This document shows positions 1-64,000 of a DNA stretch of 64,000 bases, one piece after another (positions within the stretch are counted from its first letter, which is position 1; every line of letters begins with the position of its first letter). Position numbers and translations under genes: made by a program. Where the stretch lies: the NCBI RefSeq assembly GCF_020037015.1, contig NZ_JAIQDE010000011.1:124001-188000 (forward strand), written 5' to 3'. The notes below the pieces were generated by a model. That model saw only the letters and a list, made by a program, of their open reading frames with translations, was not told where the DNA came from and ran no database searches. Origin of the DNA: Corallococcus sp. AS-1-6. Its GTDB lineage: Bacteria; Myxococcota; Myxococcia; Myxococcales; Myxococcaceae.

Positions 1-631
1 GCCCGGTGAGCCCCAGCCGCGTCTGGCCCGCGCCCGCGCGCTCCTGGAACGTCTCCACGCCCACCTGTCCCGCCGCGAGCAGCGACAGGTTGCCGCCCAG
101 GTACACCTCCACGCCCAGGCCGCCCAGCGCCTGGAAGCGCCGCTGCTTGTCGCCCGTGAGCCCCAGGTCGATGGGCAGGTCCACCAGGCCCAGCACCGCC
201 ACGGTGTCCGCCACGCGGTAGCCCGCCACCATCCCCGGCAGGATGCGCACCAGCACGCCGGAGAAGTTGTCGTCGTCCATGTACGTGGAGCCGGAGTTGA
301 GCACCAGGCCCACGCCCAACGTCGGCGCCAGCCCGAACGCCCCGCTGCGCACCACCTCCTTGCGGCCCACGAGCTCCAGCGACGCGGCCAGCTTGAACCA
401 GTCGAAGCGCGCCCGCGCCTCCACCTCCAGCGCGCCCAGCCCCTGCCGGAACCCCACGCCCACCTCCGGCGCGCCCGTGTAGCCATAGAGCGCCGTCGCC
501 CCCGCGGGCAGCATCACCGGCGCCACCACGGAGCCCAGCGGGTCCTCCTGGGAGAAGGAGACCTCCGCGTCCTGGGCGGAGGCGAGGGCGGGCACGGCGA
601 GGAGGGCGAGCAGCGGTCCGAGGCGCGTCAT
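1..631 (-). CDS. Exported beta-rich protein, C-terminus cut by window edge
   Basis: An open frame reads leftward from an ATG at 631 and runs off the window, so only the N-terminal 210 or so residues are visible. It opens with a short Arg-bearing n-region, a Leu/Ala-rich core and an ALASAQ cleavage site, a typical Sec signal peptide. The mature part has many alternating hydrophobic/polar stretches rich in Gly and Val (for example GVGFRQGLGALEVEARARFDW), as in outer-membrane beta-barrels or their periplasmic relatives. No family was recognised. The divergent neighbour at 739 leaves about 107 bp for promoters. The exported, beta-rich nature is fairly sure; outer-membrane location is inference. 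Confidence 0.7.
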   Translation of the reverse strand, partial: MTRLGPLLALLAVPALASAQDAEVSFSQEDPLGSVVAPVMLPAGATALYGYTGAPEVGVGFRQGLGALEVEARARFDWFKLAASLELVGRKEVVRSGAFGLAPTLGVGLVLNSGSTYMDDDNFSGVLVRILPGMVAGYRVADTVAVLGLVDLPIDLGLTGDKQRRFQALGGLGVEVYLGGNLSLLAAGQVGVETFQERAGAGQTRLGLTG

Positions 632-738
632 GGCCGCGCACCCTAGCTTGGGATGCAGGCTGGCAAAAACCCAACGAACCCAGGGACTTGGGGGCGGATT
701 GTACATCCGGCCGGGATCACTGGAAGAATGGGGAATCC

Positions 739-1878
739 ATGGTTGCCTACCTCCACGTCGCACCGCCTCCTGAAACCTCCATGCCCGCGGCAGGTCGTGA
801 AGCACTCGACCTTCCGGGTGGGGCCGGGGGCTGGGTGCTGCTCGTGGGGGAGACGGCGCGGCCGGTGGTGGCGGCGGCGCTCGCCCGCGAAGGCTTCAGG
901 CCCGTGCACGTGGACGGGGCCCGCGCGGCGCTGGAGCTGCTGGGCGTGGATCCGGGAGGGACGCGGCCGGACGCGGCGCCCCCGGAGTCGAAGGCCGAGC
1001 GGCCCCGGCTGGTCATCATCGACGCGGACCTGCCGGACGGCGACGGCTTCAGCCTCTGCGGCGTGCTCCGCGCGGACCCGAAGTCCGCGCACCTGCCGGT
1101 GCTGCTGGTGGCGAAGTGCGCGGAGGAGTTCCACCGCGACCTCGCCGCGGGCGTGGGCGCGGACGAGTACCTGGTGGAGCCGGTGGACGCGCGCGACGTG
1201 GCGGTGCTCGCGCGGCTCAAGGCGGGGCGGCGCGGCGAGGAGGACGTCTACGACGCGCACACCGCGACGCTGCCCCTCGTGGCGCTGATGCGCGCGCTCC
1301 TGTCCGGCGTGCGCTCGGGGCGGGTGGTGCTGTCGGAGGAGGCCGGCGCGCTCGTCTTCCGCCATGGCCAGGTGGTGGACGCGACCTTCCATGGCGAGCG
1401 CGGCTGCCTCGCGTTCCGGCGCCTCCTGTGCTTCGGCTCGGGCGCGTACACGGTGACGTTCGGCCCGGAGCTGCAGCGGGGCAGCTTCTCCATGGACCGC
1501 CCGTTCCTGTGCGACCAGGTGGTGCCCGGCCTGGAGCGCTTCGAACAGTTGCGCGTCAAGGGCCTGCCCCTGGCGGCGCGGCTCACGGTGGACTTCAACC
1601 GGCTCGCGCGGGAGCTGCCCTCGCTGCCGGAGGACGTGGAGCAGGTGGTGCGCCTGTTCGACGGACGGCGCACCGTGCGCGCGATGCTGCTGGAGTGCCG
1701 CTTCCCGGAGGCCCTGGCCTACGAGGCGGCGACCCGCCTGTTCATGCTGGGCGTGCTGGTGCCCGCCATCCTGGTGGAGGAGCGCGAGCGCGCCCGGGAG
1801 TCCGCGGGGCCGCCCCGCCTCTTCGAGCCCGTCCTGGCGCCCGAATCGGGGCCGGAGTCCGGGCCGGACGCGTCGTGA
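739..1878 (+). CDS. Degenerate response-regulator receiver fused to DUF4388 (PATAN) domain
   Basis: The start is set at ATG 739, which has GGGGAA just upstream; an in-frame ATG at 688 would add 17 unlikely residues. Residues about 32-160 follow the receiver fold: strand VLLVG, then VIIDADLPDGDG holding the phospho-acceptor position D95, then PVLLVAK, then DEYLVEPVD. The usual acidic pair near residue 37 is replaced by G-E, and the invariant Lys by E147, so normal phosphorylation chemistry is doubtful. From about 178 comes a DUF4388/PATAN-like module (LPLVALMRALLSGVRSGRV, then FRHGQVVDATFHGERG), a family common in myxobacterial signalling. The tail is Pro/Glu/Ser-rich. It is likely a cytoplasmic signalling adaptor; partner unknown. 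Confidence 0.75.
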   Translation: MVAYLHVAPPPETSMPAAGREALDLPGGAGGWVLLVGETARPVVAAALAREGFRPVHVDGARAALELLGVDPGGTRPDAAPPESKAERPRLVIIDADLPDGDGFSLCGVLRADPKSAHLPVLLVAKCAEEFHRDLAAGVGADEYLVEPVDARDVAVLARLKAGRRGEEDVYDAHTATLPLVALMRALLSGVRSGRVVLSEEAGALVFRHGQVVDATFHGERGCLAFRRLLCFGSGAYTVTFGPELQRGSFSMDRPFLCDQVVPGLERFEQLRVKGLPLAARLTVDFNRLARELPSLPEDVEQVVRLFDGRRTVRAMLLECRFPEALAYEAATRLFMLGVLVPAILVEERERARESAGPPRLFEPVLAPESGPESGPDAS

Positions 1879-1966
1879 GGGTTTGACTCGGGCGGCCTGC
1901 TCGGGGCACAAGGCCGGGAGCGCCCCGGGCTGAACGCCCGTCCACCCCACGCCGAAGCCGCCCCCC

Positions 1967-2716
1967 ATGTCCGGTCACAACCGCTGGTCGAAACTCAAAC
2001 GCCGGAATGCCGTCCTGGGCGTGGCCAAGGGCAAGCTCTACTCCAAGGCCATCAAGGAGATGACCGTCGCCGCGCGCCTGGGCGGCGGTGACCCGTCCAG
2101 CAACGCCCGCCTGCGCGTGGCCGTGGCCCAGGCGCGCGAGTCGAACATCCCGCGCGACACCATCGAGCGCGCCATCAAGAAGGGCACGGGCGAGCTGGCC
2201 GGCGAGTCCTACGAAGAGGTGACGTACGAGGGCTACGGCCCCGGCGGCGTCGCGCTCATCATCGAGTGCCTCACCGACAACCGGAACCGCTCCGCCAGCG
2301 ACGTGCGCAACCTCCTGGGCAACTACGGCGGCAACATGGGCGCCGAGGGCGCCGTGGGCTGGATGTTCCACAAGAAGGGCGTCATCACCGTGAAGCCCGG
2401 CCCCACCGAGGACCAGGTGATGGAGCAGGCCCTGGACGCGGGCGCGGAGGACGTCGTGGACCAGGGGCCGGACGGCTTCGAGGTGCGCACCGCCCCGGCG
2501 GACCTGCACGCGGTGGGCGCGAAGCTGGAGGCCGCGGGCCTGCCCCTGGGCGAGCAGAAGTGGACCTTCGTGCCGCAGAACACCGTGAAGGTGGAAGGCG
2601 ACAACGCGAAGCGCCTGTTGAAGCTGATGGACGCGCTCGACGACAACGACGACGTGCAGCACGTGCACGCCAACTTCGAAATCGACGAGTCCCTGATGGA
2701 GTCGCTGTCCACGTAA
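1967..2716 (+). CDS. yebC: YebC/PmpR-family protein
   Basis: This 249-residue protein has the family length and hallmark start MSGHNRWSKLKRRN, followed by KLYSKAIKEM and the Asn/Arg-rich TDNRNRSASDVRNLL segment around residues 104-118. YebC proteins were long called transcription regulators; more recent work ties some members to translation at proline stretches, and this sequence cannot decide between the roles. No clear Shine-Dalgarno precedes the ATG. Its stop TAA shares a base with an ATG of the next frame (TAATG), placing it directly upstream of ruvC and ruvA, the common yebC-ruvC-ruvA order. Confidence 0.93.
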   Translation: MSGHNRWSKLKRRNAVLGVAKGKLYSKAIKEMTVAARLGGGDPSSNARLRVAVAQARESNIPRDTIERAIKKGTGELAGESYEEVTYEGYGPGGVALIIECLTDNRNRSASDVRNLLGNYGGNMGAEGAVGWMFHKKGVITVKPGPTEDQVMEQALDAGAEDVVDQGPDGFEVRTAPADLHAVGAKLEAAGLPLGEQKWTFVPQNTVKVEGDNAKRLLKLMDALDDNDDVQHVHANFEIDESLMESLST

Positions 2717-2751
2717 TGCCCCGGAAGGGCGCGTGGGAAAGGAACGGGCCT

Positions 2752-3333
2752 GTGCGGGTACTCGGCGTGGACCCTGGCAGCCGCTTCATGGGCTTCGGGG
2801 TGGTGGAGGAGAAGAAGGGCAAGCTCGTGCACCTGGGCCACGGCGTCATCAAGGTGGTGGAGTCCGCGCCCCTCGCTGAGCGCCTGAAGGACCTGCACGC
2901 CGCCTTGAGCGCCGCGCTCCAGCGCTACCAGCCGGAGGCCGTGGCCGTGGAGGGGCTCTTCACCTTCCGCAACGCCCGGAGCGCCCTGGTGCTGGGGCAC
3001 GCGCGCGGCGTGGCGCTGCTCGCCGCGGCGCAGGCGGGCCTGCCCGTGCACGAGTACGCCCCCGCCAGCGTGAAGAAGTCCGTGGGCGCCAGCGGCGCGG
3101 GCGGCAAGGACGCCGTGGCGCGCATGGTGCGCACGCTGCTCGGCGTGGAGGAGGCGACGCTGGAGCGCGCGGATGCCAGCGACGCGCTCGCCGTGGCGCT
3201 GTGCCACCTGAACCAGTTCCGCGTGGGCATGCCCCGCGCCAGCGCTCCCGGCAACGGCAAGCGCAAGGGGGCCGCGTCGGTGCTCGCGGACCGCCTGTCG
3301 TCCGCCTACCAGCGCCCGGAGGCCCGCCGATGA
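2752..3333 (+). CDS. ruvC: Crossover junction endodeoxyribonuclease RuvC
   Basis: RuvC resolves Holliday junctions moved by RuvAB. The start VRVLGVDPGS carries the first catalytic Asp (D7). AVEGLF supplies the Glu, and ADASDALAVALCH supplies the paired C-terminal Asp residues, so the active site is complete. I place the start at GTG 2752, which has AAGGAA about 8 bases upstream and gives the usual RuvC N-terminus. An ATG at 2716 overlapping the yebC stop would add 12 residues (MPRKGAWERNGP). The protein is 193 residues, about 20 longer than the E. coli enzyme because of a Lys/Arg-containing C-terminal tail. Its TGA overlaps the ruvA ATG (ATGA), so translation is probably coupled. Confidence 0.93.
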   Translation: MRVLGVDPGSRFMGFGVVEEKKGKLVHLGHGVIKVVESAPLAERLKDLHAALSAALQRYQPEAVAVEGLFTFRNARSALVLGHARGVALLAAAQAGLPVHEYAPASVKKSVGASGAGGKDAVARMVRTLLGVEEATLERADASDALAVALCHLNQFRVGMPRASAPGNGKRKGAASVLADRLSSAYQRPEARR

Positions 3334-3944
3334 TCGCCCGGCTGCGTGGCAACGTGTTGGAGAAGGGTGCCGAGGACGCCGTCATCGACGTGCACGGCGT
3401 GGGGTACCGCGTGAACCTGTCCACCGTCTCGCTGGGCAAGCTGCCCGAGGACGGCCAGCCGGTGGACCTGCGCATCCGCACCGTGGTGCGCGAGGACGCC
3501 TTCGAGCTCTTCGGCTTCCTCTCCCCGGCGGAGGAGGAGCTCTTCCAACTGCTCAACAGCGTGTCCCGCATCGGCCCGCGCATGGCCCTGGGCGTGATGT
3601 CCGGCATGGAGGTGGGCGAGCTCATCGCGGCGCTGTCGCGCGGTGAGACGGGCCGGCTCGCGAAGATCCACGGCGTGGGCAAGAAGACCGCCGAGCGGCT
3701 CGTCCTGGAGCTCAAGGAGAAGGTGCGCAACCTCCACTCGGAGGGCATCGCGAAGGGCACCACCCCGCGCGCGCCCGTCACCTCCGGCAACAAGGCGGAC
3801 CTCGTCTCCGCGCTGCTCAACCTGGGCTACAAGCAGCCCCAGGCGGAGAAGGCCGCGGACGTCGTCATCGAGCGGCTGGGCCCGGACGCCACCTTCCAGG
3901 CGCTCTTCCGCGAAGCCCTCAAGGCCCTGCGCTCCAGCCCCTGA
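3330..3944 (+). CDS. ruvA: Holliday junction branch migration protein RuvA
   Basis: A 204-residue protein starting MIARLRGNVLEK. The N-terminal OB-fold spans about residues 1-62. Tandem helix-hairpin-helix motifs follow (VSRIGPRMALGVMSGM and LAKIHGVGKKTAERLVLEL, about 75-135), then a flexible linker and a C-terminal three-helix domain (SALLNLGYKQPQAEKAADVV, about 150-200) that contacts RuvB. It binds four-way junctions and loads RuvB rings. The start overlaps the ruvC stop by four bases. The motor ruvB lies 3 kb downstream, separated by two unrelated genes. Confidence 0.96.
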   Translation: MIARLRGNVLEKGAEDAVIDVHGVGYRVNLSTVSLGKLPEDGQPVDLRIRTVVREDAFELFGFLSPAEEELFQLLNSVSRIGPRMALGVMSGMEVGELIAALSRGETGRLAKIHGVGKKTAERLVLELKEKVRNLHSEGIAKGTTPRAPVTSGNKADLVSALLNLGYKQPQAEKAADVVIERLGPDATFQALFREALKALRSSP

Positions 3945-3959
3945 CTTCCGCACACCGCC

Positions 3960-3977
3960 CTCGCCCTCCAGGGCGAG
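3960..3977 (+). terminator. Hairpin after ruvA
   Basis: CTCGCCC and GGGCGAG form a perfect 7-bp stem with a TCCA loop, 15 bases after the ruvA stop. There is no U-run, so it may be a weak or Rho-assisted terminator. The rest of the gap to 4231 shows no gene. Confidence 0.45.
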
Positions 3978-4230
3978 ACGCGGTGCTGCACAGGGCAGGA
4001 AATCCTCGGAAGATACGCGCAAGGCTTTTTCCAGTAGGAATCCGCCGTCGTCGCGAGGCGAACGCTCCTGGCGTTCGTCCGCCATCATCTGGCGATCCAC
4101 GCCGCTCACGGTCCGACACCCCTGAGCAATCCTGGCCGGCCATGAGCTGGCCCATTCCGCTGCAAATATCAAATTCCAGCTCAGGCGCGGTGGTCCCCCC
4201 GGACCGCGTCGCGCCGAGGAGGCGTGTGTC

Positions 4231-5715
4231 ATGGCGGCGTGGCGTGGTGTTCCGATCGTCGTGGTGCTGCTCTCGGGCGTCATTGGGGTGGGGTGCGGCG
4301 CGCCGGAAGGCGAGGACGTGCCGGCGTTGGGCGAGGTGTCGGCGGCGCTGGAGCCGAAGGCCGCCGGAGGTCCGCAGCCGTGTGGCCCCTCGGCGCGGCC
4401 GGTGGGGGACGTCCGGCGCGGCGCGGAGGGCTCGGCGCCGGAGGCGCTGGTGGAGGTGGGCGGTCAGGCCTTCTTCGCCGCGGATGACGGCGTGTCCGGC
4501 CGCGAGCTGTGGGTGACGGACGGGAGCGCCACGGAGGCGCGCCGGGTGAAGGACGTGCGGCCCGGGGCGTACGGCAGCACGCCGCGCTTCCTCACGCGGA
4601 TGGGTGCGCGGCTGTTCTTCGTCGCGGATGACGGCGTGCACGGGCCGGAGCTGTGGCGGTCTGACGGCACCGGGCAGGGCACGGCGCTGGTGGCGGACAT
4701 CCGGCCCGGGCCGCGGGGCAGCGCGCCGGACGCGCTGACGGTGGTGGGCGGCCGGCTGTACTTCACCGCGGATGACGGCGGGCGCGGCCGTGAGCTGTGG
4801 AGCACGGACGGCACGGCGCGAGGCACGCGGCTCACGCAGGAGTTCGCCCCGGGGCCGAACTCGCTGTTCCTGGACGAGCTGACGGAGTGGAACGGGCGGC
4901 TGGCGCTGGTGGCGTACGGCGACGCGGTGACGCTGTGGGTGATGGACGGGAGCACCGGCACCTCCCGGGCGTTCTTCCGCGGCCCGGAGCAGTCCGTCGT
5001 CTTCTCGCTGACGCCGGCGGGGAAGGACCGCCTCTTCTTCCTCGTGGACCTGGGCTTCGGCGAGGCGGACCTCTGGGTAACGCGGGGCCAGCCCCTCTTC
5101 ACCTTCCCGCTCAGGCACTTCGCGGGGGACTACCCGTCGGAGCTCACGCCGCTGGGCAACGCCGTGTACTTCATGGCCGGCGCGGAGGGCTTCTTCGGCG
5201 AGCCCGGGGACCTGTCCCACGGCGGCGAGCTGTGGAGGAGCGACGGCACGCTCCCGGGCACCCGCCTGGTGAAGGACGTGCGGCCGGGGCCCCAGGGCTC
5301 GCAGCCCTCCGGGCTGACGGTGCTGGACGGGCGGCTGTACTTCGCGGCGGATGACGGCGTGCACGGCCGCGAGCTGTGGCGCTCCAACGGCACGGCGCAG
5401 GGCACGGTGCTGGTGCAGGACGTGGCGCCGGGCCCCGAGGGCAGCGCCCCCATGGCCTTCGCGGTGGTGGACGGCTGGCTCTTCTTCTCCGCGACGACGG
5501 CCGGCCGGGGCCGCGAGGGCTGGTACTCCAACGGCGAACCGGGCCGCGTGGACCCGATGCGCGACATCGCCCCCGCCGGGCTGGACGCGAACCCCCACGG
5601 CTTCGTGCGCGCGGGCAGCTCCGTCTTCTTCCTCGCCACGGAGCCGGGCCAGGGGGAGGAGCCCTGGGCGCTGCCCTTCCTCCCCGCGGCCCGCTGCGCC
5701 CTCGTGGAGCCCTGA
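4231..5715 (+). CDS. ELWxxDGT-repeat exported protein
   Basis: This 494-residue protein begins with a hydrophobic segment (VPIVVVLLSGVIGVGC) resembling a signal peptide with a loose lipobox; the -3 position is not the usual Leu. The body consists of about eight repeats of some 50 residues built on ELWxxDGT (ELWVTDGS, ELWRSDGT, ELWSTDGT, TLWVMDGS, DLWVTRGQ, ELWRSDGT, ELWRSNGT, EGWYSNGE), each preceded by a VKDVRPGxxGS-like strand and LYFxADDG. The two central units are degenerate. Such repeats are common in myxobacterial exported proteins and probably form a beta-propeller. Function unknown. It converges with the next gene; the stops are about 10 bp apart. Confidence 0.85.
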   Translation: MAAWRGVPIVVVLLSGVIGVGCGAPEGEDVPALGEVSAALEPKAAGGPQPCGPSARPVGDVRRGAEGSAPEALVEVGGQAFFAADDGVSGRELWVTDGSATEARRVKDVRPGAYGSTPRFLTRMGARLFFVADDGVHGPELWRSDGTGQGTALVADIRPGPRGSAPDALTVVGGRLYFTADDGGRGRELWSTDGTARGTRLTQEFAPGPNSLFLDELTEWNGRLALVAYGDAVTLWVMDGSTGTSRAFFRGPEQSVVFSLTPAGKDRLFFLVDLGFGEADLWVTRGQPLFTFPLRHFAGDYPSELTPLGNAVYFMAGAEGFFGEPGDLSHGGELWRSDGTLPGTRLVKDVRPGPQGSQPSGLTVLDGRLYFAADDGVHGRELWRSNGTAQGTVLVQDVAPGPEGSAPMAFAVVDGWLFFSATTAGRGREGWYSNGEPGRVDPMRDIAPAGLDANPHGFVRAGSSVFFLATEPGQGEEPWALPFLPAARCALVEP

Positions 5716-5724
5716 GGGCGGCGC

Positions 5725-6810
5725 CTACGCCGCGCGCCGCGCCGCGGGCGTGGGGTGCAGCCCGCCCGTGTTCGGCGCGGGCAGCACCACGGTGGGCCCC
5801 AGGCCCGGGGCCAAGAGGTGCGCGGTGAGCAGCGAGGACGGGTGGAAGTTCACGAACGACGCGTCATGCGCGGACGGGCCCGCGAAGAGCTTCTCCACCA
5901 CCATGGACGCGTACTGCTCCAGCGAGTCCTCGCGCGTGTTGCCGTTGAGCACCACCTCCCAGCCCATCTGCTCCGCGAAGCGGCGCACGCCGGGGATGCG
6001 CGACAGGAGCGGCGTGTAGCTCTCCGTGCTCACGCCGTTCTCGCTCACCACGAAGACCTCGTTCGCGGTGGCCACCGCCAGGGACATGTTCCCCTGCGTG
6101 TGGCCGGGCGTGCTGAGCAGCGCCGCGCCCTGGCCCAGCCACGTGTCGCCGTCCAGCAGCACCACGCGCTCCTCGGGGATGTCCGCGCCGCCGGGCACGA
6201 ACCACACGTGCTGCATGGGGTGCAGGTGCTTCACCATGGTCCACTCCGCGCGCTGCACCAGCAGCTTCGCCCGGGGGAACACCGGCGGGGCGCCGTCACC
6301 GCCCAGCCAGCCGCGCAGGTCCTGGATGTGCAAGTGGTCGAAGGCCAGGTAGTCCACGTCCGACGGCGTCAGCCCCAACTGCTCCAGGTAGCCCTGCACC
6401 GTGCCGTGGCGGGTGGACATCACCTTGTCGGAGAGGAACGCGCCGTAGCGCTCGCGCAGCGCGCGGTAGAAGGGCGCCGCGTGGCCCCGCTCGTAGTCGG
6501 TGGGGTTGAAGAGCAGCGTGCGCCGCTGGCCGGTGCCGGCTTCCGCGAACTGCACCACCTGCATGCGGTTGGTCATCATCACGTACGGCGCGGGTGACAG
6601 CGCCGCCCCGCTGAAGGCGAACAGCGTGGGGTAGGGGAACGTGATGAGGTCGCAGGTGGCTACCGCTGCTACCGGGCCCTCCCGGACGAAGGCCTCGCGG
6701 GCCTCCAGCGCGGCGCGGCGCAGTTGCTGCAACCGGGGGCCGGGCGAACGCTCGGCGCGGGCCTCGGGCAGCAGGGGCAGGGGACGGAACGGGGCGGAAG
6801 CGGAAATCAT
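5725..6810 (-). CDS. Metallo-beta-lactamase-fold protein with altered metal motif
   Basis: A 361-residue protein with the MBL-fold pattern: an early strand with NPTDYERGHAAPFY, a region YLAFDHLHIQDLRGWLG where the HxHxDH motif should be, then STPGHTQGNMSL (the conserved later His). The first motif reads H-x-H-x-Q-D, so the Asp/His pair is shifted or lost and metal binding may differ from typical hydrolases. Later NFHPSSLLTAHLL supplies another His-bearing segment. No signal peptide is seen, so it is probably cytoplasmic. Substrate unknown. It is divergent from ruvB. Confidence 0.8.
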   Translation of the reverse strand: MISASAPFRPLPLLPEARAERSPGPRLQQLRRAALEAREAFVREGPVAAVATCDLITFPYPTLFAFSGAALSPAPYVMMTNRMQVVQFAEAGTGQRRTLLFNPTDYERGHAAPFYRALRERYGAFLSDKVMSTRHGTVQGYLEQLGLTPSDVDYLAFDHLHIQDLRGWLGGDGAPPVFPRAKLLVQRAEWTMVKHLHPMQHVWFVPGGADIPEERVVLLDGDTWLGQGAALLSTPGHTQGNMSLAVATANEVFVVSENGVSTESYTPLLSRIPGVRRFAEQMGWEVVLNGNTREDSLEQYASMVVEKLFAGPSAHDASFVNFHPSSLLTAHLLAPGLGPTVVLPAPNTGGLHPTPAARRAA

Positions 6811-6929
6811 GACGCGACTCCCTTCGGGCAGGGGGACGTGCCCCCTGGCTGGCCGGTCGGCGTGCCACTCCGAGTCTAGCGCCGCCAGAAGGGCAGCGAC
6901 ACGCGCCCCCTTCGCTGTATAGGGTCACA

Positions 6930-7967
6930 ATGGCGATGGCGAGGAAGTCCGACGACACCCTCTCGGGAGATGTTCAGCCGGAAGACATCCGGTTGGAGGC
7001 CTCCCTGCGCCCACGCACCTTCGACGAGTACGTGGGGCAGGGGGCGGTCGTCGAGAAGCTCAAGGTGTACGTGGCCGCGGCGAAGAGCCGGGGTGACGCG
7101 CTGGACCACTGTCTGTTCTCCGGCCCTCCCGGCCTGGGCAAGACGTCGCTCGCGCACCTCATCGCGAACGAGCTGGGCGTGGGCATCCACGTCACCAGCG
7201 GCCCCGCGCTGGAGCGCAAGGGCGACCTGGCGGGCCTGCTCACCAACCTCAACGAGCGGGACATCCTCTTCATCGACGAAATCCACCGCCTCAACGCCGC
7301 CGTGGAGGAGTACCTCTACCCGGCGATGGAGGACTTCCGGCTGGATATCACCATCGACACCGGGCCCGCCGCCCGCGCGATGAAGATTGATTTGCCGCCC
7401 TTCACCCTGGTGGGCGCCACCACGCGCACGGGCCTGTTGACCTCCCCCCTGCGCGACCGCTTCCAGATTCAAGAGCGCCTGGAGTACTACGAGCCGAAGT
7501 TCCTGGAGCAGATATTGGACCGCTCCGCGCGCATCCTCGGCGTGCCCATGGACCGCGCCGCCAGCCGCGAAATCTCCACCCGCTCGCGCGGCACGCCCCG
7601 CATCGCCAACCGGCTCTTGCGCCGCCTGCGCGACTTCGCCCAGGTGGAGGGCAACGGCCGCATCACCTACGACCTGGCGCATGATTCGCTCAGCCGCCTG
7701 GGCGTGGACGCCAGCGGCCTGGACGCGATGGACCGGAAGATCCTCCTGACCATCCTGGAGAAGTTCGGCGGCGGCCCGGTGGGCGTGGAGACCATCGCCG
7801 CGAGCGTGGGCGAGCAGCGCGACACCCTCGAGGACGTCTACGAGCCCTTCCTCATGCAGGAGGGCTTCCTCATGCGCACGCCCCGGGGCCGCACCGCCAC
7901 GCTGCGCACCTACCAGTACTTCAAGAAGACGCCGCCTCCCAGCTCCCCGCAAGGGGCGCTCTTCTAG
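6930..7967 (+). CDS. ruvB: Holliday junction helicase RuvB
   Basis: This 345-residue AAA+ motor drives branch migration with RuvA. It shows [12 protein letters not shown], Walker [10 protein letters not shown] (about residues 65-73), Walker [10 protein letters not shown] (about 112-120), sensor 1 [10 protein letters not shown], the SPLRDRFQ arginine-finger region, and the C-terminal winged helix with [14 protein letters not shown]. Two in-frame ATGs (6930 and 6936) are possible starts; AGGG lies a few bases before the first. It is not in the ruvCA operon but 3 kb downstream. Confidence 0.97.
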
Positions 7968-7985
7968 CCTGTACCCCGTTCCGCC

Positions 7986-9470
7986 ATGAGCCAAGCCTCC
8001 GCGCCCGCCGTGCCCACGGTCCTCCCCGGTTCCCGCGACTACTACGGCGACCTGATGCGCGCCTCCCAGGCCACGCGCGCGGGCTTCCTCGCGGAGCGCG
8101 AGCGCTGGCTGCGCGGTGTCCCGGTGGAGGGCCGCGAGGAGCTGCTCTTCGAGTTCGAGATGTGGCTGCGCGCCGTGGAGCGCTACCTCAACCTCCACAA
8201 CTCCGTGGTGGACGCCCGCGCCCGGCCGCTCGTCACGCGCGACTTCCACGAGGAGCTGGTGGACGTGCGCGACGCCATGGAGCGCGCCGTGCGCGTCGCC
8301 CGGCACCTGCAGGACCCGGACAGCGACCCGAAGATGGTCTTCCGCAAGTACGTGGAGACCCAGCTCGCGGACGACCGCGTGCGCCGGCTGCTGATTGAAG
8401 AGGAGCTGGATCAGGAGACCCCGCCGGAGAGCCTCTTCGTCGTGCGCGAGGCGTTCGACGCGCTGAAGAACCTGCTCGACAACCTGCTCCAGTTGCCGCT
8501 CATCGGCCTGTCGCTGTTCCAGGACGTGGGCAAGCTGACGCTGCGGGAGATCGTCCTCAACCGCTACTTCCGCCCCTTCCGCCCGCTGGAGTTCCGCGTC
8601 GAGTACGACCGGCTGCGCTCCGTGCGCCTGCTGGACGTGCTGGGCACGCTGCCCGCGGACACGCGGCCCCTCTTCACCACCGCGTTCCTGGGCCTGTTCC
8701 GCGTGCTGCACTACCTGACGCACGTGGACCCGGAGGCGCAGCCGCCCGTGCCGCGCCGCGTGCGCGTGCTCCTGTCCCTGGTGCGCGGCGAGGTCTCCGC
8801 CGTGGCCAGCTACCTGCACACGGAGCTGTCCCCCAAGGCCGGGCCCAAGCACCTGCAGGCCGCCACGCTGCGCGCCGCGCGCGACCTGGCCCGAGAGACG
8901 GACCGCATCTCCCGCGAGGTGCTGGTGGACCTGGACCGCGACCCCGCCGCCCCCCTGCGCGCCGCGGAGGCCTTCACCACGCTCCTGCGCCAGCAGATCG
9001 TCGCGCTGGTGGACGCGCTGGCCCCCAACGGCGCGCTGGGGGAGGAGGCCTTCGCCCACCTCACCAGCGCCCAGGACGCCGCGCTGCGCCTGCGCAAGGA
9101 CCTGTGGGTCTACGCCCAGTTGTGCCGCGCCGCTGAAAGCCACCTGCGCGCGGAGGACGTCGCCGCCGCCGAGCGCGTGCTGGAGGCCCTCAAGTCGTTC
9201 CTCGACTACTTCCACGACGGCGGCTACCAGCTCCTGCGCTACGCGGACTACGACGCCTTCGACCGCTTCACCTCGCTCCTGGTGGAGCTGCCCTGGCCCC
9301 CGGAGGGCCCCGGCATCCGCAGCCGCCTGGCGGAGGACCTCCGGCGCTTCTCCCAGACGCTGGAGACCACCTTCCACGCCGTCAGCCGCCGCTCGCTCCT
9401 CCAGGGCCGCGGCTTCGACCGGCCGGACGCGGAAGCCCTGCGCGACCGCTTCCTGCCGCCTGCCCGCTGA
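7986..9470 (+). CDS. Conserved helical protein of unknown function
   Basis: A 494-residue protein, rich in charged helices (Arg, Glu, Leu), with no signal peptide or membrane segment. It starts 18 bp after ruvB, so it may be cotranscribed. Readable stretches such as LFEFEMWLRAVERYLNLHN and LREIVLNRYFRPFRPLEFRVEYDRL matched no family I know. It looks like an all-alpha cytoplasmic protein. No Shine-Dalgarno is evident. Codon use is like the neighbouring core genes. I assign no function. Confidence 0.75.
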   Translation: MSQASAPAVPTVLPGSRDYYGDLMRASQATRAGFLAERERWLRGVPVEGREELLFEFEMWLRAVERYLNLHNSVVDARARPLVTRDFHEELVDVRDAMERAVRVARHLQDPDSDPKMVFRKYVETQLADDRVRRLLIEEELDQETPPESLFVVREAFDALKNLLDNLLQLPLIGLSLFQDVGKLTLREIVLNRYFRPFRPLEFRVEYDRLRSVRLLDVLGTLPADTRPLFTTAFLGLFRVLHYLTHVDPEAQPPVPRRVRVLLSLVRGEVSAVASYLHTELSPKAGPKHLQAATLRAARDLARETDRISREVLVDLDRDPAAPLRAAEAFTTLLRQQIVALVDALAPNGALGEEAFAHLTSAQDAALRLRKDLWVYAQLCRAAESHLRAEDVAAAERVLEALKSFLDYFHDGGYQLLRYADYDAFDRFTSLLVELPWPPEGPGIRSRLAEDLRRFSQTLETTFHAVSRRSLLQGRGFDRPDAEALRDRFLPPAR

Positions 9471-9508
9471 CCCACCCTCCCGGTCACGATTCCCGTCAAG
9501 CCCCGGAC

Positions 9509-9525
9509 TCCCGGTGAGACCGGGA
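9509..9525 (+). terminator. Hairpin downstream of the 7986-9470 gene
   Basis: TCCCGGT and ACCGGGA form a perfect 7-bp stem with a GAG loop, 38 bases after the stop codon. No U-run follows closely, so terminator strength is uncertain. Confidence 0.4.
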
Positions 9526-9808
9526 TGTGCGTTTGCTTCCGGGCACTCGCCTGCGATAGAGACGCGCCGCTGTCACGTGGGTGACACGCACTCCCGGTTG
9601 GCGCGAAACCATCCGGGGGCCCTGGGGTTCGAAGGATGAATTCCGGACATCGCTGTCAGGGTGGGAGGAGCAGTGGTGGGTTTCCCAAGAGGGGTGTCCG
9701 GGCCCCGGTCCTCGCCGCCCCCCGTTCCGGTCCCCGGCGAGCCAGCAGTTCCAGGGGGTTGGGAAGGGCAGGGCCACCCCCTCCGGGAATCCTTGTGTCA
9801 CGGCCGCG

Positions 9809-9824
9809 TGGCATGTTGATTGCT
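9809..9824 (+). promoter_or_regulatory. Sigma-54-type -24/-12 promoter upstream of lpxC
   Basis: TGGCATG-N4-TTGCT keeps the invariant GG and GC dinucleotides exactly 12 bases apart and differs from the TGGCACG-N4-TTGCA consensus at two positions. It lies about 95 bp before the lpxC ATG, giving a predicted 5' leader near 80 bases. Myxobacteria use sigma-54 extensively. No activator site was identified. Confidence 0.5.
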
Positions 9825-9918
9825 CCTATGTGCAGCGCGTCAGAGCGCCGTGGAACGGCCTGACGGGGCCATACCCCGCGTATGTCAGTACGAAGCAGTC
9901 CCTAGAGGCGACACCGAC

Positions 9919-10863
9919 ATGCTCCAGCTCAACGACTTCCAGCGCACCCTCTCCCAGCCGGCCGTCTGCCGCGGCGTGGGGCTCCACTCCGGGTTGCCCG
10001 TGACGCTGACCCTGAAGCCCGCGCCCGCGGGGCATGGCATCGTCTTCGTGCGCACGGACCTGGCGCGCCCGGTGAGCATCCCCGCGCTGGCGGAGTACGT
10101 GGTGGACACGTCGCTGGCCACCACCCTGGGCCGGGACGGCGTGAAGGTGGGCACGGTGGAGCACCTGATGTCCGCGCTGGCGGCGCTGGGCATCGACAAC
10201 GTGCGCGCGGAGCTGGACGGGCCGGAGGTGCCCATCATGGACGGCAGCGCGGCGCCCTTCACGCACGCCATCATGGAGGCGGGCTCCCACGAGCTGGACG
10301 CGCCGCGCGAGTACCTGGTCATCAAGAAGAGCGTGGTGGTGCAGGACGGCGACAAGCAGGCCTCGCTCACCCCCGCCCGGCGCTTCCGCATCAGTTGCAC
10401 CATCGACTTCGAGCACCCCGTCATCCAGGGCCAGTCCTTCGACGTGGACGTGAACGACCGGGGCTTCTCGCGTGAGATCTCCCGCGCCCGCACCTTCGGC
10501 TTCCTGCGCGACGTGGAGAAGCTCAAGACGCTGGGCCTGGCGCGCGGCGGCTCGCTGGAGAACGCCGTCGTGGTGGACGAGGCCGCCATCCTCAACCCGG
10601 ACGGCCTGCGCTTCCCGGACGAGTTCGTGCGCCACAAGATTTTGGACGCCATCGGCGACGTGTCGCTGTTCGGCCGGCCCGTTATCGGCCACATGACGGC
10701 GTTCAAGACGGGCCACGCGCTCAATCACAAACTGGTGCGCAAGGTGCTGGCGGACCCCTCCAGCTTCGACATCGTCACCGCGCGCCGCCGCGACGTGGAA
10801 GGGCGTGAGCCGGGCCGCGGAAGCCTCGCGGGCGCGTTGGAGTTGGAGCCCCTGGTCGCCTGA
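9919..10863 (+). CDS. lpxC: UDP-3-O-acyl-N-acetylglucosamine deacetylase LpxC
   Basis: LpxC performs the committed step of lipid A synthesis, removing acetate from UDP-3-O-acyl-GlcNAc in the cytoplasm. The 314-residue product starts MLQLNDFQRTL at ATG 9919, preceded by AGAGGCG; an upstream in-frame extension to 9820 lacks family similarity. Zinc ligands appear as VGTVEHLMSAL (His about 82) and FVRHKILDAIGD (His about 239, Asp about 243). The catalytic His lies in GHALNHKLV (about 265). IMDGSAAPF is also conserved. A strong hairpin follows, so it is probably monocistronic. Confidence 0.96.
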   Translation: MLQLNDFQRTLSQPAVCRGVGLHSGLPVTLTLKPAPAGHGIVFVRTDLARPVSIPALAEYVVDTSLATTLGRDGVKVGTVEHLMSALAALGIDNVRAELDGPEVPIMDGSAAPFTHAIMEAGSHELDAPREYLVIKKSVVVQDGDKQASLTPARRFRISCTIDFEHPVIQGQSFDVDVNDRGFSREISRARTFGFLRDVEKLKTLGLARGGSLENAVVVDEAAILNPDGLRFPDEFVRHKILDAIGDVSLFGRPVIGHMTAFKTGHALNHKLVRKVLADPSSFDIVTARRRDVEGREPGRGSLAGALELEPLVA

Positions 10864-10866
10864 ACA

Positions 10867-10894
10867 CGGGACTGGCAATTCCTTGCCAGTCCCG
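10867..10894 (+). terminator. Strong hairpin after lpxC
   Basis: CGGGACTGGCAA and TTGCCAGTCCCG form a perfect 12-bp stem with a 4-base TTCC loop, starting 4 bases after the lpxC stop. The 3' side is GGGG rather than a U-run, but the stem is exceptional for this window. Confidence 0.7.
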
Positions 10895-10919
10895 GGGACC
10901 TCTATTAAGTCGGCGGGCT

Positions 10920-12014
10920 ATGTCCATGCGCTCTACTCGCATCGCCCTGGCCGCCCTCCTCGCGGCATCCCTCACCGCCGGCTGCAACAAGGAGAAGGCG
11001 CCGGCCAATGCCCAGGCGCCCGCCGCGCAGGCCCAGGCTGGCAATGCCGCCGAGCCGTCGCCGGACACCGTGGTGGCCACCTTCGGCAACAACCAGAAGG
11101 TCACCTTCGGTGAGCTCAACGAGCGCATCAAGGAGCCGCTGGCGAACCTGGACAAGCAGAAGTACCAGTTGCGCAAGCGCGGCCTGGAGGGGCTCGTCAC
11201 GGAGCGCCTGGTGAAGGAAGAGGCGACCAAGCGCGGCCTCACCGAGGACCAGCTCCTCAAGGCGGAGATCGACGACAAGATCCCCGCGCCGCCGGAAGAG
11301 AAGATCAAGGAGGTCTTCGAGGGCGCCAAGGGTCAGTTGCCCCCGGGCGCGACCTACGAGCAGATGAAGCCGCAGATCGTGGACTTCCTGTCCGGCCAGC
11401 AGAAGCAGGAGCAGGCCCAGAAGTTCTTCGACTCGCTGCGCGCGGGCGCCAACGTGAAGTACGAGCTGCCCGAGCCCCCGCGCCCGCCCGCGGAGCGCAA
11501 GCAGGTGGCCGCCACCGGCCCGTCCAAGGGCCCGGAGGGCGCGCCGGTCACCATCGTGGAGTTCAGCGACTTCCAGTGCCCGTTCTGCAGCCGCGCCATC
11601 GGCACGGTGGACGAGGTGACGAAGCAGTACGGCGACAAGGTGCGCCTGGTGTTCCGCCAGTTCCCGCTGGACTTCCACCAGCAGGCGCAGAAGGCCGCCG
11701 AGGCCTCGCTGTGCGCGAACGAGCAGGGCAAGTTCTGGGAGATGCACGACAAGCTCTTCGCCAACCAGAAGGCGCTGGGCGTGGATGACCTGAAGAAGTA
11801 CGCGGGCGAGCTGAAGCTGGACACGGCCAAGTTCAACACCTGCCTCGACTCCGGCGAGAAGGCCGCGCAGGTGAAGGCGGACATGGCGGACGGCGCCAAG
11901 GTGGGCGTCAGCGGCACGCCGGCGTTCTTCATCAACGGCATCATGCTGTCCGGCGCGCAGCCCCTGGACGAGTTCAAGAGCATCATCGACGCGGAGCTGA
12001 AGGGCGCGAAGTAG
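10920..12014 (+). CDS. Lipoprotein with SurA-N-like region and DsbA-like thioredoxin domain
   Basis: A 364-residue protein beginning with a lipoprotein signal peptide (LLAASLTAGC, Cys about 22) and an Ala/Pro/Gln-rich linker. Residues about 50-180 resemble the SurA/trigger-type N-terminal helical chaperone region (KVTFGELNERIKEPL, LRKRGLEGLVTERLVKEE) without a PPIase domain. Residues about 200-364 form a DsbA-family thioredoxin fold with C220-PFC223, HEQGKFWEMHDKLF-like helices and cis-Pro in SGTPAFFINGI. It probably acts at the cell envelope on disulfides of exported proteins. The chaperone-plus-oxidoreductase layout suggests substrate holding during oxidation, which is inference. Confidence 0.87.
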   Translation: MSMRSTRIALAALLAASLTAGCNKEKAPANAQAPAAQAQAGNAAEPSPDTVVATFGNNQKVTFGELNERIKEPLANLDKQKYQLRKRGLEGLVTERLVKEEATKRGLTEDQLLKAEIDDKIPAPPEEKIKEVFEGAKGQLPPGATYEQMKPQIVDFLSGQQKQEQAQKFFDSLRAGANVKYELPEPPRPPAERKQVAATGPSKGPEGAPVTIVEFSDFQCPFCSRAIGTVDEVTKQYGDKVRLVFRQFPLDFHQQAQKAAEASLCANEQGKFWEMHDKLFANQKALGVDDLKKYAGELKLDTAKFNTCLDSGEKAAQVKADMADGAKVGVSGTPAFFINGIMLSGAQPLDEFKSIIDAELKGAK

Positions 12015-12041
12015 CCCTCGGCGCCTGCAGGGAGGGATGCG

Positions 12042-13280
12042 GTGGCGTCCAAACCCAGGGCCACGCCCCGCGTGAGCGGTGAGGCGGCCTCGCTCGAACT
12101 GGAGCGGCCGCTCGCCGCTGTCGTCTCTCCCACCCGGCCCCTCTCGGCGCACTTCCTGGCGCCGGAGGGGTTGGTGCTCCTCCCGGAGTCCCACGGCGCG
12201 GCCGGCTTCTTCGCCGGCAGCCTGGGGACGCTCTCGGTCGAGGAGGTCTTCGCCCAGATCCTCTCGGGTATCCGCACCGGCCAGCTCGTCGTGCAGCACG
12301 GCACCGTGCGCCGCACGGTGGCCTTCCGCGACGGGCAGGTGGTGTTCGCCACCTCCAGCGAGCGCTGGGAGCGCCTGGGCGCGGTGATGGTGCGGCTGGG
12401 GCTCCTGACGGAAGCGCGGCTCACCCAGGCCTTGGCGCAGGTGACGCCCGCGCGGCGCATCGGCCAGGTGCTCACGTCGCAAGGCATCGTCTCCGAGGCC
12501 AGCCTCTACAGCGCCATGACGTTCGTGGTGCGCGAGGTGGTGCTCAACCTCTTCGAGATGGTGGAGGGCAGCTTCCTCTTCCTGGAGGCGAAGGCCCCGG
12601 CGGTGGACGCGGTGAAGCTGCCGGAGCGCACGCGCGACCTGGTGCTCACCGGCATCAAGCGCGCGGAGGAGACGGGCCGCCTGCGCCGCCGCTTCCCGGA
12701 CGATATGCGCGTGGCGCCCGGCCCCCAGGGCGCGCTGCCCGGCGAGGAGGCCCTGTTCGCGAAGCTGGGCGAGGGCGCGACGCTGGGCGCGCTCCGGGCC
12801 GCCTACGCGGGCAGCCAGTACGCCTTCTACAGCGGCGTGGAGGAGGCGGTGCGCGGCGGCCACCTGGCCGTCCGGGCCGCGGAGGCGCAGGCCGCCCCGG
12901 GCCCCGCGGTGGAGGGCATGGCCTGGGAGCTGTTGTCCGCGGAGGAGCGCTACAACCTCCTGCTGTCGCTGGTGCACCGCGCGCTGCGCGAGGCGGGCCG
13001 CGACGTGGACCTCTTGCGCGGCTTCGTGGAGTCGCCGCCGCCGGGCCTGGAGGAGGCCTACCACGGCGTCACGCTGGGGCCGGACGGACGGGTGGACGTG
13101 GCCCGGCTGCGCGCCAACGTGTCCACCAGCGGCGGCGAGGCGGTGGGCCGGGCCATGGCGCTGGAGGCGCTGGACGCGTTCGTGTCCTACGCCCTGTTCT
13201 CCGCGCGCAACGTGCTGCCGGCGGACGTGGCGGAGCGGCTGGCCAACACCTACCGCACCCTCCAGGGCGGCCTGACGTAG
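12042..13280 (+). CDS. DUF4388 (PATAN)-domain protein
   Basis: A 412-residue cytoplasmic protein. The GTG start at 12042 is supported by GCAGGGAGG nine bases upstream. Residues about 65-130 form a PATAN/DUF4388 module (SVEEVFAQILSGIRTGQLVV, then AFRDGQVVFATSSERWERLG). A long helical region follows (RLGLLTEARLTQALAQV, YSAMTFVVREVVLNLFEMV). It shares the PATAN module with the gene at 739-1878 but has no receiver. PATAN proteins act in myxobacterial and cyanobacterial signalling and motility; the partner here is unknown. It lies 27 bp behind the DsbA-like gene, so the two may be cotranscribed. Confidence 0.8.
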   Translation: MASKPRATPRVSGEAASLELERPLAAVVSPTRPLSAHFLAPEGLVLLPESHGAAGFFAGSLGTLSVEEVFAQILSGIRTGQLVVQHGTVRRTVAFRDGQVVFATSSERWERLGAVMVRLGLLTEARLTQALAQVTPARRIGQVLTSQGIVSEASLYSAMTFVVREVVLNLFEMVEGSFLFLEAKAPAVDAVKLPERTRDLVLTGIKRAEETGRLRRRFPDDMRVAPGPQGALPGEEALFAKLGEGATLGALRAAYAGSQYAFYSGVEEAVRGGHLAVRAAEAQAAPGPAVEGMAWELLSAEERYNLLLSLVHRALREAGRDVDLLRGFVESPPPGLEEAYHGVTLGPDGRVDVARLRANVSTSGGEAVGRAMALEALDAFVSYALFSARNVLPADVAERLANTYRTLQGGLT

Positions 13281-13404
13281 CGCCGGGCCGCCGGGAAGTT
13301 TCCACCGTCTGACAGCGTACACCGCCCCCATGTGCCCCTGGCGGGCCCGGAGGTGGGTGGTCACGTTCCTCCCCACGGCTGGTGGCTGGCGGGGGACGAG
13401 CGAC

Positions 13405-14022
13405 ATGGGCGCGATGCGGATGTTGGGCTGGGGTGTGCTTCTGCTGAGCACGGCATGCGGCGCGTCCCGGACGGCGGTGACGAAGGCGGAGCCCGGCACG
13501 GGCGGCTCCGGCGCGGCCTCGGACGAGTCCGCCGTCGCGTCCACCACGCGGCGCTACGTGGACGAGGACCTCGGCTTCGAAATCATCCGGCCCACGGCGG
13601 AGTGGCAGTTGGATGAGACGAACGAGCGCACCCCGGAGGGGCTGGCCATCCCCGTCATCCTGCGCCACCGCGTGACGGGCGCGCAGGTGGTGCTCCAGGT
13701 GGCGCCCGGCGTGGCCACGCCCGTGCAGTTCGCGGAGCGGCTGACGCAGGGGCTGCGCCAGCAGCCGGGCTTCACCACCACCGACCCCCGGCCCATCGCG
13801 CTGTCGGACAACGCGGTGGGGTTCGACTTCCAGGTGGGGGAGGGCGTGCGCGGCAAGGTGGCCGTGCGCGAGGGCAACTCCGGCCGCGTGCTGATGATGC
13901 TGGCCACCTGGCCCACGGAGGCCACCGCGGGCATCACGGAGAGCGTGGACGCCCTGATGGCGGGCGTCCGTCCGCTCCCGGAGCCGAGCGTGGCGGTGCG
14001 GTCCACGCCCCGGACGCCCTGA
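13405..14022 (+). CDS. Putative lipoprotein
   Basis: From ATG 13405 (or 13414) the product starts MGAMRMLGWGVLLLSTACG, a lipoprotein signal peptide with lipobox STAC. A longer frame from 13330 adds residues that do not look like a leader. The mature domain of about 180 residues has a beta-rich pattern (YVDEDLGFEIIRPTAEWQL, AQVVLQVAPGVATPVQFAERL, FDFQVGEGVRGKVAVREG) reminiscent of PsbP/MOG1-like or DUF1795-type folds that start with an 'F-I-RP--W' strand. I did not recognise a named family. It is probably anchored to a membrane; function unknown. Confidence 0.75.
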   Translation: MGAMRMLGWGVLLLSTACGASRTAVTKAEPGTGGSGAASDESAVASTTRRYVDEDLGFEIIRPTAEWQLDETNERTPEGLAIPVILRHRVTGAQVVLQVAPGVATPVQFAERLTQGLRQQPGFTTTDPRPIALSDNAVGFDFQVGEGVRGKVAVREGNSGRVLMMLATWPTEATAGITESVDALMAGVRPLPEPSVAVRSTPRTP

Positions 14023-14122
14023 TGCGCGAAGGCCCCGGCCCCCACGCGATGGATGCGTGAGGCCAAGGCCTTCAAGGCGCTGCATTGACGGCGCGCGGAG
14101 CACGGAGGCTCCGTGGGGACCG

Positions 14123-15739
14123 TCAGCGGGCCGGCTTGCCCCTGGCGGCCTTCGGGGCCTTCGGCGCCTTGGCGGCCTTCGCGGAGGACTCGGCCTTCAC
14201 GGGCTCCGGCTGCGAGGCGACTTCCGCAGCCTTGCGGCGCACCAGCTCCACCAGCGTGCGCGCGCCCACGCCCGTGCCGCCCTTGTTGAGGTAGCCGCGC
14301 TCCTTGGGGCTGTTGGACGGACCGGCGATGTCCAGGTGCACCCAGGGCGTGTCGCCCACGAACTCCTTGAGGAAGAGGGCCGCGTTGATGGCGCCGCCCC
14401 AGCGCTCGCCGGAGTTCTTCATGTCCGCCACTTCCGAGCGCAGCGCGTCCTTCTGCAGGTCGCTGACGGGCAGGCGCCACATCTCCTCGCCCGCGGCGCG
14501 CGCGGCGGAGAGCACGCTGTTCACCGCGTCGTCGTCGTCGCCGAAGGCGCCCACGATGTAGCTGCCCAGCGCCACCATGCACGCGCCCGTGAGCGTCGCC
14601 AGGTCGATGATGGCGGACGGCTCGTGCTCGCCGGCCCAGGTGAGCATGTCACCCAGGACGAGGCGGCCCTCCGCGTCCGTGTTGGTGATCTCCACCGTCT
14701 TGCCGGATCGCGCGGTGAGGATGTCGCCGGGCTTGTACGCCGTGCCGGACGGCATGTTCTCGCACGCGCCGATGAAGGCGTGCACGGGGAAGGGCGGCTT
14801 CACCACGGAGCCGATGACCTTCATCGCGGCCAGCACCGCGGCGGACCCGGCCATGTCCGTCTTCATCTCCACCATGCCCTCGGTGGGCTTGAGCGACAGG
14901 CCGCCCGAGTCGAACGTGATGGCCTTGCCCACCAGCGCCAGCGGGGCGCGCCTGGCGTCCTTCGCGTTCTTCGGCGTGTAGACCAGGTGGATGAGCCGCG
15001 GCTCCTGCACGCTGCCGGCGGTGACGCCCAGGAACATGCCCATGTTCAGGCGCTCGATCTCCTTGCGCCCGCCGATCTCCGCCTTGAGCCCGCCCTCCTT
15101 GGCGGCCTGCTGCGCGGCCTGCGCCAGCTTCGTGGGGGTCACCACGTTGGGGGGCTCGTTGACCAGGTCGCGCGCCCAGTTGACGGCCTCCGCCAGCTTC
15201 AGGCCCAGGTGGAGCGCGTCCTCCAGCGCGCGCGACTTCTCCGTGCCCTGCGGCAGGGACAGCGTGGCGCGGCCCAGCTTGGGGCTGGCCTTGTCCTCGC
15301 GCGCGGAGGACTTGTACTTGTCGAAGCGGTAGACGCCCAGCTCCAGGCCCTCCACCACCGCGCGCACGGCCATCGCCGCGTCGTCCGTGGCGGGCACGCG
15401 GAACCCGATGGCGGTGGCCTTCAGCCGCTGCGCCGTCTTCGCCGCGCGGCCCGCAGCCAGCCGCAGCACCTCCGGCTGGAAGCGCGCGCGGTTGCCCAGG
15501 CCCAGGAGCAGGACGCGGTCCGCGCCCAGCTTCCCCAGCGTGTGCACGACGAAGGACTGGTCCACCTTGCCCTTGAAGCCCTCCTGGGTGGCGGCGGCGC
15601 GCAGCTTGCCGTCCAGCGCCGCGTCCGCGGCCGTCAGCGGCGCGGGGGCGGAATCACCCAGCTCGCCCTCGAAGAGGGGGATGACGAGCAGCTCACCGCT
15701 CACCGGCGCGGCTTCACCGGAGACGAGACTGAATTGCAT
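14123..15739 (-). CDS. pepA: Leucyl aminopeptidase (M17 family)
   Basis: A 538-residue cytosolic dimetal aminopeptidase. The start at 15739 (MQFSLVSGEAAPVSGE) has AGGAG 11 bases upstream. The N-terminal domain spans about residues 1-170. The catalytic domain shows VGKAITFDSGGLSLKP (metal/catalytic Lys and Asp), the EMKTDMAGSAAVL segment and the family signature NTDAEGRLVLGD. The C-terminus carries an unusual low-complexity tail of repeated Lys-Ala-Pro (AKAPKAPKAARGKPAR), which is not part of the fold. E. coli PepA also binds DNA as a recombination accessory factor; whether this one does is unknown. It is divergent from the gene at 15878. Confidence 0.95.
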   Translation of the reverse strand: MQFSLVSGEAAPVSGELLVIPLFEGELGDSAPAPLTAADAALDGKLRAAATQEGFKGKVDQSFVVHTLGKLGADRVLLLGLGNRARFQPEVLRLAAGRAAKTAQRLKATAIGFRVPATDDAAMAVRAVVEGLELGVYRFDKYKSSAREDKASPKLGRATLSLPQGTEKSRALEDALHLGLKLAEAVNWARDLVNEPPNVVTPTKLAQAAQQAAKEGGLKAEIGGRKEIERLNMGMFLGVTAGSVQEPRLIHLVYTPKNAKDARRAPLALVGKAITFDSGGLSLKPTEGMVEMKTDMAGSAAVLAAMKVIGSVVKPPFPVHAFIGACENMPSGTAYKPGDILTARSGKTVEITNTDAEGRLVLGDMLTWAGEHEPSAIIDLATLTGACMVALGSYIVGAFGDDDDAVNSVLSAARAAGEEMWRLPVSDLQKDALRSEVADMKNSGERWGGAINAALFLKEFVGDTPWVHLDIAGPSNSPKERGYLNKGGTGVGARTLVELVRRKAAEVASQPEPVKAESSAKAAKAPKAPKAARGKPAR

Positions 15740-15877
15740 GGCGACTTGGACTCCTGGGCTGAGGGAGGGGGTGATCCGAGGGGCGCGACTGTAGACGCGC
15801 CGCGTGTTGCTCGCAAAGCGCTGGTTGCCACTGAGGCATTGCAATGCCCCGGCGCGCTGGATAGCTGTGCACTCCCA

Positions 15878-16774
15878 ATGCCCACCCTGTTGCTTCATCT
15901 GACGGCCATCGAACGGTTGGCCGCCCACCCGGACGGCCTCCCCGCCGACTGGGTGCGCGCCTTGTCCGAGGACCTGCCGTACGCGCGCTTCGGCGCGGCG
16001 CTGCCGGACCTGCCGCTGTGCGCCGGCGTGCGCGGGGGCCTGGGGGTGATGATGCAGCCGGAGGCCGGCTGGCCCCTCTTCGCGCGGCTGTACCACGAGA
16101 GCGCCCCGGTGGGCCTGGGCCTGAAGATGGCGGAGCTCGTCGCCTCCGGCGCCCTCGTGGGCACCGAGGCGGGCCTGGCCATCCTCGCGGGGTACTTCAT
16201 GCACCTGAGCCTGGACCGGCGCCTCCACCCGCTGGTGGACCAACTGGTGCTGCGCCACCGCCGCAAGGGCGAGCGGGCCTGGGACGCACGGCGTCAGGTG
16301 GAGTGGGCCCAGACGCTCTTCTTCCTGCGCCAGCAGGACGGCACGGACGGGGTGGGCACCGCCCGCATCCGCGAGAAGTTCCAGGTGGTGAAGACCTCCG
16401 GCATCCCGCTGCGGGGCATTGGCCGGGGCATCTATGAGCTGGTGCGCCTGGCGTCGCAGGACCGCGTGGGGCAGGCCCCCACCAAGGCGGAGCTGGACGG
16501 CTGGGTGCGCGGGCTCTACGTCTCCGGGCTCTTCCTCTCCAGCCCGTTGGGCCGCATGCGGGCGCTCCCGGCGTACTCGCAGCTCTCCTACCAGGAGCTG
16601 TACCGCAATGATCACTTCGACTTCGCGGCGGAGCTGGACGCCGCGCTGGAGGTGACGCGCGGCTTGATTCGCAGACTGCACGGCTACATGGCGCGCGGCA
16701 CCTACACGCCGCGCACGCGCGCGCGGTTCCTGGAGGAGTTCCCGGAGGGGACGCTGGGCGCCACCGCCGCGTAG
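15878..16774 (+). CDS. Conserved protein, possibly zinc-dependent phospholipase C-like
   Basis: A 298-residue protein starting MPTLLLHLTAIERL. It has His/Asp-rich helical motifs: HESAPVGLGLKMAEL, then GYFMHLSLDRRLHPLVDQLV, a pattern of H-x5-D-x3-H typical of the all-helical zinc-dependent phospholipase C/nuclease P1-like fold. The early segment ARFGAALPDLPL also fits that group. No signal peptide is evident, which is unlike secreted phospholipases. The family call is tentative; an uncharacterised metal-binding hydrolase is as far as the sequence goes. The 138-bp gap to pepA could hold a divergent promoter. Confidence 0.65.
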   Translation: MPTLLLHLTAIERLAAHPDGLPADWVRALSEDLPYARFGAALPDLPLCAGVRGGLGVMMQPEAGWPLFARLYHESAPVGLGLKMAELVASGALVGTEAGLAILAGYFMHLSLDRRLHPLVDQLVLRHRRKGERAWDARRQVEWAQTLFFLRQQDGTDGVGTARIREKFQVVKTSGIPLRGIGRGIYELVRLASQDRVGQAPTKAELDGWVRGLYVSGLFLSSPLGRMRALPAYSQLSYQELYRNDHFDFAAELDAALEVTRGLIRRLHGYMARGTYTPRTRARFLEEFPEGTLGATAA

Positions 16775-16785
16775 TGAACGGATCC

Positions 16786-16811
16786 ACACGGCCCGCGTCG
16801 CGGGGTCGTGT
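16786..16811 (+). terminator. Hairpin after the 15878-16774 gene
   Basis: ACACG and CGTGT enclose an inner CCGC/GCGG stem, forming an interrupted hairpin 12 bases after the stop. The U-run is lacking. Confidence 0.35.
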
Positions 16812-16885
16812 CCGCGTGCAGGGCATCCAACCGATCGAGCAGGTTGCCCCCCGGGGCGTGGCGCTATCCGAAGCGGGGAGTGCCT

Positions 16886-16900
16886 CCTATCCTCGATAGG
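16886..16900 (+). promoter_or_regulatory. Small hairpin covering the ribosome binding site of the TauE/SafE gene
   Basis: CCTATC and GATAGG form a 6-bp perfect stem with a CTC loop that ends two bases before the ATG at 16903, so the AGGGA ribosome binding site is partly inside the stem. This could lower or modulate initiation. It is a structural observation only. Confidence 0.35.
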
Positions 16901-16902
16901 GA

Positions 16903-17685
16903 ATGACGGTCTTGCTCCTCATGGCGGCGGGTGTGTTGGCGGGTGGGCTGGGGGCGCTCCTGGGCATCGGGGGCGGCATCGTCCTGGTGCCCGTGCTGGT
17001 GTTGGGTTTCGGAATCCCGCTGGAGCAGGCCGTCCCCGCGAGCCTGATGTGCGTGGTGGCCAACTCCTGCGCCGCCGCCGCCAGCTACGTGGAGAACAAG
17101 CTGAGTGATTTGCGGTTGGGGCTCACCCTGGAGCTGGCCACGGTGATGGGGGCCATCGTCGGCGGGCTCGTCGCGGCCTTCGTCGCGGAGGCGATGGTGG
17201 CCGTGGTGTTCGGCCTCTTCACGCTCTTCGTGGCGCTGCAGATGCTGCTCCTGCGCCGCCCCGTCCAGGAGCCGGCGACGGCGGCCAACTACGAGCCCGG
17301 CAACTACCCGCTGGGCATCTCCGGCTCCTTCGTGGCGGGCGGCCTGTCCGCGCTGCTGGGCGTGGGCGGTGGCCCGCTGAAGGTGCCGCTGATGACCTAC
17401 GGCATGCGCGTGCCCTTCAAGGTCGCCAGCGCCACCAGCAACCTGATGGTGGGCGTCACCGGCGCCGCCAGCGTCGCGGCGTACGCGTGGCGCGGCCAAT
17501 TGAATCTCGGGCTCGTGGCGCCGTTGGTCGTAGGGGTGCTGGGCGGCGCGTCCGTGGGCAGCAAGCTGATGCTGAGGACCCCGACCGCGGTGCTCAAGAA
17601 GCTCTTCGCGGCGGTCCTGTTGATCGTGGCCGGACAGATGTTGTGGAAGGGAGGGGAGGGGCTGTGGCCGAGCGTATGGAAATGA
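16903..17685 (+). CDS. TauE/SafE (TSUP) family membrane permease
   Basis: A 260-residue protein with two homologous halves of four hydrophobic segments each. Both halves carry the Gly-rich family motif (GALLGIGGGIVLVPVLV near the N-terminus, SALLGVGGGPLKVPLMTYG in the middle) followed by AVPASLMCVVANS or ASATSNLMVG. TSUP proteins move sulfite, sulfoacetate or related small anions across the inner membrane; the substrate here cannot be read. Its stop overlaps a start codon of the DUF1634 gene, a known pairing. Confidence 0.92.
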   Translation: MTVLLLMAAGVLAGGLGALLGIGGGIVLVPVLVLGFGIPLEQAVPASLMCVVANSCAAAASYVENKLSDLRLGLTLELATVMGAIVGGLVAAFVAEAMVAVVFGLFTLFVALQMLLLRRPVQEPATAANYEPGNYPLGISGSFVAGGLSALLGVGGGPLKVPLMTYGMRVPFKVASATSNLMVGVTGAASVAAYAWRGQLNLGLVAPLVVGVLGGASVGSKLMLRTPTAVLKKLFAAVLLIVAGQMLWKGGEGLWPSVWK

Positions 17686-18161
17686 GTGAAGCGGAGCCTG
17701 AACTACCCGGTGTCCATCCGTCGATGCGGGTGCCGGAGGCAGGACCCCCACGTCGCAACACGCAGGCGACGTCGGTGGCGTTGGACGCGGAGTTCCACGA
17801 GGAGCTCCCGAGGGAACCCATCACCCAGCCGGAGGTGCTCCCACGCGAGCGCCGGGGGGCCCGGAGGCTCGCCGCCGGGGAACGGTGGATTGCCCGCATG
17901 CTGCGCACCGGGGCCATCACCAGTGGCTGCATGTTCGTCACGTCGCTCGCGCTGGAGCTGCTGCCGCGCGACGAGTCCGTGCACGTGGCCATCGACCTGT
18001 TGCGCAAGGGCGCGGCGTCCATGCTGCTGGTGACGCCGGTGGCGCGGCTGGCGATGGCGGGCACGCTCCTGGGCCTGCGCGGCGAGTGGCGTTACGCCGC
18101 CATCGCCGCGGGCGTCATCGGGTTGCTCGCGCTGGCGGTGGGCGCGGGCTTCCAGGCCTGA
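17676..18161 (+). CDS. DUF1634-family membrane protein, partner of TauE/SafE permease
   Basis: About 161 residues. Possible starts are ATG 17676, ATG 17682 (ATGA overlap with the permease stop) and GTG 17664; GGAGGGGAGGGG sits just upstream of all three. The N-terminal half is polar and Pro/Glu-rich. The C-terminal half has about three membrane segments (ITSGCMFVTSLALELL, ASMLLVTPVARLAMAGTLL, AAIAAGVIGLLALAVGAGF), the DUF1634 pattern. DUF1634 genes are typically found beside TSUP permeases, suggesting a joint transporter; its role is not known. Confidence 0.82.
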   Translation: MEMSEAEPELPGVHPSMRVPEAGPPRRNTQATSVALDAEFHEELPREPITQPEVLPRERRGARRLAAGERWIARMLRTGAITSGCMFVTSLALELLPRDESVHVAIDLLRKGAASMLLVTPVARLAMAGTLLGLRGEWRYAAIAAGVIGLLALAVGAGFQA

Positions 18162-18173
18162 ACCGGAGTTGGA

Positions 18174-18202
18174 CCGCGCGCGGGGCTACACGCCGCGCGC
18201 GG
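18174..18202. terminator. GC hairpin between convergent genes
   Basis: The 10-bp self-complementary word CCGCGCGCGG occurs at 18174-18183 and again at 18193-18202, separated by 9 bases. The copies can pair to form a stem that lies between the DUF1634 stop and the TPR gene stop and slightly overlaps the latter. It would serve both strands. Confidence 0.4.
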
Positions 18203-19055
18203 CGAAGTGCGCGAGGACGTTCTTCACCTTCGCCACCTCGTCGTGCTGCTGGAGGTCCTCGTACATGGGCAGCACCGCCTCGAACTGCTCGCGGGCCGCG
18301 GCGAAGTCCTGGAGGTAGTAGCAGGACAGCCCCAGGTCCCAGCGCGCGCGGGCCTCGTAGACGTGGTCGTGCAGCTCGCCGTACACGTCCACCGCGCGCA
18401 ACAGGTGCGGGCGCGCGTTGTCGTGGTGACCCATCAGGCCCTCGGACTCGCCCAGCAGCAGGTGCCCCAGCGCGAGCGCCTCCGGGTCCTCGCCCTGCTC
18501 CAGGAGCGGCACGGCCTCCAGGAAGCGCTTGCGGGCGGGCTCGTACTCACCCCGGGCCATGCGCAGGTCGCCAATGTCCAGGAGCAGCCGCGCGATGCGC
18601 TCGGTGTTGCGCGTCTGGCGGTAGAGGATGAGCGCCTCCTGGTACTTCTCCTCGGCGCCGTCGACCTCGCCCATGGCGCGCAGGGACTCGCCGATGCAGG
18701 CGCGGGTGAGCGCCTCGCCCTCGCGGTCGCGCGCCTCGTTGAAGAGCAGGGCGGCGGTGGCCATGTGCTCGATGGCGCCCTTGTGATCCTCGAAGTGGGC
18801 CTTCACCACGCCCAGGCCGAAGAGCGCCTGCGCCTGGCCGGGCTTGTTGCCCGCGGTCTTGAAGAGGCCGAAGGCCTCCTCGTAGTGCTCGCGGCTGGCC
18901 GCGTGGTCCTCCAGCATGCCGTACAGCTCCGCCAGCGCGACCAGCCCCTGGCCCACCTCCGAGGGCGAGCCGGTGATGCGCAGCGGGGCGAGCGCGTTCT
19001 TCTGCTTCTGGATGGCGTCGGCGATGTGGGCGCGTTCGTTGTCGGACGGGTGCAT
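18186..19055 (-). CDS. Tetratricopeptide-repeat protein coupled to ScfR-type regulator
   Basis: A 289-residue helical protein starting MHPSDNERAHIADAI at 19055. It has at least five TPR-like helix pairs (GQGLVALAELYGMLEDHAAS, GQAQALFGLGVVKAHFEDHK, RLLLDIGDLRMARGEYEPAR, ARARWDLGLSCYYLQDFAAA). There is no signal peptide or effector domain, so it is probably a cytoplasmic scaffold. The ATG comes one base after the stop of the upstream regulator gene, implying translational coupling and a shared role. An N-terminal extension to 19136 would overlap the regulator and is not supported. Confidence 0.85.
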   Translation of the reverse strand: MHPSDNERAHIADAIQKQKNALAPLRITGSPSEVGQGLVALAELYGMLEDHAASREHYEEAFGLFKTAGNKPGQAQALFGLGVVKAHFEDHKGAIEHMATAALLFNEARDREGEALTRACIGESLRAMGEVDGAEEKYQEALILYRQTRNTERIARLLLDIGDLRMARGEYEPARKRFLEAVPLLEQGEDPEALALGHLLLGESEGLMGHHDNARPHLLRAVDVYGELHDHVYEARARWDLGLSCYYLQDFAAAREQFEAVLPMYEDLQQHDEVAKVKNVLAHFAARGV

Positions 19056-19056
19056 G

Positions 19057-20664
19057 TCAGTTCTCGTGAACCTTGCGGCGGCGGGCGCCCCTGTCCAGCG
19101 AATCGTGCTTCTCGGCGCCTTCAGGGCCGTTGCCATCGGGCTCGGCGTTTCCGTTGCGCTCGGCCTTCTCCTTCTCGTGGACCAGCAGCGGGGAGAAGAA
19201 GCAGTCCTTCTTCGTGTACTCGTCGAAGGCGAACGCGAAGCGGTAGCTGGCCGCCGCGCGCTGGTTGCAGTCCGTGCGCTCGCAGAAGCGGCAGGAGATG
19301 CCGCTGGGGATGGCGTCCTTGCGCAGGTCGTTGGTGGGCAGGCCGTACGCCAGGTACTTCGCGTTCTCCGCGTGCGTGCCCAGGCCGATGGAGTACGCCG
19401 TCCCCTTCACGATGGAGCCTTCAATCGGCTGCAACTGCACCTTCGCGAAGCAGAAGTACGTCGTGCCGTCCGGCATGATGGAGTACTGGCGCGTGATCTG
19501 GGACGGGTTGAGGAATGCCAGGTGCACCGCCCACTTCGCGCAGGAGCCGCCGCCGGACGCGAAGCGGATGCCGGTGCCGCTGTAGCGCTTGGAGATGTTC
19601 CCCGCGATGTCCGCGCGCAGGAAGTGGAAGGGCAGGCCCTGGCGCTTGGGGTCGGACAGGTTGCAGATGCGGTGGGCCACCGTCTCGTAGGTGGTGCCGA
19701 AGACGTTGGAGAGCAGCTCCACGTCGTAGCGCGTGCGCTGCACCTCCTTGAAGAACTCGCCGTAGGGCAGCATCAGCGCGCCGGCGAAGTAGTTCGCCAG
19801 GTTGACCTTGATGAGGCGCTCCGTCTCCCCGTGGCGCATGCGGCCCGCGCCCAGGATGCGCTCCACCAGCTTCTCGCGGTCCATCACCATCAGGCCAATG
19901 GACGCGGCCACCTGGAACTTCAGCGGCTGCTCCGTGAGGTCCGGCGACAGCGTGAGCGTGCGCGCGTCCAGGTCCAGCCGGCGCACCACGGACGAACCGC
20001 TGGCCGCGCGCTCAATCTGCACCTTGAAGTCGAACCGCTCCTCCAGCATGCGGATGAGCTGGCTGCTGGTGAGCTGCTGCTCCAGGCGGAAGTCGCGGCG
20101 CAGGCCCTCCGCCTGCTCCTCCAGCTCCGGGAAGTAGTTGCGGTGCTTCTCCAGGAAGTCGCTGACCTCGTCGAAGGGCGAGTAGTCGAAGCGGACGCCC
20201 GGCGTCGTGCCGCCCAGCCCCGAGGTGGAGCCCTGCGTGCGCGTGCGCTCCTCCACGTTGAGCTGCGCGAGCACGTTCTCCAACTGCGTGCGCGTGTTCT
20301 TGTAGAGGTTGAACAGCGCGGCCACGGTGCCGGCCAGCTTCGGCTCCGCGGACAGCGACTGGAGCGACTCCGAGTCGATGTCCAGGCTCTTGAGCAGCGG
20401 CTCATCCAGGAGCTTCGCCAGGGCCTCGTCCACGCGGCCCTCGCCCAGCGTGGACATGAACTGCTCGGGGTCCTGCTCGAAGTAGCGCAGCGCCTTCCAC
20501 AGGAGCGGGAAGGGCATCACGCGCTTGCCCTTCTCGATGAGGTTCAAGTACGCGGGCGAGACCCCCAGGTCCTTCGCTGCATCCGCCTGCTTGATGTTTC
20601 GTTGCAAGCGCAGGCCGCGAAGCTTCAGCCCCACGTTCGCATTCAGAGCGTTGTCGTTGTTCAT
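19057..20664 (-). CDS. XRE-family ScfR/RamB-type short-chain fatty acyl regulator
   Basis: A 535-residue transcription factor. Residues about 10-65 form an XRE helix-turn-helix (GLRLQRNIKQADAAKDLGVS, PAYLNLIEKGKR). The middle has an IrrE/ImmA-like region (ASIGLMVMDREKLVERIL, NLANYFAGALMLPYGEF) but no HExxH, so it is not a working protease. The C-terminus has a Cys motif, CRFCERTDC, as in RamB/ScfR/MccR regulators that sense acyl-CoAs and control acetate, propionate or glyoxylate metabolism. The tail is charged. A TGCAAA-N12-TTTGCA palindrome 65 bp upstream is a probable autoregulatory operator. It is transcribed with the TPR gene. Confidence 0.88.
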   Translation of the reverse strand: MNNDNALNANVGLKLRGLRLQRNIKQADAAKDLGVSPAYLNLIEKGKRVMPFPLLWKALRYFEQDPEQFMSTLGEGRVDEALAKLLDEPLLKSLDIDSESLQSLSAEPKLAGTVAALFNLYKNTRTQLENVLAQLNVEERTRTQGSTSGLGGTTPGVRFDYSPFDEVSDFLEKHRNYFPELEEQAEGLRRDFRLEQQLTSSQLIRMLEERFDFKVQIERAASGSSVVRRLDLDARTLTLSPDLTEQPLKFQVAASIGLMVMDREKLVERILGAGRMRHGETERLIKVNLANYFAGALMLPYGEFFKEVQRTRYDVELLSNVFGTTYETVAHRICNLSDPKRQGLPFHFLRADIAGNISKRYSGTGIRFASGGGSCAKWAVHLAFLNPSQITRQYSIMPDGTTYFCFAKVQLQPIEGSIVKGTAYSIGLGTHAENAKYLAYGLPTNDLRKDAIPSGISCRFCERTDCNQRAAASYRFAFAFDEYTKKDCFFSPLLVHEKEKAERNGNAEPDGNGPEGAEKHDSLDRGARRRKVHEN

Positions 20665-20979
20665 GGCTCCAACCCCCGGTGGGCCGCGTCAGGAGCCACG
20701 CTCCGACACCGGGTCTCTGGATCCACTCTGCAAACCGATTTACCGATTTGCAATGAACGTTTTCGGATCGCCGCAGCGCTGTCCCGCAGGCGACGCGCGA
20801 AGGGTTGACTGCCCCCACCCTGGCCTTACAGGGACGTAATCCCATGTAATCACACGGCTTTCAGGCGGTTCCGGTGTGCGGCGGCGGCGCCCGTCCACCG
20901 CGCTGTGAACGCTTGACTGACGCGGCGCGACAGGACTGGGGAAAAGTCAGTAAACGGGCGCCAGATTTTTTACAGCGCC
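20665..20979. other. 315-bp gap between the ScfR-type regulator and fabF
   Basis: No gene was found. Near the regulator it holds the palindromic operator (20729-20752). The remainder, about 225 bp toward the fabF stop, has a repeated GTAATC word near 20836 and 20846 but no clear gene, terminator or promoter. Confidence 0.55.
20729..20752. promoter_or_regulatory. Probable ScfR/RamB-type operator
   Basis: A 24-bp site has inverted ends TGCAAA (20729-20734) and TTTGCA (20747-20752). The interior contains the 8-base word ACCGATTT twice in tandem. RamB-type regulators are known to bind TTTGCAAA-like sequences, and this site lies 65 bp upstream of the start of such a regulator, so autoregulation is likely. 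Confidence 0.6.
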
Positions 20980-22230
20980 TCAGCGCGTCTCCGGGAGCCG
21001 CTGGAACACGAGGGCGACGTTGGTGCCGCCGAAGCCGAAGGAGTTGCTCATCACGGCGTTCACGCGCGTCTCCCGGGCGGTGTTGGGCACGCAGTCCAGC
21101 GGGATGCGCGGGTCCTGGTTCTCCAGGTTGATGGTGGGGGGCAGCACGCCGCGGGTGAGGGCGAGGATGCTGATGACGGCCTCGGCGGCGCCGGCCGCGC
21201 CGTTCATGTGGCCCGTCATCGACTTGGTGGAGGAGATGGCGAGCGACCTCGCCGCGTCGCCGAACACCTTCGCGATGCCCTCCATCTCCAGCAGGTCGCC
21301 GATGTCCGTCGAGGTGCCGTGGGCGTTGAGGTAGCCGATGTCCGCGGGGTCGAGGCGCGCGTCCTTCAGCGAGGCCTTCATCGCGCGCTGGGCGCCCGCG
21401 TGGCCGGGCGCGGGCGAGGTGACGTGGTAGGCGTCGGAGCTGGAGCCATAGCCCGTCAGCTCCGCGAGGATGCGGGCGCCCCGGGCGCGGGCGTGCTCGT
21501 ACTCCTCCAGGACGAGGATGCCCGCGCCCTCCGCGAGCACGAAGCCGTCGCGGTCCCTGTCGAACGGGCGGCTGGCCGCCTGGGGCGCGTCGTTGCGGTT
21601 GGACAGGGCCTTCATCGCGGCGAAGCCGCCCACGCCCAGCATGGAGATGGGGGCCTCCGCGCCGCCGGCCAGCGCCACGTCGAACTCGCCGCGCTGGATG
21701 CCGCGCATCGCTTCACCGATGGCGTGCGCGCTGGTGGAGCACGCGGAGTTGGTGGACCAGGACGGGCCCTTGATGCCGTGGCGCATGGAGATGTAGCCGG
21801 GCGCCATGTTGATGATCATCTGGAGGATGAAGAAGGAGCTGATGCGGTCCGGCCCCTTCTCCAGCGCCTTGCGGTGGGTCTCCTCCAGGCTGCTGATGCC
21901 GCCGATGCCGGAGCCGATGACGGCCGCCACGCGCTCCGCGTTCTCCTCGGTGATGACCAGGCCGGAGTCCGCGAGGGCCATGTCCGACGCGGCCACCGCG
22001 AACTGCGCGAAGCGGTCCATGCGGCGCACCTCGCGCCGTTCGAGGTAGTCCTCCGGGTTGAAGCCCTTCACCTCACCGGCGAAGCGGCAGTCCAGCGCGC
22101 TCGCGTCGAACAGGGTGATGGGCCCCACGCCGCTCTTGCCGTTCACCAGCGCGTCCCAGCTCTTCTCCACGCCGATGCCACAAGGGCTGATGAGCCCCAT
22201 TCCCGTCACCACGACGCGTCGCTGTTCCAT
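20980..22230 (-). CDS. fabF: 3-oxoacyl-[ACP] synthase II (FabF family)
   Basis: A 416-residue condensing enzyme that elongates acyl-ACP with malonyl-ACP. The catalytic triad is complete: Cys164 in [12 protein letters not shown], His in [12 protein letters not shown] (about 304), His in [14 protein letters not shown] (about 341). [12 protein letters not shown] closes the active site. The start at 22230 has AGGGAG 5-6 bases upstream. A stand-alone copy with a divergent TetR gene, not next to acpP/fabG/fabD, suggests a specialised or regulated paralogue rather than the core fab-cluster enzyme; that is inference. Confidence 0.94.
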
Positions 22231-22261
22231 CGCGCACTCCCTGACCCTGTTCGTTGGACCG

Positions 22262-22281
22262 GGATGGTATTATGACCATCC
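22262..22281. promoter_or_regulatory. Palindromic operator between fabF and the TetR gene
   Basis: GGATGGT and ACCATCC form perfect 7-bp inverted arms around ATTATG, in the 109-bp divergent region. A site of this size and symmetry fits a TetR-family dimer and could control both genes. A second partial copy of the arm (CTTCCATC) follows directly. Confidence 0.55.
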
Positions 22282-22339
22282 TTCCATCAGTTCAAGTCCA
22301 AGGGAGCCCCGATGAGCGAGCAGGCAGGGAGTGGGGGCG

Positions 22340-23068
22340 ATGCGCTACACCGCTGAACACAAGCAGGCCACGCACGCGCGCATCCTCGCGGCGGCGGAGA
22401 AGTTGTTCCGCGCGGAGGGCTTCAGCGGTGCGAGCGTGGAGCGGGTGATGCGGGCCGCGGGCCTGACGGTGGGCGGCTTCTACGCCCACTTCACCTCCAA
22501 GGAGTCGCTGCTCGCGGAGTCGCTGCGCGCCTTCATGACGGCGCGCCGGACGCCCTGGCTCGCGGGGCTGGAGGGGATGCGGGGCCCGGCGTTCCTGGAG
22601 CGCTTCGCGCGGCGCTACCTGGACCAGTACGACCGGGACACGGGCGACACGGCCTGCATGATGCCGTCGCTCCTGTCGGACCTGACGCGCGCGGCGCCGG
22701 AGGTGCAGGCCGCGTTCGCCCAGGGGCTGGAGGACCTGGTGGGCCAGGCGCAAACGCACCTCCCCGCGCGCGAGGGCGCCACGCCCCGGCAGCAGATGCT
22801 GGCGACGGTGACGCTGTGCTTCGGCGCCATGACGCTCGCCCGGGCCACCGCGTCGCAGCCGCTGGCGGGGGAGATATTGGACGCGGCGCGCGCGCTGCTC
22901 GTCGCGGGGGCTCCCGTGGAGGGGGACTCCGGGAGTGAGGCGCCTCGCGCGCACGCGACGCCGAGGAGGAGTCCCGCCTCGCGCAAGAAGGCGCCCTCCC
23001 GGAAGCGCCGGGTGGGCTCCCTCGCGGGGAGCGCTCCCGCGCGCCGTGCTCGCAAGAAGCCCCTCTGA
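22340..23068 (+). CDS. TetR-family regulator with basic C-terminal tail
   Basis: A 242-residue repressor-type protein starting MRYTAEHKQATHARILAAAE at ATG 22340, preceded by GGGAGTGGGGG. The TetR helix-turn-helix occupies about residues 10-57 (FRAEGFSGASVERVMRAAG, TVGGFYAHFTSKESLLAE). A ligand-binding helical domain follows to about 190. The last 50 or so residues are an unusual Lys/Arg/Ser/Ala/Pro-rich disordered tail (SRKKAPSRKRRVGS, ARRARKKPL), reminiscent of histone-H1/HMGA-like tails. It is divergent from fabF with a palindromic site between, so it probably controls fabF and itself. Confidence 0.9.
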   Translation: MRYTAEHKQATHARILAAAEKLFRAEGFSGASVERVMRAAGLTVGGFYAHFTSKESLLAESLRAFMTARRTPWLAGLEGMRGPAFLERFARRYLDQYDRDTGDTACMMPSLLSDLTRAAPEVQAAFAQGLEDLVGQAQTHLPAREGATPRQQMLATVTLCFGAMTLARATASQPLAGEILDAARALLVAGAPVEGDSGSEAPRAHATPRRSPASRKKAPSRKRRVGSLAGSAPARRARKKPL

Positions 23069-23184
23069 GCGGGCGCGCGTCCTCCCTCGTCGACATTCCG
23101 GGCTGGACGGCATGGGGGCGGTCGTGGAGTCCTTTCTCGCGGACCGCGGACCGTGGGGGCAGGGTGGACGCAAGGAAGACGACG

Positions 23185-24591
23185 GTGTCCCGCGCGTGGC
23201 TGGTGGGGCTCGCGCTCATGCTGGGGGCGTGCGCCTCCGTGCCGCTCGCGCCTCCCCGGAAGGATGAGCCCCTTCGCTACGGCATCACGTACACGCGCGA
23301 CCCCTCGCCACGGCTGGATGTGGAAATCGCCCTGCCACCGTCGCCTCCTGGCGCGTTCCTCTTCCGGCAGCCGGGGCGCGAGAGCTCCGTGGTGGCGACG
23401 TTCGGGGACGGGAGCAGGGCCGAGCTTTTCCCCCGGGACGGCGTGGTGCGGGTGCCTGAAGGGGCGCGCATCCTCCGCTATCACTACCTGTTGGCCTCCT
23501 CTTCGCGAGGGGGCGGCGGGCACCTGTTCGGGGGCATGGGGGAAGGGGACACGTGGCACGTGGCCGGCAAGACCTACCTGCTGACCCCCAGCCGCGTGAC
23601 GCCCGGCCTGCGCGTGGAGCTCACCGTGTCCGGCGCGGACGCGCTCCTGCCATGGACTCCCGACGCGCGCGGCGTCTACCACCTGCGCGGCGAGGACCTC
23701 ATCGACGCGGGCTTCCATGCCTTCGGAGGCTGGCGGCTCGAGGCGCGCGTCGGCGCCTCCGTGATGGACGTCGCGCTGCTGGGCCGCTTCACGCACCTGA
23801 CGGACGAGGATCTCCGCGCGTGGCTCGAGCAGGCCGGACGGGAGGTGCTCACCGTGCGCAAGGCCTTCCCGTACCCGCGCATCACCGTGCGCGTCGTGCC
23901 CGTTCCCGGCGACGACACGCCCGCGGTCTTCGGCATGACCCTGTGGAGCTCACCGCCCAGCATCTCCATCCTCGTGGGGCAGGACGCCACCGCCGCGTCC
24001 TTCGCGCGTGACTGGGTCGCCGTCCACGAGATGCTGCACCTGACGCATCCAACCCTGGTGCCCCGGGTGGCCTGGCTCACCGAAGGCCTGGCCACCTACT
24101 ACACGGAGCTCGCCCGCGCGCGCTCCGGACGCCAGACGGCCCAGCAGGCCTGGCAGGAGCTGACGAAGGGCTTCGCGCGGGGCCAGGCCGCCTCGCGCTC
24201 ACGCACCATGCAAGAGGCCGTCGCCGAGGAGCGGAACTTCATGGGCATCTACTGGACCGGCGCGCTCTTCGCGCTCCACCTGGACGTGGAGCTGCGCCGC
24301 GTGACGCACGGCCGCGCCCGCCTGGAGGACGTGCTGGAGCTGCTCGCCACGCGCGGCCCCACCGCGACACTCGAAAGTTTCGGTGACGCCGTGGACACCG
24401 TCGCGGGCCAGCCGCTGTTCGACGCGCTGCTCGCCCGTCACCTCCCAAGGCCCGCCTTCGCTGAATTGAACCCATTGCTGGAAGACCTTGGCGTCCGAAT
24501 TGACCCAGGCGGCGTCAAGCTCCATGCTGCGCCGGGCAGTGGGTTGCGTGAGGCGCTGGACGGCGGGCGGGCCCCGGACGACGCGGGGTGA
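23185..24591 (+). CDS. Putative gluzincin-type metalloprotease lipoprotein
   Basis: A 468-residue protein. GTG 23185 is preferred because AAGGAAG precedes it and the product then starts VSRAWLVGLALMLGACAS, a lipoprotein signal with lipobox GAC; GTG 23164 is an alternative. The mature N-terminal half is beta-rich. The C-terminal half contains VHEMLHLTHP (HExxH zinc motif) and, 15 residues on, LTEGLATYYTELA, whose Glu is the likely third ligand, as in M1/M61-type gluzincins. The spacing is shorter than in M1. It is probably envelope-anchored with an aminopeptidase-like fold; substrate unknown. Confidence 0.75.
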   Translation: MSRAWLVGLALMLGACASVPLAPPRKDEPLRYGITYTRDPSPRLDVEIALPPSPPGAFLFRQPGRESSVVATFGDGSRAELFPRDGVVRVPEGARILRYHYLLASSSRGGGGHLFGGMGEGDTWHVAGKTYLLTPSRVTPGLRVELTVSGADALLPWTPDARGVYHLRGEDLIDAGFHAFGGWRLEARVGASVMDVALLGRFTHLTDEDLRAWLEQAGREVLTVRKAFPYPRITVRVVPVPGDDTPAVFGMTLWSSPPSISILVGQDATAASFARDWVAVHEMLHLTHPTLVPRVAWLTEGLATYYTELARARSGRQTAQQAWQELTKGFARGQAASRSRTMQEAVAEERNFMGIYWTGALFALHLDVELRRVTHGRARLEDVLELLATRGPTATLESFGDAVDTVAGQPLFDALLARHLPRPAFAELNPLLEDLGVRIDPGGVKLHAAPGSGLREALDGGRAPDDAG

Positions 24592-24673
24592 ACACCCGGA
24601 AATGAAAAGGGGCCGTAACTGATTCCCGGGTGTCGCGTATCGCATGCATCCGCGAGGTTCGCGGCATCCGTAG

Positions 24674-25309
24674 ATGAGGTCCGCCATGTTCCGCAGCGTC
24701 CTGATGCTCGCCGCCACCCTGTCGTTGTCCGCGTCCGCCGCGGAGCCCGCTCCGGCCGACAAGCAGTTCGTCTTCCATGATCCGAACAGCCGCGACACGG
24801 TGATGTTCGTGCTGGACGCGCCGCTGGAGGTCATCAATGGCCTGTCCAACCAGGTGACGGGCCGCGTGGACGTGAAGGGGCAGAAGGCCAGCGGCCGCTT
24901 CCAGGTGCCGGTGAAGTCCATCAAGACGGGCAACGAGACGCGCGATGGCCACCTGCAGAACGACCGCTGGCTGGACGCGGCGAAGCACCCGGACATCGTC
25001 TTCGAGTTCAAGGATGTGGCCCTGCCCGCGCCGCTCGCCAACGCGAAGCCCGTGGTGCTGAAGACGAAGGGCACCTTCACCATCCACGGCGTCACGCGCG
25101 AGGAGCCCGTGGAGGTGACGGCCACGTACCTCCAGGAGACCGCCGAGACGAAGAACCGCGCCGCGGGCGAGCTGCTGCGCGTGCGCGCGAAGTTCCAGAT
25201 TCCCCTGGAGGCCTACGGCATCAAGCGCACCGAGGCGCTGCTGCTGAAGGTGGGCGAGCGGGCCGACGTCACGGTCGACGCCTGGGGCTCCACGCAGTTC
25301 AAGCCGTAG
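24674..25309 (+). CDS. YceI-family periplasmic lipid-binding-like protein
   Basis: A 211-residue protein with a signal peptide (LMLAATLSLSASAAEP). The domain has the YceI pattern: VTGRVDVKGQKASGRFQVPV, KTGNETRDGHLQNDRWLDAAKHPDIVFEF, KGTFTIHGVTREEPVEV. YceI proteins form a lipocalin-like barrel that binds long polyprenoid or fatty molecules. It lies 60 bp upstream of the bufferin operon in the same direction and could be its first gene, but no shared function is shown. Confidence 0.92.
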   Translation: MRSAMFRSVLMLAATLSLSASAAEPAPADKQFVFHDPNSRDTVMFVLDAPLEVINGLSNQVTGRVDVKGQKASGRFQVPVKSIKTGNETRDGHLQNDRWLDAAKHPDIVFEFKDVALPAPLANAKPVVLKTKGTFTIHGVTREEPVEVTATYLQETAETKNRAAGELLRVRAKFQIPLEAYGIKRTEALLLKVGERADVTVDAWGSTQFKP

Positions 25310-25369
25310 CGGTTGTCGTCATCCATTCCCCCGTAGTCACACCCCACGCGGTACGAAAGGAAGCAACAC

Positions 25370-25636
25370 ATGAACGTCAAGGCTCTTGCGGCGGTTGTCG
25401 GCACCCTGTCCCTCGGCGCGCTGGCCACCGGCTGCGCGTCCAACAAGGCGGCGGAGGGCAGCAAGGTGCACGCCGCCTCGCCGGGCGCGGCCGAGGGCGC
25501 CGAGGCGAGCTGCAGCAACAAGCCCGCCGACGCCGCCGCCCCCGCCGCCGCTCCCGCCGCGACCCCGGAGAAGGGCGCCGAGGGTAGCTGTGGCGCCGGC
25601 TCCTGCGGCGCTGGCTCCTGCAGCGGCAAGAAGTAG
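25370..25636 (+). CDS. Bufferin/HvfA-like Cys-rich RiPP precursor
   Basis: An 88-residue precursor with a strong AAAGGAAG ribosome binding site. Residues 1-22 form an N-terminal export signal (AAVVGTLSLGALATGC). A low-complexity Ala/Pro linker then leads to a C-terminal Cys module where EGSCG begins at residue 71 and GSC recurs every five residues (Cys 74, 79, 84). Other Cys are at 22 and 48. EGxCG repeats are the sites that MNIO enzymes convert to oxazolone/thioamide or thiooxazole copper ligands in HvfA and bufferins. The next two genes are the MNIO enzyme and its DUF2063 partner, which makes the call firm. The mature product is probably a periplasmic copper buffer. Confidence 0.82.
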   Translation: MNVKALAAVVGTLSLGALATGCASNKAAEGSKVHAASPGAAEGAEASCSNKPADAAAPAAAPAATPEKGAEGSCGAGSCGAGSCSGKK

Positions 25637-25681
25637 TCACCCCTCGGGAGGGCCTGCGTGACAGGTCTCCTCCCAGGCGCG

Positions 25682-25713
25682 CGGGCGGCGGGAAGGGTCC
25701 TTCCTGCCGCCCG
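25682..25713 (+). terminator. Strong hairpin between precursor and MNIO genes
   Basis: A stem of about 15 bp (CGGGCGGC plus GGAAGG pairing with CCTTCC plus GCCGCCCG, one internal G-U pair) is followed by TGTTGTTT. It lies 45 bases after the precursor stop and 29 before the MNIO ATG. It looks like a partial terminator or RNA stabiliser that would make the precursor more abundant than its enzymes. Confidence 0.75.
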
Positions 25714-25742
25714 TGTTGTTTCACCCCCAGGAGGAGCGCCGC

Positions 25743-26591
25743 ATGCCGTCCGCCCGCTACGCAGACCGCCATGGATTGAAGCCGCTGGGCGCGGGCATCG
25801 GGTTGCGCCGCGACTTCTACGAAGCGCTGCCGCGCACGCCGCGCGCGCTGGACTGGGTGGAGCTCATCCCGGAGAACTTCCTCACGCTGGGCGGCCGCTC
25901 CCAGCGCGCCCTGGACGCGTGCCGCGAGCGCTGGACGCTCCTGCCGCACGGCGTGGGCCTCAACATCGGCGGGCCGGACGCGCTGGATGACGACTACGTC
26001 ACCCGCCTGGCCGCGCTGGTGAAGCGCCTGGACGCGCCGTTCTTCTCGGATCACCTGTGCTACTCGCGGCTGGGCGGCGTGCACCTGCACGACCTGTTGC
26101 CGCTGCCCTTCACGGAGGCCGCGGTGGAGCACGTGGTGCCGCGCGTGCGCGAGGTCATGTCGCGCGTGGAGCGCCCCTTCCTGCTGGAGAACCCCAGCTA
26201 CTACGCGGCCATGCCGGGTGGCACGCTGAAGGAGGCGGACTTCCTGCGCCAGGTGGTGGAGGCCTCGGACTGCGGGCTGCTCCTGGACGTGAACAACGTC
26301 TGGGTCAACGCGCGCAACCACGGCTACGACCCGCGCGCCTTCGTGGACGCGCTGCCCCTGGAGCGCGTGGTGCAGGTGCACCTGGCCGGCCACGACGTGC
26401 GCGAGACGGTCCTCATCGACACGCACGGCGACCGCGTCTGCGACGACGTCTGGGCGCTGTACCGCTACACGCTGGAGCGCACCGGCCCGGTGTCCACGTT
26501 GATTGAATGGGACCAGGCCATCCCGTCCCTGGACGCCGTGCTGGACGAGGCGGACCGGGCGCGCGCCGTGCTCGCGGAGGGGGCGCGATGA
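25743..26591 (+). CDS. MNIO-family (DUF692) peptide-modifying enzyme, BufB/HvfB-like
   Basis: A 282-residue TIM-barrel enzyme with perfect AGGAGG before ATG 25743. Conserved metal-site segments are GAGIGLRRDF, LDWVELIPENF, LLPHGVGLNIGG, FFSDHLCYS, LLENPSYYA, LLLDVNNVWVNARNHG and VVQVHLAGH. Multinuclear non-heme iron oxidases (MNIO) oxidise Cys residues of RiPP precursors to heterocycles, and the Cys-rich precursor just upstream is the expected substrate. The stop overlaps the DUF2063 start (ATGA). Confidence 0.93.
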   Translation: MPSARYADRHGLKPLGAGIGLRRDFYEALPRTPRALDWVELIPENFLTLGGRSQRALDACRERWTLLPHGVGLNIGGPDALDDDYVTRLAALVKRLDAPFFSDHLCYSRLGGVHLHDLLPLPFTEAAVEHVVPRVREVMSRVERPFLLENPSYYAAMPGGTLKEADFLRQVVEASDCGLLLDVNNVWVNARNHGYDPRAFVDALPLERVVQVHLAGHDVRETVLIDTHGDRVCDDVWALYRYTLERTGPVSTLIEWDQAIPSLDAVLDEADRARAVLAEGAR

Positions 26592-27325
26592 AGCCGTCGC
26601 TGAAGCACTTCTTCGACAGCATGGACGCCTACCTCGCCGGGCCGCCCGGCGCGGAGGGGCTGCTGAAGCTGTCCGCGTCGCACCCGGGCTGGGACGTGGA
26701 TCCGGAGCGCATGGCGCTCTATGGCCAGTTCGTGCGCGGCCACGTGCGCTCCACGCTGGAGAAGCTCTTCCCGCTGACGCGCAAGGCGGTGGCGCCGGAG
26801 GCGTGGGACGCGCTGGTGGACGGCTACACCCGCACGCGCCCCGCGCGGCACTACGAGCTCAACCGCCTGGGCGAGGGCTTCGCGCCCTTCGTCGCGGACG
26901 CCGCCGCCGCGAAGGGGCTGCCGCCGTTCCTGCCCGCGCTCGCGCGCTTCGAGTGGACGGACTTCGCCGTGTTCGCCTCCGAGGAGGCCATCCCTGACGC
27001 CGTGGAGCGCCTGACGCCCAACCCCACGCTCACGGTGCTGGAGCAGCCCTACCGGCTCTGCGCCTTCATGCGGGCCCGGGGCGCGGAGGCCGCGCCGGCG
27101 GAAGGGGAGGAGCTGGCGCTGCTCTGGCGTCACCCGGAGCGGCTGGTGACCTTCTACATGGAGGCCACGCCGCCCGCGCTGCTGGTGCTGAAGATGGCCG
27201 TGGAGGGCCTGTCGGAAGAGGCCGTCGTCCAGGCCACGGGCATGTCCGCCGCGGACCTCCACGCGGAGGTGGCGCGCTTCGCGAAGGACGGCCTGGTGCT
27301 GGCGCCGGCATCCCGCATTCATTGA
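26588..27325 (+). CDS. DUF2063 partner of MNIO enzyme, BufC/HvfC-like
   Basis: A 245-residue protein starting MKPSLKHFFDSMDAYLAGP at 26588. It has the DUF2063 N-terminal helical domain (MALYGQFVRGHVRSTLEKLFP, YTRTRPARHYELNRLGEGF) and a C-terminal winged-helix-like region (SEEAVVQATGMSAADLHAEV). In bufferin and methanobactin pathways such partners bind the precursor and present it to the MNIO enzyme. Four-base overlap with the MNIO gene supports joint expression and a complex. No DoxX-type membrane gene (HvfD) follows, unlike many related operons. Confidence 0.9.
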   Translation: MKPSLKHFFDSMDAYLAGPPGAEGLLKLSASHPGWDVDPERMALYGQFVRGHVRSTLEKLFPLTRKAVAPEAWDALVDGYTRTRPARHYELNRLGEGFAPFVADAAAAKGLPPFLPALARFEWTDFAVFASEEAIPDAVERLTPNPTLTVLEQPYRLCAFMRARGAEAAPAEGEELALLWRHPERLVTFYMEATPPALLVLKMAVEGLSEEAVVQATGMSAADLHAEVARFAKDGLVLAPASRIH

Positions 27326-27456
27326 AGAACCTGTTGTCTTCCGGGCGCTTCGCCGCGGTACGTCAAGACGCGGAGGGCCTTCGTGGCTCCTTTCGTGAAG
27401 ACGCATGGGTAGGTTTGCGTCCAACATCGCGCAGGAACCCACCCGGAGGTTTTCCC

Positions 27457-28020
27457 ATGAAGAAGACGCTGACCGCCGTGCTGCTGTCGCTGACCCTCGC
27501 CGCGCCCGTCATGGCCAAGGACATCGCGGGTGTGAAGTACCCGGACACCGCCACCGTGGCCGGCAAGGAGCTGAAGCTCAACGGCGTGGGCCTGCGCAAG
27601 AAGGCCATCTTCAAGGTCTACACGCTGGGCCTCTACGTGGAGAACCCCACGCAGGACGCCACCGCGCTGCTCAACGCGGACGAGGTCAAGCGCGTGCGCA
27701 TGTTCATGAAGCGCGACCTCAAGAAGGAGCAGATCACCGAGGCCATCGAGAACGGCTTCAAGAAGAGCGCGGGCGCGAATATGCCCAAGCTCCAGGCGCG
27801 CCTGGACGCCTTCAAGGCCGCCATCCCCGCGGAGGTGAAGGAGGGCCAGGAGCTCAACCTCACCTACGTGCCGGGCAAGGGCACCACCGTGCAGGTGACG
27901 GGCGGCCAGTCCATCGACGTGGAGGGCAAGGACTTCGCGGACGCGCTCTTCTCCGTGTGGCTGGGCAAGGACCCCGTGGACAGCGGCCTCAAGGAGGCCA
28001 TCCTCGGCAAGGAGGACTGA
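27457..28020 (+). CDS. Chalcone isomerase-like exported protein
   Basis: A 187-residue protein from ATG 27457 (GGAGG nearby) with a signal peptide (MKKTLTAVLLSLTLAAPVMA). The mature part follows the bacterial chalcone-isomerase-like family: TATVAGKELKLNGVGLRKKA, FKVYTLGLYVENPTQDA, VRMFMKRDLKKEQITEAI, FADALFSVWLGKDPVDSGLK. Bacterial members bind heme or fatty-acid-like ligands or are structural; they are not known to act on flavonoids. The upstream in-frame extension to 27322 is not used because the signal peptide starts here. Confidence 0.9.
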   Translation: MKKTLTAVLLSLTLAAPVMAKDIAGVKYPDTATVAGKELKLNGVGLRKKAIFKVYTLGLYVENPTQDATALLNADEVKRVRMFMKRDLKKEQITEAIENGFKKSAGANMPKLQARLDAFKAAIPAEVKEGQELNLTYVPGKGTTVQVTGGQSIDVEGKDFADALFSVWLGKDPVDSGLKEAILGKED

Positions 28021-28064
28021 CGCTCCCCCCCACGCTTCACCCGGAGTCCTTCGCGCCCCCGGAG

Positions 28065-28088
28065 CGCCCCTTCTTCACGCAAGGGGCG
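28065..28088 (+). terminator. Hairpin after the chalcone isomerase-like gene
   Basis: CGCCCCTT and AAGGGGCG form a perfect 8-bp stem with an 8-base loop, followed by TTTCG, 44 bases after the stop. Confidence 0.55.
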
Positions 28089-28249
28089 TTTCGCGGGGCG
28101 CGGCCGTTTCCGGAGGCGGCGCCATTGCTTCAATGGTGGACAGCGGGCGGCGCGCCTGCCACACGCGCATGAGTTGAAGCTGGAATGCCCCCGCGCATCA
28201 GGGGTTGATGCGCGCCGGATTCTCACCCTTGTCCGTGCTGGAGAACGCT

Positions 28250-30385
28250 TTGAAGCGACTGGCCCTCTTCGCCGCCTCCTGTGTCCTCGGCGCCGCCTGC
28301 AAGACGGCGGAGCCCACCCCCGAGCCTCCCCAGGCCACCCCCCCGGCCCCCGTGGCCGCCGCCGCGCCGGCCACGCCCGCGCAGCCGGCCCCCGCCGTGC
28401 CCATGTCCGAGCGCCCCATGCCGCCGGGCCTGGACGCCGCGGTGATGGACCCGTCCGTGAACCCCTGTGACGACTTCTACCAGTACGCGTGTGGCGGCTG
28501 GCTGAAGACCACGGAGATCCCCGCCGAGCGCGCGCGCTGGAGCCGCGGCTTCGAGACCGTGGCCGAGCGCAACCAGACCGTGCTGCGCGACATCCTCACG
28601 AAGGCCGCGGAAGGGCAGGGCGAGGGCACCCCGGAGGAGAAGAAGCTGGGGGACTTCTACGGCTCCTGCATGGACGAGGCGAAGCTGGAGCAGTCGCTGC
28701 CCACGCTGCGCACGTACCTGGCGAAGCTCAACGGCCTGAAGAGCCCGCAGGCGGTGGCCGGCGCGGTGGCGTGGCTGCACGCGCGCGACGTGAACGCGCT
28801 GTTCCGCGTGGGCTCGGATCAGGACCAGAAGGACGCCACGCAGGTCATCGCCGTGGTGGACGCCGGGGGCCTGGGCCTGCCGGACCGCGACTACTACCTC
28901 AAGCCCGACGTGAAGATGCGCGAGGCGCGCAACGCCTACCAGGCGCACGTGCAGAAGGTGTTCGAGCTGTTGGGCGACGCGCCCTTCGTGGCCAGCCGCA
29001 AGGCCATTGGCATCCTCGCCATCGAGACGCGCCTGGCCAACGCGCGGCTGCCCAAGGAGGACCGCCGCGAGCCGGAGAAGGTCTACCACCGCCTGGAGCG
29101 CCAGGGCCTGAAGCAACTGGCGCCCGCGTTCCAGTGGGACACGTACTTCGCGCAGGTGGGGCTGCCCGCCGGTGAAGCGCTCAACGTGACGGAGCCGAAG
29201 TTCTTCTCGGAGGTGTCCGCGCTGGTGCGTCAGCAGCGGCCGACGGACATGGGGCCGTACCTCTCCTACCACCTGGTGAAGAGCGTGCAGACGGCGCTGC
29301 CCAAGGCGCTGCGCGACGAGTTCTTCCGCTTCGAGTCCTCGGTGCTCACCGGCGCGAAGGCGGACCTGGCGCGCTGGAAGAAGTGCGTGGACGCCACGGA
29401 CGACGCGCTGCCGCACGCGCTGGCCAAGCCCTTCATCGCGCGCACCTTCGGCGCGGACGGCAAGGCCACCACGCTGGACATGGTCCAGCAGATTGAGCAG
29501 TCCTTCGAGCGCAACCTGGACACGCTGTCCTGGATGGACGCGGAGACCAAGGCGCAGGCGCTGGTGAAGGTGAAGAAGATCACCAACAAGATCGGCTACC
29601 CGGACCAGTGGCGCACCTACGACGGGCTGACGGTGACGCGCGACTCGTTCCTGGACAACCTGCTGGCGGCGGACGCCTTCGAGCAGGCGCGCCAGCTTCG
29701 CAAGGTGGGCCAGCCGGTGGACCGGCAGGAGTGGTTCATGTCGCCGCCCACGGTGAACGCCTACTACAACGCGGCCACCAACGAGATTGTCTTCCCGGCG
29801 GGCATCCTCCAGCCGCCGTTCTTCGGGCGGGACGCGTCCGCGGCGGTGAACTTCGGCGCCATGGGCATGGTGGTGGGCCACGAAATCACCCACGGCTTCG
29901 ACGACGAGGGCCGCCAGTTCGACGCGGACGGCAACCTGCGCACGTGGTGGACCCCGGCGTCGGACAAGGCCTTCCGCGAGCGCGTGTCGTGCGTGAGGAA
30001 CCAGTACGACCAGTACACCGCCGTGGACGACGTGAAGGTGAACGGCAAGCTCACCCTGGGCGAGAACGTCGCGGACCTGGGCGGCCTCAAGCTGGCGTAC
30101 GCGGCCATGGAGGCGTACCTGGCCAAGCACCCGGACCAGGCGGCGAAGGCGAACTCCTACCGCTTCACGCCGGGGCAGCAGTTCTTCCTCGCGCACGCGC
30201 AATCGTGGTGCTCGAAGATTCGTAACGAGGCTGCGCGGCAGCGGGCGCTGACGGATTCGCACTCGCCGGCGTTCCTGCGCGTGAAGGGGCCGGACGTGAA
30301 CCTGCCGCAGTTCCAGCAGGCCTTCTCCTGCCCCGCGGGCTCGCCGATGGTGGCGCCCGCTGCGAACCGCTGTGAGGTCTGGTAA
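28250..30385 (+). CDS. M13-family (neprilysin-type) metalloprotease lipoprotein
   Basis: A 711-residue zinc peptidase. TTG 28250, with GGAG upstream, gives a clean lipoprotein leader LKRLALFAASCVLGAAC; ATG 28208 would add 14 unusual residues. A Pro/Ala linker precedes the M13 N-terminal domain (PSVNPCDDFYQYACGGWLK). The catalytic domain has VGHEITHGFDDEGRQFDADG (HExxH) and GENVADLGGLKLAY (third ligand Glu and Asp). The C-terminus RCEVW is the usual M13 ending. It probably degrades peptides at the cell surface. Its last 53 codons (52 residues plus stop) are part of the 1.5-kb duplicated segment. Confidence 0.93.
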   Translation: MKRLALFAASCVLGAACKTAEPTPEPPQATPPAPVAAAAPATPAQPAPAVPMSERPMPPGLDAAVMDPSVNPCDDFYQYACGGWLKTTEIPAERARWSRGFETVAERNQTVLRDILTKAAEGQGEGTPEEKKLGDFYGSCMDEAKLEQSLPTLRTYLAKLNGLKSPQAVAGAVAWLHARDVNALFRVGSDQDQKDATQVIAVVDAGGLGLPDRDYYLKPDVKMREARNAYQAHVQKVFELLGDAPFVASRKAIGILAIETRLANARLPKEDRREPEKVYHRLERQGLKQLAPAFQWDTYFAQVGLPAGEALNVTEPKFFSEVSALVRQQRPTDMGPYLSYHLVKSVQTALPKALRDEFFRFESSVLTGAKADLARWKKCVDATDDALPHALAKPFIARTFGADGKATTLDMVQQIEQSFERNLDTLSWMDAETKAQALVKVKKITNKIGYPDQWRTYDGLTVTRDSFLDNLLAADAFEQARQLRKVGQPVDRQEWFMSPPTVNAYYNAATNEIVFPAGILQPPFFGRDASAAVNFGAMGMVVGHEITHGFDDEGRQFDADGNLRTWWTPASDKAFRERVSCVRNQYDQYTAVDDVKVNGKLTLGENVADLGGLKLAYAAMEAYLAKHPDQAAKANSYRFTPGQQFFLAHAQSWCSKIRNEAARQRALTDSHSPAFLRVKGPDVNLPQFQQAFSCPAGSPMVAPAANRCEVW

Positions 30386-30414
30386 GGCTTCGGCCCTACC
30401 TGTGGGAGGACGGC

Positions 30415-30663
30415 ATGGGAATCTGCTCGTGGTTGGTGTTGGGCGGTATCGCGGGCTGGCTGGCCAGCATCATCAAGGGCACCAACGCCCGGATGGGGAT
30501 GTTCGCCAACATCTTCGCCGGCATCGTGGGTGCCATGCTGGGCGGCTGGGTGTTCAGCTTCTTCGGAGGCAGCGGCGTGACGGGCTTCAACCTGTACTCG
30601 CTGCTGGTGGCCACGGTGGGCGCCGTCATCCTGCTGTCCATCCTGCAAGCCATCCGGAAATAG
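30415..30663 (+). CDS. GlsB/YeaQ/YmgE-family membrane protein, copy 1
   Basis: An 82-residue protein with three hydrophobic segments and the family pattern MGICSWLVLGGIAGWLAS, then GMFANIFAGIVGAMLGGWVF, then LYSLLVATVGAVILLSILQ. These small 'transglycosylase-associated' inner-membrane proteins are stress-related, with unknown biochemistry. GTGGGAGGACGGC provides the ribosome binding site. An identical copy lies at 42791-43039. It converges with the radical-SAM gene. Confidence 0.92.
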   Translation: MGICSWLVLGGIAGWLASIIKGTNARMGMFANIFAGIVGAMLGGWVFSFFGGSGVTGFNLYSLLVATVGAVILLSILQAIRK

Positions 30664-30691
30664 CGCCCCCGGCTGTCGCGCCCTTCGCTGC

Positions 30692-31726
30692 CTAGAAGAG
30701 CGACAGTTGGGGTGAGGTGGAGGGCCGCGCGGGGCGCCGGAAGGTGTCCGGCGCGGCCTCCGTGATGGACGACGCGCGCATGCCCACCTTGCGCGCCGCC
30801 GTCGCGAAGAGCTGGTGGATGGTCTGGGCGTAGAGCCCTTCGCCGCGCATGCGGTGCTTGAAGCGGCTGTCGGTGAGCTCCCCGCCGCGCGTCTCGCGGA
30901 TGCGGTGCAGCACCCGGTCCGCGCGCAGGGGCAGCTTCGCGCGCAGGCGCTCCTCGAAGACGGCCTGCACGGGGCCGGGGAGCCGCAGGAGCGTGTAGTG
31001 CGCTCTCGTGGCGCCGGCCTCCCGGGCTGAAGCGAGCACCCGCGCGATGTCCTCGTCGTTGAGGCCGGGGATGATGGGGGCCACGGACACGGCCACGTCG
31101 ATGCCGGCCTCGGTGAGCTTGCGGATGGCGGCCAGGCGCCGCTTGGGCGTGGCGACGAGCGGCTCCATGGCGCGCGCCAGCTCCTCGTTGTGGAAGGGGA
31201 GGCTGATGCTCACGAACAGCCGTGTCTCCGCCGCCAGCCGCTGGAGCACGTCCAGGTCGCGCTCAATCAGCACGCCCTTGGTGACGATGCCCACGGGGTT
31301 TCGGTACTCGGCGCAGACCTCCAGGCACTGGCGGGTGAGCCGGAGCGAGGCCTCCAGGGGCTGGTAGCAGTCCGTGACGCCGCTGAAGACGACCGTCTCT
31401 CCCTTCCACGACGGTCGGTCGAAGGCTTCGCGCAGCAGCTCCGGGGCGTTGGGTTTGACGACGAGGCGCGTCTCGAAGTCGGTGCCCGCGCCGAAGTCCA
31501 GGTACTGGTGCGTGGGGCGCGCGTAGCAGTAGGCGCAGGCGTGGAGGCAGCCCCGGTACGGGTTGACGCTCCAGGAGAAGCACACGTCGGGGCTGTCGTT
31601 GGTCGCGATGATGGAGCGGCTGTGGTCCTCCCAGACCTCCAGGCGCGCGGGGGGAATCTCGTCCAGGTACTCCACCGCGGTGCTCGCCCAGGGGTTGGGC
31701 GGATTGTCGACAGGGCGGGCCTTCAC
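30692..31726 (-). CDS. PA0069/SPL-type radical SAM protein, copy 1
   Basis: A 344-residue protein with the radical-SAM cluster motif C60-LHA-C64-AY-C67 in NPYRGCLHACAYCYARP. HQYLDFGAGTDFETRLVVK and FSGVTDCYQPLEASLRLTR are typical of the PA0069 group related to spore photoproduct lyase. It should bind a [4Fe-4S] cluster and S-adenosylmethionine; the reaction is unknown. The C-terminus is basic and ends SPQLSLF. An identical copy is at 43068-44102. No other gene of the operon type is attached; it converges with the GlsB-like gene. Confidence 0.9.
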   Translation of the reverse strand: MKARPVDNPPNPWASTAVEYLDEIPPARLEVWEDHSRSIIATNDSPDVCFSWSVNPYRGCLHACAYCYARPTHQYLDFGAGTDFETRLVVKPNAPELLREAFDRPSWKGETVVFSGVTDCYQPLEASLRLTRQCLEVCAEYRNPVGIVTKGVLIERDLDVLQRLAAETRLFVSISLPFHNEELARAMEPLVATPKRRLAAIRKLTEAGIDVAVSVAPIIPGLNDEDIARVLASAREAGATRAHYTLLRLPGPVQAVFEERLRAKLPLRADRVLHRIRETRGGELTDSRFKHRMRGEGLYAQTIHQLFATAARKVGMRASSITEAAPDTFRRPARPSTSPQLSLF

Positions 31727-31765
31727 CCGGCAAGGGTGCGGCTGAAAGCCCGTTCAGTCGAGGCG

Positions 31766-32178
31766 ATGAGACCCGTAGAACGACGAAGGATGGGGCGCTG
31801 GATGACGTGCCATGACCTTCAGTGGATAGGGTTCACTCACGGTGGGTAATGACCCAGTCGGTTCTGCCCCGCCAAATCAAGCACTACCCAGGGCATCCGC
31901 TGTTGAATTGGATATGTCTTGACAGTGATCAGTCCAACAGTGTGAATATCTTTTCTTTCAGGCTTAGTCGGCTTAGCTTGAAAAAATGTAGTGGCGGTGG
32001 CGGGACTCGGCGCATCCAGGAAGTGTCAGGGGAGCCGAGAAGGGACGACACGCAGCAGGCGGATCCGGGCGTCGCGAGGACGTGACCCCCACCTCTGCAC
32101 GGAGTTGGTTTTCCGAGAGTCGTTGAACGGCATCCCCTGACAGTCCAGGCAGTTCCCAACCCCATTCATGGAGTCCCG
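31766..32178. other. AT-richer noncoding stretch at the left edge of the inserted region
   Basis: About 410 bp with no convincing gene. Base composition from about 31850 to 32000 is visibly more AT-rich than the rest of the window. It contains a possible sigma-70 promoter (31919-31949) and a GGCTTAG/GCTTAGC direct repeat near 31961-31978. It starts exactly where copy 1 of the duplication ends. Confidence 0.6.
31919..31949 (+). promoter_or_regulatory. Possible sigma-70 promoter for the FG-GAP/MopE lipoprotein gene
   Basis: A perfect TTGACA at 31919-31924 is followed after 19 bases by GAATAT (or after 17 by GTGAAT with a TG extension). The -10 is imperfect and the leader to the ATG at 32179 would be long, so this is tentative. 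Confidence 0.3.
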
Positions 32179-35100
32179 ATGCGTTTATTGAAATGGTGTC
32201 ACGCCGGGGTGTTGGTACCCACCCTGCTGCTGGCGGCTTGCGAAAAGCCCGCTGAAGGGCCCGCGTCCGCCCCGGAGCTGAAATCCACCAGGAGCCGGCT
32301 GGGGACGGGCGAGATTTCGTTGGCGACGATAGCTCCGCTCGATCGGTTTAGTGGAAAGGCTGGCGGCCGTACCGGTATGTCGTTGGCCAGCGGAGACCTC
32401 AACGGCGATGGTCTCAGCGACCTCGTCGTTGGTGCCCCAGGTCCTGCCTCCGGCACCTTCGTAAGTGAAATCTATGTTCTCCGAGGGAACACATCCCCGG
32501 ACATCAGAACTGCCTCCAACCTGCTCAATGGTGTCAACGCCTACCGGGCGGGTGCCAGTATTGGGGTTGGCAATTACACGGGAACGAGCCGGAGCGACCT
32601 CCTGGTTGGAGCGCCCGGGTATAGCCTGAACCGTGGCACCACCTACCTGCTGGACGGCACTTCGTTGTCCTCGGGGACGGTCCAACTCTCCACGGCCAGG
32701 AACATCGCAGGCCTTTCGCCCAATGACACCGCTGGCTTCGCCGTGGCCCTGGGCGACGTCACGGGCAGCCCGGATGTGGACCTCATCATCGGAGCCCCCA
32801 ATCGCACCACGGGGAGCGGGGCCGTCTACGTCGTCAAGGGGCCCATCAATCTGGCGACCGTGGCGACGACACTCACCGGCGCCGCCACCACCATCACGGG
32901 ACCCGCGGGCAATGCGATCCAGGCAGGGACGTCGCTCGCGACCGCGGACCTCAATGGCGATGGCGCGACGGACCTCATCATCGGCTCTCCCAAGCACAAC
33001 GGAACGGGCGCCGTCTTCGTTTTCTTCGGGCCCTTGCCCCAGAGCTCGACGGCACTGTCCATCACGAGCGCGAACCTGACGCTCCTCGGGGCCACGGCGA
33101 ACGAGCTTGCGGGCACCTCGGTGGCTCGCGTGCCGGACGTCGATGGCGATGGGGATGACGAGCTGCTGGTGGGCGCTCCCGGAACGGGCTCACTCCCGGG
33201 CAAGGCCTACCTGGTGTACGGCGGCTCCTCGGGCACACATGCGCTGACCACATTCCCGCAGTTCGTCGGTACGGCGGGTGACCTCGCGGGCACCTCCGTC
33301 GCGGCGGTGGGGGATGTGGATCACGATGGCTTCACGGATTATCTGGTGGGAGCCCCGGGCACCGCATCCGGTGCGGGAGCCGCCTACTTGATTCACGAAG
33401 GCCCCACGCCGTTCGCGGACACCCAGCCACTCTCCGACTTCTATCGTTTCTCGGGTGAGTCTGCGGGTGATGGCGCCGGAACGACCGTGGCGGGTGTCGG
33501 AGATGTCAACGGTGACGGGAATCCCGACATCGCGATTGGCGCCCCCACCACGGGCGGCACCACGGGCACTGTCTACCTGCTGTATTGGCGCACCTGGTAC
33601 GGCGACGCAGATGGTGACGGCTTCGGAGACCGTCAGCAGCTGCATGAAGGCTTCTTCAAGCCGACGGAGGGCGCTTGGGTCGAGAATGCCGACGACTGTG
33701 ACGACTCCAATGAGTCCATCAATCCCAATGCGCTGGAAATCTGCAACAATATTGACGACAACTGCCGCAACGGTGTCGACCTGGATGACCCCGAGATTGT
33801 CGGAGCGGACATCTATTACACCGACCAGGATGGTGATGGACATATCCAACCCGAGGATTTTGGAGAGCCCGCGTGCAGCCGTCCCGACGGCAAAATCCCT
33901 GTCGAAGAGGCCTTGGGCCTGGAGTGCAGCGACAGGAACAGCGACGACGACGCGACCACGTACGATGGCGCCAACGAGGTCTGCGATACCAAGGATAACA
34001 ACTGCGACAACACCATCGACGAAGGTGTGACGGCCGACTACTTCCGTGACTCGGATGGTGACACCTATGGTGATCCCAATGACGCGGTCGCGGCCTGCTC
34101 GCCGCCGTCCGGCTACGTCACCAACAACACGGACTGCGATGACACCCGGGACACCGTAAGCCCGGCCGCCGTCGAGGTCTGCAACGGCCAGGACGACAAC
34201 TGCGATGGGTCCTCCGACACCAACGCGACCTGGTACGTCGACCTGGATGGCGATGGCTTCGGCTCGGATACCCCGTATCCTCCCATCACCGTGGCGGCGT
34301 GCGGTGCCGTGCCGTTCGGCTATGCCAACAACAAGGACGACTGCAACGACCGGAACGCCTCGGTGGGCGGTCCCAAGGTCTGGCACCCGGATACGGATGG
34401 TGACGGCTTTGGTGATCCCAGCCAGGAGGTCAAGGCCTGTACGCAGCCGGCGGGTTACGTCGCAAATGACACGGATTGCGACGACACCACCAACACCGTG
34501 ACGGAGATCCACTGGTATCCGGATGGTGACGGCGACGGCTTCGGCAGCCCGAACGGACACGTCAGCGCCTGCGTCGGGCCGCCCGCTGGGTACGTCGCGC
34601 TCAACACGGACTGCAATGATACGAACGCATCGGTTGCTCCGAACCAGGCCGAGGTCTGCAACGGCGTGGACGACAACTGCAGTGGCGCCGCCGACGAGGG
34701 CGTGACGTCGACCTTCTACCGCGACGCGGACGGTGACGGCTTTGGCGACCTCAACACCACCACCCAGGCCTGCGCCGCGCCCCCGGGCTACACCTCCGAT
34801 ACCACGGACTGCAACGACAGCGACGCGACGATCAACCCGCAGACGCTCTGGTACGCGGACACGGACTCGGACGGCTTCGGCAGCACGACGTCCACCATGT
34901 CATGCGTGAAGCCCGATGGGTTCGTCCGAGTCAACACCGACTGCAACGACAACAGCAACACCACCCATCCCGGCGCCCTGGAGTTCTGCAACGGCGCGGA
35001 CGATGACTGCAACTCGGTCATCGACGACAGCACCGCGGTCGACACCGTCACCTGGTACCGGGACGGCGATGGCGACGGTCACGGCCAGTCCTTCGATTCG

Positions 35101-36468
35101 AAGAAGGCCTGCACCGCGCCCAGCGGGTACGTCAGCAGCAGCGACGACTGCAACGACACGAACGCGGCCATGTTCCCGGGCAACCCGGAGGTCTGCGACG
35201 GGCTCGACAACAACTGTGACTACGAGAAGGACGAGAACGTGAAGAACACCGTCTACCGCGACGTGGACGGCGACGGCTTCGGAACCCCGCTCTCCTTCCA
35301 GCTCGTCTGCGACACGCCCGCCGGCTACGTGTCCAACAACCAGGACTGCAACGACAACAACAGCAGCGTCGCCCCGGGCCTCGCCGAGGTCTGTAACGGC
35401 GTGGATGACAACTGCGACGGCGTTGTCGACGAAGGCGTCAAGACCACCTACTACGCCGACCAGGACGGCGATGGCTTCGGGACGACCAACGCGGCCTACG
35501 CCACGGAGGCCTGCTCCGCTCCTCCCGGCTACACGCAGACCCCGGGCGATTGTGACGACCGCCGGAGCGAAGCAAACCCCTCGGGCACGGAGGTCTGCGA
35601 CGGGCTCGACAACAACTGCGACGGTGCCGTGGACGAAGGCGTCCAGCTGACCTGGTACCAGGACTCGGACGGCGATGGCTTCGGCGTCCCCGGCGTGACG
35701 ACCCTGGCCTGCACCAAGCCGGCCGGCTACTCGGCCAACACCACGGACTGCGATGACAGCCGGGGTGACGTCAGCCCGGGCAGCGTGGAGCTGTGCGAAG
35801 CCGTCAGCAGCGCGCAGGTGGACAACGACTGTGACGGGCAGGTGGACGACGCCATCAACGCGCGCACCTGGTACCAGGACGCGGACAACGATGGGTTCGG
35901 GCGCGAAAGCCAGACGGCGCAGGCGTGCGCGGCTCCGGCCGGCTACGTCGACAAGCCGGGCGACTGCGACGACACGCTCGCCAATGTCTATCCGCAGGCT
36001 CCGGAGACCTGTGAGACGACCGGCCCGCAGGTTGACAACAACTGCAACGGCGACCTGAACGACGATCCCAACGCCCCCATCTGGTACGGCGACGGAGACG
36101 GGGACAACTACGCGGGGACCACGTTCCAGCTGCGTTGGTGCACGGACCCCAGCAACCTGACGGACCCGAGCGGCAAGGTCATCGTCCGGGGCCATTACGT
36201 GCCCAGCCTCATCCCCACGGACTGCAATGACAGCAACGCGAGCATCAGCCCCGGACAGACCGAGGTCTGCAACAACATCGACGACAACTGTGACGGCCAG
36301 GTCGATGAAGGGACCCAGACGGCGTTCTATCCGGACGCGGACAACGACGGCTGCGGTTCGAGTGCCTCCGCGCCGCACATGGGCTGTGGGGCGCCAGGCG
36401 CGTGTGGGTTCAACTTCGTCACCAACAACAGTGACAGGGACGATCAGAACGCGTCCATCTGCCTCTAG
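32179..36468 (+). CDS. Lipoprotein with seven FG-GAP repeats and MopE-type metal-binding repeats
   Basis: A 1429-residue surface-type protein. The N-terminus MRLLKWCHAGVLVPTLLLAAC is a lipoprotein signal. Residues about 55-475 hold seven FG-GAP units (for example SLASGDLNGDGLSDLVVGAP, AGVGDVNGDGNPDIAIGAP), enough for one integrin-like seven-bladed propeller with Ca-binding DxNGDG loops. Residues about 475-1429 are some 15 units of WYxDxDGDGFG...GYV...DCxD, of which 11 carry the ExCNGxDDNCDGxxDEG core of the MopE-like putative metal-binding family. The final unit is degenerate (NNSDRDDQNASICL, Cys to Arg). It probably binds Ca and perhaps copper at the cell surface. It lies inside the repeat-bounded region. 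Confidence 0.88.
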   Translation: MRLLKWCHAGVLVPTLLLAACEKPAEGPASAPELKSTRSRLGTGEISLATIAPLDRFSGKAGGRTGMSLASGDLNGDGLSDLVVGAPGPASGTFVSEIYVLRGNTSPDIRTASNLLNGVNAYRAGASIGVGNYTGTSRSDLLVGAPGYSLNRGTTYLLDGTSLSSGTVQLSTARNIAGLSPNDTAGFAVALGDVTGSPDVDLIIGAPNRTTGSGAVYVVKGPINLATVATTLTGAATTITGPAGNAIQAGTSLATADLNGDGATDLIIGSPKHNGTGAVFVFFGPLPQSSTALSITSANLTLLGATANELAGTSVARVPDVDGDGDDELLVGAPGTGSLPGKAYLVYGGSSGTHALTTFPQFVGTAGDLAGTSVAAVGDVDHDGFTDYLVGAPGTASGAGAAYLIHEGPTPFADTQPLSDFYRFSGESAGDGAGTTVAGVGDVNGDGNPDIAIGAPTTGGTTGTVYLLYWRTWYGDADGDGFGDRQQLHEGFFKPTEGAWVENADDCDDSNESINPNALEICNNIDDNCRNGVDLDDPEIVGADIYYTDQDGDGHIQPEDFGEPACSRPDGKIPVEEALGLECSDRNSDDDATTYDGANEVCDTKDNNCDNTIDEGVTADYFRDSDGDTYGDPNDAVAACSPPSGYVTNNTDCDDTRDTVSPAAVEVCNGQDDNCDGSSDTNATWYVDLDGDGFGSDTPYPPITVAACGAVPFGYANNKDDCNDRNASVGGPKVWHPDTDGDGFGDPSQEVKACTQPAGYVANDTDCDDTTNTVTEIHWYPDGDGDGFGSPNGHVSACVGPPAGYVALNTDCNDTNASVAPNQAEVCNGVDDNCSGAADEGVTSTFYRDADGDGFGDLNTTTQACAAPPGYTSDTTDCNDSDATINPQTLWYADTDSDGFGSTTSTMSCVKPDGFVRVNTDCNDNSNTTHPGALEFCNGADDDCNSVIDDSTAVDTVTWYRDGDGDGHGQSFDSKKACTAPSGYVSSSDDCNDTNAAMFPGNPEVCDGLDNNCDYEKDENVKNTVYRDVDGDGFGTPLSFQLVCDTPAGYVSNNQDCNDNNSSVAPGLAEVCNGVDDNCDGVVDEGVKTTYYADQDGDGFGTTNAAYATEACSAPPGYTQTPGDCDDRRSEANPSGTEVCDGLDNNCDGAVDEGVQLTWYQDSDGDGFGVPGVTTLACTKPAGYSANTTDCDDSRGDVSPGSVELCEAVSSAQVDNDCDGQVDDAINARTWYQDADNDGFGRESQTAQACAAPAGYVDKPGDCDDTLANVYPQAPETCETTGPQVDNNCNGDLNDDPNAPIWYGDGDGDNYAGTTFQLRWCTDPSNLTDPSGKVIVRGHYVPSLIPTDCNDSNASISPGQTEVCNNIDDNCDGQVDEGTQTAFYPDADNDGCGSSASAPHMGCGAPGACGFNFVTNNSDRDDQNASICL

Positions 36469-36477
36469 CAGGACCCC

Positions 36478-36541
36478 GCGGCCCGCCTGACCGGGCGGGC
36501 CGCACCCCGTGGAGCCCCGAACGCGGCGTTCGGGGCTCCAC
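36478..36541. terminator. Tandem double hairpin between convergent genes
   Basis: The first hairpin is a perfect 10-bp stem (36478-36487 with 36494-36503, GCGGCCCGCC). The second is a perfect 14-bp stem (36509-36522 with 36528-36541, starting GTGGAGCCCC) with a 5-base loop. They lie between the ends of the MopE-repeat gene and the opposing SBP-fusion gene, so they probably terminate both. Confidence 0.75.
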
Positions 36542-36562
36542 GCCCTGCGCGGCGCCAGGCGC

Positions 36563-38440
36563 TCAGTCGCGGAAGTACCAGAGGTGCGCGCCTCCACCCA
36601 GGTCCCGGGCCTGTGGCTGGCGTTCAAGCAGCAGGGGCGACTGCGCGTGGAGCAGCTCTTCTCCGTTCGGCGCCACCACGCGCGTCAGATGCCACTCCCC
36701 CAGGTCCCGCAGCCGCTCGAACCAGGCCTGATCGTAGGGCATGACCGCGGCCAGGAGTTCCTGCTGCTCCAGCCGCTCGCCCAGCCGATCCAGGTCGGGC
36801 ACCTGGGCCACGGAGACACGGTCCAGACGGGGAGTGCCCCGGAAGTACGCGCGGAAGGCGCGAAGCTCCACGGCGTCCGGGCCCAGCCGCTCCACCACGA
36901 AGGGCCCACTGCCCACGGGCTTGGAACCGAAACCCTGCGGATCCGCCTCGTAGGCCGTCCGCGGCACGATGCCCGCGGACAGCAGCGGCGTCAGCGCGTC
37001 CGGTGCGTCCAGCAGGAACGTCACCTGGCGGCCCTGCAGGGTGACGTCGAGCACGCGCGCGGCCCACGCACGCCAGGGCGACTCCTGCTCGCGCATCCGC
37101 TGGAAGCTGAAGCGGACGTCCTCCGCCGTCACCGGGGTGCCGTCGTGGAAGTGGACATCCCCCCGCAGCGTCGCGGTGACGGCGTAGCGGCGGGTGCCGC
37201 CCACGTCCACCGGCTGCGGCGCGCTCCAGGCCTCGGCGAGGTCCGGCACGGCTTCGCCCTGAGGGCCGTCGCGCCTGCCCAGCCCGCGGAAGACGAGCCC
37301 CATGAGGCTCGAGGACTCCATGGGCCCGGCACGCAGCGGATCCAACCGTGACAGGACGCGGAAGTCCCCCAGCGCCAGCGCCTGCCTCGGCCGGACTCGC
37401 ACCGTGCGGGTGAAGGCGCGCCGTGCGCGGTCCTCCCCTGGCACAGTGCCCTCCGTGTCCGCGACGAAGCGCACCGTGTGCGTTCCCTGACCCAACTGGA
37501 GCTGCCTGCGGATGCTGCTCTCCGCCGAGCGCTGCCCTGGCTCCAGGGGCCCATGGGGGAGCTCCGCAACGGGCGCTCCGTCCACGCTCCATTGCACCTT
37601 GAAGGCGGATGTCGCGAGCGCGCCGGGATTGGCCACCAGCGCCTCCACGTCGAAGGGCTCGTCCGCGAACACCACCTCCGTGCCGATGCGCAGCTCCTCG
37701 ACCAGCAGGTCGGGAACGGTGGACTCCCAGGCGATGACGTTGGAGGGCTGCGCGCCCAGCACCGCGAAGACGAGCCCCGCGCCCCGCGCCTCGGGCGGGA
37801 CCTCCACCGTCACCCGGGAGGAGCTCCAGTCCAGCACCTGCGCCTCGCGCCCGTGGAACATCACCACCGAGCCCGCGGGCCGCACCAGCCCCAGGTTGCC
37901 ACCCTCCAGCACCACGGTGCTTCCCGGGGTGCCTCGCGCCGGCCGGGCGAGCGTGAAGTAGGGCAGGCCTCGCCAGTCGCGCAGCTTCGTTTCGGGGAGG
38001 TCCGTTTTGCGGCTGACCTCCGCCAGCATGGAGGAGGTGCGGGTGTAGCGGAGCAGGTCGTCCACTGAATAGATGCCAATGGCATTGAGTGCGCGGATCT
38101 CCGTCAGGGTGATGCCAGGGAGTTTCGCCAGGGGGCCGTTGGTGGTCGTGTCCTCCATCGGGTGGCGAAGGCCCGCCAGCTGGCTCTCCAGGACCTGGGC
38201 GAAGTCCAGCTTGAGCAGTGTGTCGCTGGTCTGACCGGGGTCCACCGCCCGGAAGAAGAGGCGGCCTTCCAGGTCCCGGCGCAGCGTCACCTCCGCGTCC
38301 AGGGAGATCTTCTTGATGGAGAAGGTCACCTTGCGTGAGTACGACTTGAGCAGGAGCGTGTCCTCTGCCCGGTCTACCTCCGCTGCGATGGCATCCACCA
38401 CGTCGGCGAGCTGCCACTCGATGTTGTCCTGCGCACTCAT
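36563..38440 (-). CDS. Unusual fusion: small N-domain, HhH, IPT, CARDB and SBP_bac_5-like domain
   Basis: A 625-residue protein with no signal peptide. Residues about 6-80 have one amphipathic helix followed by beta strands (LADVVDAIAAEVDRAEDTLL, KVTFSIKKISLDAEVTLRR), resembling trypsin-co-occurring domain 2. Residues 104-135 form a helix-hairpin-helix (LAKLPGITLTEIRALNAIGI). Residues 168-236 are an IPT/TIG-like beta domain; 242-350 a CARDB-like domain (DLLVEELRIGTEVVFADEPF). Residues 360-600 look like the first lobe of a family 5 solute-binding protein (LRGDVHFHDGTPVTAEDVRF, KPVGSGPFVVERLG). Domain calls are by eye. Its start overlaps the stop of the 96-residue gene by four bases. Function unknown. 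Confidence 0.75.
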   Translation of the reverse strand: MSAQDNIEWQLADVVDAIAAEVDRAEDTLLLKSYSRKVTFSIKKISLDAEVTLRRDLEGRLFFRAVDPGQTSDTLLKLDFAQVLESQLAGLRHPMEDTTTNGPLAKLPGITLTEIRALNAIGIYSVDDLLRYTRTSSMLAEVSRKTDLPETKLRDWRGLPYFTLARPARGTPGSTVVLEGGNLGLVRPAGSVVMFHGREAQVLDWSSSRVTVEVPPEARGAGLVFAVLGAQPSNVIAWESTVPDLLVEELRIGTEVVFADEPFDVEALVANPGALATSAFKVQWSVDGAPVAELPHGPLEPGQRSAESSIRRQLQLGQGTHTVRFVADTEGTVPGEDRARRAFTRTVRVRPRQALALGDFRVLSRLDPLRAGPMESSSLMGLVFRGLGRRDGPQGEAVPDLAEAWSAPQPVDVGGTRRYAVTATLRGDVHFHDGTPVTAEDVRFSFQRMREQESPWRAWAARVLDVTLQGRQVTFLLDAPDALTPLLSAGIVPRTAYEADPQGFGSKPVGSGPFVVERLGPDAVELRAFRAYFRGTPRLDRVSVAQVPDLDRLGERLEQQELLAAVMPYDQAWFERLRDLGEWHLTRVVAPNGEELLHAQSPLLLERQPQARDLGGGAHLWYFRD

Positions 38441-38727
38441 GGGCCCTCCGGGGTCGTGCCGACGGACTGGACGCTCAACGTGATGGCCACGCGGCCCACG
38501 CCTGTCACCGCGGGCGAGTCCCGGGTGCTGGGGAGGGTGAGGACGAAGCGCGCGGGTTCCTCCTGCGGATCCGTGCCTGCCTCGCGAAGCCGCAGGTAGG
38601 CCGGGACGTTCAGGTCCACGTCCTTGACCTGGAGCCGGAGCCCGGCCTCCTGGGAGGTCCGGTCGATGGAGTCGGCCAGGTCATCGAAGATGAGGGTGAG
38701 GAGATCACCGAGGGAAATGTCAGCCAT
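38437..38727 (-). CDS. Small protein of the three-gene accessory operon
   Basis: A 96-residue protein with a helix (SLGDLLTLIFDDLADSIDRT) followed by strands (LRLQVKDVDLNVPAYLRL, RFVLTLPST, GRVAITLSVQSVG). This helix-plus-strands layout parallels residues 6-80 of its downstream neighbour, and both resemble the Trypco2-type module, though similarity is only by pattern. No signal peptide or Cys. It starts 72 bp after the 355-residue gene ends and overlaps the next gene (ATGA), so the three are one operon. Confidence 0.7.
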   Translation of the reverse strand: MADISLGDLLTLIFDDLADSIDRTSQEAGLRLQVKDVDLNVPAYLRLREAGTDPQEEPARFVLTLPSTRDSPAVTGVGRVAITLSVQSVGTTPEGP

Positions 38728-38799
38728 GGGAGTGGATAGGCACCGGAGGAGGGGACCGCGGGACTGGCGGCGGGATGCCGCCAGCCCCGCGGTGTGAGG

Positions 38800-39867
38800 T
38801 CAGTTGATGGGGTCATCCACGACGATGGGCGCGAAGGTCTCGGTCCGGAACTGGATGCGGACCTGCCCGATGATCTCTGCGTTCATCGTCACGGCGTCGA
38901 AGGAACTCTCGTTCACGGAACTCACCTGCAGGTTGCTGTAGCTGGCGCCGAAGCTCGTCCTGAACCAGCCGCCGAACCCCACGCGGCCGCTGACGTTCGC
39001 GCTGAAGTTGCTCTGGTCGTAGCGGTTGCGCTGCACGGTCTGCGCGTCGGTGGACGTGACCGTGAAGGTCAGCCGCGAGAGGATCTCTCCGTTGGAGACC
39101 ACGATGCGAGCCATGCCATCCCGGGCCATGGCGCGCAGGTGGGTGATCATCTTGATGGCCAGCATCTCCGCGATGGCGGCGCGGATCAGGTCCACCTGCG
39201 CCGTGGTGAACGACGTGGCGGAAGAGGAAACCTCGTTCGGCGACACGAACTGGAGCGGGACCTTGTTGTCCTTCGTCTCCTCGAGCAGGGCAGTGACGAC
39301 CTGCATGAGGTTCTCATGAGCCGTCGTCGCGGGCGCGCCCGTGGCGGCGTCCGCCGCCGTGTCCTTGAACGTGTAGCCCGTGCGGCAGCTGGTGCCCCCG
39401 AGGCCATCCCCGTAGCGCTGGGACAGGTGCGCGTTGACCTGCGCGGTGGTCACGTGCTCTTCCTGGAACTCGGCCAGCGTCTTCGCCAGATCCGCCACCA
39501 GCTCCGCGTAGGCCTTCATCTGCTTGATGGTGGCCCCGACGATGGCGTCGAAGGTGCCGGTGATGAGCCCCGCGGTGAACTCCACGAAGCCCAGGTTCTG
39601 CACCTGCTTGAGCGCCGCCACGCCGGAGTCCAGCGCCGGCGTGGCCAGGGTGGAGGGGGGGCTCCGGGGCTGGCGCGTGGACAGGTGCTGGATGGCGCCG
39701 TGCACGGCCTCGCCCACCGCCTCTCGCACGCTCATGCGCTGCTTCTCGTCCCGGATGCCAGCGACCGCGTCGTCGATGGTCTTCATCAGGGGGGCCAGGT
39801 CCCGCTCATAGCCAGACGGCTGCGCTGCGCCCGGGCGCTTGCCCCGGGCACGAATGCTCTTTTCCAT
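38800..39867 (-). CDS. Unrecognised 355-residue protein, first gene of the accessory operon
   Basis: The protein starts MEKSIRARGKRPG at 39867, with no signal peptide. Residues 20-140 are helical (MKTIDDAVAGIRDEKQRMSV, FDAIVGATIKQMKAYAELV). The middle has a lone Cys (GTSCRTGYTF, about 161) and helices (VDLIRAAIAEMLAIKMITHL). Residues about 255-350 are beta-rich with an alternating Gly/aromatic pattern (FSANVSGRVGFGGWFRTSFG, AEIIGQVRIQFRTETFAPIV), like an amphipathic hairpin. No family was recognised. It leads the operon with the 96- and 625-residue proteins and is divergent from the SBBP-repeat gene (about 140 bp). Confidence 0.7.
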   Translation of the reverse strand: MEKSIRARGKRPGAAQPSGYERDLAPLMKTIDDAVAGIRDEKQRMSVREAVGEAVHGAIQHLSTRQPRSPPSTLATPALDSGVAALKQVQNLGFVEFTAGLITGTFDAIVGATIKQMKAYAELVADLAKTLAEFQEEHVTTAQVNAHLSQRYGDGLGGTSCRTGYTFKDTAADAATGAPATTAHENLMQVVTALLEETKDNKVPLQFVSPNEVSSSATSFTTAQVDLIRAAIAEMLAIKMITHLRAMARDGMARIVVSNGEILSRLTFTVTSTDAQTVQRNRYDQSNFSANVSGRVGFGGWFRTSFGASYSNLQVSSVNESSFDAVTMNAEIIGQVRIQFRTETFAPIVVDDPIN

Positions 39868-40006
39868 GATGTGCGTCCTCTTGGTGATGGTGCGGTGTCG
39901 CGACGGGCCCGTATGCCCATGGGCTGCGCGCGACGAAGCTCATGATGCAGGAATGGTCTGACATTCACGTTTTGCTGGTATGTGGTCCAAGCATGGGAGG
40001 ATGCGG

Positions 40007-42604
40007 ATGATGCGGAGCGCGAAACTTCGACTGGTATTGGGGCTGTCCTGGCTGGGCGGGGGGGCCGCCGAGGCTCAATCGCCCGAGCACCTGACGCCGC
40101 CTGTCTGGAGCCGGCAGTTGGGAACGACCCGGTACGAGCAGGTGTCTGGCATCGCGGCGTCATTCAATGACGTATTCCTGGCGGGCTACAGCCAGGGACA
40201 GCTCGGGACGGAACCCTCCGCGGGAAGCTCGGACGCCTTCGTGGCGCGCCTGCGTGCCAGCGGCGAGGTCGCCTGGACGCGGCAGTTTGGCTCATCAGCG
40301 AATGAGTACGTCACGGGCGCGGCGGTGCATGACGCCAGTCCCAACGCGGTGGCTGTGTATGCCACGGGCTACACCTCCGCGGCCCTGCCTGGGAATGTCC
40401 TCGTGGGAATGTCCGACGCCTTCCTCGCGAGGTACGACGCGCAAGGAGGGCTGCAATGGCTCCGGCAGTTCGGCACGTCCTCCGGTGACTTCGCCCAGGG
40501 CGTCGCGACCGCGCCGGACGGCAATGTCTATGTGGTGGGGTACACCTCCGCGTCCATGGACGGCCAGGCCTGGGCGGGAGGTCAGGATGCCTTCGTGGTG
40601 AAGTACGACGCGGCGGGGGACCGGCAGTGGTCACGGCTGACGGGGACCAGCAAGAACGACCAGGCCCGGGCCGTGGCCGTGGGGGCGGACGGCAGCGTCT
40701 ACGTCACGGGTTTCACGTTCGGAGGGCTCAATGGCAACGCCAACGCAGGGGGCACCTCCTCCACGACGTCGGATCTCTTCCTCGTGAAGTACGACGCCGC
40801 AGGGCAGCGGCTGTGGACGCGGCAGCTCGGCACGAGCACCCCGGACGTCGCCCAGGCGGTCGCCACGTCCCGCCGCGCTTCAGGCGAGGTCGAAATCTAT
40901 GTCGCTGGACGCACGCAGGGCGGGCTGGATGGCAATGCTTCGCTCGGGAGTCATGACATTGTCGTGGTAAAATACGATGCGTCGGGAAACCGCGTGTGGA
41001 CGCGGCAATTGGGGACGTCTGGAGAAGAGCAGGTGTTTGGGGTCACTTCGGACGGCGGAGGCAATGTCTATGTAACGGGTTCCGTTCCTTCGGACCTCCA
41101 GACAGACGCGCCGCTGGGCAGCAATGACCTGGTGTTGTTCAAGCTGGATGCTGCGGGTGGGCTCCAGGCCCGCCGGCAGCTGGGGTCCACTCCCGCGGGG
41201 GACCCTGCGCGCATCAGCGATGCGGGGCTCGCCGTGGCGGTGGACCCGGGGCGGGGCGTCTATGTCGGCGGCTACACGGAGGGACTGCTCGGGGCGACTC
41301 CTTCAGGGGACAAGGACGCCGTGGTGGTGAAGTACCTGGAAGGCTGCGAGGAAACCTCTCCCGGGCAGTGCGCGTGGGGCTACGGCTGGGGCCGTCAACG
41401 TGCTCCGGATGGATGGGTGCGGCAGCTCGGGTCCACACTGGACGATCATGCGGCGGCCATCGTCGCGACGCAGGATGGCCTCTATACAGTGGGTGAAACC
41501 TACGGCAGCTTCCATGGAGGCGCCCCGCTGGGCGGAGGCGACCTGTTCCTGTCCGCCCACGACACGCAGGGCGGGCTTCGCTGGGTCCGGCAGTTTGGCA
41601 CCGCCGATGATGAATTGATTGGCAGCCTGGCCGCGGACGGCGCGGGCAACCTCTATGTCGCCGGAGGCACCAGTGGTGCCTTCACCGGCCACACCTCGGC
41701 GGGCTTCTTCGATGCATTCCTGGCCAGGTATGACGCCTCGGGGCAGCGGCTCTGGACCTGGCAACTCGGCTCGTCGGAGTTCGATCTGGCCCGCGCGGTG
41801 GCGGCCGCGCCTGGCGGCGGTGTCTACGTCGTGGGCAGTACGTATGGAAACCTCGATGGCAACCTGAGCGCTGGCTACGGTGAGAGTGACTTCTTCATCT
41901 CGAAGGTGGACGCCGCCGGAGGCCGGGAGTGGACGCGCCAACTGGGAACCGCGGGGCCGGATGAAGCCGTGGCCGTAGCGGTGGACTCACTGGGAGGCGT
42001 CTACGTCGCGGGGACGACGTCGGGCGGCATGGGCACGGGAGGTTCGCAAGGGGACACGGACGTCGTGCTCGTGAAGCTCGATGCGGACGGACACGTCCTG
42101 TGGTCCCGCCAGATGGGCTCGCCGGGGCCCGACTCGACCGTGGGCGTGGTGGAGACCTCGGCTGGCATCCTCGTCGCGGGAGGCGCCGGCAGTGGTGGCG
42201 GCGGTCAGCCGTCGCTGGGGGGCAACGACTTCTTCACCGCCCTCGTGACGCCAAGCACCGGGCAGCCCCTCGGCTGGCGGCAGTTCGGCTCGGGGTTCGA
42301 CGAGTACGTGGGAGGGCTCTCCACGGACGGCGCGGGCGGCGCATGGCTCACGGGGAGCACGTTAGGGGCCATGGGAACGCCGCTGGGAGGCCAGGACGCG
42401 GTGTTGATACACCTCTCGGCCCAGGGCCAGCCCCAGCAGGTGCGTCAGCTCGGTACCGTGGATGACGAGCATGCGACGGGCGTCACCGTGGATGCCCAGG
42501 GCCGCGTCTATCTGGTGGGCGAGACATTGGGCGTCTTCGAGGGCCAGGCGTCCTCGGGCTCGTTCGACGTTTTCGTCTTGAAGGATGACGCGCCGCTCGA
42601 CTGA
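40007..42604 (+). CDS. Double SBBP-repeat (beta-propeller) exported protein
   Basis: About 865 residues. Of several in-frame ATGs (39980, 40001, 40007, 40010), 40007 has GGGAGG at the best spacing and gives a signal peptide (AKLRLVLGLSWLGG, ending AEAQ). The rest is 14 SBBP repeats, each with a W(T/S)RQLGT strand, a GxVYVxGYT strand and DAFVxKYDAxG. Seven lie before and seven after an odd linker holding the only two Cys (EGCEETSPGQCAWGYGWGRQ), so two seven-bladed propellers are likely. The stop TGA spans the junction with repeat copy 2: T belongs to the unique side, GA to the repeat. Confidence 0.88.
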   Translation: MMRSAKLRLVLGLSWLGGGAAEAQSPEHLTPPVWSRQLGTTRYEQVSGIAASFNDVFLAGYSQGQLGTEPSAGSSDAFVARLRASGEVAWTRQFGSSANEYVTGAAVHDASPNAVAVYATGYTSAALPGNVLVGMSDAFLARYDAQGGLQWLRQFGTSSGDFAQGVATAPDGNVYVVGYTSASMDGQAWAGGQDAFVVKYDAAGDRQWSRLTGTSKNDQARAVAVGADGSVYVTGFTFGGLNGNANAGGTSSTTSDLFLVKYDAAGQRLWTRQLGTSTPDVAQAVATSRRASGEVEIYVAGRTQGGLDGNASLGSHDIVVVKYDASGNRVWTRQLGTSGEEQVFGVTSDGGGNVYVTGSVPSDLQTDAPLGSNDLVLFKLDAAGGLQARRQLGSTPAGDPARISDAGLAVAVDPGRGVYVGGYTEGLLGATPSGDKDAVVVKYLEGCEETSPGQCAWGYGWGRQRAPDGWVRQLGSTLDDHAAAIVATQDGLYTVGETYGSFHGGAPLGGGDLFLSAHDTQGGLRWVRQFGTADDELIGSLAADGAGNLYVAGGTSGAFTGHTSAGFFDAFLARYDASGQRLWTWQLGSSEFDLARAVAAAPGGGVYVVGSTYGNLDGNLSAGYGESDFFISKVDAAGGREWTRQLGTAGPDEAVAVAVDSLGGVYVAGTTSGGMGTGGSQGDTDVVLVKLDADGHVLWSRQMGSPGPDSTVGVVETSAGILVAGGAGSGGGGQPSLGGNDFFTALVTPSTGQPLGWRQFGSGFDEYVGGLSTDGAGGAWLTGSTLGAMGTPLGGQDAVLIHLSAQGQPQQVRQLGTVDDEHATGVTVDAQGRVYLVGETLGVFEGQASSGSFDVFVLKDDAPLD

Positions 42605-42761
42605 GGCTGCGCGGCAGCGGGCGCTGACGGATTCGCACTCGCCGGCGTTCCTGCGCGTGAAGGGGCCGGACGTGAACCTGCCGCAGTTCCAGCAGGCCTT
42701 CTCCTGCCCCGCGGGCTCGCCGATGGTGGCGCCCGCTGCGAACCGCTGTGAGGTCTGGTAA
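42603..42761 (+). pseudogene. 3' fragment of the M13 metalloprotease gene
   Basis: Fifty-three codons matching the end of the M13 gene (EAARQRALTDSHSPAF to RCEVW and stop) without start, promoter or catalytic part. It is a passenger of the duplication and marks copy 2 as the derived left junction. Confidence 0.92.
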
Positions 42762-42790
42762 GGCTTCGGCCCTACCTGTGGGAGGACGGC

Positions 42791-43039
42791 ATGGGAATCT
42801 GCTCGTGGTTGGTGTTGGGCGGTATCGCGGGCTGGCTGGCCAGCATCATCAAGGGCACCAACGCCCGGATGGGGATGTTCGCCAACATCTTCGCCGGCAT
42901 CGTGGGTGCCATGCTGGGCGGCTGGGTGTTCAGCTTCTTCGGAGGCAGCGGCGTGACGGGCTTCAACCTGTACTCGCTGCTGGTGGCCACGGTGGGCGCC
43001 GTCATCCTGCTGTCCATCCTGCAAGCCATCCGGAAATAG
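42791..43039 (+). CDS. GlsB/YeaQ/YmgE-family membrane protein, copy 2
   Basis: Identical 82-residue product to 30415-30663, with the same ribosome binding site because the upstream M13 tail was copied too. Whether it is transcribed depends on read-through from the SBBP gene or a promoter inside the M13 tail. Confidence 0.9.
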   Translation: MGICSWLVLGGIAGWLASIIKGTNARMGMFANIFAGIVGAMLGGWVFSFFGGSGVTGFNLYSLLVATVGAVILLSILQAIRK

Positions 43040-43067
43040 CGCCCCCGGCTGTCGCGCCCTTCGCTGC

Positions 43068-44102
43068 CTAGAAGAGCGACAGTTGGGGTGAGGTGGAGGG
43101 CCGCGCGGGGCGCCGGAAGGTGTCCGGCGCGGCCTCCGTGATGGACGACGCGCGCATGCCCACCTTGCGCGCCGCCGTCGCGAAGAGCTGGTGGATGGTC
43201 TGGGCGTAGAGCCCTTCGCCGCGCATGCGGTGCTTGAAGCGGCTGTCGGTGAGCTCCCCGCCGCGCGTCTCGCGGATGCGGTGCAGCACCCGGTCCGCGC
43301 GCAGGGGCAGCTTCGCGCGCAGGCGCTCCTCGAAGACGGCCTGCACGGGGCCGGGGAGCCGCAGGAGCGTGTAGTGCGCTCTCGTGGCGCCGGCCTCCCG
43401 GGCTGAAGCGAGCACCCGCGCGATGTCCTCGTCGTTGAGGCCGGGGATGATGGGGGCCACGGACACGGCCACGTCGATGCCGGCCTCGGTGAGCTTGCGG
43501 ATGGCGGCCAGGCGCCGCTTGGGCGTGGCGACGAGCGGCTCCATGGCGCGCGCCAGCTCCTCGTTGTGGAAGGGGAGGCTGATGCTCACGAACAGCCGTG
43601 TCTCCGCCGCCAGCCGCTGGAGCACGTCCAGGTCGCGCTCAATCAGCACGCCCTTGGTGACGATGCCCACGGGGTTTCGGTACTCGGCGCAGACCTCCAG
43701 GCACTGGCGGGTGAGCCGGAGCGAGGCCTCCAGGGGCTGGTAGCAGTCCGTGACGCCGCTGAAGACGACCGTCTCTCCCTTCCACGACGGTCGGTCGAAG
43801 GCTTCGCGCAGCAGCTCCGGGGCGTTGGGTTTGACGACGAGGCGCGTCTCGAAGTCGGTGCCCGCGCCGAAGTCCAGGTACTGGTGCGTGGGGCGCGCGT
43901 AGCAGTAGGCGCAGGCGTGGAGGCAGCCCCGGTACGGGTTGACGCTCCAGGAGAAGCACACGTCGGGGCTGTCGTTGGTCGCGATGATGGAGCGGCTGTG
44001 GTCCTCCCAGACCTCCAGGCGCGCGGGGGGAATCTCGTCCAGGTACTCCACCGCGGTGCTCGCCCAGGGGTTGGGCGGATTGTCGACAGGGCGGGCCTTC
44101 AC
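43068..44102 (-). CDS. PA0069/SPL-type radical SAM protein, copy 2
   Basis: Identical 344-residue product to 30692-31726, including C60/C64/C67. Upstream sequence beyond 44141 differs from copy 1 (here the 3' end of the DUF4135 gene, there a noncoding AT-richer stretch), so the two copies may have different promoters. In this position it lies 50 bp downstream of the DUF4135 gene in the same direction and could be cotranscribed with it. Confidence 0.9.
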   Translation of the reverse strand: MKARPVDNPPNPWASTAVEYLDEIPPARLEVWEDHSRSIIATNDSPDVCFSWSVNPYRGCLHACAYCYARPTHQYLDFGAGTDFETRLVVKPNAPELLREAFDRPSWKGETVVFSGVTDCYQPLEASLRLTRQCLEVCAEYRNPVGIVTKGVLIERDLDVLQRLAAETRLFVSISLPFHNEELARAMEPLVATPKRRLAAIRKLTEAGIDVAVSVAPIIPGLNDEDIARVLASAREAGATRAHYTLLRLPGPVQAVFEERLRAKLPLRADRVLHRIRETRGGELTDSRFKHRMRGEGLYAQTIHQLFATAARKVGMRASSITEAAPDTFRRPARPSTSPQLSLF

Positions 44103-44152
44103 CCGGCAAGGGTGCGGCTGAAAGCCCGTTCAGTCAAGGCGCCCGTGTCCCG

Positions 44153-45811
44153 TCAGAGCAGCGGGCCACACCCGAGCGTCGTCTCCAGCGCCGTGCGCAG
44201 CTTCGTCTTGAGCTGCGGCCGGCCCATGGCGCCCCGGAGCGGGTTCAGCGTGTTGCGCACCTCCGTGAGGTTCGCCACCGTCACGCCCTGCGCGGTCGCG
44301 GCGAGGTAGGTGACGCCCTGGGTGCGCAGGGGCGTGAAGAAGTGCTGGCGGTTGTGGGGTTCGAACAGGGCCCCGGGAACCGCGTTGTGCTGGCCGCCGT
44401 ACCACGTCAGCCAGTCGAACAGCCCCTGGCCAATGGCATGGGCCTCCGTGCTCAGGGTGCCGTTCATGTTCTGGGTCATGCCCTCCGCGTGCGCGCGGCA
44501 CATGTCCGTCGTCATCAGGAGCACGCGCGCCATGGGGGCGACGTTCTGGAACTGGTTGAGCCAGGCGTCCACCCGGCCCGTGTTGAGGGCGGTGACGATG
44601 CGGTCCACCTCCTCGCGGATGCCGGCCAGGATTTCGTTCGGGTACGCGGAGGCCTGGACCCAGGCGCCGTGGGGCGCGGTGCTGAACCCCGCGTTGACCT
44701 CCTGCTGGTTGTAGGGCGCGGACACGTTGCTGGCCTGCCACTGTCCCCGGTAGAGGTCGGTGGTGAAGACGCCGCCCACCATGCTGTGCGGCGGCGGGGC
44801 GATGTGGAGCACCTGGGACAGCGCGGCGTGGGCGATGGGGTTGCCGTGCGGCCCCGCGTAGTTGAAGCCCATCTCCGCGTCGATGAGGTGGGGCCCCTGC
44901 GCGGTGGCCATCACGTTCTCGTGATGCAGGTCGGTGATGCCGAACACCGCCGACACCGTGATGATCCGGCCCAGCTTCCGGAAGTACGTGGGCTGATCCA
45001 CCAGGGGAATCTGCCGCGCCTTCGCGACCATCTGCATGTAGCCGTACTCACCGCGCGCGTGCGGGAACGCGACGATGCGGATCGCCGGGAGCGCCGCGTC
45101 GAGCGTGGTGAAGAGGCTGTCGGTGTACGGCAGCAGGGCGGGGTAGTGCATCCGGCAGAGCTGGTACGACTGCGGGTCGCCCATGAGCAGCAACTGGAAG
45201 GTGAGGTCCGACGGCTTGTAGACGACCCGCCCTCCGCAGGAGAACCGCAGCAGCGCGACGCGGTGGCCCGTGTGGTGGGGATCGCTGCCGGTGACGTCCA
45301 CGTCGGCGAGGCCCCCGGTGATGCCGAAGGCGCTCCGCAGCAGGGCCCGGTCCCCCATGATGCGGCCCACCAGCGAGGCGCCGAAGTCCACGTGCGCCCG
45401 CACCATGTCCTGGATCATCCGCCAGACGCGGTCCGCCGGAGTCTCCGAGAGCGTCTTCACCGTCCCCAGCGCGTTGCGGCCCAGGCTCCAGGCGAAGCTG
45501 AGCGGGCGCAGGTTCCAGGCGTTGTCCATCGCGCCCCACTCCCTGCGCGCGGACAGCCCCGCGGCGGCGGAGCAGGGGCCGTACAGGTCCATGGCCGTGC
45601 GGTGGAGGAAGTTGTTCGCCAGCAGGGTCCCCGTCAGGTTCTGGAACCCCGCCAGCTTGAGCACGCCCGCCAACTGGTTCACGACCTGCTTGAGGGCGTC
45701 CTTGATGAACGGCTTGACCGCGTTCACGTGCGGGGGCGCGCCCTGGATGACCGCCGTTCCCATGAACGTCGTCACTTCGTTCAGCGCGTCGTCGATCTCG
45801 GCGTCGTACAT
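44153..45811 (-). CDS. Stand-alone DUF4135 (LanM dehydratase-like) protein
   Basis: A 552-residue cytoplasmic protein. GSDPHHTGHRVALLRFSCGG then VVYKPSDL (K199-P200) matches the N-terminal lipid-kinase-like domain of type 2 lanthipeptide synthetases. FGITDLHHENVMAT (D294, H296, H297, N299) and PHLIDAEMGF (D311) supply the other kinase-like catalytic residues. There is no C-terminal LanC-like cyclase with its zinc Cys/His ligands, so it is not a full LanM. It might phosphorylate a peptide, protein or small molecule; no precursor peptide was seen next to it. Confidence 0.83.
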   Translation of the reverse strand: MYDAEIDDALNEVTTFMGTAVIQGAPPHVNAVKPFIKDALKQVVNQLAGVLKLAGFQNLTGTLLANNFLHRTAMDLYGPCSAAAGLSARREWGAMDNAWNLRPLSFAWSLGRNALGTVKTLSETPADRVWRMIQDMVRAHVDFGASLVGRIMGDRALLRSAFGITGGLADVDVTGSDPHHTGHRVALLRFSCGGRVVYKPSDLTFQLLLMGDPQSYQLCRMHYPALLPYTDSLFTTLDAALPAIRIVAFPHARGEYGYMQMVAKARQIPLVDQPTYFRKLGRIITVSAVFGITDLHHENVMATAQGPHLIDAEMGFNYAGPHGNPIAHAALSQVLHIAPPPHSMVGGVFTTDLYRGQWQASNVSAPYNQQEVNAGFSTAPHGAWVQASAYPNEILAGIREEVDRIVTALNTGRVDAWLNQFQNVAPMARVLLMTTDMCRAHAEGMTQNMNGTLSTEAHAIGQGLFDWLTWYGGQHNAVPGALFEPHNRQHFFTPLRTQGVTYLAATAQGVTVANLTEVRNTLNPLRGAMGRPQLKTKLRTALETTLGCGPLL

Positions 45812-45954
45812 GGCGGAGGGCCCAGGGGAGGGACGGCAACGTTCACTGCCGGGCAGTCTAGCTGCCCTTCAGTGCAGCCCCTCCAGCGCCCTTCACCCGG
45901 CACGTGCACGGCTTCGCGTGACCCATCCCGGGTCAGCGGGGACAGCCCCTGTTC

Positions 45955-46554
45955 TCAGCGCAGGACGGGCCTGCCCGTGAGCAGGTCCTGGTGCAGCGCT
46001 TCGCTCAAGATGAACCGGCCGTCCTGTCCGAGCAGGTGGTCCGGAAGCACCGACGCGAAGTCGCCGACGACGGCCTCCGGCACCACCTCGCGCCAGGTCT
46101 CGTCGTCCGTGATGAGCGTGTCGACCGCGAGCGACTTGAACTCCACCTGGTGGCCTTCCTCGATGAAGACCCTGGCGCTCAGCTTCTGGCCCACGGCGAG
46201 CGTGTCCATGTCGAACGAGTTGGCATACAGGACATTCGCCACGGTCAGGTTGCCCGTCACCCGGACCTCCGAGCCGCAGACCAGGTCTCGCGCGTGAAGG
46301 TCGCCCAGCACGTAGAGCTTGGAGCAGTCGTCCTCGTTCTGGAACGCATCCGACAGGCAGCCCTTCACCGTCAGGTTGCCCGCGACGATGAGGACCTCGT
46401 TGGCCTCCAGCGCGAAGTCGCCGTCAATCTCCAGGTCGCCTTCGCGCAACGCGAAGTGGAGGTCCTCCGCGTCGTCCTCGAAGGGGGTCTCCAGCAGGTC
46501 GGCGAGCAGTTCGTTGGCGCGGGCGAAGTCGGTCGGCTGGAAGTGGCTGGACAT
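45955..46554 (-). CDS. Beta-helix-like repeat protein of unknown function
   Basis: A 199-residue protein starting MSSHFQPTDFARANELLADL at 46554; a frame reading upstream runs through the tRNA gene and is spurious. The centre shows stacked short beta repeats (GDLEIDGDFALEANEVLIVA, GNLTVKGCLSDAF, KLYVLGDLHARDLVCGSEVRV, TGNLTVANVLYANSFDMDTL), as in bactofilin-type polymer-forming or other right-handed beta-helix proteins. It lacks a signal peptide. The bactofilin link is only by repeat style. Confidence 0.7.
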   Translation of the reverse strand: MSSHFQPTDFARANELLADLLETPFEDDAEDLHFALREGDLEIDGDFALEANEVLIVAGNLTVKGCLSDAFQNEDDCSKLYVLGDLHARDLVCGSEVRVTGNLTVANVLYANSFDMDTLAVGQKLSARVFIEEGHQVEFKSLAVDTLITDDETWREVVPEAVVGDFASVLPDHLLGQDGRFILSEALHQDLLTGRPVLR

Positions 46555-46640
46555 GCGCCGGAATCTACCGGCGGGAGGGCGGCCCGGAAACACGAAGGCC
46601 GGTGGTCCCGAGAAGGAACCACCGGCCCGTGTCTCTTCAG

Positions 46641-46713
46641 AGCGGCGGAAGGGATTCGAACCCTCGACCCCGAGCTTGGGAAGCTCGTGCTCTACCAACT
46701 GAGCTACCACCGC
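46641..46713 (-). tRNA. tRNA-Gly(CCC)
   Basis: A 73-base cloverleaf on the minus strand. Acceptor arms GCGGTGG and CCGCCGC pair with one G-U. The D-arm GCTC/GAGC, the anticodon stem CGAGC/GCTCG with loop TTCCCAA (anticodon CCC), and the T-arm GAGGG-TTCGAAT-CCCTT are all intact. The discriminator is T and CCA is not encoded. It reads GGG codons for glycine. Confidence 0.96.
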
Positions 46714-46736
46714 AGGCGCTGCGTGATGCAGGGCCC

Positions 46737-46765
46737 AAAGTAGGGGCGGGGCCCTGCCTTGTCAA
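46737..46765 (-). promoter_or_regulatory. Sigma-70 promoter of tRNA-Gly
   Basis: On the minus strand TTGACA (46765-46760), a 17-base spacer, then TACTTT (46742-46737), placing transcription start about 15 bases before the mature tRNA. The -35 and spacing are ideal. Confidence 0.75.
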
Positions 46766-46778
46766 TCAGAAGTCGGGG

Positions 46779-48740
46779 CTACTCCCCCTCCTCGACGGTG
46801 AGCTGGTACGAGTCCTGGAAGTTCGCCTCCCGGTTCTTCGCGTCGCGCACCTCGAAGACGTAGACGCCCGGCTCCGCGCTGTAGCGGATGGTCTCCGGCT
46901 GGTCGCCCTTGGCCCGGTCGGACGTCTGCACGAGCGTCAGCTTCCCGTCCGGCTGCACGCGGTGCAGGTACAGCCCCACGTCCACCTTGAGGATGCCCAG
47001 CAGCGTCGCGGTGATGGCCGTGCGCACCGGCCGGTCGGACAGGTCCACCCGGAAGTAGTCCACGTCCTTCGCCGGGTACACCGTGCCGCGCACCGCCTTG
47101 CCCGGCGTCAGGTCCTGCGCGCGGTCCGCGGTGTTGTTCGGCTCACGCTCCTCGCTGCCGTTGTCCGGCACCGTCGTCACGCTGATGCGGTAGGGCTGGT
47201 CCGCGTTCTCGAAGTCCTTCACGAACTTGCCGTTCACCTTCCGGAACGACCCCTCCACCCGGAAGTAGCAGGTGCCGTTGCACGCCACGTTGTTCAGCCG
47301 CTCCGGCTCCTTGAGGGCGCCGTCGTTGGCCTTGAGCAGCACCGTCTCCTTCTGCCCGTCACCCTGCGGCGGCTCCACCATCGACAGCGTCAGGTCCAGC
47401 CGGTCCACGCCCGACAGCTCCACCTTCGCCAGCACCGGCTCGCGCGTCGTCAGCACGTAGTGGTCCACGTCCGACTTGGGCGACAGGAAGCCCTCGCGGT
47501 AGCCCGCGCCCGTCAGCGGCGTGGCCTTGAGCAGCTCGTCGTTGGGCTCCAGCTCCGCGTGCGCCCCCGCCTCCTCCTGGGACACCGTCAGCGTGTAGGG
47601 CACCTGCGCGTTGTACGTGCGCCGCTGCGCCTTGCCCGTCCCCGTCCAGCCGCCCTTCACCACCACGTAGACCACCCGGTCCGTGGCCCTCACGCCGATG
47701 TTGCGCAGCGCGAGCGGCTCGCCCTCCTTGCCCTGCAGGGTGAAGAGCGGCGCCTCCGCGGCGGACAGCACCGAAACCTCCGGCCGCACGCCCTCCACGG
47801 CGGACAACTCGATCTTCAGCGCCACCGACGGCACCTCCGGCTCGGGAGGCGGGAGGCCCGCGTCCACCGCCTGCGCCGCCATCGCCCCGCCCAGCTCCCC
47901 GGGCGCCGTGGGCGTCGCGCCCTCGGCCGGCGGCGCGGGCGGCTCTCCGCCTCCGAACGTGCCCTCGGGGGAGGGCGCCGCGGTGTCGTCCATGACCGGC
48001 GTCTCGTCCGGCACGGAGGGCGGCGGCACGGCCGCGGGCGTCGAACCCGGAGCCGGCGCACCCGGGGCCTCGGGCGCCGCGCCCGGCGCGGGTGCTGCGC
48101 TGCCCTGGGCCTCGGGGACTTCACCCCCGGGCGTGGCGGGCGCGGGCAGCTCCACCCGGTACCAGTCCTCGTCGCCGGAGTGCCCCAGGAACGCCGTCAC
48201 CGTCTGCCCCAGCGGCAGCGCGGCGGCGTCCACGGCGCGGTCGTTGGGCTCGCGCTCCTCGCCGTCGTTGGGCTGGCGGTACTTCACCTCCAGCGTGTAC
48301 GCCCCGCCCATGCCCTTGCGCGCGGGCGACACCACCAGCCAGCGCTCCTTCTCCACGTAGAGGTTCGGGAGGCGCTCCCCCTTGCCCTCGCCCTCGCTGT
48401 TCACGCCGACCAGCCGGTTGCGGTCCTGGTCGTAGACGTCCAGCTTCACGTCCCCGCCGGGCAGGCCCGTCACCGTCACGTCCGCGATGCGCGGGGTGCC
48501 CGGCGCCAGCCGGTACCAGTCCTCGTCCAGCTTGTTGGGCTCCGCCGCCAGGCCGCCCGTCACCACGCTGTCGCGGGTGATGGCCAGCGCCTGGTCGGGC
48601 CGCTCGTTGGGCTCCTTCTCCGTGAGGGCGGCGGGGCCCGTCTCCACGACGCCCGCGTCCGGCGCCTCCTCCGGCACGTCCTTCTTGCAGGAGGCCACCC
48701 CCATCAGCCCCAGGACACAGACCCAGCCCCAACGTCGCAT
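46779..48740 (-). CDS. Lipoprotein with four PPC-type domains
   Basis: A 653-residue protein from ATG 48740, preceded by GGAGGAAG. The leader MRRWGWVCVLGLMGVASC is a lipoprotein signal. Four PPC-like units each open with EPNxxxxxA (EPNERPDQA, EPNDRAVDA, EPNDELLKA, EPNNTADRA) followed by DEDWYRL- or DVDYFRV-type strands. Between units 2 and 3 lies a disordered Pro/Ala/Gly/Glu linker of about 110 residues (PGAAPEAPGAPAPG). PPC domains usually accompany secreted proteases, but no protease is present. Cell-surface structural or adhesion role is inference. Confidence 0.87.
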   Translation of the reverse strand: MRRWGWVCVLGLMGVASCKKDVPEEAPDAGVVETGPAALTEKEPNERPDQALAITRDSVVTGGLAAEPNKLDEDWYRLAPGTPRIADVTVTGLPGGDVKLDVYDQDRNRLVGVNSEGEGKGERLPNLYVEKERWLVVSPARKGMGGAYTLEVKYRQPNDGEEREPNDRAVDAAALPLGQTVTAFLGHSGDEDWYRVELPAPATPGGEVPEAQGSAAPAPGAAPEAPGAPAPGSTPAAVPPPSVPDETPVMDDTAAPSPEGTFGGGEPPAPPAEGATPTAPGELGGAMAAQAVDAGLPPPEPEVPSVALKIELSAVEGVRPEVSVLSAAEAPLFTLQGKEGEPLALRNIGVRATDRVVYVVVKGGWTGTGKAQRRTYNAQVPYTLTVSQEEAGAHAELEPNDELLKATPLTGAGYREGFLSPKSDVDHYVLTTREPVLAKVELSGVDRLDLTLSMVEPPQGDGQKETVLLKANDGALKEPERLNNVACNGTCYFRVEGSFRKVNGKFVKDFENADQPYRISVTTVPDNGSEEREPNNTADRAQDLTPGKAVRGTVYPAKDVDYFRVDLSDRPVRTAITATLLGILKVDVGLYLHRVQPDGKLTLVQTSDRAKGDQPETIRYSAEPGVYVFEVRDAKNREANFQDSYQLTVEEGE

Positions 48741-48921
48741 CACGTCTTCCTCCTCGGTCGGTCCGCCTTGTCGGCCTGGGCGTGTCCGGGTGTCAAGCAC
48801 CCCCAACCCCCGGCGGGCCGGTTTCATCCGCGCCCGCCGCGCGTCACCTGGAGAACGCCGTGTCCGGTGGCGGCGGAAGGCACGCACCCGGACTGGAGCC
48901 ACGGGGGGCGGACGATCCAAG

Positions 48922-49776
48922 ATGCGCCCCATGCGCCGCCTGTCCCTCGTCTCCCTGCTCCTCGTGTCCCCGTCCGTCCTCGCCGCCGCGCCCGCCGCGC
49001 CCGGCTATGCCCAGGCGGAGGCCTGGCTGGAGAAGGAGGCGCGCCCGGACCACTACGTGCCCCTCAACCTGCTGGACGGCCGGGACACCACCGCCTGGTG
49101 CGCGGAAGGGGAGAAGCCCTCCCACGTCTTCATCGGCTTCAAGGAGCCCGTCACCCTGGACGAGGTGCGCGTCTACACGGGCGACGGCACGTCCCGCGAG
49201 GCATTCAAGGCCAACGGCCGCGTGCGCAAGTTCACCCTCACCAGCGTGGACGCGTCCCGCAGCGTCACCGTGCAGGACAAGCGCGGCATGCAGGCCGTGC
49301 CCCTGACCCAGCCGCTGTTCGGCGCGCGCTTCATCCTGGAGGTCGCGGACCGCTTCCCCGGCGCCCGCGAGGACAGCCCGGTGTGCCTCACCGACCTGGT
49401 CCTCTACTCGGGCGGAAAGCCCCTCAACGGCCCCGCGCTCGCCACCCGGTACAAGTACGACGCGCGCGTGGCCCCGCTCGTGGGCACCTGGTTCGGCGGC
49501 CATGAGGGCGCCCCGGAGCGCTTCCTGTCCTTCTTCGTGGACGGCACCTGGCGCTTCTCGCTGGAGCCCCTGGAGACGCCCGAGCCCACCACCGTCGTCA
49601 CCGGCACCTACACGGTGTCCGGCAACAAGGTGACGTTGGACATCCCCAAGAAGGGCAAGGTGGCGGCCCGCTTCGAGCGGACCCCCGCTGGCGACGGACC
49701 GAGGGCGGCCGCCGCGCTGTCGCTGGACGGGGCGCTCCCCGAGGAGTGGGGGAGCACCTTCCGCGGCCAGCCTTGA
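48922..49776 (+). CDS. Exported discoidin (F5/8C)-like protein
   Basis: A 284-residue protein starting MRPMRRLSLVSLLLVSPS with a signal peptide cut near LAAAPA. Residues about 45-165 fit an NADase-type or discoidin-like glycan-binding domain: NLLDGRDTTAWCAEGEKPSH, IGFKEPVTLDEVRVYTGDG, then a strand ending VCLTDLVLYSGG. The C-terminal part has a lipocalin-like pattern (LVGTWFGGHEGAPERFLSFF, GTYTVSGNKVTLDIPKKGKV). It probably binds a carbohydrate or other ligand outside the cytoplasm. It is divergent from the PPC lipoprotein. Confidence 0.8.
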   Translation: MRPMRRLSLVSLLLVSPSVLAAAPAAPGYAQAEAWLEKEARPDHYVPLNLLDGRDTTAWCAEGEKPSHVFIGFKEPVTLDEVRVYTGDGTSREAFKANGRVRKFTLTSVDASRSVTVQDKRGMQAVPLTQPLFGARFILEVADRFPGAREDSPVCLTDLVLYSGGKPLNGPALATRYKYDARVAPLVGTWFGGHEGAPERFLSFFVDGTWRFSLEPLETPEPTTVVTGTYTVSGNKVTLDIPKKGKVAARFERTPAGDGPRAAAALSLDGALPEEWGSTFRGQP

Positions 49777-49830
49777 GGACACGCGGGCGCCTGGGAGACC
49801 CGGGCGCCCACCGTGCCTGGGGCCAGGGGC

Positions 49831-50223
49831 CTAGATGGCGGCCTTGGCCTTCCGCTTCGCGTCGAAGTTGCGGAAGAAGGTGACGATCTCCTGCTCGGCG
49901 GCCTTGGCGTCCGCGGCGTCCGCGAACTCCGACTCCAGGAAGATGCCGCCGCAGGACTCGCAGGTGTCGTAGTGCAGCGGGTGCTGCCGGTCGCCACCGT
50001 CGATGCGTACGAAGTCCACCTGGCAGTCCGGGCACTGCCCTGTCAGGGCCTCCGTGTCGACCTTGCCCCCGAGTTGCTCCAGACCGGGCAGGTTGTTGTG
50101 AAGGAGGATGCGGCGCAGGTCCGAAACGTCGGTCCACAGGCCTCCGCAATCTCCACACTTCCGCAACGTCTCGTGATCTCCTTCGAGATCAGTCATCTCG
50201 ACGCTGCAACCGGGGCAATTCAT
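49831..50223 (-). CDS. Zinc-ribbon protein with two zf-TFIIB-type motifs
   Basis: A 130-residue protein starting MNCPGCSVEM at 50223. The first ribbon is CPGC with CGDCGGLW (residues about 3-29), the second CPDC with CESCGGIF (about 64-94). GG(L/I)(W/F) after the second pair is the zf-TFIIB signature. The C-terminus is a charged helix (VTFFRNFDAKRKAKAAI). It is probably a cytoplasmic zinc protein; molecular role unknown. The frame continues upstream to 50334 but those residues do not fit. Confidence 0.85.
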   Translation of the reverse strand: MNCPGCSVEMTDLEGDHETLRKCGDCGGLWTDVSDLRRILLHNNLPGLEQLGGKVDTEALTGQCPDCQVDFVRIDGGDRQHPLHYDTCESCGGIFLESEFADAADAKAAEQEIVTFFRNFDAKRKAKAAI

Positions 50224-50384
50224 GGGGCGGCTCGTTCTCCTGAAAGGGGGAGCGGATGGTGCTCCCCAGTGAATGGAGAATGATAAGTCGCCCAAAAATT
50301 GGGATGCAACCCGTGCGGCGGCTTCTGTTGGCAACGTGCCGTCAGCCGGCCCCCCGGGGCGCAGGCCGGTGCTCGGGCCGGCGC

Positions 50385-51656
50385 TCAGGCCCGCTCCTTC
50401 ACCCTCCGGATGTCCGCGCCCAGGCCCCGCAGTTTGCGCTCCAGCCGCTCATACCCACGGTCCAGGTGGTAGACGCGGCTGACCTCCGTCTGCCCGTCGG
50501 CCACCAGACCGGCCAGGATGAGCGACGCGCTGGCGCGCAGGTCGGTGGCCATGACGGGCGCCCCGCTGAGCGCCTTCACGCCCTTCACCACCGCCGTGTG
50601 CCCCTGGATGGTGATGTCCGCGCCCAGCCGGTGCAGCTCCGGCACGTGCATGAAGCGGTTCTCGAAGATGTTCTCGGAGATGACGGACGTGCCGTGGCTC
50701 ACCGTCATCAGCGCCATCAACTGCGCCTGCATGTCCGTGGGAAAGCCCGGGTGCTCCGTGGTGGTGATGTTCACCGACTTGAGGGACCGGGGCGCCTTGC
50801 AGCGGATGCCGCCGTCCTCCACGGTGAGGGTGCAGCCCGCCTCGCGCAGCTTGTCCATCACCGCGTCCAGGTGCTCCGCGCGTGCGTGCTTCACCAGCAC
50901 GTTGCCCCCGCTGATGGCCGCCGCCACCAGCAGCGTGCCCGCCTCGATGCGGTCCGGCAGGATGGCGTGGTCCACCGGGTTCAACGACTCCACGCCCTCG
51001 ATGGTGATGACGGAGGTGCCCGCCCCCTCCACCTTCGCGCCCATCTTGTTGAGGACGCGCGCCAGCTCCTCCACCTCCGGCTCGCGCGCGCAGTTCTCCA
51101 TCACCGTGCGGCCCTTGGCGAGCACCGCCGCCATCATCACGTTCTCCGTGCCGGTGACGGTGATGACGTCGAAGTTCACCATGCCGCCCTTGAGCTGCTT
51201 GGCCCGGGCCTCCACGTAGCCTTCCGTCAGGTGGATGTCCGCGCCCAGCGCCTTGAGGCCCTTGAGGTGCTGATCGATGGGCCGCGCGCCAATGGCGCAC
51301 CCGCCCGGCATGGACACGCGCGCCCGGCCGAAGCGCGCGACGAGCGGCCCCAGCACCAGCACGCTGGCGCGCATGGTCTTCACCAGGTCGTAGGGGGCCT
51401 CCGGGGTGACGTCCCCCGCGATGCGGATCTCACACGTGTCCGCCTTCTTGCCGGTGAGCCGCGTGGCCTCGCAGCCCATGGTGCGCAGCACCGCCAGCAT
51501 CGTGGCCACGTCCGCCAGGTCCGGCACGTTGCGGAAGGTGGTGGTGCCGTCCGCCAGCAGCGCGGAGGCCAGGATGGGCAGCGCCGCGTTCTTCGCGCCG
51601 GAGACCTCCACCTCGCCGTGCAGCGCGGTGCCGCCCTTCATGACGATCTTGTCCAT
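50385..51656 (-). CDS. murA: UDP-N-acetylglucosamine 1-carboxyvinyltransferase MurA
   Basis: The 423-residue product adds enolpyruvate to UDP-GlcNAc, the first committed peptidoglycan step. [10 protein letters not shown] (Lys22, Asn23) and the catalytic, fosfomycin-target Cys120 in [14 protein letters not shown] are present. [16 protein letters not shown] is the conserved hinge region. It follows prmC by 51 bp in the same direction and may share its transcript. Confidence 0.97.
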
Positions 51657-51707
51657 GTCTTTTACGTGCCTTCTCTTGCGGCAGCCGGGCCGCGCGTCCC
51701 GTGGCCG

Positions 51708-52567
51708 TCAGGCCGCGGGCTGTGTCCCGAACGCCATGCGTTCACGCCGCTCCAGGTCCTTCTCCACGCGCGCGTCCGAGTAGCCCGCGGCCCGCAGGAG
51801 CTCCAGGACGGCGCTGCCCTGGGTCTCACCCATCTCCAATGCAAGCAGTCCGCCAGGCTCCAGCACCCGCCGGGCCCCCTGAATCACCCGCCGGAGCGCC
51901 ACCAGCCCGTCCGGCCCGCCGTCCAGCGCCAGCCGGGGCTCGCGCCGCACCTCGGCGGACAGCCCGGCGATGTCGCCCGAGTCGATGTACGGCGGGTTGG
52001 ACACCACCACCCGGAACGTCGCGTCCGGGGGCAGGGGCGCGAACAGGTCGCCCTCCAGCACGCTCACGCGCTCGGAGACGCCCAGGGCCTGCGCGTTCTC
52101 CCGCGCCAGCGCGCACGCGTCCTTGGACAGGTCCGTGGCCAGCACCGTGGCCTGGGGCCGCTCCGCCGCCACGCTGATGGCGATGCAGCCGGAGCCCGTG
52201 CACACGTCCAGCACGCGGGAGGGCACGTCCTTCGGCACCGCGTGCAGCACCGCCTCCACCAGCAGCTCCGTCTCCGGCCGGGGGATGAGCACGCGCGCGT
52301 CCACCTTGAAAGGGCGGTTGTAGAACTCCTTCGTGCCCGTCAGGTAGTTCGTGGGCTCGCCCGCGAGCCTGCGCTCGATGAGCGCCTTGAAGGCGGCCAG
52401 CTCGTCCTTGGACAGCGGCCGGTCCAGGTCCACGTACAGGCGCACCCGGCCCGTCTTGAGCACGTGCGCCAGGAGGATCTCCGCCGTGAGCCGGGGCGCG
52501 TCCACTCCGCGCTTCTCGAAGTGGCCCGTCGTCCAGGTGAGGATCCGGCGGATGGTCCAGACGTCGC

Positions 52568-52571
<4 letters not shown>
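51708..52571 (-). CDS. prmC: Release factor N5-glutamine methyltransferase PrmC
   Basis: A 287-residue SAM-dependent enzyme that methylates the GGQ Gln of release factors. The N-terminal helical domain is followed by the [11 protein letters not shown] hallmark (about residues 96-106), the SAM loop [12 protein letters not shown] (121-132) and [10 protein letters not shown] with the catalytic NPPY at 192-195. Its ATG overlaps the prfA stop by four bases; prfA encodes its substrate. Confidence 0.96.
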
Positions 52572-53659
<1,088 letters not shown>

Positions 53660-53728
53660 GCGTGGTTCCCGGGGCGTCTTGCCCCGTTGGGCGCCCCGTG
53701 GCAAGGGCCGAGGGCGTCAAGGAAAACC

Positions 53729-53757
53729 TTGGCCGTATGGGCAGCGGCATGTAAGAA
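53729..53757 (+). promoter_or_regulatory. Possible promoter of the small basic protein gene
   Basis: TTGGCC (53729-53734), 17 bases, then TAAGAA (53752-53757), giving a leader of about 50 bases before the ATG at 53815. Both hexamers deviate from consensus. Confidence 0.35.
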
Positions 53758-53814
53758 CGGCCCCCGTCGCCGCCCGGTGCGGCTTGAATCACGCTCAACA
53801 CGGAGTCCTTCCAC

Positions 53815-53934
53815 ATGGCCGCACAGAAGGGGAATCGTTCCAAGAAGAAGCTGAAGAACCGCGCCAAGACCCGGAAGGCGCAGCTCAAGCGCCGCCGCAC
53901 GCGCTTCAAGCGCGGCCAGCGCAACAACAAGTAG
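53815..53934 (+). CDS. 39-residue highly basic small protein
   Basis: ATG 53815 with GGAG nine bases upstream opens a 40-codon frame: MAAQKGNRSKKKLKN, then RAKTRKAQLKRRRTRFKRGQ, then RNNK and stop. Nineteen of 39 residues are Lys or Arg and there are no acidic residues, as in small ribosome-associated or nucleic-acid-binding proteins. It sits alone between divergent prfA and convergent capA-like genes and is followed by a GC hairpin. Its size, basic charge and separate ribosome binding site make it a credible gene although no family was recognised. Confidence 0.72.
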   Translation: MAAQKGNRSKKKLKNRAKTRKAQLKRRRTRFKRGQRNNK

Positions 53935-53943
53935 TCCTGGAAG

Positions 53944-55200
53944 CTACTGCCCCCCTCTCACGCTGGAGGAGGGGGGCGGTGGGCTCCCTGCTCCCCCTTC
54001 TTCCAACGCAGGGAGCATCCACTCCAGCCCCGGCGTCCCCTGCGACGCGGTGCGCAGCAGCGTCATCACCCCTTCGGCCTCGGCACCCGTGACGGGCACC
54101 GGCTGGACGGGGAACTCGGGGTAGCGGTCGGTCCTGAGGGGCAGCACGTCACTGGACACATAACCCGTGGAGTCGAAGCGCGCCCGCCACAGGACGCTGC
54201 GCTTGTCCCGGGGGTTCCAGTTCCCGCCGAACACGAAGTTGCCCAGCGAGTAGAGCACCGGCCTGCCCCGGTACAGCTCCATGGATTGGAGCACGTGCGG
54301 GTGGCTGCCCAGCACCCCCGCCGCCCCCGCGTCGATGGCCGCGTGCGCCAGGCGCACCTGGTAGGGCTCCGGGGTGGTGTTGCCCTCGATGCCCCAGTGG
54401 AAGAAGGGCAGGACGAGGTCCGCCTGGGCCTTCGCCGCGGCGATGTCCTCGCGCAGCATCCGCTCCATCTCCTCCACGTCGGAGAAGTGCCCCGCCACGC
54501 CCGGCGTGGTGTCCGTGGCGTAGACCTCCCGGGGCTCGATGTTGCGCGTGCCCAGGAAGAAGTAGCCCAGGAACGCCACCCGCAGGTCCCCCACGGTGAG
54601 GACGGCCGGGCGGCGCGCCTCCGCCAGGGTGCGGCCGGCGCCGAAGTAGGGGATGCGCGCGGCCTCCAGGGCGGCAAGCGTGTCCAGCAGCCCCTGCGCG
54701 CCGTAGTCCATCAGGTGGTTGTTGGCCAGGCTGACCACGCCCACGCGGCCCGCGGTGAGCACGTTCACCAGCTCCGGCCGCGCGCGGAAGTTGAAGTTCT
54801 TGGGCAGCTTCTGCGTGCTGTCCGTGTACGGGCACTCCAGGTTCACGACGAACAGGTCGCCGGAGTCCACGATGGGGCGCACCTCGCGGAAGCCGTAGGC
54901 GAACATCTCCTCGCGCGACCTCCCCTTGGCCACCTGATCGTCGAAGTACTCCTCGTAGTGGTAGCCCACCGTCACGTCGCCGCCCACCACCAGCGTCACC
55001 GGGCGGGCAGGGGCTGGAGGGGCCGGCTGGCCGGCGGGGTGTCCGGTTTCGGACCCGGCCGCCGGGGCGGGCGCGGCCCCGGGCGGCGGCGCGGTCGTGG
55101 CGGCGCCAGGCTCCAGCCCCAGGGGAGGGGAGGCGGGCGTCACGGGGCGGGGATGACAGGCGGCGAGCGACAGCAGGAGCAGCAGGGCGGCGTGGCGCAT
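53944..55200 (-). CDS. CapA-family (poly-gamma-glutamate synthesis-type) lipoprotein
   Basis: A 418-residue protein from ATG 55200 with a lipoprotein signal (MRHAALLLLLSLAAC) and a Pro/Ala linker. The CapA metallophosphatase-like motifs follow in order: LVVGGDVTVGY, DLFVVNLECPYT, VVSLANNHLMDYG, LVLPFFHWGIEG, GVLGSHPHVLQ and YSLGNFVFGG. CapA proteins act in poly-gamma-glutamate capsule formation in some bacteria, but many stand-alone homologues have unknown roles. No capB/capC was seen nearby. A TTG six bases upstream is an unlikely alternative start. Confidence 0.9.
   Translation of the reverse strand: MRHAALLLLLSLAACHPRPVTPASPPLGLEPGAATTAPPPGAAPAPAAGSETGHPAGQPAPPAPARPVTLVVGGDVTVGYHYEEYFDDQVAKGRSREEMFAYGFREVRPIVDSGDLFVVNLECPYTDSTQKLPKNFNFRARPELVNVLTAGRVGVVSLANNHLMDYGAQGLLDTLAALEAARIPYFGAGRTLAEARRPAVLTVGDLRVAFLGYFFLGTRNIEPREVYATDTTPGVAGHFSDVEEMERMLREDIAAAKAQADLVLPFFHWGIEGNTTPEPYQVRLAHAAIDAGAAGVLGSHPHVLQSMELYRGRPVLYSLGNFVFGGNWNPRDKRSVLWRARFDSTGYVSSDVLPLRTDRYPEFPVQPVPVTGAEAEGVMTLLRTASQGTPGLEWMLPALEEGGAGSPPPPSSSVRGGQ
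53949..53977. terminator. GC hairpin at the end of the small basic gene and CapA-like gene
   Basis: GCCCCCCTC and GAGGGGGGC form a perfect 9-bp stem with an 11-base loop. It lies 15 bases after the stop of the small basic gene and overlaps the last codons of the opposing CapA-like gene. Confidence 0.5.
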
Positions 55201-55261
55201 GGGCAAGGGGAAACTCTACCTTGCACGGGGAAACGCGCGACGCGTAGATTGCCGCGCGCCC

Positions 55262-56077
55262 ATGGCCCGGGAAAAGGACAACATCGCTCTGTCCGATGAG
55301 CACAACACCCGCGGCATCGAGCTGGCGGACCGGGGCTGGCTGGACGAGGCCATCAAGGAGTTCCGGAAGGCCATCGACCTGGACCCCACGTCCGCGCACG
55401 CGCACGACAACCTGGCCACGGTCTACGCGGAGAAGAAGCAGTTCCGCGAGGCGCTGGGCGAGTACCTCACCGCGCTCAAGCTGGAGCCGGAGAGCGCCAC
55501 CGCGCACTACAACCTGGCCTGCTTCCTCTCCACCCACGCCAGCGAGATGGCCGTGGAGGAGTACAAGGAAGCCATCGAGCTGGATCCGGAGTACCCGGAC
55601 GCCCACCTGAACCTGGGGCTCACCTACGCGGACCAGGGCCGGGTGGAGGAGGCGATGCGGGAGCTGCACTCCGCCATCGAGCTGGACCCGCAGGACGCCT
55701 TCCCCCGGCATGAGCTGGCGGCGCTGATGATGGACGAGGGGGACTACCGCTCCTCCATCACCCAGTTGAAGGAAGTGGTGCGGCTGGAGCCGGACAACTT
55801 CGAGGCGCAGTTGGACCTGGGCATCTGCTACGCGCAGAAGGGCTTCTACGCGGAGGCGGAGCGCGCCTACGAGCGCGCCCGGGCGCTCAACCCGGACGAC
55901 CTGCTGCTCAACTACAACCTGGCGGCGCTGTACGCGCTGTGGGGCCGTCCGAAGGACGCCGTCCAGTACCTGCAGAAGGCGCTGGCGTCGGACCGGCAGA
56001 AGGTCCTGGGGTGGCTGTCCGCGGACCCCATGTTCGACGTGCTCAAGGGCGATCCGGACTTCGAAGCCCTCTTCTGA
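55262..56077 (+). CDS. TPR-repeat protein
   Basis: A 271-residue protein starting MAREKDNIALSDEHNTRG at 55262. It consists of about six or seven canonical 34-residue TPRs (GWLDEAIKEFRKAIDLDPTS, FREALGEYLTALKLEPESAT, RVEEAMRELHSAIELDPQDA, FYAEAERAYERARALNPDDL), ending with a short cap (DPMFDVLKGDPDFEALF). No signal peptide. It is a protein-interaction scaffold; partner unknown. The CNNM-type gene starts 11 bp downstream, suggesting cotranscription. Confidence 0.9.
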   Translation: MAREKDNIALSDEHNTRGIELADRGWLDEAIKEFRKAIDLDPTSAHAHDNLATVYAEKKQFREALGEYLTALKLEPESATAHYNLACFLSTHASEMAVEEYKEAIELDPEYPDAHLNLGLTYADQGRVEEAMRELHSAIELDPQDAFPRHELAALMMDEGDYRSSITQLKEVVRLEPDNFEAQLDLGICYAQKGFYAEAERAYERARALNPDDLLLNYNLAALYALWGRPKDAVQYLQKALASDRQKVLGWLSADPMFDVLKGDPDFEALF

Positions 56078-56088
56078 GGGAATCACAC

Positions 56089-57465
56089 ATGGAATGGGTT
56101 TTCCTGGGGCTGGCGCTGCTGCTGGTCGTCGCGAACGGCTTCTTCGTGGCGACGGAGTTCGCCATCGTGAAGATCCGCGCCACGCGCCTTCAGTCCCTGG
56201 TGGACGAGGGCACGCCCGGCGCGGCCACGGCCCTGAAGATGGTGGGCGAGCTGGACGCCTACCTGTCCGCCACGCAGTTCGGCATCACGCTCGCGTCGCT
56301 GGGCCTGGGCTGGCTGGGTGAGCCCGCCTTCGAACACCTGCTGCACCCGGTGATGGAGAAGGTGCTGCCGGAGGCGGTGGCGGCGAAGTACGGCTCCACG
56401 GCGGCGGGCATCATCGGCTTCAGCATCATCACCTTCCTGCACATCGTGCTGGGGGAGCTGGCGCCCAAGAGCGTCGCCATCCAGCGCGCGGAGCAGACGA
56501 CGCTCGCGGTGGCGCTGCCCATGCGCGCGTTCTACTTCCTCTTCTACCCGGCCATCCGGCTGCTCAACGGGCTGGCGGGGCTGGTGCTCAAGGCCTTCGG
56601 CCTGCACTCCGCCAGCGAGTCGCACGAGGCCACGAACGAGGACGAGCTGCGCGTCATCCTGCACAGCTCCGCGCAGGCCGGCGCCATCACCACCGCGCGG
56701 GCGGAGCTCCTGGAGCGCGCGCTGGAGATGGCGCAGAAGACGGCGCGGCAGGTGATGGTGCCCCGCAACCAGATGCGCTACCTGGACGTGGAGGAGGCGC
56801 TGGACAGGAACGTCATCGACGCGCGCGCGTCCGGGCACACGTGGCTGCCGGTGTGCCGGGGCAACCTCGACGAGGTCGAGGGCGTGGTGAACGTGAAGGA
56901 CCTGTTCTTCCTCCTGTCGCGAGGCGAGCTGCGCAGCCTGTCGCAGGTGCAGCGCCCGGTGCTCTTCATCCCGGAGAACGCGACGCTGGAGCAGTTGCTC
57001 GCGGAGTTCCGCCGCCGGCGCCGGCAGATCGCCATGGTGGTGGACGAGCACGGCGGCACGTCCGGGCTGGTCACCATCGCGGACGTGGTGGCGGAGGTGG
57101 TTGGCGACGTGGCGGAGCTGGGCCGGCGCGTGGAGGAGGTGCGGGCGCTGCCCGGGGGCCGCTTCGAACTGCCCGGCACCGCGCAGTTGGACGACCTGGA
57201 GGCCCAACTGGACGTCACCTTCGACCTGAGCGACGACGAGAAGGGCGAGGTGACGACCATCGCCGGCTACCTGATGACGAAGCTGGGCCGGGTGCCGGAG
57301 AAGGGCGACAGCCTCAAGCTCGACATGTGGCGCATCCTCGTGGAGGAGGTGGACGGCCCCCGCGTGGTGCGCGTCACCGTGGAGCCGCAGTCGCGCCCCA
57401 CGGCGGTGCCCAAGGACGGCGGCCGCGCCCCGGAGCCGCCCGTGCCCTCCGGCGAGACGGGGTGA
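56089..57465 (+). CDS. CNNM/HlyC-CorC family membrane protein
   Basis: A 458-residue protein with GAGGGA before ATG 56089. The N-terminal DUF21/CNNM transmembrane domain spans about residues 1-195 (FLGLALLLVVANGFFVATEF, GIIGFSIITFLHIVLGELAP). Tandem CBS domains follow (RQVMVPRNQMRYLDVEEALD, IAMVVDEHGGTSGLVTIADV), then a CorC/HlyC C-terminal domain (GTAQLDDLEAQLDVTFDL) and a Pro-rich tail. Such proteins are linked to Mg2+/Co2+ transport or efflux; 'hemolysin' is a historical label. Confidence 0.93.
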   Translation: MEWVFLGLALLLVVANGFFVATEFAIVKIRATRLQSLVDEGTPGAATALKMVGELDAYLSATQFGITLASLGLGWLGEPAFEHLLHPVMEKVLPEAVAAKYGSTAAGIIGFSIITFLHIVLGELAPKSVAIQRAEQTTLAVALPMRAFYFLFYPAIRLLNGLAGLVLKAFGLHSASESHEATNEDELRVILHSSAQAGAITTARAELLERALEMAQKTARQVMVPRNQMRYLDVEEALDRNVIDARASGHTWLPVCRGNLDEVEGVVNVKDLFFLLSRGELRSLSQVQRPVLFIPENATLEQLLAEFRRRRRQIAMVVDEHGGTSGLVTIADVVAEVVGDVAELGRRVEEVRALPGGRFELPGTAQLDDLEAQLDVTFDLSDDEKGEVTTIAGYLMTKLGRVPEKGDSLKLDMWRILVEEVDGPRVVRVTVEPQSRPTAVPKDGGRAPEPPVPSGETG

Positions 57466-57469
57466 AGCC

Positions 57470-58228
57470 CTAGCTCTTGGTGGGCTTCACGGCCTTCTTC
57501 TTCGCGCCGCCCTGGACGGCCGCCGGCTTCACCTTGGCGTTGGGCCGGTCCACCTTGAGCAGCTCCAGGTTCGTCTCTCCGTCCGTGGTCAGCTTCAGGA
57601 TGCCCACGTCCGGCGCGAACCACATGAAGCTCTCCATGGAGCGCCCCTCCGCGCCGGGGCGGCTGGCGCGGGCCGTGGTGATGTTCTTGATCTTCAGCGC
57701 CTTGAAGGTGCCCGCCGCGACGGTGATCTCCTCCTCGCCCACCACCGTGGCCTCCTTGTCGAAGGTCGTGGCGATGGTGGGGCGCAGGCCGCCCTTCCGG
57801 GCCGGCGGCTGGAGCTTCACCGACAGGCTGTTCTTCCAGGTGCCCCCGGGGACCATCACGGACGGCGCCGGCACGGCCGCGCCCTCCGCGTTGACCACCT
57901 GCACGTCCATGCCGGACGCGGACAGGAGCGTGCCCTCCAGGCCGCCCAGGCCCGTGCGGACGCCATTCGCGTCGCAGGTCAGGTCCGTCTGCCCGCTGCG
58001 CCCCTTGAGGCTCACCGCCAGCGTGGCCTTCACCGTCCCGTCCGGGTTGGGCGCGACGTCCTTCGTCGCCAGCACCAGCTCCGACGAGCGGCCCGCCCGG
58101 TAGGTCAGCGACAGGCCTTCCTCCATGGGGAACCAGGGGTTCGGACAGGGGGCCGGCGCCGCCGCCGCCACCATGTCAGACCGGGGTGCTACCTGGGACG
58201 TCGGGGACGCACCGACGAGGAGCGACAT
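57470..58228 (-). CDS. Exported protein of unknown function
   Basis: About 252 residues from ATG 58228; a TTG at 58237 would add MLA and lengthen the hydrophobic leader (MSLLVGASP). The likely signal peptide lacks a basic n-region, so the true start is uncertain. The mature part starts near CPNPWFPMEEGLSLTYRAG and is beta-rich, similar in layout to DUF3108-type exported proteins (TFKALKIKNITTARAS, ESFMWFAPDVGILKLTT). The tail is Lys-rich (GGAKKKAVKPTKS). Function unknown. It converges with the CNNM gene. Confidence 0.72.
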   Translation of the reverse strand: MSLLVGASPTSQVAPRSDMVAAAAPAPCPNPWFPMEEGLSLTYRAGRSSELVLATKDVAPNPDGTVKATLAVSLKGRSGQTDLTCDANGVRTGLGGLEGTLLSASGMDVQVVNAEGAAVPAPSVMVPGGTWKNSLSVKLQPPARKGGLRPTIATTFDKEATVVGEEEITVAAGTFKALKIKNITTARASRPGAEGRSMESFMWFAPDVGILKLTTDGETNLELLKVDRPNAKVKPAAVQGGAKKKAVKPTKS

Positions 58229-58486
58229 GGCAAGCAAGGGCTGAAACGTAGGACGCCTCCGGAAAGATCAGGAGGAAGGTAGGGTGGGCGGGCTGCTTTG
58301 CAAGGGCGACGCAGGACCGCTCACCTACCGGCCTGTAGCACTTGACATAGGGTCATGCGTGGCATGGTCACGCTTGATCCGCGGTGGGGTGCGTTGGTAC
58401 TCCTGCCGAACGCTGCGGAGCCGATTTTCCGGCCTCGCGCGCGTTTTCACCCCGTCATGACGACGGCCGCAGGGAGAACCGCTGGC

Positions 58487-61400
58487 ATGCGAATCAAGCG
58501 CCTGGACATCACCGGCTTCAAGTCGTTCATGGAGCGGAGCGTCTTCTCCTTCGACGAGGGCGTCACGGGCGTCGTCGGCCCCAACGGGTGTGGCAAATCC
58601 AACGTCGTGGACGCCATCCGCTGGGTGATGGGCGAGCAGAGCGCGAAGAACCTGCGCGGCCGCGGCATGGAAGACGTCATCTTCAACGGCTCGGAGAACA
58701 AGCCGCCCCTGTCCATGGCGGAGGTGTCGCTCACCTTCCTCGTGGACGACACGGACACGCTGGCGCCCCAGTACCAGGGCTTCAGCGAGATTACGGTGAC
58801 GCGCCGGCTGTTCCGCAACGGCGACTCCGAGTACCTCATCAACAAGACCGTCTGCCGCCTGCTGGACATCACCGAGCTGTTCCTCGGCACGGGCGTGGGC
58901 ACCAAGGCCTACTCCATCATCGAGCAGGGCCGCGTGGGCCTCATCGTCTCCAGCAAGCCGGAGGACCGCCGGCACCTGCTGGAGGAGGCCGCGGGCGTCA
59001 CCAAGTACAAGGCCCGCCGCAAGGCCGCCGAGCGCAAGATGGAGGCCACCGAGGCCAACCTCCTGCGCGTCAACGACATCACCAACGAGCTGGAGAAGCG
59101 GCTCGACACGCTGTCGCGCCAGGCGAAGAAGGCGGAGAAGTACCGCAAGCTCAAGGCGCGCATGCGGGAGATTGATTTGCACTCCGCCAGCCACCGCTCG
59201 CTGGAGCTGATGGCGGAGAAGCGCGTGCTCCAGTCGCGCCTGGAGAACCTGGGCGGCGAGGAGCGCGAGGGCCTGGACAAGGTGAAGGAGCTGGAGGAGG
59301 CCATCACCCGGCGCCGCGCGGAGCTGGACGCGGAAGGGGCGGCGCTCCAGCAGTACGCCGGAGAGGTGCACGCGCTGGAGAGCGCCCTGCAGCGCGAGGC
59401 GCAGGAGCTGGCGTACGGCCGGCGCGACTTCGAGGAGACCGGCACGCGCGTGGAGTCCGCGCAGGCGGAGCTGGACGCGCTGCTCGCGCGGCAGGCGGAG
59501 GTCGTGCAGACCATGACGGCCCGCGAGGCGGAGCTGTCGGGCATCGCCGGCTCGTACAAGGAAGACGAAGTGGCCATGCAGGTGGCCCTGGAGGAGCAGC
59601 GCCGCGTCTCCGTGCTCCAGACCGAAATCTCCCTGCGCCTGGAGCAGGAGCGGGCGGGGCTGGTCGCCGTGGCCACGCGCCTGGCGAACCACGAGAGCAA
59701 CCTGGTCAACCTCGCGCGCCAGCGCGCGGACCTGGAGGCCCGCCGCGCGAAGCTGGCCGGTGAGCTGGAGTCCCTGCGCGCCCAGGAGCAGGAGCTGGAC
59801 GCCGTGCGCACCCAGGCGGCCCGGCACGTGGAGGACACCCGCCACCTGGCCTCCGAGCTGGCCGAGCGCCGCGGCCAGGAGGAGGAGGCCCTCACCCGCA
59901 CGCGCGAGGCCTTCACGGAGAACGAGGTCCAGGTCATCGCGCTGCGCGAGGAGCTGAGCGACAAGCGCAGCCGCCTGTCCTCCCTGGAGGACATCCAGAA
60001 GAACTACGACGGCTTCGACCGGGGCGTGCGCGCCGTCATGGTGCGCGCGGCGGAGGCGGCCCGCGAGCAGGGCATCTTCGGCCTGGTGGCGGACGTCCTC
60101 ACGGTGAACTCCGCCCGCTACGAGCGCGCGGTGGAGGCCGCCCTGGGCGAGCGGCTCCAGCACGTCATCGTGGACAGCCGCGAGAAGGGCGTGGAGCTGG
60201 TGGAGTACCTCAAGGGCCACGCCGAAGGGCGCGGCACCTTCCTGCCGGTGCCCTCCGGCGAGCAGGCCCGGGCCTACGTGGAGCCGGACCTCACCCGCCC
60301 GGGCGTGCTGGCGCACGCGCTCAAGGAAGTGTCCTGCGAGCCCGCGCTGGAGCCGGTGCTCAAGCTGCTGTTGGGCGACGTGGTCATCGTCCAGGACATG
60401 GCCGCCGCGCGCGAGTACGCGGAAGCCACCCCCGTGCCCGTCACGCTCGTCACGCTGGACGGTGAGGTGTTCCGCGCGGACGGCTCCATCACCGGCGGCG
60501 AGCGCGAGGGCGCGGCCGTGGGCGCGCTCCAGAAGAAGCGTGAAATCGCGGAGCTGGCGGCCGAAGTGGCCCGGGTGGAGGAGCGCTACAACGAGATTTT
60601 GACCCGCCACTACACGCTCCAGAAGCAGATGGGGCAGGCGGAGGCCGTCCTCAAGGGCCTGGGCAAGGAGCAGCACGCGGAGGAGGTCAACCTGGCCAGC
60701 CAGGAGAAGGACCTCCACAAGGCGAGCGAGGACCTGGCCCGCGTGCGCGAGCGGCTGCGCTCGCTGGAGGGCGAGGAGGGCCAGCTCGCGCGGAGCCACA
60801 CCGCGCTCGCCAACGAGGAGGAGTCCAGCCGCGGCGAGGTGGCCCACGGCCAGGCGGACCGCGAGGCGCGCGAGGAGCGCGTGCGCCAGTACGCGGGCGA
60901 GCTGGAGGGGCTGCGCCAGCGCGCGGACACGGCGTCCTCGGACCTGATGGGCCTGCGCGTGAAGGTGGCCGCCGGCAGCGAGCGCGGCGAGTCCGCGCGC
61001 AAGGAGCTGGAGAGCCTGGTGGCGCAGCGCCGGGACATGGAGGCGCGCGTCAGCCGCCTGCAGGCCACGGTGACGGAGGGCCGCGCCAAGGTGGAGCAGC
61101 TCCAGGGCCGGCTCGCGGAGCTGGAGTCCACCCGGGAGCAGCGGGCGGAGGAGCACCGCGTGGCCGCGGAGGCCCTGGAGGCCCGCCGCACCGCGCACAC
61201 CACCGCCACCGCCGAGGTGCGCGAGCAGGACACCGCCTTCCGCGAGCTGCGCGGCCGGCTGGACGAGCTCATGCAGGGCCTGTCCCAAATCACCCTGCGC
61301 GAGAAGGAGATCGGCCTGGAGCTGGAGCACCTGGCCGCCGGCATCCGCGAGCGCTACCAGTTGGAGCTGGCCGCGGAGCTGCACAACTACCACCTGCTGG

Positions 61401-62095
61401 CGCCGCTCTCTCCGGAAGTGGAGAGCGAGCTCAAGGACCTGCGCGCGCAGGTGGAGAAGATGGGGGAGATCAACCTCACCGCCATCGACGAGCACGCGGA
61501 GCTGTCCAAGCGCTTCGAGTTCCTCTCCGCCCAGCGCCAGGACCTCCAGGCGTCCATCAGCCAGCTCAAGGAAGCCATCGTCCGCATCGACGCGACGAGC
61601 CGCGAGCGCTTCAAGCAGACCTTCGACGTGGTGAACGACAAGTTCCAGGCCATCTTCCCGCGCCTGTTCGGCGGCGGCCGGGCCAGCCTCATCCTCACGC
61701 AGGAGGGCCCCAACGGTGAGCCGGGCGTGGAGATCGTCGCCCAGCCGCCGGGCAAGAAGCTCCAGAGCGTCAACCTGCTCTCCGGTGGAGAGAAGGCCCT
61801 CACCGCCGTGGCGCTCATCTTCGGCATCTTCCTCATCAAGCCCACCCCCTTCTGCCTCCTGGACGAGGTCGACGCCCCGCTGGATGAGGGCAACGTGGGC
61901 CGCTACAACGACATGGTGAAGGAGATGAGCCGCCAGTCGCAGTTCATCCTCATCACCCACAACAAGCGCACCATGGAGATCGCCGACACGCTGTACGGCG
62001 TCACCATGGAGGAGCCCGGCATCTCCAAGCTCGTCAGCGTGAAGATGCGCGAGGCCTCCGCGCACAACGACGACAAGGTCCCCGCCGCGTCGTAG
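58487..62095 (+). CDS. smc: Chromosome segregation protein SMC
   Basis: A 1202-residue SMC ATPase, full family length. Start MRIKRLDITGFKSFMERSVF at 58487, with AGGGAG about 10 bases upstream; longer frames to 58355 are unsupported. Walker A is GPNGCGKSN (31-39). A long coiled coil surrounds the hinge (LVADVLTVNSARYERAVEAA, VIVDSREKGVELV). The second coil leads to the signature LLSGGEKALTAVALIF and Walker B FCLLDEVDAPLDEGNV. It compacts and segregates chromosomes with ScpA/ScpB, which are not in this window. Confidence 0.97.
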   Translation: MRIKRLDITGFKSFMERSVFSFDEGVTGVVGPNGCGKSNVVDAIRWVMGEQSAKNLRGRGMEDVIFNGSENKPPLSMAEVSLTFLVDDTDTLAPQYQGFSEITVTRRLFRNGDSEYLINKTVCRLLDITELFLGTGVGTKAYSIIEQGRVGLIVSSKPEDRRHLLEEAAGVTKYKARRKAAERKMEATEANLLRVNDITNELEKRLDTLSRQAKKAEKYRKLKARMREIDLHSASHRSLELMAEKRVLQSRLENLGGEEREGLDKVKELEEAITRRRAELDAEGAALQQYAGEVHALESALQREAQELAYGRRDFEETGTRVESAQAELDALLARQAEVVQTMTAREAELSGIAGSYKEDEVAMQVALEEQRRVSVLQTEISLRLEQERAGLVAVATRLANHESNLVNLARQRADLEARRAKLAGELESLRAQEQELDAVRTQAARHVEDTRHLASELAERRGQEEEALTRTREAFTENEVQVIALREELSDKRSRLSSLEDIQKNYDGFDRGVRAVMVRAAEAAREQGIFGLVADVLTVNSARYERAVEAALGERLQHVIVDSREKGVELVEYLKGHAEGRGTFLPVPSGEQARAYVEPDLTRPGVLAHALKEVSCEPALEPVLKLLLGDVVIVQDMAAAREYAEATPVPVTLVTLDGEVFRADGSITGGEREGAAVGALQKKREIAELAAEVARVEERYNEILTRHYTLQKQMGQAEAVLKGLGKEQHAEEVNLASQEKDLHKASEDLARVRERLRSLEGEEGQLARSHTALANEEESSRGEVAHGQADREAREERVRQYAGELEGLRQRADTASSDLMGLRVKVAAGSERGESARKELESLVAQRRDMEARVSRLQATVTEGRAKVEQLQGRLAELESTREQRAEEHRVAAEALEARRTAHTTATAEVREQDTAFRELRGRLDELMQGLSQITLREKEIGLELEHLAAGIRERYQLELAAELHNYHLLAPLSPEVESELKDLRAQVEKMGEINLTAIDEHAELSKRFEFLSAQRQDLQASISQLKEAIVRIDATSRERFKQTFDVVNDKFQAIFPRLFGGGRASLILTQEGPNGEPGVEIVAQPPGKKLQSVNLLSGGEKALTAVALIFGIFLIKPTPFCLLDEVDAPLDEGNVGRYNDMVKEMSRQSQFILITHNKRTMEIADTLYGVTMEEPGISKLVSVKMREASAHNDDKVPAAS

Positions 62096-62125
62096 CCGCG
62101 GGGCAGGGCCGCGCGCTGGAAAGAA

Positions 62126-62161
62126 GACGGGCGCCCCGGGATGTTCCCCGGAGCGCCCGTC
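62126..62161. terminator. Strong hairpin between smc and the convergent lipoprotein gene
   Basis: GACGGGCGC and GCGCCCGTC form a 9-bp stem, continued after one mismatch by CCGGG/CCCGG, with a 6-base loop. GTCATTTC follows on the smc side. It lies between the two convergent stops. Confidence 0.75.
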
Positions 62162-62189
62162 GTCATTTCAGCGGCTCAGCGTCGAAGGA

Positions 62190-63398
62190 CTACTTCTTCT
62201 TCGCCGGCGCGTAGCTCTTCTTCGGGCAGGCGCCCTGGTCCGCGGCCAGACGCTGCTGGGCGGCGGCGAGGTCCTTCTGGGTGTTGGCCAGGGCCTCCTG
62301 GCTGGCGGTCTCCACCGGGGCCCAATCCTCCTTCTGGGCCTTGAGCTCCTGCACCAGCGTCAGGGTCGTCTGGTCCACCGTCTCCTGCGCCTTGAGCGCG
62401 TCCACCCACCTGGTGGCCGAGTCCACCAGCGCCTGGCACTTGGAGGACAGCTCGTCGAAGAGCCGGTAGTCCTTCGTCTTGGTGTACTTCTGCACGACGG
62501 CGTCATACGTGTCCGCCGCGTTGGTGCGCGCGCCGAAGGCGATGGCGGACGCGGCGGCGGACTGGGTGCGCGCCAGCTCCAACTGGAAGAAGCGCAGCTC
62601 CGGCGGCATGCTCGCGGAGGCCTCCACCGGGGCCTGCGAGTTGAAGAACACGAAGCGGAACGGGAACTTCAGCTCGCCCGTCGTCGTCGCCGGCATGGCG
62701 GCCACCTTCGCCTGGAGGCAGGACGCCAACTGGTCGCCCTCCGTGCTGCCGGAGGGCTTGAAGACGACCTCCGTCGGGTTGGGCTGGCCCTTCACGATGT
62801 GGATGTCGGACGTCAGCACCGGCGGCGTGGACGTCTTGAAGCCGGCGAAGCAGTCACACCAGCTCTTCTCCGCCAGGCGCACCGCGCCGGAGAAGTCCGA
62901 GCCCTCGTTGATGCCCATGGTGACGGAGGGGTTGTTGGCGGTGGCGTGGTCGTACTCGTACGAGGCCTCCACCGGCTTCGCGTCCGCCGCCAGCGGCGCG
63001 GGCTTCACGTGCGTGTCCAGCACCTGCTGGACGCAGCCGATGCCGGCCGGGGTGAGGTTGTCGCTGGTGACGGCGTGCGTGACGCCCTGGGCGTTGACGG
63101 TGGACTTCACCGTCACCTTGGTGCTGGCCGCCGCGCCGCGGTTGGCCGGATCCACCAGGCACTCCAGCACGTCCGGGCGGACGCTCAGGAGCGCGCCCAC
63201 GAGGACACCCTCGTTGGCGGGGGAGGGCAGGGTCTGCTCGTGCGGGAAGCAGGTCGCCAGGTCGAACGGGGGCTGGTTGGTGATGCGCAGCCGCTCTTCC
63301 TTGGTCATCTGCTTCTGACCTTCGGTGGCTTCGGTCTTCTGCTGGCCCGCACAGGCGGCGGTGAGGATGACGGAGGCGACGGCGAGACGCTTCAGCAT
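62190..63398 (-). CDS. Putative lipoprotein of unknown function
   Basis: A 402-residue protein from ATG 63398 with GGGAG upstream. Leader MLKRLAVASVILTAAC is a lipoprotein signal. The mature part has paired Cys-bearing segments (FDLATCFPHEQTLPSPANEG, VLECLVDPAN, GIGCVQQVLDTHV, SWCDCFAGFKTS, LASCLQAKVAAMP), which may form disulfides. The C-terminal 120 residues are a coiled-coil-like helix (TRWVDALKAQETVDQTTLTL, NTQKDLAAAQQRLAADQG) ending in Lys-rich YAPAKKK. Family not recognised. A sigma-54 activator gene lies 44 bp upstream in the same direction. Confidence 0.75.
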   Translation of the reverse strand: MLKRLAVASVILTAACAGQQKTEATEGQKQMTKEERLRITNQPPFDLATCFPHEQTLPSPANEGVLVGALLSVRPDVLECLVDPANRGAAASTKVTVKSTVNAQGVTHAVTSDNLTPAGIGCVQQVLDTHVKPAPLAADAKPVEASYEYDHATANNPSVTMGINEGSDFSGAVRLAEKSWCDCFAGFKTSTPPVLTSDIHIVKGQPNPTEVVFKPSGSTEGDQLASCLQAKVAAMPATTTGELKFPFRFVFFNSQAPVEASASMPPELRFFQLELARTQSAAASAIAFGARTNAADTYDAVVQKYTKTKDYRLFDELSSKCQALVDSATRWVDALKAQETVDQTTLTLVQELKAQKEDWAPVETASQEALANTQKDLAAAQQRLAADQGACPKKSYAPAKKK

Positions 63399-63442
63399 GG
63401 TGAGGCTTTCTCCCGGTTGGGGTGGGGACTGCGGTCGGGCGC

Positions 63443-64000
63443 TCACTTCTCCAGGCCCTCGGCGTTCTTGAGGTCCTTGAGGCGGAGCCCGTTCTTCTTC
63501 AACAGGCGGTAGAGGCTCTGCATGGACAGGCCGGTGCGCTGCTCCGCGGCCTTCATGTCGAAGGACACCTCGCGCATCACCTCCGCGAAGTACAGCCGCT
63601 CGAAGTCCGCGAGCACCCGGTCCTTCGCTTCGTGGTACGGCATGCCGGTGACGATGGCGGCCACGTTGGTGGCGGGCTCCGTGCCCTCCGTGCGCTTGGG
63701 CGCGTGCGCCAGGAAGTCCAGCCAACTGGTGTTGCCCGTCTCCTGCATCAGCGCGCCGCGCTCCAGCACGTTGCGCAACTCGCGCACGTTGCCCGGCCAG
63801 TCGTAGCCCTCGAAGAGGGCCAGCGTCTGCGGCGTCAGTTCCAGCGCGGCCTTCATGCCGCGCGACAGGGCCTGCGCCAGCGTGGGGATGTCGTCGCGGC
63901 GGGTGCGCAGGGGCGGCAGCCTCACGCGCGCCACCGCGAGCCGGAAGTAGAGGTCCGCGCGGAAGCGGCCCTGGCGCACGTCCTCCTCCAGGTTGCGGTG
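63443..64000 (-). CDS. Sigma-54-dependent activator, C-terminal part
   Basis: The gene enters from beyond the right edge, so only the last 185 or so residues are seen. They include the end of the AAA+ domain with HRNLEEDVRQGRFRADLYFRL (arginine-finger region), LPPLRTRRDDIPTLAQAL and YDWPGNVRELRNVLERG (sensor 2). A Fis-type helix-turn-helix closes the protein (AAEQRTGLSMQSLYRLLKKN). Such proteins activate sigma-54 promoters. The sensory N-terminus lies outside the window. Confidence 0.93.
   Translation of the reverse strand, partial: HRNLEEDVRQGRFRADLYFRLAVARVRLPPLRTRRDDIPTLAQALSRGMKAALELTPQTLALFEGYDWPGNVRELRNVLERGALMQETGNTSWLDFLAHAPKRTEGTEPATNVAAIVTGMPYHEAKDRVLADFERLYFAEVMREVSFDMKAAEQRTGLSMQSLYRLLKKNGLRLKDLKNAEGLEK

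What the first reader, a model, noticed from the sequence alone, without database searches (positions are those of the whole stretch)
30227..44141. Near-perfect 1.54-kb direct repeats 12,376 bp apart
The tail of the M13 gene, a GlsB-like gene and a radical-SAM gene occur twice with constant offset 12,376. Both genes translate identically and shadow frames also match. The left edge is sharp at 30227/42603; the right edge fades within AGGCG. The M13 gene is whole only in copy 1, so copy 2's left junction is derived. Homologous recombination could excise a 12.4-kb circle. Campbell-type integration or recent segmental duplication would explain it; an assembly error must be excluded.
Basis: partly seen in the sequence, partly recalled or inferred. 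Interest (0 to 1): 0.8.

Follow-up and report, generated by a model that had tools for sequence, protein, structure and literature searches.

The report
Foreign gene block with resident-gene duplication
In a soil bacterium a 10.8-kb block of four foreign-looking genes sits beside a tRNA gene, at a spot whose contents vary among relatives, and is flanked by a perfect 1.5-kb second copy of the neighbouring genes; it looks like a recent, fairly ordinary rearrangement that still needs long reads to prove.

Summary
The repeat is real in the sequence: 30227-31759 equals 42603-44135 at 1533 of 1533 bases, then one mismatch and five matches. It is the longest exact repeat in the 1.23 Mb of this 9.5-Mb genome that I surveyed; the next is 312 bp. 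In the 15 other genomes of the genus the unit (end of an M13 peptidase gene, GlsB-like gene, radical-SAM gene) gives one strong locus each, so the second copy is derived. Between the copies lies a 10.8-kb four-gene block. In the genus only one other genome has it, at another place; a genome of another genus has it in the same gene order. The site is a variable slot between the radical-SAM promoter and a tRNA-Gly gene, 0.7-12.9 kb long in 11 relatives. So a foreign block entered an island hot spot together with a duplication of resident DNA. A one-step duplication during insertion, or a free circle merged in by the assembly, is not excluded: this assembly shows one 16S gene where three complete relatives each have three.

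The parts
28205..30385 (+). M13-family peptidase gene, whole
   Evidence: Pfam Peptidase_M13_N and Peptidase_M13
30227..31765 (.). Copy 1 of the repeat (identical core 30227-31759)
30415..30663 (+). GlsB-like (Transgly_assoc) gene, copy 1
   Evidence: PF04226 E 4e-14
30692..31726 (-). PA0069-family radical-SAM gene, copy 1
   Evidence: NF033668 410 bits over cut-off 360
31742..31757 (.). SOS-box-like site before radical-SAM copy 1; two bases further the repeat ends; -35-like TTGACT changed to TCGACT by the base at 31760
   Evidence: pattern match, consensus in PMC9705874 passages; conservation
31760..31765 (.). Junction J1: radical-SAM promoter meets the gene block
31766..42602 (.). Gene block (cargo), 10,837 bp
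   Evidence: absent at this place in relatives; block seen in G007 and G109
32179..36468 (+). 1429-aa protein with FG-GAP and MopE-type metal-binding repeats
   Evidence: PF01839, PF11617
36563..38440 (-). 625-aa protein: weak Trypco2-like start, TIG, CARDB, SBP_bac_5
38800..39867 (-). 355-aa protein of unknown family (c355)
   Evidence: no family over cut-off; homologues
39980..42604 (+). SBBP beta-propeller protein, 874 aa; its stop codon spans junction J2 and ends at the same residue as in G007
   Evidence: PF06739, NF047494
42602..42605 (.). Junction J2: block end meets the inside of the M13 gene; shared GAG
42603..44141 (.). Copy 2 of the repeat (identical core 42603-44135)
42603..42761 (+). 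M13 gene tail, a remnant without start
   Evidence: and copy 1 coordinates
42791..43039 (+). GlsB-like gene, copy 2
   Evidence: identity of copies
43068..44102 (-). Radical-SAM gene, copy 2
44118..44133 (.). SOS-box-like site, copy 2, with the conserved CAAG after it
44142..44164 (.). Piece resembling the tRNA-Gly 3' end and trailer (20 of 23 bases, counted by eye against 46626-46648)
   Evidence: sequences printed
44153..45811 (-). LanM-like (DUF4135) gene, part of the older slot content shared with G006 and G010
46640..46713 (-). tRNA-Gly (CCC), right border of the variable slot

Best explanation
A recent insertion of a horizontally acquired four-gene block into the slot between the radical-SAM promoter and tRNA-Gly, with a duplication of resident DNA. 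Proposed route: (1) in a very close relative the block occupied the slot directly after the radical-SAM gene (inferred); (2) a fragment holding the end of M13, GlsB, radical-SAM and the block was released and closed into a circle by joining the block's end to the inside of the M13 gene at a shared GAG (J2; junction shown, joining inferred); (3) one RecA-type exchange between the 1.5-kb unit on the circle and the same unit on a chromosome without the block put the whole 12,376-bp circle in (inferred). The product is exactly what is seen: M13 whole on the left, truncated on the right, two identical units, block between. The same 1.5-kb homology should let the circle come out again or amplify (inferred).
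For: Two identical units around foreign DNA at constant offset. One strong locus in 15 of 15 other genomes of the genus; no block beside it in the loci read. Block foreign: only G007 of 15 other genus members has it, at another place; it differs 23-25% there while the resident unit differs 11%, and it is present in G109 of another genus with the same order; lower G+C, 0.670 against 0.701. J1 lies at the normal start of the slot: in 17 of 17 relatives' loci the conserved box is followed by CAAG, and in most loci compared the sequence then diverges, so a donor with the block in the slot is plausible and J2 is then the only illegitimate joint. Experimental precedent: of 60 E. coli clones that took up one-side-homologous plasmid DNA, 56 gave the diagnostic PCR product and 14 sequenced ones had a 109-950 bp duplication of the homologous end, ascribed to a single crossover of a shortened, re-closed circle (PMC3240628, section 12 read).
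Against: Zero differences in 1533 bases needs a donor almost identical to the recipient (chance 0.05 at 0.2% divergence, 0.22 at 0.1%) or later gene conversion. No genome holding the unit next to the block without duplication was seen, so step 1 is unproven. No Ku gene was found in the genome, so the joint would need another end-joining route. In G006 and G010, 1.29 and 3.08 kb of other DNA lie between radical-SAM and the DNA that follows copy 2 here, so copy 2's right neighbour is itself a rearranged state and its age relative to the block is unknown. No plasmid or viral record with the block was found.
Confidence: 0.5

Rival explanations
1. One-step insertion with a long target duplication: the block was joined at both ends by illegitimate events to a chromosome being repaired or replicated, and the 1.5 kb between the two joining points was copied twice (template switch, or exchange between sister chromosomes). 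No donor homology and no circle are needed.
For: Same product. Perfect identity follows at once, since both copies come from the same cell. J2 has a short shared GAG. Small duplications without flanking repeats are reported in pneumococcus (PMC3784515, passages).
Against: J1 would fall by coincidence within two bases of the end of the conserved box, where the slot starts in relatives. The five shared bases AGGCG after the mismatch at 31760 are unexplained by it except as chance or microhomology.
Confidence: 0.27
2. Assembly product: the chromosome has one unit, and the block lies on a free 12,376-bp circle carrying one unit, or in part of a mixed culture. Short reads give the same graph for both, and the assembler walked it as a tandem.
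For: The assembly holds one 16S gene (C63) where three complete relatives hold three each, so long repeats are collapsed; a 1533-bp exact repeat inside a contig is the only one of its size in the 1.23 Mb surveyed. The single G/A difference sits at the edge and cannot phase the copies. Graph equivalence is my reasoning, not a tool result.
Against: The order left flank, unit, block, unit, right flank is the simplest path through the graph; no replication or mobility gene is in the block by Pfam, NCBIfam; no plasmid record matches.
Confidence: 0.18
3. Site-specific or transposon insertion: an integrase acting at tRNA-Gly, or an IS, moved the block.
For: The slot borders a tRNA-Gly, and tRNA 3' fragments lie inside the slot in 4 of 13 relatives' loci scanned. 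In G007 an IS4/5-family transposase gene lies 66 bases after the block.
Against: Neither J1 nor J2 carries a tRNA fragment (one search finds only the gene itself in the window); no inverted ends or short target duplication; no integrase or transposase in the block; a 1.5-kb target duplication is not produced by known transposases (general knowledge).
Confidence: 0.05

Closest known systems
Single-crossover (Campbell-type) integration with partial duplication of the target, E. coli, PMC3240628
   Same: Foreign DNA flanked by a direct duplication of part of the resident locus, whole gene on one side and truncated gene on the other
   Different: There the duplications were 109-950 bp and made in the laboratory; here 1533 bp, natural, donor unknown
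Homology-facilitated illegitimate recombination
   Same: One homologous and one illegitimate joint can add foreign DNA
   Different: Its classical product deletes resident DNA (PMC3240628, section 12); here DNA is duplicated
tRNA-adjacent genomic island hot spots
   Same: Variable slot beside tRNA-Gly with tRNA 3' fragments in some relatives
   Different: The insertion studied is at the far (radical-SAM) side of the slot and lacks att-like ends and an integrase
Repeat-flanked circularizable units (unusual circularizable intermediates; recalled name)
   Same: Direct repeats flanking cargo without a recombinase, able in principle to circularise by homologous recombination
   Different: Excision not observed here; repeats consist of resident chromosomal genes

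Membership tests
Campbell-type integration product | Direct repeats of one homologous segment flanking inserted DNA, one outer gene whole and its inner copy truncated | tested here: met
Campbell-type integration product | Existence of a circular donor carrying the segment and the cargo | not testable with these tools
   no reads; no record in plasmids or viral contigs, which is weak evidence
Homology-facilitated illegitimate recombination | One joint homologous, the other illegitimate | tested here: inconclusive
   J2 illegitimate-looking (GAG shared); whether J1 is an inherited slot border or a second illegitimate joint is open
Homology-facilitated illegitimate recombination | Deletion of resident DNA at the target | tested here: not met
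   resident DNA is duplicated
tRNA-integrated genomic island | att direct repeats including the tRNA 3' end at both ends of the insert | tested here: not met
   no tRNA fragment at J1 or J2; a 23-base tRNA-end-like piece lies at 44142-44164, beside the older slot content
tRNA-integrated genomic island | Tyrosine or serine integrase in the insert | tested here: not met
Composite transposon | Flanking IS copies or terminal inverted repeats | tested here: not met
   no inverted repeats of 30 bp in 29000-45500; flanking repeats are resident genes
LexA (SOS) regulated gene | Match to CTRHAMRYBYGTTCAGS in the promoter | tested here: inconclusive
   16-base core matches in both copies, last base T instead of S; full core match in 6 of 17 relatives' loci

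The most novel reading that the evidence does not exclude
The 12,376-bp unit is a self-sufficient shuttle: a promoter-proximal, SOS-box-marked resident unit serves as portable homology that lets gene blocks enter, leave and amplify at this tRNA-Gly slot by RecA alone, so that DNA damage would both induce the radical-SAM genes and raise excision of the block.
Probability: 0.06. Interest if true: 0.6.

Novelty: new member of a known kind. Interest (0 to 1): 0.33.

Why it matters
It is a fresh, base-resolved example of how a gene block enters an island hot spot without its own integrase, caught before the duplication has decayed. If excision by the 1.5-kb repeats occurs, the block and a second radical-SAM/GlsB pair would be unstable, and the strain would offer a simple system to measure RecA-driven gain and loss. 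It also shows a trap: in a short-read draft, an integrated block and a free circle look the same.

Tried and rejected
Rejected: that J1 arose through microhomology between the radical-SAM promoter and DNA upstream of the block in G007 (a similar TCAGTCGA occurs there); the alignment shows that stretch is not homologous in position, and the block's conserved start is only near 31908. Rejected: IS-driven movement, since the transposase beside the block in G007 has no counterpart at J1 or J2. Led nowhere: the 150-base spacer 31760-31910 matches nothing but a 26-base piece near C2:243,804 and orthologous places; PADLOC gives no defence family for six proteins; a fold of the 355-aa protein from two sequences is unusable (mean pLDDT 38.6) and was not searched. 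Pfam on 28 slot ORFs chosen by length and codon composition from relatives and neighbours of the block (30 proteins given, two of them from the window) showed no integrase; these are a choice, not all slot ORFs.

A paper search for Corallococcus islands beside tRNA genes gave one unrelated paper; the Mx9/attB search gave two papers that I did not open. My memory that a Myxococcus phage integrates at a tRNA-Gly was therefore not confirmed and is not used.
Full report
Observation.

Anatomy. From left: M13 peptidase gene (28205-30385, +), GlsB-like gene (30415-30663, +), radical-SAM gene (30692-31726, -; PA0069 family over its cut-off), then at 31760 the four-gene block, then at 42603 the last 159 bases of the M13 gene again, GlsB, radical-SAM, and from 44142 the older neighbourhood with a LanM-like gene and a tRNA-Gly (CCC) at 46640-46713. 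The block holds a 1429-aa FG-GAP/MopE-repeat protein, a 625-aa protein with TIG, CARDB and SBP_bac_5 parts, a 355-aa protein of no known family, and an 874-aa SBBP propeller protein. No mobility gene was recognised in it.

Relatives. In one search the unit gave a match in 72 of 79 relatives; each of the 15 other genus members has one strong locus (in G010 it is split by a 1.24-kb insertion between GlsB and radical-SAM; in G007 by a contig break whose ends share 119 bases). The list of weak matches was cut by the tool. Nine or so of the 15 are fragmented drafts in which an identical second copy could be hidden; the three single-contig genomes (G006, G010, G013) are the firm evidence. I read 16 loci with flanks, 12 of the same genus: none has the block beside the unit, but in G002 only about 0.2 kb and in G003 about 1.2 kb follow the unit before the contig ends. 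G009 and G015 were not read with flanks.

The block elsewhere. A search of the 16 genus genomes (list cut by the tool) finds the block whole only in the window and, at 77% and 75%, in G007 (C387), not beside the unit. The 355-aa protein is found in 6 of 96 family genomes including the own one and one weak hit. The full four-gene order is in G007 and G109; G090 has three of the four, G079 two, and contig C44 of the own genome a diverged partial pair. The named collection gave one locus, a Myxococcaceae metagenome contig of the same length as the G007 contig. The SBBP protein ends LKDDxPLD-stop in both window and G007, so the stop at 42602-42604 is the natural end and the junction falls inside the stop codon, leaving the gene intact.

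Foreignness. Between window and G007 the resident unit is 89% identical and the block 75-77%. G+C is 0.670 in the block and 0.701 in the unit; third-position G+C is 0.81-0.93 for block genes against 0.93-0.97 for the unit's genes and M13. These agree with acquisition from outside the genus.

The slot. In 17 of 17 relatives' loci the radical-SAM gene is preceded by CTGAA..GTTCAGTCAAG. This resembles the M. xanthus SOS box CTRHAMRYBYGTTCAGS (PMC9705874, passages); the 16-base core matches twice in the window, once per copy, with 0.0025 expected, but the last base differs and 11 of 17 relatives miss the strict core. Just beyond it sequences diverge in most comparisons. The distance to the tRNA-Gly is 0.70-12.9 kb in the 11 relatives measured (10 of the genus, one other). 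Some slots are shared (G006, G010 and the window share the LanM-like part; G001 with G011; G007 with G012). tRNA-Gly 3'-end fragments of 32-99 bases lie inside the slot in G001, G010, G013 and G032, 4 of 13 loci scanned, and a 23-base piece at 44142-44164 of the window resembles the tRNA end (by eye). This is a tRNA-adjacent island hot spot.

Which copy is old. Copy 1 keeps the whole M13 gene; copy 2 keeps the conserved CAAG after the box, while copy 1 has CGAG. So both joints with the block are derived. A caution: in G006 and G010 other DNA (1.29 and 3.08 kb) stands between radical-SAM and the DNA that follows copy 2 here, so the right side of copy 2 is also a changed state.

Mechanism. Three routes give this product: single crossover of a circle, one-step insertion with duplication, and an assembly walk through a graph shared with a free circle. 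I favour the first because J1 lies at the normal start of the slot, leaving only J2 as illegitimate, and because the same geometry was the main product (56 of 60 clones by PCR) in an E. coli experiment (PMC3240628, section 12 and passages read). Against it stands the perfect identity, which needs a nearly identical donor, and the absence of Ku (control positive in Bacillus subtilis only, 1 of 14). The assembly route keeps weight because one 16S gene is present where G006, G010 and G013 have three each.

Consequence. The strain should have two radical-SAM and two GlsB genes; the -35-like TTGACT of radical-SAM copy 1 reads TCGACT, so copy 1 may be weak (inference). Recombination between the units would excise 12,376 bp and restore one unit (inference).

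Verdict. The most novel reading, a RecA-driven shuttle at an SOS-marked unit, has no direct evidence.

Noticed in passing
window:32179-42604: A four-gene block (FG-GAP/MopE-repeat protein, TIG-CARDB-SBP chimera, 355-aa unknown, SBBP propeller) kept in the same order in three genomes of two genera; function unknown.
   Followed up: partly
window:36563-38440: An unusual protein: Trypco2-like start (below cut-off), TIG, CARDB and the first half of a family-5 solute-binding domain on one chain; homologues keep the same length.
   Followed up: no
L036:9156-9254, L039:10784-10851, L035:7566-7597, L046:7453-7493: tRNA-Gly 3'-end fragments inside the slot of relatives, traces of integrations at this tRNA.
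   Followed up: partly
L039:5437-6672: In G010 a 1.24-kb insertion with a 371-aa frame of no Pfam family splits GlsB from radical-SAM.
   Followed up: partly
window:44153-45811: A LanM-like gene matching only the N-terminal part of the LanM model, possibly a lone dehydratase.
   Followed up: no
G000 contig C44, about 387-392 kb: Runs of exact repeats at offset 3171 (up to 312 bp), looking like tandem modules of a large modular gene.
   Followed up: no
L070:12115-12915: An IS4/5-family transposase gene directly after the block in G007.
   Followed up: partly

Follow-up and report, generated by a model that had tools for sequence, protein, structure and literature searches.

A conserved, mobile three-gene unit of the Myxococcaceae built around an unnamed protein family, with relatives beside subtilase genes in other bacteria

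The window analysed here is a 64,000-nucleotide stretch of the Corallococcus sp. AS-1-6 genome (contig NZ_JAIQDE010000011.1, positions 124,001 to 188,000). Three open reading frames, designated A, B and C, lie on its minus strand between two plus-strand genes for repeat proteins, and an exact direct repeat bounds the insert that holds them:

30227..31759, no strand assigned: left copy of an exact 1,533-bp direct repeat
32179..36468, plus strand: FG-GAP / MopE-repeat protein, lipoprotein-like, 1429 aa; convergent neighbour of A-B-C, kept in G007 and G140
36563..38440, minus strand: gene C, open reading frame for a multi-domain protein of 625 aa
38437..38727, minus strand: gene B, open reading frame for a small helix-plus-strands protein of 96 aa
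38800..39867, minus strand: gene A, open reading frame for a protein of 355 aa from an unnamed family
39980..42604, plus strand: SBBP beta-propeller protein, secreted, 874 aa; divergent neighbour of A-B-C, kept in G007 and G140
42603..44135, no strand assigned: right copy of the exact 1,533-bp direct repeat

In this copy, A and B are separated by 72 bp, and the frames of B and C share 4 bases. The first-pass annotation had described three tightly spaced minus-strand frames of 355, 96 and 625 residues, the last two overlapping by four bases, and its coordinates proved exact. It had also found no signal peptide in any of the three, which agrees with the absence of a signal-like N-terminal stretch from A, B and C and with 19-residue Kyte-Doolittle windows that never exceed 1.41. 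A, B and C are real, selected genes: Nei-Gojobori comparisons with two orthologous loci (G007, on a contig identical to that of MAG PMG_225 (L035), and G140) gave dN/dS values of ~0.19-0.26 for all three, and they are therefore maintained under purifying selection.

The insert between the direct repeats is 10.8 kb long. The repeat itself contains the 3' end of an M13 peptidase gene, a small membrane-type protein of 82 aa and a radical-SAM gene, and its right copy starts at the stop codon of the SBBP gene. This 1,533-bp duplication could have arisen from a single-crossover integration; an exact repeat of 1.5 kb could also be an assembly artefact. The sister genome G006 follows the left flank without a break up to position 31766, then has 1.29 kb of other sequence, and rejoins the right flank at 44149. 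At the same site, after the radical-SAM gene, ~3 kb is present in G010, and G013 has no match to the DUF4135 gene. Because the site varies among these sister genomes, this position near tRNA-Gly looks like an insertion hotspot. The DUF4135 (lanthipeptide-synthetase-like) protein is encoded at window positions 44153-45811, directly past the right repeat.

A profile search found A in 8 of ~190-195 Myxococcota genomes, and a Myxococcota search with a nine-row A alignment returned the same eight; within the source genus, it is carried by 2 of 16 genomes. The question raised at first pass, whether homologues of the three genes co-occur, has a clear answer: they were found together and in strict order, A then B then C, in all six Myxococcaceae loci found (the window, the C44 paralogue in the same genome, G007, G140, G116 and G102). 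Reading frames are intact in all A-B-C loci read, and the 4-base B/C overlap of the window recurs in L062, L063 and L064. G154 groups a short A with another A-like protein and with a protein of 137 aa at the C position, and in G075 only a fragment is present, on a short contig. Members of the A family are known from at least three bacterial phyla, A having been located by tblastn on the Burkholderia pyrrocinia plasmid pBPJTT and on Tolypothrix/Fremyella plasmids. A-B-C is a conserved, selected, patchily inherited and mobile unit, and no description of it was found in the literature searched.

The patchy distribution and the exact repeats bounding the insert would also fit a passenger without present function, selfish or in decay and left over from a genomic island, as would the C protein of the C44 paralogue, which is shortened to 301 aa and ends after the IPT/TIG domain. 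The dN/dS values of all three genes and the intact frames of every A-B-C locus read argue against such a leftover, which we consider very unlikely.

As judged by sequence comparison, A belongs to no named family. It has no credible match in Pfam, NCBIfam or PADLOC, only weak and implausible matches in PHROG, and none in the phage genome collection searched; its family profile found no solved structure among PDB sequences (best E 0.85). A 16-member family alignment places the motif F-x-x-F-x-x-x-L-I-x-G-T-F-x-A-I-V-x-A-x-I-x-Q-M in a helical core (F94..F134), followed by a beta-rich C-terminal part (R254-I-V-V-x-x-G ... G334-x-V-x-I-x-F) that ends in Ser/Gly-rich amphipathic strands. The initial description of A as beta-rich holds for the last ~100 residues, but the preceding ~250 appear mainly helical, a layout read from the sequence pattern and from the secondary structure of a low-confidence model. 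AlphaFold models of A and C, built from two-sequence alignments, reached mean pLDDT values of 38 and 43, too poor to be of use. No transmembrane-grade hydrophobic segment is present in A.

A kinship of A with DUF2589 (PF11655), suspected on inspection of the sequence, was rejected (hhalign probability 0.7%, no hmmscan match). DUF2589 clusters resemble A clusters in holding consecutive paralogues that are small and have a helix-then-strand layout, accompanied by a small partner gene, partly in the same genomes, but significant profile similarity is absent (probability under 1%), and DUF2589 was not found in the source genome. Two or three DUF2589 paralogues in a row, accompanied by a conserved partner protein (MISLAHLVGAILKD... 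in L076 and L077), were seen in L076 (4845-7989), L077 (5106-8572) and L078 (5806-7005) and make up another uncharacterised module in the same families.

The domains assigned to C are as follows:

C 9-65: probable Trypco2 (Pfam profile match below the cut-off, and HMM-HMM comparison)
C 109-160: helix-hairpin-helix/DUF4332-like (profile match)
C 160-220: IPT/TIG (profile match)
C 243-334: CARDB (profile match)
C 397-573: SBP_bac_5, N-terminal half (Pfam profile match)

Trypco2 ("trypsin-co-occurring") is an adaptor whose definition goes back to its frequent occurrence beside trypsin-like peptidases in VMAP conflict systems (Kaur et al. 2020, PMC7159879). Against its profile (PF19631), window C scored 17.3 bits, and 20.9 bits in the genome search, both below the Pfam cut-off of 24.2 bits; that cut-off is reached by C of the C44 paralogue (L039; 30.7 bits) and of the G007 orthologue (L084; 24.2 bits). 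An alignment of C N-termini compared with the Trypco2 domains of L081-L083 gave an HMM-HMM probability of 92% and a pairwise E of 5.5e-7. B, which has no credible Pfam match and no NCBIfam match, gave a probability of 42.6% against the Trypco2 profile (pairwise E 2.6e-4) with a similar layout, and may be a second, stand-alone Trypco2-like domain. Comparison with the known anti-phage defence systems in PADLOC-DB returned no match for B or C, as for A. The original impression that none of the three proteins matches a known system is mostly right for A and B and has to be revised for C, which probably opens with an adaptor domain of described putative conflict systems (PMC7159879).

The solute-binding-like lobe previously noted in C corresponds to a real Pfam match to SBP_bac_5 (94.4 bits, E 1e-26), of which roughly half is covered (profile positions 2-183 of 368). 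C lacks both the complete two-lobe domain and the signal-like N-terminus of a family 5 ABC-transporter solute-binding protein. A precedent for such a domain working in the cytoplasm is provided by SgrR and DsvR, where SBP_bac_5 sits on a transcription factor and hence inside the cell (PMC13060122). Unlike these proteins, C has no DNA-binding HTH that could be found and an SBP domain reduced to about half, and its score of 44 bits against the NCBIfam SgrR model is far under the model cut-off. C relatives outside the Myxococcaceae retain Trypco2-HhH-IPT and nothing beyond.

Outside the Myxococcaceae, the unit occurs in fuller clusters. A syntenic A-B-C followed by an S8 subtilase is found in a second myxococcal family as well as on the Burkholderia plasmid, and the order A-B-C-S8 subtilase-600-aa helical protein is shared by Burkholderia (L061) and G082 (L065); outside the Myxococcaceae generally, B was assigned from position, size and general pattern, its profile scores not being significant. 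Four-base overlaps join B to C and C to S8 in both clusters, and in Burkholderia A to B as well; the overlapping genes are probably translationally coupled. In the related, plasmid-borne cluster of Tolypothrix (L079), the order is alpha/beta hydrolase, S8, peptidoglycan-binding protein, helical protein, A, two more proteins, a small protein at the B position, and C. The S8 proteins beside the unit keep the subtilase serine motif and have no signal-like N-terminus, which suggests intracellular-type proteases. A Paraburkholderia plasmid (L121) considered as a further relative was set aside: it carries a helical protein of the 600-aa type, with A, B and C absent nearby. Clustered with that protein, at 6774-7817, is one with repeated EGEWE/ESE motifs.

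The two large clusters also contain several A-family genes, four in L061 and five in L065, so that each holds 4-5 diverged A paralogues, together with an amidase-Peptidase_C70 fusion whose G082 version opens directly with the catalytic domain. These features, shared across two phyla, would be expected if A were a structural or membrane-active subunit (an oligomeric ring, filament or pore) of a self-contained lysis or delivery machine armed with the peptidoglycan amidase and proteases, the three-gene unit being a regulatory remnant. The amphipathic Ser/Gly-rich strands ending A and the peptidoglycan-binding protein of Tolypothrix point the same way. However, none of the proteins could be assigned to a tail, sheath, baseplate or holin family, A has neither a notable PHROG match nor a match in phage genomes, and it has no hydrophobic segment of transmembrane grade; we regard such a machine as quite improbable.

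The peptidases of the fuller clusters and the probable Trypco2 domain at the start of C recall the Trypco2/VMAP/MoxR-vWA ternary systems. VMAP systems likewise occur in hosts with multicellular life (myxobacteria, filamentous cyanobacteria), although the A-B-C host Burkholderia is not multicellular. The two differ in their components: the A-B-C neighbours scanned, which comprised part of the flanking genes, included no recognisable MoxR, vWA-core or VMAP gene, nor was a trypsin-like peptidase recognised beside A-B-C, the clusters L061, L065 and L079 having an S8 subtilase instead. For this reason, A-B-C is not classed as a VMAP system. No description of the A family was found in Kaur et al. 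2020 (PMC7159879).

The unit keeps different company in the Myxococcaceae. No peptidase or other recognised effector was seen adjoining A-B-C in any locus of this family, and a propeller or repeat protein stands beside it in every one, the repeat families differing. Besides the SBBP and FG-GAP/MopE pair of the window, G007 and G140, an RCC1/SBBP protein lies directly upstream of A-B-C in G116 (with a secreted-type VIT/vWA protein ~1.7 kb away), Kelch proteins lie both upstream and downstream in G102, and the C44 copy adjoins a protein with ELWxxDGT repeats seen in its sequence. SBBP genes are few, their matches grouping into ~3 genes in G000, so this adjacency is not expected by chance. The pattern would fit a helper in assembly, export or quality control, a cytoplasmic complex that would hold or target giant secreted beta-propeller proteins before secretion. 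Yet the SBBP/MopE loci of the window, G007 and G140 are a single inherited block, which leaves ~four independent contexts, and the background density was counted for SBBP; Kelch and RCC1 genes may be abundant in the genomes concerned. Nor was any such propeller recognised adjoining A-B-C in the Burkholderia and G082 clusters. A helper role is the leading rival, and in our view a rather unlikely one.

The explanation that we favour, with a probability of about 0.42, is that A-B-C forms the centre of an adaptor/sensor module of conflict or envelope type that is associated with peptidases and has spread horizontally. A would be a cytoplasmic scaffold, several A paralogues co-existing within one large cluster, and B together with the Trypco2-HhH-IPT part of C would bind both A and a client. 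Ancestrally, this client would be an intracellular protease, unleashed or aimed upon a trigger. The Myxococcaceae form would have lost its own protease from the locus and gained CARDB and the half SBP on C as an extra part for recognition. What this form senses is most likely a ligand or failed export, and its target would be either an effector encoded elsewhere or the neighbouring surface proteins. The first-pass annotation had proposed a sensing and effector set; the sensor/adaptor-like domains agree with the first half of this proposal, but the three-gene form has no recognisable effector, the S8 candidate being confined to the fuller clusters. Against a protease adaptor stands the five-gene block with propellers, which is stable across genera, a stability less typical of a fast-turnover defence locus.

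A bolder version would place A-B-C-S8 in a class of its own among conflict or altruistic-lysis systems, under the control of an intracellular protease, with an undescribed oligomerising A family and swappable C recognition domains and partners, and rewired in the Myxococcaceae so as to guard secreted beta-propeller proteins or be triggered through them; we hold this to be unlikely. Defined by its order, overlaps and motifs, A-B-C is an uncatalogued module around a family that neither Pfam nor NCBIfam contains. Should it prove to be gated by a protease, the Trypco adaptor theme would reach past trypsin-like proteases to subtilases and past the MoxR-vWA systems, and the unit would be a case of a solute-binding half-domain replacing the effector as the variable part.
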